From NCBI GenBank assembly GCA_020437725.1, contig JAGQWA010000001.1, positions 7,884-40,777 of the forward strand: a DNA stretch of 32,894 bases, written 5' to 3'. The position numbers and the translations under genes are program-made. A model generated the notes under the pieces. The model worked only from the letters and a program-made list of their open reading frames with translations, ran no database searches and had not been told where the DNA came from. This DNA is from Bacteroidota bacterium (GTDB lineage Bacteria; Bacteroidota; Bacteroidia; CAILMK01; JACPUW01). Every line of letters begins with the position of its first letter. Positions within the stretch are counted from its first letter, which is position 1. Of the stretch, positions 1-32,894 are shown piece after piece.

Positions 1-2076
1 TGGTAATGAAACCGTTTGTTTGTGCTTAATAGACCATCTCAATAAACCCAAACCTTTTAAAAGCAAAACAAAAACCGCCAAAAGGGTAAAGAAAAATCCA
101 AAGGCGCTAAACCATTGAAAGAATGTGAGAGACTTGGGCCAAACATACACCACAAAACGCTCGTCAACCTTTTGAACGTGAACACTAGGAATAGCAGCTG
201 CCCGCTCTTCTGAAATGTCTCCTTCAATGTTGCCATTTTTCAGCTCGTGGTTTAGAAACGAAGCATAATGGTATTCATTAAGCACATTATCGTCGTTGTT
301 AATGCTTAGAAGTAATTCTGGATATAGGCTTTTGTCAAAGGCTAATTTTTCTCTTAGTTCAAAACCCAAATAGCCCAGCATTTCATTTTTAACGCTGTTA
401 TACAGCGGAATTACACCAGCATAATGCAACAAGCCAGATTGATCGTGAATGCGATAAAAATGTTCGGAAATTCCAACTCCAGCCGTGTTGCACAGCTCGT
501 TTATTTTTTCAAGCCTTACTCTGTCGGCAGAAGATGGCCTGTGAAAGGCATGCGTATGAAAATCGAGGTTATACCTGCTCAGATAAGGCGGCAGATATAC
601 TTTTTCAATTCGTTTTTTTATGACTTCTCTAAAAACAATGGGGCTTTTAAAATAGTTGATTACGTACTCGTCGTCAACTATTTGTTCTTCAAGGCTTTTA
701 AGAATAAATTCAGTTGCGGTATCATCGGTTTTTACCAAGCGGGTGCTAACCAAGTGCTTGTCGGCATTAAGTTTAATGGAATGAAAATGCTCTAGTGGCC
801 AAACAAACAGAATTGAAATAAAGCCAATTTGCAGAAGCCTTGGGTTGCTGTATGAAAGTTTTTTGAGGCTAACAAAAACAAGCGCGTGTAATAAAAATGG
901 AAATAAACCATACCAAAAAGGAAGTTTTAGCCATACCAAACCAAAAACAAGAATGGCTGAAAAACAGGTAGTGGCAATAAATGAACCGGCTTTTTTAAAC
1001 CATTTGGTTTTTAATTGTTTCCATTCGTTTAATAGCAAATAGCCAATAAGCACCAGAAATAAATAGGACAACAGGCTATACCAATTAAAATTGGTGAGTT
1101 GCGATATTGATAAAGGAATTTTGGCATTGAAATTCAACTCATAAATGAGCCAAAATGCCCATGTGGCGGTAAGGAAGAAAACCAGTTGTTTCCAAAGCAG
1201 TAGTCTTGGTTTTGCCAAACGTTTTGGTGCGTTGATTTTAAAAAGTAGTGGCAACAAGAAATTGATAACCACCAAATCGCCAAACGTTAAATGAAATATT
1301 CTTCCAAAGAATAATTGTGAGCTGAACAAAGTGGTGTTAAACAACAATGCGGGGGTATGCCACCACCAACAATACAAGAAAAGTAGCCAGGCAAGCACAA
1401 GTACTTTTGGGCTCACCGCCTTTTTTTTACTAAGGGTTTTATTACTGAAGTAAACCAATAACAGCAAACAGACCAATCCTAATGTTATATAGAAACCCAG
1501 CACTTCTTCAAACAAAAACGAAATACCAAAAGCATATTGGCCACTGCCAAGTTTGGCTACATATTGAGACGATGATGGAGAAGTTATTTCAACGTGTTGT
1601 GAGAGCCACGGCACAAGCGCCAATGTAGATTGCAAGTATTCGTTTTCAATTTCGAAATGGGTTTGTAATGGCACAGCAACAATTAACCGTAATGAATTGG
1701 TGGAGCTTTGGCTGGTAAAGAGCAAATACGAGCCATTGGCGGTTGAATGAAAAGTGGGTCTGTAAAACTCCTGATAATAGAATGGGGGCTCTAGCAAATC
1801 GGTGTTCCAAAACACTTTTTGCTCTCCATCCATTACAAAAAACAATAGGTTATATGTTGCTGCCAGTTGTCTTAAACCATCTTCGCCTTGCTGGCTAAAA
1901 TGTTCAAAAAGGACATCTACTGACTTTTCTTTATGGCTTATTTGCTTTTGAACATAACTAAACTCTAGGTATTTAACCCACGGTGAGAAAATGTGTTTGT
2001 TTAAGTAAGGCGATGCCACGAGCACCAAAAAGGGCAGTAGAATAATTAGCTGCTTTGCCGAAACACGTTTTTTCAA
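1..2076 (-). CDS. Membrane sensor histidine kinase, N-terminal sensor part (cut by left edge)
   Basis: The minus-strand frame is open from an in-frame stop just upstream of position 2076 all the way to base 1, giving about 692 residues with no stop, so the gene continues outside the window. The best start is a TTG at 2076 (LKKRVSAKQLII...), 10 bp after the stop of the GH3/beta-lactamase gene; there is no nearby in-frame ATG. Visible parts are an N-terminal membrane anchor, a periplasmic stretch of about 150 residues, a block of several membrane helices, a second extracytoplasmic domain containing YPELLLS followed by YHYASFLNHELKNG, and a last membrane helix next to the edge. The YPELLL...YxYAxY...L pattern is one I know from large Bacteroidota sensor kinases, so a HAMP/HisKA/HATPase part is expected beyond the edge. 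No kinase domain is visible here, so the call rests on the sensor half. It probably shares an operon with the cell-wall enzyme upstream. Confidence 0.6.
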   Translation of the reverse strand, partial: MKKRVSAKQLIILLPFLVLVASPYLNKHIFSPWVKYLEFSYVQKQISHKEKSVDVLFEHFSQQGEDGLRQLAATYNLLFFVMDGEQKVFWNTDLLEPPFYYQEFYRPTFHSTANGSYLLFTSQSSTNSLRLIVAVPLQTHFEIENEYLQSTLALVPWLSQHVEITSPSSSQYVAKLGSGQYAFGISFLFEEVLGFYITLGLVCLLLLVYFSNKTLSKKKAVSPKVLVLAWLLFLYCWWWHTPALLFNTTLFSSQLFFGRIFHLTFGDLVVINFLLPLLFKINAPKRLAKPRLLLWKQLVFFLTATWAFWLIYELNFNAKIPLSISQLTNFNWYSLLSYLFLVLIGYLLLNEWKQLKTKWFKKAGSFIATTCFSAILVFGLVWLKLPFWYGLFPFLLHALVFVSLKKLSYSNPRLLQIGFISILFVWPLEHFHSIKLNADKHLVSTRLVKTDDTATEFILKSLEEQIVDDEYVINYFKSPIVFREVIKKRIEKVYLPPYLSRYNLDFHTHAFHRPSSADRVRLEKINELCNTAGVGISEHFYRIHDQSGLLHYAGVIPLYNSVKNEMLGYLGFELREKLAFDKSLYPELLLSINNDDNVLNEYHYASFLNHELKNGNIEGDISEERAAAIPSVHVQKVDERFVVYVWPKSLTFFQWFSAFGFFFTLLAVFVLLLKGLGLLRWSIKHKQTVSLP

Positions 2077-2086
2077 CCGATATAGT

Positions 2087-5008
2087 TTAAGGCTGCTTAT
2101 CTAACAAATCGTTGTAGATAACCTGCAAAATATCGGTTCTAATGTTCATGTCGGCCAGTTTGTGGTTTTCTTGAGTTGGATACACCCTGTTTGACAGAAA
2201 AACATAAGTGAGATTATACGCTGGATCAGACCAAACCACGGTTCCCGTAAAACCTTGGTGGCCAAAGGTTTTTGGGCTTGCTTCTTTAATGGTTGGCGAG
2301 CCTTTGTCAGGATTGGTTTCTGGTTTATCAAAGCCCAACCCTTTGCGGTTATTGTCGTATTGTTTAGAGGTAAAAAGCTCAACCACTTCAGGTTTTAAAA
2401 TGTCAACACCCGCATAATTTCCACCATTTAAAAGCATTTGCATGTAAACAGCCACATCCCAACTAGTTGAGAAAATGCCTGCGTGGCCACCAACACCACC
2501 CATCATAGCAGCGGCAGGGTCGTGCACATAACCGTGTATGGTTCTGTGCCTAAAATAATTGTCAATTTCAGTCGGCACAAGCTGCGATTTATGAATGCTT
2601 TGGGCCGGATTATACCTTGCCTGCATTCCTAAGGGTTGATAGACTTCGTTATACAGCGCTTGGTCAAAAGGCATGTTATAGAGTTTCTCTATAATTTTTT
2701 TAATGTAGAAATAGCCTAAGTCGCTATACAAATATTCTCCGCGCTTTTTAAGCGGTGTTTCGTTCAGGGTTTTCATCATTTCATCAACCACTTGTTTGTT
2801 TACAAATAGCGAATCAGCCACCTGAAGCGAGAAGAAACTGTTTGGCGCGTAACAATAATTGCTATCGCAAACGCCTTGTTCAGTTAATGTGAGTTTATAA
2901 AATGGAATCCATGCCGCCAAACCAGATTGGTGAGCCAGTATTTCTCTAAGAGTTAGCTTGCCTTTGTCTTTAGAAACTTCTTTGCCTAAATAATGCTTAA
3001 GTGTTTGGTCTAAGTCTATTCTTCCTTCGTTGTAGAGTTTCATTACCAATGCGGTCGATGCCATTATTTTGGTAATGGAAGCCACGTCATACAAATGGTT
3101 GTTTTGAACCGAGATAGCACCTTCGTCATAAGTGTGGTTACCAAATGATTTTTGGTAGATAACACGATTGTCTTTAGCCACTAAAATTTGGCAACCTGGG
3201 GTGGCTTCGGCCCTAATGGCCTTTACGGCGATGGAGTCAATTTCAAACAGCTTTTCACTACGCAGCCCAACATGCTCAGGTATACCCATTCTTAGTTTGT
3301 TAGTGTGGTTGTAGGTAAGAGAAGTTCCAACTTTATAAAGTTCTGGAATAGAGCATGGAAGAACGCCTTTTGGAGAAATGGCGCCCGCAATTATTTCGGC
3401 AGCAACAATATCAAAAGCTTTAATGCTTTCAAAGGCCTGTATAACTGCATGTGGCTTCTTAAAAAGTTTAAGCGCATAAGGGGTCGAAAAATTGACCAGA
3501 ATCACTTTTCTAGATTCAATAAGCTTGTTTATAAGAACTATGTGGTTTGTGTCAAGGTCAAAATTGTTCTCCACGGCGTAAGAAGTAAGCCAATGCAGAC
3601 TTACTACCACTGGCCCATCAGCACTAATACTGTCTATTTTTCTTAAAAGCCCAGTGGTGTCTTCATTAAAAGCTACATTAAGGCTACCTGTGGAAATGTA
3701 GTTGTTAAGTGATTGATGAAACACTTGATTTGGCTCGTAAAATGAAACCGATACTACTTTTTCGCCATTTGGCTTAAGCGGTAGCGTTTGTTTCTCATTT
3801 CTCAATAGCGTTATCGCGTTTTCAGCTACGGTGTAGTTAAGCAGGTTGTTTTTGCCAATATTTAAATCTGAATAAAGCTTTGTTGATTCTAACTTGTCTA
3901 TTTCTAGGCAGCTCCATTTTTTTACTTGTAACACCCTTCTAACGCGATCATCTAAGTCTTTCATTAACAAAGTGCTGTCGGCAATGGCGTCTTTTATGGC
4001 TTTAATAGCTGCGGGAATGTTTTGTGGAAAGAGCATAATGTCGTTTCCCGCCAAAAGGGCTTTAATGTCAATTTCTTTGCTTTTGTAGTAATTGGTAACA
4101 CCACCCATACTTAGCGCGTCTGAAAAACAAAGTCCTTTAAAGCCAAGTTCGTCGCGCAACAATTGGCCAGTTATTCTTTTAGACATTGATGCTGGCTTAT
4201 TCTCAGAATCATCAAAAACGGGAACTTGAATATGTGCACTCATTACACCTCCGCAACCCGCGTCAAACACTTCTTTAAAAGGATATAAATCCACATCCCT
4301 TAGCAGTTCTTCGCTGCGCTCTATGGTTGGTAAGTCTTTATGAGAATCTACATGTGTGTCTCCATGGCCAGGAAAGTGTTTAGCTACTGCCAAAACACCT
4401 TCATCTTGTAAACCATGGGCGTACATAATGCATTTTCTTGTCACGTTTTTCTTGTCGTCGCCAAATGATCTAACGTTTATAACCGGGTTGTTTGGGTTCG
4501 AATTCACATCAGCAACGGGCGAGAAGGATACATTTACCCCAAGTTGCCGTAGTTGTTTACCCATTTCTCTTCCATAGAGATACACCAGCGAATCATCACT
4601 TATTGCACCCAAAGTCATTTGCTTCGGATATCTAATTACACTATCAAGCCGCATTGAAGGGCCCCACTCGGCATCCATTGCCACCATTAAAGGCAAACGA
4701 GTTTCTTTTTGAAATTTCTTAAGCCACTCAACCTGTTTTACGGGGTGCCCTTTCATAAAAATGAGCCCACCAACTTTGTGGTTTTTTATAGCCTTAATGG
4801 TTTCTTGAAAAGTTTCTTCTTGCCGAGGAGTAACTGGAATCATAAACAACTGTCCTATTTTCTCATCGAGCGATAATGTGGACAAAAGGCTATCTACATT
4901 ATTTTTTTCAGAGAAAATATTGGCTTGGTGCTGTGTAGGTTTTTTGCACGAAATGCTGGTTAAAAGCAGGGTAACGAACAAAAACAAGTAGGTTATTATT
5001 TTTCTCAT
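2087..5008 (-). CDS. Lipoprotein fusing GH3 (NagZ-like) glycosidase and serine beta-lactamase-like domain
   Basis: The protein is 973 aa from the ATG at 5008. The frame extends 17 codons further upstream, but a lipoprotein signal begins exactly at this ATG (MRKIITYLFLFVTLLLTSISC, Cys at about residue 21). Residues about 35-360 form a GH3 domain: KHFPGHGD near 210 with the following Asp-Ser-His (about 221-223), the catalytic His-Asp loop of NagZ-type beta-N-acetylglucosaminidases, and FSDALSMGG near 295-304 carrying the nucleophile Asp. A GH3 C-terminal-like domain follows. Residues about 590-973 form a class C/esterase-type serine hydrolase: SITK (SxxK) near 644-647, YSDLGY near 760-765, and GHQGFTG near 916 in the place of the KTG box. 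Such fusions are known in Bacteroidota and are usually linked to muropeptide trimming or recycling. It is likely anchored in the periplasm. The Asp where the YxN Asn is usual suggests peptidase or esterase activity rather than true antibiotic hydrolysis. Confidence 0.9.
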   Translation of the reverse strand: MRKIITYLFLFVTLLLTSISCKKPTQHQANIFSEKNNVDSLLSTLSLDEKIGQLFMIPVTPRQEETFQETIKAIKNHKVGGLIFMKGHPVKQVEWLKKFQKETRLPLMVAMDAEWGPSMRLDSVIRYPKQMTLGAISDDSLVYLYGREMGKQLRQLGVNVSFSPVADVNSNPNNPVINVRSFGDDKKNVTRKCIMYAHGLQDEGVLAVAKHFPGHGDTHVDSHKDLPTIERSEELLRDVDLYPFKEVFDAGCGGVMSAHIQVPVFDDSENKPASMSKRITGQLLRDELGFKGLCFSDALSMGGVTNYYKSKEIDIKALLAGNDIMLFPQNIPAAIKAIKDAIADSTLLMKDLDDRVRRVLQVKKWSCLEIDKLESTKLYSDLNIGKNNLLNYTVAENAITLLRNEKQTLPLKPNGEKVVSVSFYEPNQVFHQSLNNYISTGSLNVAFNEDTTGLLRKIDSISADGPVVVSLHWLTSYAVENNFDLDTNHIVLINKLIESRKVILVNFSTPYALKLFKKPHAVIQAFESIKAFDIVAAEIIAGAISPKGVLPCSIPELYKVGTSLTYNHTNKLRMGIPEHVGLRSEKLFEIDSIAVKAIRAEATPGCQILVAKDNRVIYQKSFGNHTYDEGAISVQNNHLYDVASITKIMASTALVMKLYNEGRIDLDQTLKHYLGKEVSKDKGKLTLREILAHQSGLAAWIPFYKLTLTEQGVCDSNYCYAPNSFFSLQVADSLFVNKQVVDEMMKTLNETPLKKRGEYLYSDLGYFYIKKIIEKLYNMPFDQALYNEVYQPLGMQARYNPAQSIHKSQLVPTEIDNYFRHRTIHGYVHDPAAAMMGGVGGHAGIFSTSWDVAVYMQMLLNGGNYAGVDILKPEVVELFTSKQYDNNRKGLGFDKPETNPDKGSPTIKEASPKTFGHQGFTGTVVWSDPAYNLTYVFLSNRVYPTQENHKLADMNIRTDILQVIYNDLLDKQP

Positions 5009-5091
5009 GAAGATTTCCAGATATGAATTAGATGGGATTTTAATCCAAATTTGTTCCAATTTTAAGGGATAAATTACGTCAAGCTTATACT

Positions 5092-6261
5092 ATGAAATCC
5101 ACACACAACGCGCTTTTGAGTATTTGTAAACTCGGCTTTACTATCCTTTTGGTTGCCCTTAGTGGCCGCATTTTTTCTCAAGACCACGCCCTTGAGCGGC
5201 TTTATGTTCGGGGCGGAATGAATGTAAACTACATTCTACAAGATTCTTTGTTTGATGAAAACAACCCGCGTCCGTTTTTTGGAACAGGCTACGGCATAAG
5301 TCTGGCTGACGGTTATATCTTGAATTTTGGACTTGGTTTGCAGCAATACGGGGGGCGTTCTAGTTTAAATTCAGTTTACCAAACGCTCACCTATGCAGAG
5401 GCGCCAATAGCGATTCGCAGAGTTTTGCCGGGCGGGTTTCAGTTTGGGGCAGGGCTTTCGTTACAATCTAACCTTAACGACTTTTCTAGAGTTACCGGAG
5501 TGCACACCTTGCTCGATTCTAACATTTATGGCTTTGGTCCAGCGCGCCTGCACCTCATGGCCAATGTTGAATTGGAATTTCCTATAACCCCACTTATAAA
5601 TATTTATGGCGCTGGCTCTTATTCGGTTAGTCAATTCTCAACCGAGCACACTAAACCTAGGTTTTTAACAGCATCTGCTGGCGTTAGGTTAAATTTATAT
5701 GGAATAACCAATTTGGTTTCAAAAGAATCGGGCAAGCAAACGGAGCAAGAAGCATTGTTTCTTTCTATGTATCAAAAAACCATTTATGTGGTGCTTTACG
5801 ACATGAAACCCCAGGCCGAATACTACGCAACCAGGGGTGATTCTGCACTCGCAAAACAAATTATAGAAGATGCTGTGATAAAAAACGATGCTTTAATAGA
5901 GCAGTTTAGCGCACTTTATAAATTCGGTACACCAAAATTCATTTACAGTTCTGAGCTTGCTAAACTTAGAAGTGGAGAAGATGTTAAATGCATATTGAGC
6001 ATTAAAGAAAACACGAGCACAATTGAGCCCGTTGCCAACGGGTTTGTATGTCTTTATCCTGGAAATGTGTATGTTAATAAAAACGCTGTAAGTCGCGAAG
6101 GCTACTATTACTTCGATAAAATGGGAGAAAAGCTGGGTTATCCTTTTCCATCAATTCCAAAAACGGTTAATAACGATCTAGTTGATGTAAAAGAAGTGGT
6201 GCAACGAATTAACCAGCAAACCATTAGGGCTTATTATAGCCTACAAAATGACGCTGGGTAA
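5092..6261 (+). CDS. Exported protein, barrel-like N-half with unknown C-terminal domain
   Basis: The 389-aa product starts with a Sec signal peptide (residues 1 to about 29, ending SGRIFSQ). Residues about 35-205 alternate hydrophobic and polar residues with many Gly and aromatic positions (for example YILNFGLGLQQYGG and INIYGAGSYSV), as in the short strands of an outer-membrane beta-barrel. From about 210 to the end the character changes to a mixed alpha/beta soluble domain (QAEYYATRGDSALAKQIIEDAV, then GFVCLYPGNVYVN). I do not recognise this part. The gene diverges from the GH3/beta-lactamase gene across 83 bp and its last 21 bp overlap the convergent DUF6427 gene. Envelope location is well supported; function is unknown. 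Confidence 0.75.
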   Translation: MKSTHNALLSICKLGFTILLVALSGRIFSQDHALERLYVRGGMNVNYILQDSLFDENNPRPFFGTGYGISLADGYILNFGLGLQQYGGRSSLNSVYQTLTYAEAPIAIRRVLPGGFQFGAGLSLQSNLNDFSRVTGVHTLLDSNIYGFGPARLHLMANVELEFPITPLINIYGAGSYSVSQFSTEHTKPRFLTASAGVRLNLYGITNLVSKESGKQTEQEALFLSMYQKTIYVVLYDMKPQAEYYATRGDSALAKQIIEDAVIKNDALIEQFSALYKFGTPKFIYSSELAKLRSGEDVKCILSIKENTSTIEPVANGFVCLYPGNVYVNKNAVSREGYYYFDKMGEKLGYPFPSIPKTVNNDLVDVKEVVQRINQQTIRAYYSLQNDAG

Positions 6262-7257
6262 GTACTCGTTCATGAACTCATTATAGAACTCAAAACTTCC
6301 CATTACCGAAAACAACAAAAGCAATAAAAAGATGAATTGAGACCACCAGCTCAATTTATCCCTAACCAGAAGTTTGTTTACCGCAATCACAAAACCCCCA
6401 ATGGTTAAAATAGAGCCAGCTTGGTAAGAGCGTGTTATAAGTGCAACCACCACCGATATACTAATGGCGAGCAGTAAATACCTATACCAAACGCGTTTGC
6501 TAAGTACTAGGAATTCTTGAGAAGCCAAAACGGCCAACGAACCAGATATGAAAAGTAAAATGCAAATGACCAAAATGGTAGCAATTGCCAGAGTAGGCCA
6601 AGCGTAGTGGGCATCAACCGAAAATGAATTTAGCATTTGCATATTAAAATCATAACCTGAATTAAAGGCTACAAAACCGGTCCAAATAAGAAAATAGGTA
6701 ATTAAAAACCCGAGCAGGTTTAAAAGTACCAAACGAGCAGGTTTGGTATAACTGGTAACAATGGTTAGCATGTTTAAAAGTAAAAACAAAATAGCCCAGG
6801 GGGTAAACAAGGCAGCCACCATAAGAAAAACCCCTGAAAAGAAAATTCGCTCATCAGGGTTTTCATTTTCATTGCTACCAATTAGTCTGTTGAATGAAAT
6901 TACTAAAAAGGCAACGCCTAATTGTAAATCAACTCGCTGAGCGGTGAATGGAACTAAGCCTGAAGAAATGATGAAAAAAGCTGCGGGCGTAAAGCTAGAT
7001 CGGGCAGCCAAGCCATTGTTTGTTAGCGTGTTATTAAACACAATTGCAGCAACCCAACTGGCTAAAACATTAATAATGAGCCAGGTAAAAACATATCCAG
7101 TAGATATTTCTGAGCTAATTATGGCCCATCGTTTAAACATTGAAGCCGTAATAAGCTCAAAGTCTGGATTAAAAAATCCACCTAAACGAACCACAATGGC
7201 CAAAAGCAAAAGGCTAATAAAAACCGCCGGGTGATTTGTTTTAAAAATCTGAATCAA
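6241..7257 (-). CDS. DUF6427 family polytopic membrane protein
   Basis: The 338-aa protein is almost entirely hydrophobic, with about ten predicted membrane helices separated by short loops. The N-terminus MIQIFKTNHPAVFISLLLL and the overall pattern resemble the DUF6427 family of Flavobacteriia inner-membrane proteins, which have no assigned biochemical function. There are no charged catalytic motifs and no soluble domain. Its 3' end overlaps the convergent gene by 21 bp, and its 5' end faces the TonB-dependent receptor gene across about 100 bp. The family call is from memory of the pattern and would need a profile search. The membrane nature is certain. Confidence 0.75.
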   Translation of the reverse strand: MIQIFKTNHPAVFISLLLLAIVVRLGGFFNPDFELITASMFKRWAIISSEISTGYVFTWLIINVLASWVAAIVFNNTLTNNGLAARSSFTPAAFFIISSGLVPFTAQRVDLQLGVAFLVISFNRLIGSNENENPDERIFFSGVFLMVAALFTPWAILFLLLNMLTIVTSYTKPARLVLLNLLGFLITYFLIWTGFVAFNSGYDFNMQMLNSFSVDAHYAWPTLAIATILVICILLFISGSLAVLASQEFLVLSKRVWYRYLLLAISISVVVALITRSYQAGSILTIGGFVIAVNKLLVRDKLSWWSQFIFLLLLLFSVMGSFEFYNEFMNEYLPSVIL

Positions 7258-7319
7258 AATCTCTGTGCAATGGCAATTACTATCGGCAACATTAAGCTTT
7301 ATTGGCTACAATAATTGAC

Positions 7320-7327
7320 CATATTTG
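7320..7327 (+). promoter_or_regulatory. Candidate -7 box for the TonB-receptor operon
   Basis: CATATTTG matches the Bacteroidota -7 consensus TAnnTTTG at all but the first base and lies 30 bp before the TTG start at 7358. A TTTA 18 bp upstream is only a partial match to the -33 TTTG. This is a weak prediction. Confidence 0.25.
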
Positions 7328-7357
7328 CAGTTTTAAGCTCAAAATCAAATTAGCAGT

Positions 7358-9862
7358 TTGAAGTCAGTTTTCAAGGCGTTTTTCCTTGTTCTTATAACCT
7401 TTTGCACAGCCACAGCCCAAACCAACCAGGGCTTTACTGTGTATGGCCTTGCTATTGACGAGTACGAAAAACCCTATAGCCAAGCCCTCATAACCATTGC
7501 TGGCAGCATTACCCGAAATGAGTTTTGTAATGACGATGGTGAGTTTACAATGGTTCTTAAGCCCGAAGAAACTGTGGTTTTCGAGTTACAGCATCTAAGA
7601 GCCCAACACGGCTTTGCTTTGAGATACACCACCGGAAAGGCCGGCGAAACCGACTCTGTAATACTCGTGGTTAAAAGTCGTGGCAACTTCATTGATCCAG
7701 TAACCATAATGGAAGCAGGACAAAAAGATGATGTTACGCAAATTGAAATTGACATTGAAAACATCCAAATTCCTAATCCAAGTGGCGATGTGGCCACCAT
7801 TATAAAAACACTTCCGGGCGTATTTTCTAATAATGAGCTAAGCACCCAATATTCAGTTAGGGGCGGTAATTACGATGAAAATCTGGTGTATATTAACGGA
7901 ATTGAAATTTATAGGCCTTTCTTAATTCGCTCTGGCCAACAAGAAGGTTTAAGCATTGTAAATACCCAAATGATTGAGAGTATTTCGTTCTCAGCAGGTG
8001 GTTTCGATGCATCTTATGGAGACAAACTCTCATCTGTTTTAGATATTACCTACAGAAAACCAAAAGAGCATGGCGCTCTGTTTGAAGGCAGTTTGCTTGG
8101 TGGTTCGGCAACAGTATTTGGCAAATCAGACAATAATCTGTTCACCTATATGCTATCTGGCAGGTATCGGTCAAACCAATACTTGCTTAATTCTCTAGAT
8201 GTGCAAGGCTCATATAGACCCGTGTTTGCTGATGTTCAATCATACATTTCTTACAGAACTACTGAGCACGAAATTGGGCTTTTGAGCTATTATGGCAAGA
8301 ACAGGTATTTGTCTGTTCCAGAATCTCAACAAACCAAGTTTGGAACGGTTAAAGAAGCATTTCAAATTGATGTGTATTACGACGGCCAAGAGCTAACCCA
8401 ATACAACATGTTGCTTAATGCCTTGGTGTGGAATTATACTCCTTTCGACCATATAAAAATCAACTTTTCGTCGTCGTTTTACACGGCAAATGAAAGCGAA
8501 CAGTACGATGTGCTTGCACAATACTTTTTAAGTCAATTAGACAATAGAATTGGATCTGAAGGGTTTGGCGACCCGCGCTATACACTAGGAGCTGGCTCAT
8601 ATTTAAACCACGCACGCAACTTTCTTAATGCGTATATTTTTAATGTTCAGCACAATGGAAAAATAAAAAAGAACCAACACACTTTTAAATGGGGTGCGCG
8701 CTTCCAGCATGATATTATTGATGATAAATTGGTTGAGTGGCGTTATTTGGATTCAGCAGGGTATTCAGTGCCAAGAACTGGTGGCAAAACCCTAGAACTG
8801 GCTGAAGTTGTAAAGACCGATATTGACCTAAGAACCAGTCGATTTCAAGCTCATTTCCTTGACAATATTGTTATTAACAAGGAGAACAACTTAAGACTAA
8901 ATGCTGGGGTTAGGGCCAATTACTGGAGTTATAACAACCAGTTTTTGGTTTCACCACGAATTAGTTTTGGCTACGAGCCCAATCGCGCCTACAACGTTCA
9001 ACAGCTAAACGACCATGGAGATTCAGCCGAGTATAAGAGAAACATTAAGCTAAAAGCCGCAACGGGGTTGTATCAACAACCGCCATTTTACAGAGAATTA
9101 AGATCAAAAGATGGCCGAATAATTCCAGATGTTAAAGCGCAGCAATCGTTGCATTTGGTTACTGGTGCCGAATGGAATTTTGAACTGTGGCAACGCGAAA
9201 CCCCATTCATCTTTAATGTTGAAGCCTATTATAAATACCAGTGGAATATGATTCCTTACGAGATTGAAAACGTAAGGATTAGGTATTTGCCAGAATACAC
9301 CGCAACAGGCTCAGTAACGGGTATTGACATGCAAGTAAATGGGGAGTTCATTCCTGAATTACCATCCTGGTTTACCTTGAGTTTAATGCGTGCTCGCGAA
9401 GACATTATTGGCGATACCTATGTTGATACTGCTGGCATAACCCAAGAAATTGGAAGCCTTCCAAAGCCTACCGATCAGCGCTATTCTTTCAACATTTTAT
9501 TCCAAGATTTCCTTAAGAATAACGAAGATTATCGTGTGCATCTTAACTTGGTTTATGCACATGGGTTGCCATTTGGCCCGCCGGGATTTCCTGAGTACAG
9601 AAACTATTTGCGAATACCACCTTATAGAAGGGTTGATGTGGGTTTTACCAGATTGCTTTACGATAGAGAAACGTCAATTTCGCCTAATAAGTGGCTAAAA
9701 AAAACCAAGCGAGTTTACCTAAGTGTTGAGCTGTTTAATGCCTTTGGAATTAGAAACACCATTTCGTATTTGTGGGTGCGCGATATATACAATCGCGGCT
9801 ATGCTGTGCCAAGTTATCTAACTTCTAGAAGGATAAATTTGCAGCTTAGAATTTCCATCTAA
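7358..9862 (+). CDS. TonB-dependent receptor with carboxypeptidase-regulatory-like N-domain
   Basis: The 834-aa outer-membrane protein begins at a TTG codon (TTG AAG TCA), chosen because the signal peptide (residues 1 to about 20, ending TATAQ) starts there and no in-frame ATG precedes it. Residues about 24-105 resemble the CarboxypepD_reg-like domain that precedes the plug in Bacteroidota receptors (VYGLAIDEYEKPYSQALI). A plug domain follows at about 125-235, with IIKTLPGV, YSVRGGNYDENLVYINGIE and SFSAGGFDASYGDKLSSVLD. The rest is a 22-strand-type barrel ending in alternating residues (RRINLQLRISI). No SusD partner gene adjoins it, so substrate prediction is not possible; siderophores, vitamins, peptides or glycans are all open. 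Its stop overlaps the next ATG (TAATG), indicating one transcript with the CoA-binding and flavoenzyme genes. Confidence 0.92.
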   Translation: MKSVFKAFFLVLITFCTATAQTNQGFTVYGLAIDEYEKPYSQALITIAGSITRNEFCNDDGEFTMVLKPEETVVFELQHLRAQHGFALRYTTGKAGETDSVILVVKSRGNFIDPVTIMEAGQKDDVTQIEIDIENIQIPNPSGDVATIIKTLPGVFSNNELSTQYSVRGGNYDENLVYINGIEIYRPFLIRSGQQEGLSIVNTQMIESISFSAGGFDASYGDKLSSVLDITYRKPKEHGALFEGSLLGGSATVFGKSDNNLFTYMLSGRYRSNQYLLNSLDVQGSYRPVFADVQSYISYRTTEHEIGLLSYYGKNRYLSVPESQQTKFGTVKEAFQIDVYYDGQELTQYNMLLNALVWNYTPFDHIKINFSSSFYTANESEQYDVLAQYFLSQLDNRIGSEGFGDPRYTLGAGSYLNHARNFLNAYIFNVQHNGKIKKNQHTFKWGARFQHDIIDDKLVEWRYLDSAGYSVPRTGGKTLELAEVVKTDIDLRTSRFQAHFLDNIVINKENNLRLNAGVRANYWSYNNQFLVSPRISFGYEPNRAYNVQQLNDHGDSAEYKRNIKLKAATGLYQQPPFYRELRSKDGRIIPDVKAQQSLHLVTGAEWNFELWQRETPFIFNVEAYYKYQWNMIPYEIENVRIRYLPEYTATGSVTGIDMQVNGEFIPELPSWFTLSLMRAREDIIGDTYVDTAGITQEIGSLPKPTDQRYSFNILFQDFLKNNEDYRVHLNLVYAHGLPFGPPGFPEYRNYLRIPPYRRVDVGFTRLLYDRETSISPNKWLKKTKRVYLSVELFNAFGIRNTISYLWVRDIYNRGYAVPSYLTSRRINLQLRISI

Positions 9863-10200
9863 TGTTTAACAAGAAAACCCTAATTCTAGGCGCCAGTTCT
9901 AACCCCAATCGTTATTCTTATATGGCGGCTAATAAGTTGCAAAACCACGGACACTCTATTGTTGAAGTAGGTAGAAATAACCCCGAAATTCCTTCAGAAT
10001 CAGACATTCATACAGTTACCATGTACTTGAATAAAGTGCATCAAAAAGCATATGAAAACCAAGTTCTGGCTTTAAAACCACAAAGGGTAGTGTTTAATCC
10101 TGGGGCTGAAAATCCCGAATTTGCAAATGAGTTAGAGAAAAATGGAATTGAGGCCATAAACGCTTGCACCCTTGTAATGTTAAGCACTAATCAATACTAG
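9862..10200 (+). CDS. CoA-binding domain protein (YccU-like)
   Basis: The 112-aa single-domain protein starts at an ATG sharing one base with the receptor stop codon. It has a Rossmann start, KTLILGASSNPNRYSYMAA, then VEVGRNN, followed by RVVFNPGAENPEF and GIEAINACTLVML. This is the layout of small CoA_binding_2 proteins, which are fused to or resemble the N-domain of succinyl-CoA synthetase. The first glycine-containing turn (GASSNPNRYS) would hold the nucleotide part of CoA. It is likely cytosolic. The biochemical role of the family is not well defined. Only 2 bp separate it from the downstream flavoenzyme gene. Confidence 0.88.
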   Translation: MFNKKTLILGASSNPNRYSYMAANKLQNHGHSIVEVGRNNPEIPSESDIHTVTMYLNKVHQKAYENQVLALKPQRVVFNPGAENPEFANELEKNGIEAINACTLVMLSTNQY

Positions 10201-10202
10201 AT

Positions 10203-11147
10203 ATGAAGAATAGAATTACTGAACTCTTCGGAATTGAATACCCAATTATTCAAGCTGGAATGATTTGGTGTAGTGGCTGGGAATTGGCTTCGGCCGTTAG
10301 TAATGCTGGTGGTTTAGGCATAATTGGTTCAGGATCTATGTATCCTGATGTGCTAAAGGAGCACATTCGAAAATGCCAGGCAGCAACCACAAAGCCATTT
10401 GCCGTAAATATTCCCCTTATTTACCCTGATATTGACAAGCACGTAGAAACCATAATTGAAGAGCAAGTTCCTATTGTTTTTTCTTCTGCCGGAAACCCAA
10501 AAACTTGGACCGCCAAACTTCATGAGCACGGAATTAAAGTGGTGCATGTAGTATCAAGCGCCAAGTTTGCTCAAAAGGCAGAAGCAGCTGGAGTTGATGC
10601 CGTAGTTGCTGAGGGTTTTGAAGCTGGTGGACACAACGGGCGCGAAGAAACCACCACAATGGTGTTAATTCCTGGGGTGTGCCAAGCGGTAAATATTCCG
10701 GTTATAGCTGCAGGTGGCATTGCTAGCGGAAAAGCCATGTTAGCGGCAATGGCTCTAGGTGCAGAAGCGGTTCAAATTGGAAGCCGATTTGTGGCAAGCA
10801 AAGAATCATCAGCCCATCAAAACTTTAAACAAACAGTTATTGAAACGGGTGAGGGTGGTACGCAGCTTTCACTTAAGCAGCTTACGCCGGTAAGGTTGGT
10901 TAAAAACGCCTTTTTTAATCAAGTTGCCAAGGCCGAATTACGCGGCGCATCTAGTGATGAACTAAAGGAAATTTTAGGAAGAGCCCGCGCCAAACGCGGC
11001 ATGTTCGAAGGCGATTTAGTAGAAGGAGAACTCGAAATTGGCCAAGTTGCTGGTACCATAAATCAAGTTTTATCAGCCAAAGAAATAGTTGATGAAATTT
11101 GGGCGGAGTTTAAGCAAGAGCAAAAAAGAATTGCAGGTTTCATTTAA
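10203..11147 (+). CDS. FMN-dependent nitronate monooxygenase / FabK-like oxidoreductase
   Basis: The 314-aa TIM-barrel flavoenzyme shows the full family signature: YPIIQAGMIWCSG and NAGGLGIIGSGS near the N-terminus, EGFEAGGHNG near residues 140-149 (the conserved His of the active site), and PVIAAGGIASGK plus AVQIGSRFVASKES (FMN phosphate binding). The family includes nitronate monooxygenases (2-nitropropane dioxygenase type) and enoyl-ACP reductase II, and sequence alone does not separate them safely. It is cytosolic. It is the last gene of the receptor operon, and its stop overlaps by 4 bp with the convergent FtsX-like permease gene. Length and motifs are complete. Confidence 0.88.
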   Translation: MKNRITELFGIEYPIIQAGMIWCSGWELASAVSNAGGLGIIGSGSMYPDVLKEHIRKCQAATTKPFAVNIPLIYPDIDKHVETIIEEQVPIVFSSAGNPKTWTAKLHEHGIKVVHVVSSAKFAQKAEAAGVDAVVAEGFEAGGHNGREETTTMVLIPGVCQAVNIPVIAAGGIASGKAMLAAMALGAEAVQIGSRFVASKESSAHQNFKQTVIETGEGGTQLSLKQLTPVRLVKNAFFNQVAKAELRGASSDELKEILGRARAKRGMFEGDLVEGELEIGQVAGTINQVLSAKEIVDEIWAEFKQEQKRIAGFI

Positions 11148-12349
11148 ACCGAAAGCCTCTTTATTCTCACTTTAATTAAGAGCACAACCAATGCGCAAAT
11201 AAGCAACACCAATGCGCCAAATACTAAAAGTAATTGCAATTGGAAACCAGCTGAATTAAAAGGAACCAATTGGGCTGAGTTTTTAACGATCATGCCAGCC
11301 ACTACCGCACCAATGGGTAGGCTAATAAATGCAGCCATCAATAGTTTTATGGCTGCAATTTTTTGGAAAGGAAGTGCAATTTTTCCAACCCCATAGCCCA
11401 AAAAGAAGAGTTGCATTATTTCGGTTTTACTGCTGGCAATGCTTAAGTAAACCACTAAAAGCAAAATAATAATGCTAAGCGCACAAACAATTATTCCGTT
11501 TAGCCAAACATAAAAACTGCTGTAGTTAATCAAATTGGTAAGGGCTGCCTTGGCGCCATCGCTCTTTGAGATTTCGTATTGGTTTTCTTCAAAAAATGAA
11601 CCTATATCACTGCTCAAAGGGTTTTTGAGTTTTAAGAGAAGCTGCTCTGGTAGTTCGCTTTTTGAAACGCTGCCTAGTGTTTCATTTCCCCAATTTACGA
11701 ATGATTCAGGGGTAAGAAGTGTGTTTATTCTATCAGAAAAACCCACCACCTTGCCTTGTAGTTTGTGCGAGCCTTTTGGCCCCTTAACTTCCAGATTAAA
11801 CACAAAAAGCTTAATCATACCTTCGGTAACCTGCGGCATGCCTTGGCTTTGGGCAAAGCCAAAATTGTAGAGGTCTAAATAGGAGCGAGGAATAATAGCC
11901 GGCACGTATTTATCGCCTTCTTTCCACTTAAAGTTGGTTGTGTCAACATCTAAAAAAGCATTGGGCAGCGATTCTAAAAACAGTAAAGTTCTAAAGTCTT
12001 GGTGCCCCATTCCCTTGGGTGGCTCAATAACAATTCTGAAAAGAGTAGGATTAAACGCGCCCACCCGATCTACAAAATCTTGGTTTTGTATGTTCTTTAT
12101 TTCTGCGTTGGTAAAGCCGTTGGCGTTAGGGTTGCTCATGCTGGCAACCGTATTTATGGGTTTTGTTACAGAAATATAATATTCGTGATGAACATCGTGG
12201 TGTTGGCTGTTGGCCTTGTTGTAAAGCAAATAGAAATGCGTGCTAACATAGGTTTGGCCCAAACCAAGTATAAGCACAATTATGAGCAAAACCGTTCGCC
12301 ACAGCGGGTATTGCGAACCAACCACTTTATGAACCAAATTAGATTTCAT
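11144..12349 (-). CDS. FtsX-like ABC transporter permease
   Basis: The 401-aa inner-membrane protein has one N-terminal helix (about 17-37, TVLLIIVLILGLGQTYV), a periplasmic domain of about 230 residues, and three C-terminal helices (about 285-307, 330-350 and 368-392). This 1+3 arrangement is that of FtsX/MacB/LolC-type permeases, which act mechanically on periplasmic targets rather than as classical channels. It starts at ATG 12349, overlapping the end of the ATPase gene by 11 bp, so the two are surely translated together. The upstream lipoprotein gene belongs to the same set. It is not an obvious FtsX or LolC/E orthologue, because it lacks motifs I would use to name either. Confidence 0.78.
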   Translation of the reverse strand: MKSNLVHKVVGSQYPLWRTVLLIIVLILGLGQTYVSTHFYLLYNKANSQHHDVHHEYYISVTKPINTVASMSNPNANGFTNAEIKNIQNQDFVDRVGAFNPTLFRIVIEPPKGMGHQDFRTLLFLESLPNAFLDVDTTNFKWKEGDKYVPAIIPRSYLDLYNFGFAQSQGMPQVTEGMIKLFVFNLEVKGPKGSHKLQGKVVGFSDRINTLLTPESFVNWGNETLGSVSKSELPEQLLLKLKNPLSSDIGSFFEENQYEISKSDGAKAALTNLINYSSFYVWLNGIIVCALSIIILLLVVYLSIASSKTEIMQLFFLGYGVGKIALPFQKIAAIKLLMAAFISLPIGAVVAGMIVKNSAQLVPFNSAGFQLQLLLVFGALVLLICALVVLLIKVRIKRLSV

Positions 12350-12983
12350 AAGCTTTAAATGAAGGGTGATTGGTTGAATGGTGCGTGGTTAATACAACTG
12401 ATGCGTTTTGCTTTTCAGCTTCGTTTAAGATTAATGTTAAAGAAGCCGAGGTTGAATCATTATCTAAATGACTAAAAGGCTCATCGAGCAATAGAAATGC
12501 AAATGGTTGGCATAGTGCCCTTATAATGGCCGCACGTTGCCTTTGCCCAAACGAAGCGGTACTGGCTTTTTGGTGTAAAACAGAATTTATACCGAGCTGT
12601 TCTGCCATTTCGGCAATTTCCTGTTCAGTTTTATGCTTTGTTAATGCGTTTTTAAGCTCAATATTTTCTTTAAGCGTAAGGTTTTGAAACAAGCCCAAAC
12701 CTTGTGGTACACAACTTAGTACAGACGATCTTAATGATGAAAGTTGCTGATGATTAGCCGTTTTGAGCGAAATGCCGCCAATGGTAATATCTCCTGAATA
12801 GGATTTTAACGCTCCAAAAAGACAATTAATTAAGGTTGATTTTCCTTTGCCCGATAGCGCTTGAAACTGGAAATGCGATCCAGAATCAATTTCAAAGGAT
12901 TGATTCCAAACGCCAGAATTAAGCACATATTTTTCTGGTAAATAGGAAGGAACTACGTTTTGTAACTTCAGTTTTTGTGGCAA
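12339..12983 (-). CDS. ABC transporter ATP-binding protein with divergent P-loop and signature
   Basis: The 214-aa ATPase starts at a TTG (12983), 9 bp after the lipoprotein stop; no better in-frame ATG exists. The Walker A region reads ALSGKGKSTL, with Ala replacing the usual first Gly. The Q-loop is in CVPQGLGLFQNLT, the signature is ASFGQRQRAA instead of LSGGQ, Walker B with the catalytic Glu is FLLLDEPFSHLD, and the H-loop is in VVLTTHHS. It therefore keeps the Lys/Ser/Thr of the P-loop, the Walker B Asp-Glu and the switch His, and is probably active. It belongs near the LolD/FtsE/MacB ATPases and pairs with the FtsX-like permease it overlaps by 11 bp. Confidence 0.87.
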   Translation of the reverse strand: MPQKLKLQNVVPSYLPEKYVLNSGVWNQSFEIDSGSHFQFQALSGKGKSTLINCLFGALKSYSGDITIGGISLKTANHQQLSSLRSSVLSCVPQGLGLFQNLTLKENIELKNALTKHKTEQEIAEMAEQLGINSVLHQKASTASFGQRQRAAIIRALCQPFAFLLLDEPFSHLDNDSTSASLTLILNEAEKQNASVVLTTHHSTNHPSFKAYEI

Positions 12984-12992
12984 GAAAACCCG

Positions 12993-15176
12993 TTATTTAG
13001 TAAGTATTGGCCAACTAAAGAACGGATCTATTGTTTCGAAATTGCTGTCGAAAGCCTTTAACAAATCAGCCAAAACATTGCCAGCAGACTCGCCTGGAGT
13101 CATTTTTAAAACCAATTTTGATGTAAGACCAGAGCCGGTCATTTCAATTGCTTCAAACCTTTCTAGCATGGCCAAGTAAGCATCAGCCATTTGGCCTGCG
13201 TGGTTTTTAAGCTGTTCGGTTTCTTCTTTTACTTTCTTTTTTTCTACTTCAACTATTTTATTTGAAGCAACCGAATCGGCCTTTGTTTCCCAGGCCAAAG
13301 TATCTGTAACCCGCTTAGAACGTGCATTAAGGCTGTCAATGAGCACTTTACTTATTCTTTTTGCCATTACTTCTTTCATATCTGCTCGCGCTTTTTGGCT
13401 AAAGTCGCCAACATGCAAAGAAGAGCTCATAAAAGCATTGCCTTGTTGCAGGGCCGTGGCAGCAGAATTGGCAGAGAAATTTTCTTTTACTCCACCATTT
13501 TTAACTGATTTAACTACTTCAGGATCAGTTGAAAGCACCACAACTTTTTCGTTCATATTGGCATAAACAGGTTGGCGGGTATCTGGAAGCCTAAACATTG
13601 GCACCTCGTAGTAACCCAAGCTATCGCTCTTTGGCGTTTTAAGCACTGATTCTATCATTTTTCTCATCCATTCGCCATCTTTAAAGCCAGCTACCAAATG
13701 CACATGGTTAAAGAACGAGTCGTATTTGGTGGTTTCGGTTGTAGTTATCATTCCACCTTTAAATGTTTTTTCGCCAGTTGCTTCAGAAACAATGGTGTCT
13801 TTAAAGTCGCTCCAAACAGTTTTTGGGTATTTTTTCTCTATTTCTTTTTCGTCTCTGCCACTAAAAGAGAATAAAACATCACCTGCAAAGGCGTTGGTAA
13901 CAACCGAGAAATTGGTGTCGTTTTTTTCTTTGAACCCAGCGTAAAAAGCTGAGTCGAAAGGCATCATGCCTGCAAATTGCTCCATGGCATAATTCGCAAT
14001 TCCAGGAAGGTTAACCGCAATTCCGGCATTGGCAATAGATTCTTTAGGAATATAGTTGAAAAGCTCTGGGTTTATTTTAGAATTAAGCAAGCCTAATTGA
14101 TTGTAAAGATCTTGTAAACCCTGGTTAAGTACATTTTCGGTTTCTATGGTTATATCATTATCGTTAAGGTTCATGAACATTAGATTGTAGCTGCCAGTTA
14201 GGTCTAAATTTTTAGACATGTTTTTGAACATTGATGGCTGCAAATTCATGTAACTATTAAATGATAGCATGGCGCTAACGTCTTGATGTTTGGCCATTAA
14301 AGCATTGTAGTTGTCTTTGCCTTCAATAGACTTTCTGTCTTTAGAGAATAAATAGTAAAAGTCAGTTGCAATGCTATTGGCTATGGCTTCGTCTAATTTT
14401 ATTTTAAACAATCCTTTTTTAGTAACGGGAACATATCGAGGGTATTTGCCTCGGTTATCGGTATTTTCTTTTCTAAAGTAATAGGCTATTTCATTGTTCC
14501 AAACCCAAAACTTATTTTGGCCCATATCAGCCACATAAACCTCAGTTCCACGCAATTCTTTCACGGTTTTCTTAAAAACAGAATCTCTTGTTTTTTTAAC
14601 CGTATCGGTTTCAGTGTAAACAAAATATTCAACCGGAATATAGAAATCGCGTTTAATGTCTACAGAAAAGGTATCGGTTAATATGGTATCGATGCCACTA
14701 TATCCGAGCGAAATTTCTTTTAAGAATTTATTAATGTAGTTACCAAAGGTTTTTGGGTTGAGTACCTCTGCAACGGCGGCAATGGTAGTCATGTTGTATT
14801 CGTCTTTTGCTGGCGCCGACTTGAATGCGTTTGTGTCTAACTCAATATTAATTTGGTGGTTTTTGGCGTAAACAAATACGTTTTGGTTAAGACGAAGACC
14901 CGTGTTTGAAGGTCGGGCAGCCATGTCTTTAAGCACTTCGAGCGTTAAGTCTCTGCGGGTTTTTAAAGTATCGTTTATGGCCTTAATAAAACCGTAAGCT
15001 TCATTGTCAAATAAACCGCTTTTGTTCATTATGCTTTTAATGTCGATAGCTACTAGAGCATCAACATCTTCAGGAATGTACGAAGCCGTTTTTGGCTCGT
15101 GTTTGCATGATGAAAATAGTACGGCTAAAACGCCAACAAGCATTAAGAAATTCAATTTTGATTTCATAATTAACAT
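12993..15176 (-). CDS. DUF4836-type lipoprotein
   Basis: The 727-aa protein begins with a lipoprotein signal (MKSKLNFLMLVGVLAVLFSSC), the Cys being lipidated. There are two candidate starts, ATG 15176 and ATG 15167; the second gives the more compact signal, while the first has an AAGG sequence about 7 bp upstream. The opening IPEDVDALVAIDIKSIMNKSGL and the length fit the DUF4836 family of Bacteroidota lipoproteins, whose function is unknown. A charged, helical stretch lies around residues 620-670 (KADSVASNKIVEVEKKKV). There are no catalytic motifs. It is the first gene of a unit with the ABC ATPase and FtsX-like permease, which suggests that it acts with them at the envelope. Confidence 0.8.
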   Translation of the reverse strand: MLIMKSKLNFLMLVGVLAVLFSSCKHEPKTASYIPEDVDALVAIDIKSIMNKSGLFDNEAYGFIKAINDTLKTRRDLTLEVLKDMAARPSNTGLRLNQNVFVYAKNHQINIELDTNAFKSAPAKDEYNMTTIAAVAEVLNPKTFGNYINKFLKEISLGYSGIDTILTDTFSVDIKRDFYIPVEYFVYTETDTVKKTRDSVFKKTVKELRGTEVYVADMGQNKFWVWNNEIAYYFRKENTDNRGKYPRYVPVTKKGLFKIKLDEAIANSIATDFYYLFSKDRKSIEGKDNYNALMAKHQDVSAMLSFNSYMNLQPSMFKNMSKNLDLTGSYNLMFMNLNDNDITIETENVLNQGLQDLYNQLGLLNSKINPELFNYIPKESIANAGIAVNLPGIANYAMEQFAGMMPFDSAFYAGFKEKNDTNFSVVTNAFAGDVLFSFSGRDEKEIEKKYPKTVWSDFKDTIVSEATGEKTFKGGMITTTETTKYDSFFNHVHLVAGFKDGEWMRKMIESVLKTPKSDSLGYYEVPMFRLPDTRQPVYANMNEKVVVLSTDPEVVKSVKNGGVKENFSANSAATALQQGNAFMSSSLHVGDFSQKARADMKEVMAKRISKVLIDSLNARSKRVTDTLAWETKADSVASNKIVEVEKKKVKEETEQLKNHAGQMADAYLAMLERFEAIEMTGSGLTSKLVLKMTPGESAGNVLADLLKAFDSNFETIDPFFSWPILTK

Positions 15177-15306
15177 ACTGCCTTGCTTAAAGAGGGCGGC
15201 AAATTACTGAATAATGGATTATGTACAGGTTAAGAACCGAATTAGCTCCCATTTCAATATGGCCAAATCTATAATTGAGTAGATTTAGCCGCTTACTGGC
15301 TGGTTA

Positions 15307-15352
15307 GAATTTAGAATAGAATTCAGGAGGGAGTAGGAAGAATGCAGAATTT
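15307..15352 (-). repeat. Low-complexity ATTCT/TTCTCC repeat, inverted copy
   Basis: Its reverse complement contains GCATTCTTCC, CTCCCTCC and TATTCTAAATTCTA in that order. This matches closely the plus-strand stretch at 16089-16137 (GCATTCTACATTCTCCC, then TTCTAAATTCTACATTCT). The two copies flank the tRNA in opposite orientation. The composition resembles the short word-like intergenic repeats common in Bacteroidota genomes. Confidence 0.5.
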
Positions 15353-15373
15353 GATAAGGGGGTAACGTGAATT

Positions 15374-15568
15374 AGGTCTTGGCTCTCGCTCTCATTCCCG
15401 CTCTGATTTATGGTTAAGGGATAAGGTTAAAACGTTGTAGAAAGAGACATCGTCGCTCTTATTCTTTGCAATCGCTCTGAAATTGTTGGTTAACGCTAAA
15501 CGGCCGATGGGAAAGGCCAAAGCATGGTAGAAAGTGATACCATCGCTCTCACTCTCCTTCTCACTCTG
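15374..15568. repeat. Imperfect tandem repeat, period about 90 bp, CT-rich
   Basis: Three blocks start alike: TCGCTCTCATTCCCGCTCTG near 15377, TCGCTCTTATTC near 15453 and TCGCTCTCACTCTCC near 15543. Between them GTAGAAAGAGACATCGTCGC (15437-15456) and GTAGAAAGTGATACCATCGC (15527-15546) are clearly related at an offset of 90 bp. The array ends 9 bp from the 3' end of the tRNA. Confidence 0.55.
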
Positions 15569-15577
15569 TTAAAAGAG

Positions 15578-15661
15578 TGCCCAGAGCGGGATTTGAACCC
15601 GCACGTCCTAACGGACACATGACCCTCAATCATGCCTGTCTACCAATTTCAGCACCTGGGC
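15578..15661 (-). tRNA. tRNA-Leu (anticodon GAG)
   Basis: Read on the minus strand, the 84-nt sequence folds as a class II tRNA. The acceptor strands GCCCAGG and TCTGGGC pair over 7 bp (one G-T). The D-arm region is GCTGAAATTGGTAGACAGGC. The anticodon stem CATGA/TCATG encloses the loop TTGAGGG, with GAG at 15627-15625. A long variable arm follows (GTGTCCGTTAGGACGT), then a T-arm GCGGGTTCAAATCCCGC. The discriminator base is A and CCA is not encoded. The long variable arm and the anticodon both indicate leucine (CUU/CUC codons). Confidence 0.95.
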
Positions 15662-15760
15662 AAATGGGGCGCAAATATAGAATTGTGGTTGGAGTGATAA
15701 ACATTAGAGGCATTTTTCTGCAAGTTTGAAGAAAATAGAGAACTCAATAGATTTAGAACC
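15662..15760. other. Spacer upstream of the tRNA and the small ORF
   Basis: This 99-bp spacer should hold the minus-strand tRNA promoter. On the plus strand it holds TTTG at 15725-15728 followed after 19 bp by TAGATTTA (15748-15755), which differs at one base from the Bacteroidota TAnnTTTG box and sits directly before the ATG at 15761. Confidence 0.35.
15725..15755 (+). promoter_or_regulatory. Candidate Bacteroidota promoter before the small ORF
   Basis: TTTG (15725-15728), a 19-bp spacer and TAGATTTA (15748-15755; consensus TAnnTTTG, last base differs). The expected start of transcription would fall at or near the ATG at 15761, so the message would be nearly leaderless. Confidence 0.3.
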
Positions 15761-16041
15761 ATGCCTCCATTCTTAGAATACACCACACAATTTGCACTAA
15801 GCATTGGATTCTGCTTACTTTCTATTTGGCTTTTTTAAAGAGCCCAAATTGGATAAAAAACTGGATGAACACTCAACGAAAGTGGAATGGCTTTTTTACA
15901 AATGGCAAGAATCCAGGTCTTCTTCAGCTTATCGAAACGCTCCACGTAATTTTCACACGTCTGATATTAGCCAGTTGGATTGTATCAGCATTCATTTATG
16001 CGTTGCATGCTGTATTCCACTTTGAATTTCTTAAAGAATAA
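15761..16041 (+). pseudogene. Possible small two-helix membrane protein, broken by a frameshift
   Basis: An ATG at 15761 opens a 25-codon hydrophobic ORF (MPPFLEYTTQFALSIGF, then CLLSIWLF) that stops in a run of six T (15831-15836, TAA at 15836-15838). A -1 shift at that run, or one extra T, joins it to the overlapping frame ending at 16041 and gives a 93-aa product: an N-terminal helix, a basic middle (NWIKNWMNTQRKWNGFF) and a C-terminal helix (LIETLHVIFTRLILASWIV). That second frame is open from 15757 but has no ATG, only a TTG at 15826. Possible readings are a decayed gene, a sequencing error in the homopolymer, or slippage. I do not recognise the family, and the region could also be non-coding. 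Confidence 0.35.
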
Positions 16042-16140
16042 ACCCAAAGCAGCGAGAGACGTGAGAATGAGAAAGATGATAAAGCTCCGCATTCTACATT
16101 CTCCCTTCTCCCTTCTAAATTCTACATTCTATCATCTACC
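16042..16140 (+). repeat. GA/CT low-complexity intergenic repeat
   Basis: A GA-rich part (AGCGAGAGACGTGAGAATGA, 16053-16072) is followed by an ATTCT/TTCTCCC part (16089-16137). The first resembles the reverse complement of the CT-rich units at 15374-15568, and the second resembles the reverse complement of 15307-15352. No gene is supported here. Confidence 0.5.
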
Positions 16141-16143
16141 TTT

Positions 16144-16173
16144 TTTGCATTTAGTTTCATAAGCTTTTCTTTG
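16144..16173 (+). promoter_or_regulatory. Candidate promoter of the gldA operon
   Basis: TTTG (16144-16147), an 18-bp spacer and TTTCTTTG (16166-16173) fit the Bacteroidota -33/-7 pattern TTTG and TAnnTTTG with one mismatch. The predicted leader to the ATG at 16200 would be about 20 nt. Confidence 0.35.
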
Positions 16174-16199
16174 CCGTGCCTTTTTAAAACCTAGACCTT

Positions 16200-17132
16200 A
16201 TGTCTATTATAGTTGAAAATCTGAGTAAACACTACGGCACCCAAAAAGCAGTAGATAATATCTCGTTTAAAGTGGAGTCTGGCCAGATTTTGGGATTCTT
16301 GGGCCCCAATGGTGCTGGTAAAACCACCACCATGAAAATGCTCACTTGCTACATTGCGCCTTCGGGAGGAAATGCTACCGTTTATGGCAAGTCAATTAAA
16401 AATGACCAAGAAGCCGTAAAAAAGAGCATCGGTTATTTGCCTGAGCATAACCCACTCTATTTAGACATGCCAGTTATTGAGTACCTAGAGTTCTCAGCGG
16501 CTATGCAAGGTGTGCCTAAATCGCAGATTAACCAGGCAGTAAAAAACATGCTAGTAACCTGTGGGTTAGGTGCAGAAAAACACAAGAACATTGGAGAGTT
16601 GTCAAAAGGATATCGTCAACGTGTTGGGCTGGCACAAGCCATGATCCACGATCCTGATGTGCTAATTCTAGATGAGCCCACCACGGGTTTAGACCCAAAC
16701 CAGATTATTGAAATCAGGAAACTGATTAAGGAAATAGGTCAAAAAAAGACCGTTATTTTCTCTACCCATATTTTGAGCGAGGTTGAAGCCACTTGCGATA
16801 GGGTAATGATAATAAACAAGGGCCGAATTATTGAAGACAGCACGCCAGAGCTAATTCGCAAAAAGGCAACTGGTGGTGAAGTGCTTCATATTACCATAGA
16901 AGATGCACCAAATGCAGATACAGTTATTCAGCAATTGAATACAGTGGCAACTGTTCAATCTGTTACTGAAAAGAAAGAGGCATCAAATGGTTTTGTGGTA
17001 GAAAGCAAACCAGAAGAATCATCTAGAAAAGCCGTATTTAAACAATGTGTGGCCAATAATTGGACACTTACCGAAATGCGAGTTGAAGAAACCAGCTTAG
17101 AAGACATATTTAGAACCTTAACACGCAACTAA
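16200..17132 (+). CDS. gldA: Gliding-motility ABC transporter ATP-binding protein GldA
   Basis: The 310-aa ATPase shows Walker A GPNGAGKTTT (about residues 36-45), a Q-loop in GYLPEHNPLY, signature LSKGYRQRVGLAQ, Walker B VLILDEPTTGLDP and the switch His in VIFSTHILSEVE. The C-terminal 90 residues form the extra domain seen in DrrA/CcmA-type ATPases. It is followed after 7 bp by gldF and then gldG, the arrangement that supports the name GldA. In Flavobacteriia GldA, GldF and GldG form an inner-membrane ABC complex required for gliding in some species. The cargo is not established. It is the first gene of the operon, with a plausible promoter at 16144-16173. Confidence 0.93.
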   Translation: MSIIVENLSKHYGTQKAVDNISFKVESGQILGFLGPNGAGKTTTMKMLTCYIAPSGGNATVYGKSIKNDQEAVKKSIGYLPEHNPLYLDMPVIEYLEFSAAMQGVPKSQINQAVKNMLVTCGLGAEKHKNIGELSKGYRQRVGLAQAMIHDPDVLILDEPTTGLDPNQIIEIRKLIKEIGQKKTVIFSTHILSEVEATCDRVMIINKGRIIEDSTPELIRKKATGGEVLHITIEDAPNADTVIQQLNTVATVQSVTEKKEASNGFVVESKPEESSRKAVFKQCVANNWTLTEMRVEETSLEDIFRTLTRN

Positions 17133-17139
17133 CTATAAC

Positions 17140-17865
17140 ATGAACAAGATTTGGATATTAACTAAGCGAGAGCTTAAAACCTTTTTCGACTCCCTTATTG
17201 CCTATGTGCTTTTGGGTTTGTTTTTGGGAGTTAGCGGCTATTTCGCTTGGCAAATGCAAGGCAATAATATTTTCGACAGAGGCGAAGCCAACCTTATGCC
17301 TTTCTTCGATATTGCCTTCTGGACGCTATTCTTCTTCATTCCATTATTAACCATGAGAATGCTTGCTGAAGAAAACAAAACCGGAACCATTGAACTATTG
17401 CTAACCAAGTCGGTTACCGATTGGCAGGTAATATTTGGCAAGTTCTTGTCGGTATTTATTCTAATTGCCATTGCACTTCTTCTAACAACACCCTACTATT
17501 ACACCATTGCTAAATACGGAGAAGTAGATCACGGAGTGGTTGTACTGGGTTACCTATCGTTGCTATTAATGAGTGGAGCATACACGGCTATTGGACTTTG
17601 GGTAAGTAGCATTACCAACAACCAAATTGTGGCGGGATTGCTAGCCTTGGTAATTGGCTTAATGTTTCATCTCATATTTGGTGTTATGGCAAGTTCATCA
17701 TCAGGAATGGTGGGCGATGTTTTGAGTTTTCTCGACATGAGGGGGCACTTTACATCAATGATTCGAGGCGTAGTAGATTCTACCGATTTGCTGTTTTATG
17801 GTTCAATCATTTTTATAGGTCTTGTTTTAGCAGAAAGCCAATTGGCCAAAAGACACATTGCTTAA
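17140..17865 (+). CDS. gldF: Gliding-motility ABC transporter permease GldF
   Basis: The 241-aa protein has six predicted membrane helices and the ABC-2 permease layout: an N-terminal KRELKTFFDSLIAYVLLGLF, the motif MRMLAEENKTGTIELLLTKS between helices 2 and 3 (typical of this permease family), and a final helix ending AESQLAKRHIA. It would form the membrane channel for GldA and GldG. The spacing is 7 bp after gldA and 12 bp before gldG. Family and order support the assignment strongly. Confidence 0.93.
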   Translation: MNKIWILTKRELKTFFDSLIAYVLLGLFLGVSGYFAWQMQGNNIFDRGEANLMPFFDIAFWTLFFFIPLLTMRMLAEENKTGTIELLLTKSVTDWQVIFGKFLSVFILIAIALLLTTPYYYTIAKYGEVDHGVVVLGYLSLLLMSGAYTAIGLWVSSITNNQIVAGLLALVIGLMFHLIFGVMASSSSGMVGDVLSFLDMRGHFTSMIRGVVDSTDLLFYGSIIFIGLVLAESQLAKRHIA

Positions 17866-17877
17866 AGAATTATTCCA

Positions 17878-19371
17878 ATGAAATTAAATACAGTTTATAC
17901 CCGACTTATTTTGATTATCGGAATTGTTCTGTTAATCAACTTTTTTGGTTCGCATTATGATTTTAGGATTGACCTAACTAGCGACCAACGATATACCCTA
18001 ACCGATGGCTCAAAACGTGTAATGGAAGCGCTTGACGACCCCGTTACCATAAAGGCCTATATCTCAGAAGATGTGAACACGCAGGTGGATAATTACGTTC
18101 GCGAGGTGCAAGCCATGCTTGATGAATATGTTGAGCTTTCAGATGGAAATCTCGATGTGGTTTACATAAATCCAAATGGCGACCCCGACCTTGAACAAGA
18201 AGCCGTTGAAAATGGGGTTCAACCTCAGCAATTACAATCAGCAAGCGAAGACGAGTTTAGCCTTAAAAAGCTATTTCTGGGTTTGGTTTTTGAGTATGGA
18301 AACGAAAAAGAACTGGTAATGCTAAACGGCAATACCAGCATGCTTGAGTATCAAGTTTCAAAAAGTATTAAGAAACTCACATTCGAAAACAAACCTAAAG
18401 TGGGCATTTTAGCAGGTCATGGCGAGTCAAGCATGGAACAATTGGCCGTTGTTAAAGACGAGCTATCAATTAATTATGAGCCTGTTGAAGTAAAGCTTGA
18501 CGGTGAAGGAAACCCACTAGATGGAGTAGATGCCTTAATGATTGTTGACCCGAAAGACTCGTTTAAAAGCCAGGAAATAAAAATGATTGATGCCTTTTTT
18601 GAGCAAGGAAAGGGTATTTTATTGGCTTATTCTAACAATACTGCCAATTTATTTACCGGACAAGGAATGGCAAACGACAAGGAAATTGGCCTAAGCTCAT
18701 GGTTGGCAACCCATGGTGTGGCGGTTGAATCTAATATGATTCAAGACGTGAGTGCCTTTAGGCAAAACGTATTTGCGCAGCCACTATTCTATTTTCCAAT
18801 GATTACCAATTTTGCCAACCATCCTATTTGCGAAGGTTTAGAGCAAGTAGGGTTGTTTTTAACCAACGAGGTAACCTATTCTGGAAACGACGGAACGTTT
18901 ACACCCATCATGTTCACTTCTGAACGTTCAGGAAAAGTGCCTTTTCCTACCGCGGTTCAAATGCAAAAGCAATGGTCTGATGCCGATTTTACCCTATCTA
19001 ATATTCCGGTGGCAGGAGCCTTGCAAAAGAACAATGGTGCTAAAATGGTGGTTGTTGGCTGTGGTGATTTCTTTTCGCTTCATGGCCAAGAAATGGCGCA
19101 GTTCGACCAACAATTCTTTTCTCAAACAAACAATTTTGCTTTTGTGCCAAATGCCATGGATTGGCTTACAGGCCAAAACGACCTACTAGTAGCCAGAAAC
19201 AAAGGCATAACCAACGCGCCACTCGATGAACTTGAAGACGATAAAGTTTCAAGAATTAAATACATGAACTTTTTGGGCCCTGTGTTTTTAGTGGGTTTAT
19301 ATGGCTTTTTGCGTAATAGGGCTAGAAAAGCCAAGCGCATTAAATGGCAAACAATGAATTTGGAAGGATAG
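17878..19371 (+). CDS. gldG: Gliding-motility ABC transporter auxiliary protein GldG
   Basis: The 497-aa protein has an N-terminal membrane anchor (about 9-25), a large periplasmic region and a C-terminal helix (about 462-480, LGPVFLVGLYGFLRNRARKAKR, basic and thus cytoplasmic at the end). DLTSDQRYTLTDGSKRVMEA and VTIKAYISEDV are characteristic of the GldG/ABC-type auxiliary family, and VGILAGHGE precedes the second half. It is moderately shorter than the GldG proteins I know (about 550 residues). It completes the GldAFG complex at the inner membrane. Confidence 0.92.
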   Translation: MKLNTVYTRLILIIGIVLLINFFGSHYDFRIDLTSDQRYTLTDGSKRVMEALDDPVTIKAYISEDVNTQVDNYVREVQAMLDEYVELSDGNLDVVYINPNGDPDLEQEAVENGVQPQQLQSASEDEFSLKKLFLGLVFEYGNEKELVMLNGNTSMLEYQVSKSIKKLTFENKPKVGILAGHGESSMEQLAVVKDELSINYEPVEVKLDGEGNPLDGVDALMIVDPKDSFKSQEIKMIDAFFEQGKGILLAYSNNTANLFTGQGMANDKEIGLSSWLATHGVAVESNMIQDVSAFRQNVFAQPLFYFPMITNFANHPICEGLEQVGLFLTNEVTYSGNDGTFTPIMFTSERSGKVPFPTAVQMQKQWSDADFTLSNIPVAGALQKNNGAKMVVVGCGDFFSLHGQEMAQFDQQFFSQTNNFAFVPNAMDWLTGQNDLLVARNKGITNAPLDELEDDKVSRIKYMNFLGPVFLVGLYGFLRNRARKAKRIKWQTMNLEG

Positions 19372-19413
19372 GCACTATATTTACCAATCTATTCGCTTAA
19401 AACTCTTGTGATT

Positions 19414-22400
19414 ATGAAGCATTTATACCTACTCTTACTGCTGGTAGTTCCTTTTTTAATATCAGCCCAACAACAGTCACTTCCTGGTTCTGCCGCAGCC
19501 TTAAGTTTTGCTAGTACCAGCTCAGAAGTAGTGGTAAAAGACCATTCATCGCTAAACCCAACAAAATCCATAACCGTAGAGGCTTGGATTTACCCAACAT
19601 CATTTGCTACCAATTCTTGGGAGAATACCATTTTTTGCAAACACAATTGGGACCGAGGAAATAAAGGATATGTTCTAAGGGTAGGCGATGGCGGAAAAAT
19701 TAGCTTCAACCTTTCGTTTGGTGGCACTTGGTACGAAGTGGTTACCCGACAATTATTAAGCACCTATGAGTGGGCACACGTTGCCGGTGTTTACAATGGC
19801 GACTCGATAATGGTTTATTTAAACGGTGAGTTGGTAGGCACAAGAACTCAAACAGGTAATATAGATGTGTCTAGTGGTGCACAGGCAAAAGTTGGTGCAC
19901 TTTCAACCGGAAAAGGAAGAAACTTTAGTGGAATAATTGATGAACTTAAAGTTTGGAATACAGATCTTTCAGACACTTTGATTCAGGATTACATGTGCCA
20001 AAAAATTGGAAACAGCCATCCTAAGAAAAACAACTTGGCGCTCTATTATAAAATGGATGATGGAACAGGCTCAACGGTAACCGACTATGGATTGGCTGGT
20101 TCTAACGGCGCCATTAACAATTGCAGCTGGGTTCTTTCTGGTGCGCCAATTGGCGATGCTTCTATTCATGCATTAAGAAACAGCAGACTTGGAATGGCAA
20201 GCAGTCTTGGAGATTCCGTTTATGTAAATAGAGTCGGTGGAAGCCCAGACAATTTATATTTATACTACATAGCAGATACTACTTGGGGCAACCCATCTTC
20301 GGGAATTTCAGCCGATTTTGATTCTAGCCATTACTGGGGTGTTTGGGCCGTAGGTGGAACTAGTCCAACCTTTAATATTCAATATCACTATGGCAATTAC
20401 AACCTTGTTACCAGCTCTAATGAGTGCGATATTGATTTTTTCACAAAGTCTGGAAACAATGACAGTACATGGGATGTGTTTTCTGCCAATGCAAATCTTG
20501 CAGGCGACAGTATTTCAAGATCAGGAACAAAACCAGGCGAATTTATTCTTGGTTTTTATGGAATAAACAAAGCCATTGGAACAAATACCGGCGATTCAAC
20601 AGCCTGTGTTGACGATAATCTAACACTTCTAGCGCCAGGAAATTCAACCTTTAAATACCAATGGTATAGAAATGGTAGTGCTATAACTAACGCCACCAAA
20701 TCTACTTATATAGCTAAGGTTTCTGGTAAATACAAGGTGTATGTTGAGCGCGACAAAAACTGCAATTACACCACAAAAGAGTTGAATGTAACAATCAACT
20801 CAAGTCCTTCAATTATATTCCCGCAACCATCGGCAATTTGCGAAAACATAAATCAATTATGGCTTACTGGTGCCCGCCCACTAGGCGGAACGTTTATAGG
20901 CAAGGGTTTGGTTAAAGACTCACTTTTCTCGCCTTCGTCAGTTTTGGCGGGTAGTTATAATATCAGATACGAGTACAAAGACAAGAAAGGTTGTGTGGGC
21001 AGAGATACAATAACAGTTGTTGTTAACGCGCTTCCAAATGTTCGCATTAAATCAACTCAAGGCATGTGCGATAACCTAGATTCTGTGGTATTAACAGAAG
21101 GTTTGCCTGCTGGCGGAACCTATTTTGGAACAGGCATTTATAGAAACCAATTCTTTCCTGATAGTTTGCCAAAAAGCAGTGGAATTTTCCCTATTTCATA
21201 CACCTACACAGATACAAACGGCTGTATGGATACAGCAAAAAACAACGTAAAAGTATTAGGCGCAACAACCTTAAGCGTTCCTGCACCCGATACCATTTGC
21301 GCCAATGCCGATAAATTGCGTTTAAGGGTAACTCCTTTTGGCGGAAAGTATAGTGGAAACGGTGTTAGCGGAAATTTCTTCGACCCTGCTGTTACAGGCA
21401 CAGGCACTTTCTATGCTCGTTATGAGTTTTATAACATTGACAATTGCTTAAGTGCAGACAGTCAAAAAATTACAGTGGTTGGTTTACCTACTGCTTCAGT
21501 TGCTGCAAACGACTCGGTTTGTATTAACGCCGATTCGGTGGCACTTTCATCGGGCATGCCAGCTGGCGGCGATTATATGGGTAACGGAATCTCTAATGGT
21601 TATTTCCACCCCACAATGGCAGGCAATGAAACTTACACTTATGTTTATGTTGACGGTAACGGTTGTTCAGATACCGCAACAGGTATTATGAAAACACTGG
21701 ACACGGCATTTTTAATGCTTGGAAGACTTTCAGGAGTTTGTCCAAATGAAATTCCTTATACACTTTCAGCCGTATCGCCAAATGGCGGAATTTATACTGG
21801 AAATGGAGTTAGCAATAATGTTTTCGACCCAGCAGCAGCTGGTTCAGGCATTCATAATATAGTTTATAACTATACCAACTCATCAGGTTGTTCATCTACC
21901 TTGCAATACACGCAACAAGTGTTTAATCTTGGCAAAGCAACTTTAGATTTAGGCAATGACTTGTGCGAAAACGCATCAGCGGTAAGTATTACCAATTTTT
22001 CACCAAGCGGTGGAGCGTTAAGCGGTCTAGGCATTTCGGGTTCAGATTTTGATCCCGCCTTGGCTGGTTCAGGAACACATACCATTACCTATACAGCCAA
22101 CGATTCAAATAGATGTGAAATTGAAGTAACCGATAATATTACGGTTAATGCTACACCAAGCATTTCATGGGTGGTAAGTAGCTCAGAGTGTGCCTACGAT
22201 ACCCTGTTGAGTATTGAAACTGCCACGCCAACAGGTGGTAATTACAAGGCTGGTGGTAGCTCATCATCAAACTATAACCCAAGCCTTTTTGTGGGAGCGG
22301 GTAAAGTAGATGTTAGTTACGGTTATACAGATGCCAATGGATGTTCGGCTCTTGAAGAGCGAACCATTGTAATTAACGCGCTTCCTGCCAAGCCAAGCAT

Positions 22401-22842
22401 TCAGGCCGATGATACAAAACTTACATCGAGTGCAACAACCGGTAACCAATGGTATAGTGTGAATGGAGCCATTTCTGGTGCTAATAGCCAAACCTATGTG
22501 CCAGGAAAAAAAGGCAGGTTCTATGTTGAAGTAACCAATGATTCTGGTTGTGTTTCAAAGTCAGATTGGGTGCAGTTTGAAAACCTTTCTACTGGAAACC
22601 GCACTAACTCATTTTTAGAAGTTTTCCCTAACCCAACCTCAAACGTTTTCACGATTTCAGGCCTAGGTCATTTTGAAAACGCGACTATTACTGTTTCTAC
22701 ATTAGATGGAAGAATAGTTGAAACTATTACCACCGAACATGATCAATTACTTATTGACGCAACTAGCTGGAATAATGGCGTTTACCTAATTTCAGTTCAA
22801 TCTATAAATGCGTTAGAACAATACAAGATTGTTAAACACTAA
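19414..22842 (+). CDS. Large T9SS-exported protein with LamG domain and seven GGxYxGxG repeats
   Basis: The product is 1142 aa from ATG 19414; an in-frame GTG two codons earlier is less likely. A signal peptide (MKHLYLLLLLVVPFLISAQ) is followed by a LamG/concanavalin-like domain (about 30-240, with ITVEAWIYPTSF and WAHVAGVYNGDS). A less clear stretch (about 250-390) and an Ig-like unit (WYRNGSAI) come next, then seven repeats of about 75 residues and a second Ig-like unit (QWYSVNGAI). The C-terminus (LEVFPNPTSNVFTISGLG onward, ending YKIVKH) is a T9SS type A sorting domain, so the protein is predicted to be secreted through the outer membrane and attached or released. It is probably an adhesin or matrix component; there is no catalytic motif. 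It lies inside the gldAFG-DUF4340 gene row. Confidence 0.9.
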   Translation: MKHLYLLLLLVVPFLISAQQQSLPGSAAALSFASTSSEVVVKDHSSLNPTKSITVEAWIYPTSFATNSWENTIFCKHNWDRGNKGYVLRVGDGGKISFNLSFGGTWYEVVTRQLLSTYEWAHVAGVYNGDSIMVYLNGELVGTRTQTGNIDVSSGAQAKVGALSTGKGRNFSGIIDELKVWNTDLSDTLIQDYMCQKIGNSHPKKNNLALYYKMDDGTGSTVTDYGLAGSNGAINNCSWVLSGAPIGDASIHALRNSRLGMASSLGDSVYVNRVGGSPDNLYLYYIADTTWGNPSSGISADFDSSHYWGVWAVGGTSPTFNIQYHYGNYNLVTSSNECDIDFFTKSGNNDSTWDVFSANANLAGDSISRSGTKPGEFILGFYGINKAIGTNTGDSTACVDDNLTLLAPGNSTFKYQWYRNGSAITNATKSTYIAKVSGKYKVYVERDKNCNYTTKELNVTINSSPSIIFPQPSAICENINQLWLTGARPLGGTFIGKGLVKDSLFSPSSVLAGSYNIRYEYKDKKGCVGRDTITVVVNALPNVRIKSTQGMCDNLDSVVLTEGLPAGGTYFGTGIYRNQFFPDSLPKSSGIFPISYTYTDTNGCMDTAKNNVKVLGATTLSVPAPDTICANADKLRLRVTPFGGKYSGNGVSGNFFDPAVTGTGTFYARYEFYNIDNCLSADSQKITVVGLPTASVAANDSVCINADSVALSSGMPAGGDYMGNGISNGYFHPTMAGNETYTYVYVDGNGCSDTATGIMKTLDTAFLMLGRLSGVCPNEIPYTLSAVSPNGGIYTGNGVSNNVFDPAAAGSGIHNIVYNYTNSSGCSSTLQYTQQVFNLGKATLDLGNDLCENASAVSITNFSPSGGALSGLGISGSDFDPALAGSGTHTITYTANDSNRCEIEVTDNITVNATPSISWVVSSSECAYDTLLSIETATPTGGNYKAGGSSSSNYNPSLFVGAGKVDVSYGYTDANGCSALEERTIVINALPAKPSIQADDTKLTSSATTGNQWYSVNGAISGANSQTYVPGKKGRFYVEVTNDSGCVSKSDWVQFENLSTGNRTNSFLEVFPNPTSNVFTISGLGHFENATITVSTLDGRIVETITTEHDQLLIDATSWNNGVYLISVQSINALEQYKIVKH
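20820..22378 (+). repeat. Seven in-frame repeats of about 75 codons
   Basis: Each unit has an early Cys, a core of the type P-x-GG-x-Y-x-G-x-G-(V/I) and FxPxxAGxGxxxIxYxYxDxNGC. The GG cores begin near 20884, 21112, 21341, 21564, 21783, 22010 and 22233, a period of 219-229 bp. The protein pattern is conserved but the DNA is not identical, so this is old duplication rather than recent expansion. The last unit (GGNYKAGGSS) is the most divergent. Confidence 0.8.
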
Positions 22843-22862
22843 AAACTGGTTTTTACTAAGCA

Positions 22863-23855
22863 ATGCTTAACAAATTCAACACCAAAACCCTACTTGTTAT
22901 TTTAGTACTTCTGGTTGCTGGGGCAGCTATCAAATTTTTATCAGATTCGGGTGAAACAAAAAGTACACTACCCGATTATTTGGTGGAAGTTGATACCAAT
23001 GGAGTTACCAAATTAACCTTTCAACCCAAAGGCAAAACACCCTATAATTTGGTGCGAAACGATGGTAAATGGAAGCTTGAATTAGCCAATGGCAAGTTAG
23101 TGCCTATAGTAAGCAGCCGACTTACCAGTGTTTTAATGGCTATAAATTCAATGAAACCTAAAAAGAAGGTTACTGATAAGCCAGAAAAATGGAGCAAGTA
23201 TGAAGTTGACGACACCACCGGCACAAAAGTTTTAGCGTATGCTGGCGAAGAGGAAGTAGCATCTCTAGTGGTGGGAAAAATCAACATTTTGCAAATGCCA
23301 CAACAGCAACAGGGTATGCAGCAAATGCAAATGGGCGGTCAGCAACCAAAGTTTGGAACCTACATCAGATTAGGCGGCGGCAACGAAGTATATGAAATTG
23401 ACGGAGCACTTACCTGGGATGTGAGCAAAGCCGCTTCTGATTGGCGAAATACCGATATCATCAAGTTTTCGCAATACCAATTGAGCAAGCTAGAAACGCG
23501 TGGCCCTATTTCCTTAACGCTAGAGAAAGACACCACCAACAATTGGAATGCCAATGGCGCCGATTTAGACAGTGCCCAAATGGCCAATTACATTAGTGGT
23601 ATAATGGGAATATCTTCAAAGGAATTCAATGATGCTATTGAAGAAATTAGTGATGCGCCCAAAGTTGAAATCTACCTAACCGATAAAGATGGCGCTAGCA
23701 GTAAGCTTATGGCATACCAACAAGACGGTGATTATGTGCTACAATCAAGTGACGTGCAAGGGTCTTATTTCAAAATAACCCAACAAGATTTTGACAAGCT
23801 AATTCCGCCAGTTACTGCACTCGAGAGTTTGGAAGAAGCGCCAGTTAATCCGTAG
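22863..23855 (+). CDS. DUF4340 domain protein
   Basis: The 330-aa protein has an N-terminal membrane anchor (about residues 8-26, TLLVILVLLVAGAAIKFL) followed by a periplasmic domain. The pattern VTKLTFQPKGKTPYNLVRND and GKWKLELANGKLVPIVSSRL is typical of DUF4340, which is often encoded next to GldG-like ABC auxiliary genes. A Gln/Met-rich patch at about 140-160 (MPQQQQGMQQMQMGGQQ) is a low-complexity insert. It likely works with GldAFG at the inner membrane, although its gene is separated from gldG by the large exported protein. The start is 20 bp after that gene's stop. The operon ends here, before a strong hairpin. Confidence 0.85.
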   Translation: MLNKFNTKTLLVILVLLVAGAAIKFLSDSGETKSTLPDYLVEVDTNGVTKLTFQPKGKTPYNLVRNDGKWKLELANGKLVPIVSSRLTSVLMAINSMKPKKKVTDKPEKWSKYEVDDTTGTKVLAYAGEEEVASLVVGKINILQMPQQQQGMQQMQMGGQQPKFGTYIRLGGGNEVYEIDGALTWDVSKAASDWRNTDIIKFSQYQLSKLETRGPISLTLEKDTTNNWNANGADLDSAQMANYISGIMGISSKEFNDAIEEISDAPKVEIYLTDKDGASSKLMAYQQDGDYVLQSSDVQGSYFKITQQDFDKLIPPVTALESLEEAPVNP

Positions 23856-23887
23856 TTTTAGTGAATAGAAAACAGTGATTAACGAAT

Positions 23888-23913
23888 AGGTTTGCGCTTT
23901 AAGGAGCAAACCT
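23888..23913 (+). repeat. Upstream hairpin, AGGTTTGC/GCAAACCT
   Basis: AGGTTTGC (23888-23895) and GCAAACCT (23906-23913) pair over 8 bp around a 10-nt loop. The right arm shares AAACCT with the left arm of the next hairpin, so the two cannot form at once. Confidence 0.6.
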
Positions 23914-23940
23914 GTCATGTCTTCAAAACATGACAGGTTT
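23908..23940 (+). terminator. Perfect 13-bp hairpin at the end of the gld operon
   Basis: AAACCTGTCATGT (23908-23920) and ACATGACAGGTTT (23928-23940) form a perfect 13-bp stem with loop CTTCAAA, 52 bp after the DUF4340 stop and between two convergent genes. A transcription terminator, possibly bidirectional, is the simplest reading, although no clear T-tract follows on either side. It may also be a copy of a dispersed palindromic element. Confidence 0.55.
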
Positions 23941-24113
23941 ATATCACGCCAGAGACGCTCATAATAGTCATCACACCGCAGAGCAGCGAGATTGAGTATG
24001 GCAACTAGAAACTCTAAATTAGAAACTGAAAACTATCCAAACGTCTGTCATCTGTGAATCGTCAACCGTGAACTTGAAATCCTTCATCCCAAACTTAGGG
24101 GTTTGCAGGTCAA
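23941..24113. other. Gene-free spacer with low-complexity words
   Basis: The spacer between the hairpin and the end of the cyclase gene contains AACTAGAAACTCTAAATTAG, then GTCATCTGTGAATCGTCAAC. These are short near-repeated words of the kind also seen around the tRNA at 15.3-16.1 kb. No ORF or RNA is supported. Confidence 0.5.
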
Positions 24114-26150
24114 CTAAATATTCATCAATTCATTCAACCAATAATCTTTCTTTTCAGAATAAGCTTGCTTGGCAAATAGAGTCCAGAATTGGTGGTTTTG
24201 TAAGAAGCTTATTTGCTGCGAATGCCATTCAGCATCAGTAATGCTAAGGCCATTGGCCCTTAGTTCTGAGATGAGCCTTCCAGAGATTTCAAAATATTGG
24301 TCTCCACCAAAATAGGCCAGGTCGGAATCGCAAAGTATTTGGCCCAAATGCGTAGTTGGCGTTTGCGGAATCTTGGTAGCCATGATCATTTTCTTTATTT
24401 CGGCCAGCTCGTTTTCATTAAAACCAAAGCTTGGCAATGTAGCATCTGCTATTTGGCAAGAAAGCGCTTCGTGGTTTTGGGTTTTGATCATAAAACCAGC
24501 ATCGTGATAAGCAGCGCCAATATGTAGCAATTCCATTTCAGCATCGCTAATCTTTTCGTTTTGGCCAATATGCAGGGCGTTTTCTATTACTTGCTTGGTG
24601 TGTTGGGCCGAATGGTAATGAAGAGAATCAGGCAATTCATTTTGCAGTCTATTCAAGATATAGTCAACCGCCGCTTTGGTTCTTTTGCTATTGGGTTGTT
24701 TTACCAAATACATGGTCATGTTTCCCTTGCCTTTTACTTGTATTTCTTCTCGTTTTTCGAACCCAAAATCGGTGTTTTTTAGCAATTCTTGTGTGGTAGA
24801 AGAAATATTCAACTCACCCACCAAGCCATTGCTTTCCATTCTACTAGCGGTGTTTACACTATCTCCCCATATATCAAACTGAAACTTGTTTAGACCCACA
24901 ACGCCCGCTACAACTGGCCCTGAGTGAATACCAGCTCGCATTTCAAAACCCAGCTTTCCGTTTTGCTCATTCTTCAATTTTCTAAGCTTCAAAAACAGAA
25001 TCATTTCTAAGGCAGTGTTGGCCAAGATTTCTGCATTTTTGGCGGCATCATCATTCTCATTGCCACCATCAGAAACACCAACAGCAGCCATGTATGCATC
25101 GCCAATCGTTTTAATTTTCTCAACTCCATTTCGAGCACAAATTTCATCAAAGCCTTTAAAAATGGCATTCAATTCTTCAACCAATTCAGTTGGAGTCATG
25201 GTTGACGAAGCAGCTGTAAAGCCCTTAAAGTCAGTAAAAAGTATCGAAGCATTTTTAAACTCTCGTGCTTGCGCCTTGCCGTGGGTTTTTAGCTCTTCGG
25301 CCACGGTTTGCGGTAAAATATTGAGCAGAAGCTTTTCGCTTTTGTCTTTTTCTTCATCAAGAAGGGCATATACCTTTGCGTTGTCAAGCGCTACTTCCAG
25401 ATAAGAAGCTAATGAGAAAATAAAGTCTAAATGGTGCTGTTGAAAAGCGTTTTCATTAGCCCCAAAAATTACCAAAACGCCATTTACTTTCTGCTGGCTA
25501 ATTAAAGGAACGGCCACTACTGATTGCGCTTTTGCGCCATTGGAAGTAACAATTGGCCTTTGCACAAATTGATGATAATCTTTATCTGCATTTTGAATAA
25601 TGGCAGGTTTTCCATTGCCAAAAACCCATTTAACCAATTCAGTTTCAGCCTTTGCAGAAATGTCGTTTATGCTATTTCCTTGAGCAATTGAATAAGCCTG
25701 CAAGGCACCGCGTTCGGTGTAAACCAAATTCATTTCTGAAGTGCTCATGCTCGACTGCACATAGTTGAAAATGGTAACTAGCACTTGCTCCAATTCTAAG
25801 CTGCCGGTTATGCGTTGCCCCACTTCGGTAAGCAGCGAAATCTGAGATGCATTTGTTTCTAGGTCCCGGAGTTTTTCTCTGTACAGTTCTACTTCACCCG
25901 CCCTTTTTTCTAGGTTTCTGTTGGTTTCTAGAACCGTATTATAGGCTTCAATTAATTGGTTGAAGTAATTTCCAATTTCAGATAAGTTTTCATTTCTATC
26001 GAATTGAACCACGCGTGGTGGCTGAGATTCTGTGCTTGAACGCAGTTTGGTTTTTAGCTCTTCAATGCGCTTTTTTAGCACCGAAAATTGCCCAAAAGCA
26101 AAAACAAACGCTACTAAAAACAAAAAAGCGACAATAAGGGCTAACTCCAT
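24114..26150 (-). CDS. Membrane-anchored GAF-adenylate cyclase-HD domain protein
   Basis: The 678-aa protein has an N-terminal helix (about 3-20), a coiled coil (about 22-100), a GAF domain (about 105-260), a class III nucleotide cyclase domain (about 295-485) and a C-terminal HD domain (about 505-665). The cyclase keeps both metal Asp residues (FTDFKGFT, D307; IKTIGDAYM, D351), Lys347 and Asp426 (FDIWGD) that choose adenine, and the Asn433/Arg437 pair in NTASRM, so it should make cAMP. The HD domain keeps the His and His-Asp (HSAQHTKQV, AAYHDAGF) and a later Asp in LCDSDLAYFG, so it could hydrolyse a nucleotide. One chain may thus make and remove a signal, with the GAF domain as sensor. It diverges from the NTPase gene across 59 bp. 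The HD substrate is inferred, not shown. Confidence 0.92.
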   Translation of the reverse strand: MELALIVAFLFLVAFVFAFGQFSVLKKRIEELKTKLRSSTESQPPRVVQFDRNENLSEIGNYFNQLIEAYNTVLETNRNLEKRAGEVELYREKLRDLETNASQISLLTEVGQRITGSLELEQVLVTIFNYVQSSMSTSEMNLVYTERGALQAYSIAQGNSINDISAKAETELVKWVFGNGKPAIIQNADKDYHQFVQRPIVTSNGAKAQSVVAVPLISQQKVNGVLVIFGANENAFQQHHLDFIFSLASYLEVALDNAKVYALLDEEKDKSEKLLLNILPQTVAEELKTHGKAQAREFKNASILFTDFKGFTAASSTMTPTELVEELNAIFKGFDEICARNGVEKIKTIGDAYMAAVGVSDGGNENDDAAKNAEILANTALEMILFLKLRKLKNEQNGKLGFEMRAGIHSGPVVAGVVGLNKFQFDIWGDSVNTASRMESNGLVGELNISSTTQELLKNTDFGFEKREEIQVKGKGNMTMYLVKQPNSKRTKAAVDYILNRLQNELPDSLHYHSAQHTKQVIENALHIGQNEKISDAEMELLHIGAAYHDAGFMIKTQNHEALSCQIADATLPSFGFNENELAEIKKMIMATKIPQTPTTHLGQILCDSDLAYFGGDQYFEISGRLISELRANGLSITDAEWHSQQISFLQNHQFWTLFAKQAYSEKKDYWLNELMNI

Positions 26151-26179
26151 TTATGCTTCAGATATGATTATGCTAAATT

Positions 26180-26202
26180 AGCCCAATTCTATCCATTGGG
26201 CT
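26180..26202. promoter_or_regulatory. Perfect inverted repeat in the divergent control region
   Basis: AGCCCAAT (26180-26187), 7 nt, then ATTGGGCT (26195-26202) occupies the middle of the 59-bp gap between the cyclase and NTPase genes. Its dyad symmetry and place make it a candidate operator for both genes; alternatively it forms a leader hairpin just before the GTG at 26210. Confidence 0.4.
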
Positions 26203-26209
26203 ATAGGTT

Positions 26210-29176
26210 GTGAATTTACCAAATCCATTTTCAGGGCTAAAGGCATTTGATGCCAACAAAAGCGAGCTGTTTTTTGGGCGGAATCGGCACGTGCAAGAGA
26301 TTGTAAATAAGCTAGATAGTCATCATTTTGTAGCGGTTGTTGGAAACAGCGGAAGCGGAAAATCATCTCTTGTAAAAGCCGGTGTAATACCAAGGCTTCA
26401 AAAAATCAAGGGGTTTGAAATTATTTCTATGCGGCCAGGAAACAATTCACTAAACGCATTAGTGAGTGCTTTGGGTTTGGGAAAAGAAGCAATTGGCACA
26501 TTGCAAGAAACTGAACGCGGACTCTTAAAACTGGCACGATCAAAAGGAAATTCAGCCAACAAAATACTGTTGGTTGTTGATCAGTTCGAAGAAATTTTTA
26601 GGGCCGATTTGGCTGGTAACCTAAACATTGAAGATTCTGAGCAGTTCATTGCCAATTTGCTTTGTGCCATTTCCGAAAACGATTCGCCTGTATATGTAAT
26701 GCTCACCATGCGTTCTGATTATTTAGGCGATTGCGAACAATTTGAAGGTTTGCCCGAAGCCATTAACAATGGCCAGTTTTTGGTTCCGCGAATGCGAAAA
26801 GAAGAACTGCGCGAGAGCATAGTTGGCCCAGTGAATGTGGCAGGTGGTAAAATTTCGCCGCGTTTGGTGCATCAATTACTCACCGAAGTTGATGGCAAGC
26901 CAGATGAGCTACCTGTATTGCAGCATTTGTTAATGCGCATGTGGCAATTGTGGGGTAAAGATGAGCAGCATGATCCCATAGACATGCAGCATTATCAAGC
27001 GGCTGGCGGTATGCAAAACGCGTTGTCTAATCATGCTGAGTTGGTTTATGAGAGTATGTCTGCAAATGAGCAGCAAAATTTGGCTAAAGTTTTAAAGGTT
27101 ATTGGTTACCGCACTGCCGACAATAAGATGGTGCGCAGACCAGCAACCATTGATCAACTTTCCGCAATTACGGGTTTGTCAAAACCTGAAATTGAAAAGG
27201 CTACCGCACCTTTTCGAAGCGCAGAAAACGGCTTTTTATTGCCAGATCTGGGCGAAGAGCTTGGAAACGAAACCATGATTGACATTACTCATGAAAGTTT
27301 CATTAGACAATGGAAACGTTATAAAACATGGGTAAACGAAGAGTATCAGTCTGCCGAATTGTATCAACGTTTAACTGAAAGCGCGCTTTTGTTTGAGCAA
27401 GGCAGAGCGGGTTATTGGCGTAATCCAGATTTGCGTTTGGCGGTTGAATGGCGACAAAGAGAGCAGCCTAATGAGCGATGGGCAGGTTTGTACAATACCC
27501 ATTTTCAATCTTCAATAACTTTTTTGAATGAAAGTGAGAGAGATTATAAGTTTTACCTGGCCGATAGAAGAAGGCGACGACGAGTAATTGCCGCGGTTTT
27601 AATTTTATTCTTGGTGGCCTTGAGCACTTTAAGCGTTTGGGCACTTTCTGAAAGCAGTAGGGCAAAATCGAATGCTGACTTGGCGTTTAAACAGAAAGAA
27701 GCCGCTGTGGCTTTACAAAAGCTGGCTGAGCAAGAAACCGCAAGGGCCGAAGAGGCACTAGATAGCGTTAAAGCCGAAAAGAAAAGAGTTGGCCTTCAAA
27801 TTGAAAAAACCAAAGAGCAACGCAATTTGGCTGAATACAACGCCAAAAGAGCGGAGCTACAGAGGCGCTTGGCCGAGCTTTCAAAAGAAGAAGCTTTAAC
27901 GGCTTTTCAACTGGCAGAGAAAAGACAAGCCGAAGCAGAATTGCAGAAAAATCTGGCTACACAACAATTCTTACGTGCCGATTCTGCCCAACGCGAATCT
28001 AAGCGGATGCAAGAGCTCACCTTGGCCAAAAACTTAGCCATTAAATCAAACCTATTAGTGGCTGAAAATGACAAGCAGCGGAGAACAAAAGCGCTATTGG
28101 CCATGCATGCAGCCAACATGCAAGTAACTAATAAGGGATTAATACAAGAGCCAGATATTTATACCGCCCTGCACAACGCCTATTTGGCATCAGTTAATCT
28201 AAACTCAAACTACAGTTCGCATGTGGCTGATGTAAAATCGGTAGCCACTTCAATATATAATGGCAGCCAATACTTAATTACTTCGGCAAGCGATAAGCAG
28301 TTAATTATTAAAGATTTAACCAAAGGAGTTCAATCAAGTATTCAAGCAGAAAGCATCGTTTACCAAATAAGCACCGCTAAAGAGCAAGAACATCTGGCAT
28401 GTGCTTCATCCAATTCAATTGCTGTTTACAGCCTAACCACAAAAGAGCGGGTTTGGGCTTTAAAAAATGCTACTCCATCACAAATAACCGGCTTACATAT
28501 TAGTGGCAATGAACTGATTTATTGTCTATCAAATGGTGATGTAACATGGTACAATTGGAAAGATGATAAGGTAGTTCGCAACCTTAATACAAAGCATACC
28601 AATCAATGCTTGGCAGTTGATGGAAATAGCGTTTTGGTTGGAACCAAAGAAGGTTCGGTATTATCAGTTAGCAGCGAAAACACGAGCCTTACAACACTTG
28701 CCAAAAGGAGCAATGGAATTACGGCCATTGCTGTAAATGCAAGTAGCAAAAACTACATGTTTGCAGAGGAATCTAGCCAAGCCTATTTGGGGTCATTTCA
28801 AAATGAAATGATAACTGAATTGGCTGGTCACCGAGGCAACATTTCTGATGTGGCCATTTCTACAAACGCCAATTGGGTAGCAACTGCCTGTTTTGATGGT
28901 GATGTTCGTATTTGGAATTTGAAAGATGGCCTTACTGTTCCAATAGTTTATAGCAGGCATAACAACTGGGTTAGAAGTATAGCCTTTGCAAATAATGGCA
29001 ATTCGTTGTTTTCGGCCGGAAAAGACCAAAATGTGTTCAGGTTTGAACTCGATGCAAATGAGCTATGGAAAGAGCTTTCGGCGTATAAAGAACAAGATTT
29101 TTCAAAATCTGAATGGAAGGAACATGCTGGAGAAGGGGTGGGGCAGAAAGTGTTGCCAAAGCTCTTAAATCCATAG
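26210..29176 (+). CDS. Transmembrane nSTAND NTPase with coiled coil and WD40 propeller
   Basis: The 988-aa protein starts at GTG 26210. The opening NPFSGLKAFDANKSELFFGR is the entry motif of the nSTAND1 NTPase family, followed by Walker A GNSGSGKSS (45-53), Walker B ILLVVDQFEEIF (119-130) and the sensor region YVMLTMRSDYLGD (162-174). STAND proteins are ATP-driven signalling switches. One membrane helix lies at about 459-480, directly after six Arg (453-458). A long Ala/Glu/Lys coiled coil spans about 485-605, and WD40-like blades cover about 665-955, the clearest being GHRGNISDV...DVRIWNL (873-903). By the positive-inside rule the NTPase is cytoplasmic and the coiled coil and propeller are periplasmic. 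Two tandem outer-membrane-type genes follow 55 bp and more downstream. Bacteroidota copies are sometimes annotated as Hat/HatR; that name says nothing about the function here. Confidence 0.9.
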   Translation: MNLPNPFSGLKAFDANKSELFFGRNRHVQEIVNKLDSHHFVAVVGNSGSGKSSLVKAGVIPRLQKIKGFEIISMRPGNNSLNALVSALGLGKEAIGTLQETERGLLKLARSKGNSANKILLVVDQFEEIFRADLAGNLNIEDSEQFIANLLCAISENDSPVYVMLTMRSDYLGDCEQFEGLPEAINNGQFLVPRMRKEELRESIVGPVNVAGGKISPRLVHQLLTEVDGKPDELPVLQHLLMRMWQLWGKDEQHDPIDMQHYQAAGGMQNALSNHAELVYESMSANEQQNLAKVLKVIGYRTADNKMVRRPATIDQLSAITGLSKPEIEKATAPFRSAENGFLLPDLGEELGNETMIDITHESFIRQWKRYKTWVNEEYQSAELYQRLTESALLFEQGRAGYWRNPDLRLAVEWRQREQPNERWAGLYNTHFQSSITFLNESERDYKFYLADRRRRRRVIAAVLILFLVALSTLSVWALSESSRAKSNADLAFKQKEAAVALQKLAEQETARAEEALDSVKAEKKRVGLQIEKTKEQRNLAEYNAKRAELQRRLAELSKEEALTAFQLAEKRQAEAELQKNLATQQFLRADSAQRESKRMQELTLAKNLAIKSNLLVAENDKQRRTKALLAMHAANMQVTNKGLIQEPDIYTALHNAYLASVNLNSNYSSHVADVKSVATSIYNGSQYLITSASDKQLIIKDLTKGVQSSIQAESIVYQISTAKEQEHLACASSNSIAVYSLTTKERVWALKNATPSQITGLHISGNELIYCLSNGDVTWYNWKDDKVVRNLNTKHTNQCLAVDGNSVLVGTKEGSVLSVSSENTSLTTLAKRSNGITAIAVNASSKNYMFAEESSQAYLGSFQNEMITELAGHRGNISDVAISTNANWVATACFDGDVRIWNLKDGLTVPIVYSRHNNWVRSIAFANNGNSLFSAGKDQNVFRFELDANELWKELSAYKEQDFSKSEWKEHAGEGVGQKVLPKLLNP

Positions 29177-29198
29177 AACTGAACTTTAAAAGTGCTTA

Positions 29199-29212
29199 TA
29201 TTGCTTGCAATA
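29199..29212. repeat. Short palindrome between NTPase and first barrel gene
   Basis: TATTGC, TT, GCAATA: a perfect 6-bp inverted repeat with a 2-nt centre, in the 55-bp gap, 20 bp before ATG 29232. It could be a binding site, or chance. Confidence 0.3.
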
Positions 29213-29231
29213 AAGGTTTTAAAATTTGGAA

Positions 29232-30251
29232 ATGGTTCATTTCATCAGAAGCGTGTTTCTTGTCATTTTAGTTGGGAGTGCGGGGCAGATTTCAGCCCAA
29301 GGCAACAACTGTGCAGTCTATATTAATGAGGCAACTGCGAAGTATAACAATGGGCAAATTTCGCAGAGTTTGGCAACCGCCAAAAAATGTAAAAGCAACA
29401 ACCACAACGATGTTTTTGCCAAGCAAAGAATTATGGCACTATGCCATTTGGCTTTAAACCAAAATGATAGTGCGCGAAAAGCTGCGTTGGTTATCATGGA
29501 ACTTAACCCAAGGTACAAGCCAAGCGTTTTAAGAAACCCCGAAGAGTTTATTCAGCTTATTGAGAGCATTAACATTATTCCAAAGGTTTCTCTGCGCCTT
29601 TCTCTTTCGGTGGGAGCCAATAGATCGTTATTAGATGTTACAGGTGTGTATATGATAAACGATCAGGTAAAAACATATTCTGGCCTTGGAGCAACTCAAC
29701 TTAGCATTTCTGGGCAATACCAACTAAGTAGGCTTTTTGCTATTCAAACTGGAGTAAGAGTAGCACCAAAAAGGTTTGATCTTAACTCGAAATTTAATGA
29801 GCTGAACGTTGACATTACAGAGTCGCTCACCTATGGCCAAATGCCATTAGTGCTTCAATTCTCGCCTTATACTAAAGGTAGAGTTAAACCCATGCTTTCA
29901 ATAGGTGGTTATGGAGCCTATTTATTATCGGCAACAAATAGTTTTAATGCTACCAGCAACATAAGTGATGACGCTTATGGACTTTTAAATATTAGCAGCT
30001 ACGAGCGCAGAAATAAGTGGGATTACGGCCTTGCCGCAGGTGCAGGCTTGTTGGTAAAACTAGGAGAAGGCCAACTGGTGATAGAAGTAGATTATTTTAA
30101 ATCTTACACTAACATTACCAATACGGCATTGCGGTATAGCTTTCCTGAGCTGCTAAACCCGTATTATCATTTAGATGATGATGTTACCATTAGTACCATC
30201 AACTTTAATATTGGCTACCAATTCTTCTTAAACTACAAAGTGCTTAAGTAA
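29232..30251 (+). CDS. Outer-membrane protein: TPR-like periplasmic N-domain plus beta-barrel (copy 1)
   Basis: The 339-aa product starts at ATG 29232; a TTG two codons earlier in frame is less likely. A signal peptide ends near ISAQ (residue 23). Residues about 27-110 are helical, TPR-like repeats, with Cys27 and Cys53, GQISQSLATA, ALCHLAL and the turn NPRYKPSVLRNPEEFIQLI. Residues about 120-339 show barrel strands (LSLSVGANRSLL, AIQTGVRVAP, MLSIGGYGAYLL, NIGYQFFLNYK). It is a paralogue of the next gene, with which it shares a 1-nt TAATG overlap and the 26-residue Cys spacing. It is likely an outer-membrane barrel with its N-domain in the periplasm. No substrate can be inferred. Confidence 0.82.
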   Translation: MVHFIRSVFLVILVGSAGQISAQGNNCAVYINEATAKYNNGQISQSLATAKKCKSNNHNDVFAKQRIMALCHLALNQNDSARKAALVIMELNPRYKPSVLRNPEEFIQLIESINIIPKVSLRLSLSVGANRSLLDVTGVYMINDQVKTYSGLGATQLSISGQYQLSRLFAIQTGVRVAPKRFDLNSKFNELNVDITESLTYGQMPLVLQFSPYTKGRVKPMLSIGGYGAYLLSATNSFNATSNISDDAYGLLNISSYERRNKWDYGLAAGAGLLVKLGEGQLVIEVDYFKSYTNITNTALRYSFPELLNPYYHLDDDVTISTINFNIGYQFFLNYKVLK

Positions 30252-31270
30252 TGAAAAGACTAATTATCACCTTATTAGTTTATGCGGTTTTTTATGTTAA
30301 AGCACAAGATTGCAGCAACTCTCTCTATAAGGCCGAAATTGCTTTTGAGCAAGGCAGAATCCAAGAAGCAATTGATATTCTAGAGCCATGTTCCAAAAAG
30401 CAAGGAAACACTGAAAAATCATTAGAAAGTGCCAAGCTTTTGGCATTGGCCTATTTGGCAAAAAACAATCAAGAAAAAGCTGGGTACTATGCCAAAGAAA
30501 TGCTTCAGATATTCCCAAGATATAAGGAATTTCCAAACAATGATCCACCCGAGTTAACTGAATTATTGACCGCATATATCGCAGCTGCTAAGCTGCATGT
30601 GGGTGGCTATTTTTCATCAGGTATAACTAACGTAAATTTGGTTAACAGCTATTCGGCATTAAGGGTGCCACAAGCTTATTATCAAACACCATACTTTAAT
30701 GCGGGCGGCTTTTTGGAGTTTCCGGTTAATAGACATTTTACCGTTTGTGTTAACGCTGGAGCTTCAGGAACAACCGTAACGCACTACATGAAAAGTGATT
30801 ATGAGTGGGATAAAACCTATACCAATCAATTGAGATTTACCGGTTTTGGCGCTGGTTTAAACTATAAGTTACTTTTTGGTGAAAGCGGCATTTTGACTTT
30901 TGGACCTATAGTGAATTATCATCGAATTTCAACTGCCAATATGCAAGTGCTAACGCAGAATGGTTTTACCGCCACACGCGAAATTGTGGCACAAGATGGA
31001 TTACCGTTTTTAAACAAATCTCAATTGGCAGTAGGTTGTAGGTTAGGGGTAGAAAAAAACCTAACTCGTGGTAGAGTGGGTGTAATGTTAAAATACACAA
31101 GCTTTTTGAATCTTATTAATAACCCAGACCAACGCTATAGCGACATGGATTTTGTGTTTGAGTCAGCCTATATTTTAGACGATGTTAAATTGGGTTTTTG
31201 GGGAATAAGCTTACAGTATTCGCTACCGGTTCTCTATAAAATTGAAAACGCCACTCAACTAATTAATTAG
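30251..31270 (+). CDS. Outer-membrane protein: TPR-like periplasmic N-domain plus beta-barrel (copy 2)
   Basis: The 339-aa product has a short signal peptide (to about residue 18, FYVKA). It has the same plan as the gene before it: a Cys pair at 21 and 47 (again 26 apart), TPR-like helices (KAEIAFEQGRIQEAIDILEP, LALAYLAKNNQEKAGYY), the turn FPRYKEFPNNDPPELTELL, and a barrel from about residue 115 (HVGGYFSSGITNVNL, FGAGLNYKLLFG, WGISLQYSLPVLYK). The start shares one base with the previous stop, so the pair is cotranscribed, probably with the NTPase. The end overlaps the convergent histidine kinase gene by 8 bp. The sequences are divergent, so this is an old duplication, and the two may form a hetero-pair. 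Confidence 0.82.
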   Translation: MKRLIITLLVYAVFYVKAQDCSNSLYKAEIAFEQGRIQEAIDILEPCSKKQGNTEKSLESAKLLALAYLAKNNQEKAGYYAKEMLQIFPRYKEFPNNDPPELTELLTAYIAAAKLHVGGYFSSGITNVNLVNSYSALRVPQAYYQTPYFNAGGFLEFPVNRHFTVCVNAGASGTTVTHYMKSDYEWDKTYTNQLRFTGFGAGLNYKLLFGESGILTFGPIVNYHRISTANMQVLTQNGFTATREIVAQDGLPFLNKSQLAVGCRLGVEKNLTRGRVGVMLKYTSFLNLINNPDQRYSDMDFVFESAYILDDVKLGFWGISLQYSLPVLYKIENATQLIN

Positions 31271-32225
31271 GCAATTCAATTGTAAAAGTAGTGCCTTTGT
31301 TAGGCTCGCTTTGCACTTCTATTTCGCCACCTAGTTTTTTAACAAACTCATAAGTCATGGGTAGGCCAAAACCAAAGCCCACTTCGTTTTGAGTTCCATT
31401 ATGAGAAGTATTTGTGTGGCTTTTAAAAATGCGCGCTACCTGTTCTGGCTCCATGCCCACTCCATTATCTGAACATTTGAGTCTAATTAGGCCATTTTTT
31501 TCTGCAATGTCTATTTGAATGTGTCCGCCAGTTTCACTGAATTTTAGTGCATTATTTAACAAGTTTCGGGCAATAAATGATAGCTCGTTTTTGCCATTTC
31601 TGGTTAAAATAGTGTTGTTCTGGTTGAGGGTTATTTCAATGGATTTTTGTGCAGCAATGGGTTCAAGCAACTTAATTTCTTCTTCTAAAATTTGGTTTAG
31701 GTTTACCGGCTCATGCAAAGAGTTGTATGTTGGTTTTTCTGCGCTTTTGGCCCATAAAAGCAAATCGTCAACTGCCCTTAAAGTTGACTCGCCATGTTGG
31801 GTCATTTTGGCTAGAATTTCTAATTCGCGCGTGCCTTCCGCTTTTTCATCTAGCAATAATGTTCCATAAGAAATTAGGCTGCTAATGGGCGATCTAATAT
31901 CGTGTGCAACAATTGATAACATTTGGGTTCTAAGTTGATTGGCGGCTATTAGCTGTTCGTTTGTTTGTTCTAAATCTTGTTGAGCTTGTTTCAGTTTAAG
32001 ATTTATGTTAAACAATTGGCCGCCAATTAAATAGCTCAATGTTGCTGCCATTGTGCCAGAAAGTACAAACCCAATATATCCGTCTAAACCAGCTGAAAAG
32101 TGAATAATGATGTATATGAGTTCAGAGAGTATTGTTGCGCCTATTACAATACTTAATTTAGATGTAAAAATGGAGTTAACAGTTTTGCTTAGATACGCGC
32201 CCCTGTCCTTTTTAGTCAAACCCAA
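31263..32225 (-). CDS. Sensor histidine kinase with two membrane helices
   Basis: The product is about 320 aa. The start is uncertain: TTG 32225 is used here, TTG 32219 also fits, and there is no upstream ATG. Two helices (about 24-43 and 50-70) are joined by a very short loop, so there is no real periplasmic sensor. A coiled linker (about 75-98) leads to the HisKA domain, whose H-box is MLSIVAHDIRSPISSL (His108). The ATPase part shows NLLNNALKFS (N-box, about 221-230), CSDNGVGM (G1) and GFGFGLPM plus GTTFTIEL (G2 and end). It is complete and likely active. No response regulator is adjacent, so it is an orphan within this window. It probably senses an intramembrane or protein-borne signal. 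Confidence 0.9.
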   Translation of the reverse strand: MGLTKKDRGAYLSKTVNSIFTSKLSIVIGATILSELIYIIIHFSAGLDGYIGFVLSGTMAATLSYLIGGQLFNINLKLKQAQQDLEQTNEQLIAANQLRTQMLSIVAHDIRSPISSLISYGTLLLDEKAEGTRELEILAKMTQHGESTLRAVDDLLLWAKSAEKPTYNSLHEPVNLNQILEEEIKLLEPIAAQKSIEITLNQNNTILTRNGKNELSFIARNLLNNALKFSETGGHIQIDIAEKNGLIRLKCSDNGVGMEPEQVARIFKSHTNTSHNGTQNEVGFGFGLPMTYEFVKKLGGEIEVQSEPNKGTTFTIELPN

Positions 32226-32430
32226 ATAGATTATTTGTCTAAGTCAAAATTACATGTGCCATCCGGCAAATCAAATTGGAGCATATCAGTTTTCTTTCAT
32301 TTAGTGGTTTTAAACTGCGAATTTGAGTTTGGGTAAGATTAAATAAGCCTAAAGCTGAGTCTAAGGTTGTCAAATTCAAGCATTTGCAAAGGATACCAGC
32401 AAACCTTGAATTTGAACTAAAAACAAAGAA
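32226..32430. other. Spacer between two histidine kinase genes
   Basis: The 205-bp AT-rich spacer has no supported ORF. It should hold the promoter of the kinase to its left, but I could not place a convincing TTTG/TAnnTTTG pair. Confidence 0.4.
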
Positions 32431-32894
32431 TTACTGAGCCGCCTTTAGCAGAATGGTAAAAGAAGTACCTACCCCTAAATCACTTTTGCACGAAATAGAA
32501 CCTTTCATTTTTAAAATGAAATCATGGCATTGAACCAAGCCTAAACCCGTGCCCCTTTCTTGGTTGGTGCCAGGTTTTGATTTTATATCGGGTTGAAAAA
32601 GTTTTGACTTGGTTTCATTGTCCATTCCAACCCCATAATCAATAATTTGAATGATTTTAGAATGGCCGCTTGAAGAAGCTAATATTTGCACTTTACCGCC
32701 TTGATGAGAAAATTTTACCGCATTCACAATAAGGTTTTTTATGGCAAGCTTTAGCATATTAGAGTCGGCTAGTACAGTAAAATCATCAGGGCAGTTTATT
32801 TCAATTTCAATGTTTTTGGCTTGCAGAACTACACTTAGATCAGAAACAATAAGTTGTATAACAGTGGCCACAAGAACTGGATTAAGAGCGCCGC
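32431..32894 (-). CDS. Histidine kinase C-terminal ATPase domain (cut by right edge)
   Basis: The frame stays open to the right edge (reading GALNPVLV before the first possible internal GTG), so this is the last ~154 residues of a longer gene. It shows the HATPase_c order: LAIKNLIVNAVKFSHQGG (N-box), IIDYGVGMD (G1), a loop with LFQPDIKSKPGTNQ, GTGLGLVQCHDFI (G2) and GVGTSFTILLKAA at the end. The phosphoacceptor His and any sensor domains lie outside the window. It ends without a receiver domain. It has the same direction as the kinase at 31263-32225 and 205 bp lie between them. Confidence 0.88.
   Translation of the reverse strand, partial: GALNPVLVATVIQLIVSDLSVVLQAKNIEIEINCPDDFTVLADSNMLKLAIKNLIVNAVKFSHQGGKVQILASSSGHSKIIQIIDYGVGMDNETKSKLFQPDIKSKPGTNQERGTGLGLVQCHDFILKMKGSISCKSDLGVGTSFTILLKAAQ

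What the first reader, a model, noticed from the sequence alone, without database searches (positions are those of the whole stretch)
24114..31270. Possible trans-envelope signalling module: cyclase, membrane STAND-WD40 NTPase and two TPR-barrel outer-membrane proteins
Seen: a GAF-cyclase-HD gene diverges from an nSTAND-TM-coiled coil-WD40 gene, which is followed in the same direction by two paralogous signal-peptide proteins with TPR-like then barrel regions. Known: STAND ATPases act as switches, WD40 and TPR domains bind proteins, and class III cyclases make cAMP. Inference: the periplasmic propeller may read the state of the outer-membrane pair and report it to the cytoplasm, with cAMP as a second output. 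I am not aware of this exact combination being described as one system.
Basis: partly seen in the sequence, partly recalled or inferred. Interest (0 to 1): 0.68.

Follow-up and report, generated by a model that had tools for sequence, protein, structure and literature searches.

The report
Envelope-spanning STAND ATPase signalling cassette
These genes belong to a gene cassette found in at least 13 families of Bacteroidia that pairs an apoptosome-like ATPase switch in the inner membrane, whose sensor domain points outward, with outer-membrane barrel proteins, so it probably carries news from the cell surface to the cell interior by a route I could not find described.

Summary
Four genes occupy 24114-31270: a membrane GAF-class III cyclase-HD protein (-), then, divergently, nSTAND1-TM-coiled coil-WD40 and two signal-peptide proteins with a helical TPR-like domain plus a beta-barrel. 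In 395 Bacteroidia genomes, 46 full-length TPR-barrel genes were found, 32 within 10 kb of a STAND gene (0.33 expected); 26 of 27 genomes with TPR-barrels have the STAND. In 26 of 40 fetched STAND loci a TPR-barrel gene is next downstream on the same strand, often overlapping. In two lineages the TPR domain sits on a TonB-dependent receptor instead. Flanking charges give N-in/C-out topology, and sister STANDs carry a peptidoglycan-binding LysM after the propeller, so the propeller is most likely periplasmic. The cyclase is clade-specific but real: in six genomes the only full-length TM-GAF-cyclase match lies next to the STAND, and in three relatives the same TM-GAF part is on a histidine kinase. 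Other lineages have TIR-like/DUF4062, CHAT or SpoIIE genes there. Direct TPR-propeller contact, inward signal direction and cAMP output are inference. I found no published description.

The parts
24114..26150 (-). Membrane-anchored GAF - class III nucleotidyl cyclase - HD gene (678 aa)
   Evidence: Pfam; TM; PDB matches to adenylate cyclases
26094..26150 (-). N-terminal TM of the cyclase (residues 1-19)
   Evidence: hydropathy
25383..25799 (-). GAF domain (118-256); this TM-GAF part is shared with the STAND-adjacent cyclases and histidine kinases of relatives
24699..25268 (-). Class III cyclase domain (295-484); metal Asp motifs FTDFKGF (305-) and IGDAYMA, Lys in EKIKTIGD, Asp in FDIWGD, Asn/Arg in NTASR: intact, adenylate-type Lys/Asp pair
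24324..24608 (-). HD domain (515-609, YHDAGF motif), candidate phosphodiesterase; a separate gene in relatives
26210..29176 (+). nSTAND1 - TM - coiled coil - WD40 propeller gene (988 aa)
26225..27400 (+). nSTAND1 NTPase domain (6-397); Walker A GNSGSGKSS at 45, Walker B LLVVDQFEE at 120
27584..27640 (+). Single TM (459-477), preceded by six Arg: N-in/C-out
27647..28129 (+). Long periplasmic coiled coil (about 480-640) with a conserved Ala every 7 residues in the family; could reach about 20 nm if extended
28232..29047 (+). WD40 propeller (about 675-946)
29226..30251 (+). TPR-barrel protein 1 (TB1), signal peptide; start listed as TTG 29226, ATG at 29232 more likely
29310..29570 (+). TB1 periplasmic TPR-like helical domain with Cys29/Cys55 conserved across the family
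29583..30230 (+). TB1 outer-membrane beta-barrel (PF13568)
30251..31270 (+). TPR-barrel protein 2 (TB2); start overlaps the TB1 stop (TAATG); an ancient paralogue type kept together with TB1 in the clade

Best explanation
A trans-envelope signalling cassette. TB1 and TB2 sit in the outer membrane as barrels with periplasmic TPR domains. The STAND protein sits in the inner membrane with its NTPase in the cytoplasm and its coiled coil and WD40 propeller in the periplasm, long enough to approach the outer membrane. By analogy with Apaf-1, the propeller (probably through the TPR domains) holds the STAND off until the outer-membrane pair changes state; release lets the NTPase exchange nucleotide and oligomerise. 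The cytoplasmic output is a partner that differs by lineage: here a membrane GAF-adenylate cyclase with its own candidate HD phosphodiesterase (cAMP pulse), elsewhere a GAF histidine kinase, SpoIIE phosphatase, TIR-like/DUF4062 or CHAT protein. Shown (sequence/statistics): the genes form a conserved unit, the STAND has N-in/C-out topology, the TPR domain is kept when the barrel is swapped, the GAF partner is locus-specific. Inferred: TPR-propeller contact, signal direction, NTPase switching, cAMP as message.
For: 46 full-length TPR-barrel genes in 395 Bacteroidia genomes, 32 within 10 kb of the STAND vs 0.33 expected, 26 of 27 TB genomes have the STAND. 26 of 40 fetched STAND loci have TB next downstream on the same strand, gaps -59 to +180 bp, many -4. 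5-10 K/R before the TM vs 1-5 after in nearly all STANDs, one exception at 3 vs 1. LysM after the propeller in sister STANDs L101, L103, L104 (E 6e-14 to 3e-16). The TPR part alone of the TB profile matches residues 8-117 of 868/872-aa TonB-dependent receptors directly downstream of the STAND in G308 and G246. TB1-type and TB2-type are two separate orthologous groups kept as pairs in the clade. The STAND-adjacent cyclase is the best, and the only near full-length, cyclase match in 6 of 6 genomes holding 2-12 cyclases, in three gene arrangements; GAF-HK matches in G005, G006, G252 also lie at the STAND locus. The DUF4062/TIR-like gene next to the STAND in some lineages is fused to it in L101, L103, L104. 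Foldseek top hit Apaf-1.
Against: No interaction, activity or expression data exist. In G005, G006 and G295 the STAND has no TB nearby although TB pairs lie elsewhere; G179 has none within reach. The WD40 region contains up to 10 Cys and is not Cys-depleted, unusual for a periplasmic domain. nSTAND1-TM-WD40 also occurs in phyla without TB and in monoderm bacteria, so the STAND can work without it. Apaf-1 similarity is of architecture (12% identity; global superposition poor). The TB1 model is of low confidence overall (pLDDT 61). G025 has a cassette but no class III cyclase. Statistics are not corrected for shared ancestry.
Confidence: 0.6

Rival explanations
1. The cassette is an envelope-facing immune or self-destruct system: the outer-membrane pair senses attack (for example phage adsorption or a contact-dependent weapon) and the STAND triggers an effector; in the window's lineage the cyclase replaces a TIR-like/CHAT effector.
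For: STANDs and WD40/TIR/CHAT are typical of bacterial conflict systems (PMC8195603). A DUF4062/TIR-like gene is next to the STAND in several lineages and fused to it in L101/L103/L104; DUF4062 is reported as a TIR-like NADase in anti-phage defence (PMC13174449). CHAT next to the split STAND in L095.
Against: PADLOC finds no defence component beyond a distant class III cyclase match. Partners such as GAF-HK, SpoIIE phosphatases, a TLC-HEAT-cNMP membrane protein, propeller lipoproteins and secreted giants look regulatory or surface-related. By eye the presumed catalytic Glu of the TIR-like partners is often not kept (not aligned rigorously).
Confidence: 0.2
2. The flow is outward: the STAND uses ATP in the cytoplasm and its periplasmic arm to assemble, gate or energise the outer-membrane pair, for example for display of the propeller lipoproteins and large secreted proteins encoded nearby.
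For: Downstream lipoproteins of about 400 aa and giant Ig/fn3/PKD proteins follow TB in many loci; T9SS tails on neighbours. TB is replaced by a TonB-dependent receptor in two lineages.
Against: No such lipoprotein or giant next to TB in the window; no motor or secretion ATPase hallmarks; TB proteins match no T9SS family in NCBIfam. STANDs are switches rather than pumps (general knowledge).
Confidence: 0.12
3. The cyclase and the STAND/TB genes are unrelated neighbours; only STAND-TB is a unit.
For: The cyclase is divergent, not co-transcribed, and most STAND-TB loci in other lineages lack a cyclase.
Against: In six genomes of several families the only TM-GAF-cyclase orthologue is beside the STAND despite three different gene arrangements, and the same TM-GAF part on a kinase holds that place in three more.
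Confidence: 0.08

Closest known systems
Apaf-1 / TEP1-NWD1 type STAND-WD40 switches
   Same: STAND NTPase followed by a helical region and WD40 propeller; top Foldseek hit of the model is Apaf-1; DUF4062-NACHT-WD40 of TEP1/NWD1 (PMC13174449) resembles the DUF4062-nSTAND1-WD40 sister proteins
   Different: Here a TM separates NTPase and propeller, which end up on opposite sides of the inner membrane; the proposed ligand is an outer-membrane TPR protein; nSTAND1 is a different NTPase clade
nSTAND1 conflict systems (Kaur et al., eLife 2021, PMC8195603)
   Same: nSTAND1 domain; effector-type partners (TIR-like, CHAT) in sister lineages
   Different: No outer-membrane partner found in the passages read; the window has no effector-associated domain; partners look regulatory
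Cell-surface signalling of the FecA-FecR-FecI type (general knowledge)
   Same: Outer-membrane barrel with a periplasmic N-terminal domain talks to an inner-membrane protein whose periplasmic domain reads it; TonB-dependent receptor versions exist in the cassette (G246, G308)
   Different: TPR instead of STN domain, STAND NTPase instead of anti-sigma factor, cyclase/kinase/phosphatase instead of sigma factor
PorE (PG1058) of the type IX secretion system (PMC5053529, listed; domain details from general knowledge)
   Same: Periplasmic WD40 and TPR domains occur in Bacteroidota
   Different: PorE is an outer-membrane lipoprotein with an OmpA-type domain and no NTPase
Pycsar PycC cyclases
   Same: class III cyclase domain (PADLOC E=3e-13)
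   Different: Pfam Guanylate_cyc match is far stronger; membrane GAF and HD domains; adenylate-type residues; no Pycsar effector next to it

Membership tests
nSTAND1 STAND NTPases | nSTAND1 domain over its Pfam cut-off with Walker A/B | tested here: met
   310.9 bits vs cut-off 27.1; motifs at 45 and 120
nSTAND1 STAND NTPases | C-terminal superstructure-forming repeats as sensor platform | tested here: met
   WD40 propeller
nSTAND1 conflict systems | effector domain fused or adjacent | tested here: inconclusive
   none in the window (cyclase only); TIR-like/DUF4062 or CHAT in other lineages
FecARI-type cell-surface signalling | STN domain on a TonB-dependent receptor plus FecR/sigma factor | tested here: not met
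   no such domains in Pfam scans of the four genes; at most it works like it
Apaf-1-like switches | STAND + helical + WD40 architecture | tested here: inconclusive
   architecture similar but a TM splits it
Apaf-1-like switches | ligand-released oligomerisation of the NTPase | not testable with these tools
   needs biochemistry
Class III adenylate cyclases | two metal Asp, Lys/Asp substrate pair, Asn/Arg transition-state pair | tested here: met
   motifs located; aligned with mammalian adenylate cyclases
PorP/SprF T9SS outer-membrane proteins | match to the NCBIfam models | tested here: not met
   no NCBIfam hit for TB1 or TB2

The most novel reading that the evidence does not exclude
A STAND ATPase that spans the inner membrane and senses the state of outer-membrane proteins through a periplasmic propeller: an 'envelope apoptosome' with exchangeable outer-membrane receptors (TPR-barrel, TPR-TonB receptor, or direct LysM contact with the wall) and exchangeable outputs (cyclase, kinase, phosphatase, TIR-like).
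Probability: 0.5. Interest if true: 0.87.

Novelty: new variant of a known kind. Interest (0 to 1): 0.72.

Why it matters
STAND switches are known as cytoplasmic guards. A widespread one whose sensor lies in the periplasm and is paired with outer-membrane receptors would be a further kind of trans-envelope information route besides two-component systems, FecARI-type signalling and stress-protease cascades, in a phylum of great ecological weight. The modular exchange of receptor and output gives direct, testable predictions.

Tried and rejected
Chance neighbours: rejected for STAND-TB by the survey. TB as T9SS PorP/SprF: no NCBIfam match. Pycsar: distant match only. Cys depletion as topology evidence: failed, the WD40 region is not Cys-poor. 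Genome-contig scan: mostly distant nSTAND1 proteins, because the pattern hit the P-loop; one named full cassette (L059, Cytophagales), the rest used as controls without TB. A propeller-lipoprotein partner in the window's genome: only weak, partial hits. cAMP as universal output: rejected, G025 and G006 have no class III cyclase. A phylum-wide sample added no lineage beyond those already seen in the class.

Full report
What is there. The window lies at G000:C111:7884-40777 of a 687-contig genome. The cyclase gene (24114-26150, -) has an N-terminal TM, GAF, a class III cyclase domain and an HD domain. All catalytic motifs of an adenylate-type class III cyclase are present. Its start codon is 59 bp from that of the divergent STAND gene. 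The STAND gene (26210-29176, +) encodes nSTAND1 (E=2e-92), one TM, a long heptad-repeat coiled coil and a WD40 propeller; the AlphaFold model gives a mean pLDDT of 78, with the NTPase mostly around 90, the propeller mostly 80-90 and the coiled coil lower, and the best Foldseek match is Apaf-1. The two following genes (49 bp gap; then a TAATG overlap) are exported proteins with a helical domain in front of a barrel. No terminator-like site falls in the two gaps.

Is it a unit? A search of 395 Bacteroidia genomes with the STAND and TPR-barrel (TB) profiles gave 46 TB genes matched over TPR and barrel (E<=1e-40). Of these, 32 lie within 10 kb of a STAND gene, against 0.33 expected from random placement, and 26 of the 27 TB genomes carry the STAND (Fisher 9e-24, not corrected for ancestry). 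Adjacent pairs come from about 13 families (kinship columns). In 26 of 40 fetched STAND loci the next gene downstream on the same strand is TB, usually with overlapping or nearly touching reading frames. In G349, G133 and G192 the pair lies in the same array, with lipoproteins between or to one side. In G308 and G246 the TPR domain is joined to a TonB-dependent receptor, again directly downstream. I read this as the strongest clue to mechanism: the receptor part changes, the periplasmic TPR part stays. Exceptions: G005, G006 and G295 have STAND and TB pairs at different loci, and in G202 and G308:C246 the contig ends first.

Topology. In nearly all Bacteroidia STANDs examined there is one TM between NTPase and propeller, with 5-10 Lys/Arg on the NTPase side and 1-5 on the other. 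Three sister proteins (L101, L103, L104) end in a LysM domain after the propeller, a peptidoglycan-binding module (general knowledge). Together these place the propeller in the periplasm. Against this, the propeller is not poor in cysteine. The helical arm of roughly 140 residues after the TM could be about 20 nm long if extended, enough to approach the outer membrane (my arithmetic at 0.15 nm per residue).

The pair. A tree of TB proteins splits the window's clade into a TB1 type and a TB2 type, with one or more of each in G005, G006, G048, G133, G192, G198, G295, G349 and the window. They are an ancient pair, not a recent duplication. Two cysteines in the helical domain (C29, C55 of TB1) are conserved in the family, consistent with a disulfide in the periplasm.

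The cyclase. The window's genome has two class III cyclases, one of them here, and five cNMP-binding proteins that could read cAMP. In G048, G133, G192, G295 and G349, which have 3-12 cyclases each, the best match to the window protein and the only one spanning TM-GAF-cyclase is the gene beside the STAND, in divergent, upstream or downstream arrangement. In G005, G006 and G252 the TM-GAF part is found at the STAND locus on a histidine kinase. The HD domain is a separate gene in relatives and fused in the window, which links it to the cyclase. So the GAF protein belongs to the cassette in this clade, with an exchangeable output domain.

Other lineages. The cytoplasmic side varies: TIR_2/DUF4062 proteins, which are fused to the STAND in L101, L103 and L104; SpoIIE phosphatases; a CHAT protein; a TLC-HEAT-cNMP membrane protein. 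DUF4062 has been reported as a TIR-like NADase family in defence and in TEP1, next to a NACHT-WD40 (PMC13174449). A defence role is therefore the main rival.

Tree. In a STAND tree the window protein groups with G295, G048, G349, G133 and G192 (99/99 support), the lineages that have the GAF-cyclase next to the STAND.

Literature. Searches for nSTAND, STAND ATPase, WD40, outer membrane and periplasmic combinations found no description of this cassette. The library holds open-licence papers only.

Verdict. The mechanism (TPR-propeller contact, inward switch, cAMP output) remains an inference.

Noticed in passing
window 16200-23855: ABC ATPase, permease and GldG-like genes, then a 1144-aa LamG/Ig protein with a type IX secretion tail and a DUF4340 protein: looks like a gliding-type ABC transporter cluster with a secreted protein inserted (Pfam checked for the last two only).
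   Followed up: partly
window 31263-32225 and 32431-32892: Two histidine kinase genes on the minus strand; the first overlaps the end of TB2 tail to tail by 8 bases.
   Followed up: no
L101:5959-10545, L103:5609-10195, L104:987-5501: DUF4062/TIR-like - nSTAND1 - TM - WD40 - LysM fusion proteins of about 1500 aa, a wall-contacting version of the same design.
   Followed up: partly
L050:3228-6416 and equivalents in L047, L049, L051, L057, L058, L059: About 1050-aa membrane protein with TLC ATP/ADP-transporter-like, HEAT and (sub-threshold) cNMP-binding domains upstream of the STAND cassette, also in genome G025 that has no class III cyclase.
   Followed up: partly
L102:9862-13266: A 1134-aa protein that resembles contractile-injection baseplate proteins by eye (no Pfam hit) just upstream of a STAND followed by a TonB-dependent receptor.
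   Followed up: no
genome G349 contigs C69 and C29: Tandem array of about 840-aa proteins with paired GAF domains related to the cyclase GAF.
   Followed up: no
L033:3763-6312, L034:3045-7987, L036:13233-15711, L107:9236-11823: Pairs of about 400-aa propeller-like lipoproteins without a Pfam family travel with the TB pair, also where the STAND is elsewhere.
   Followed up: partly
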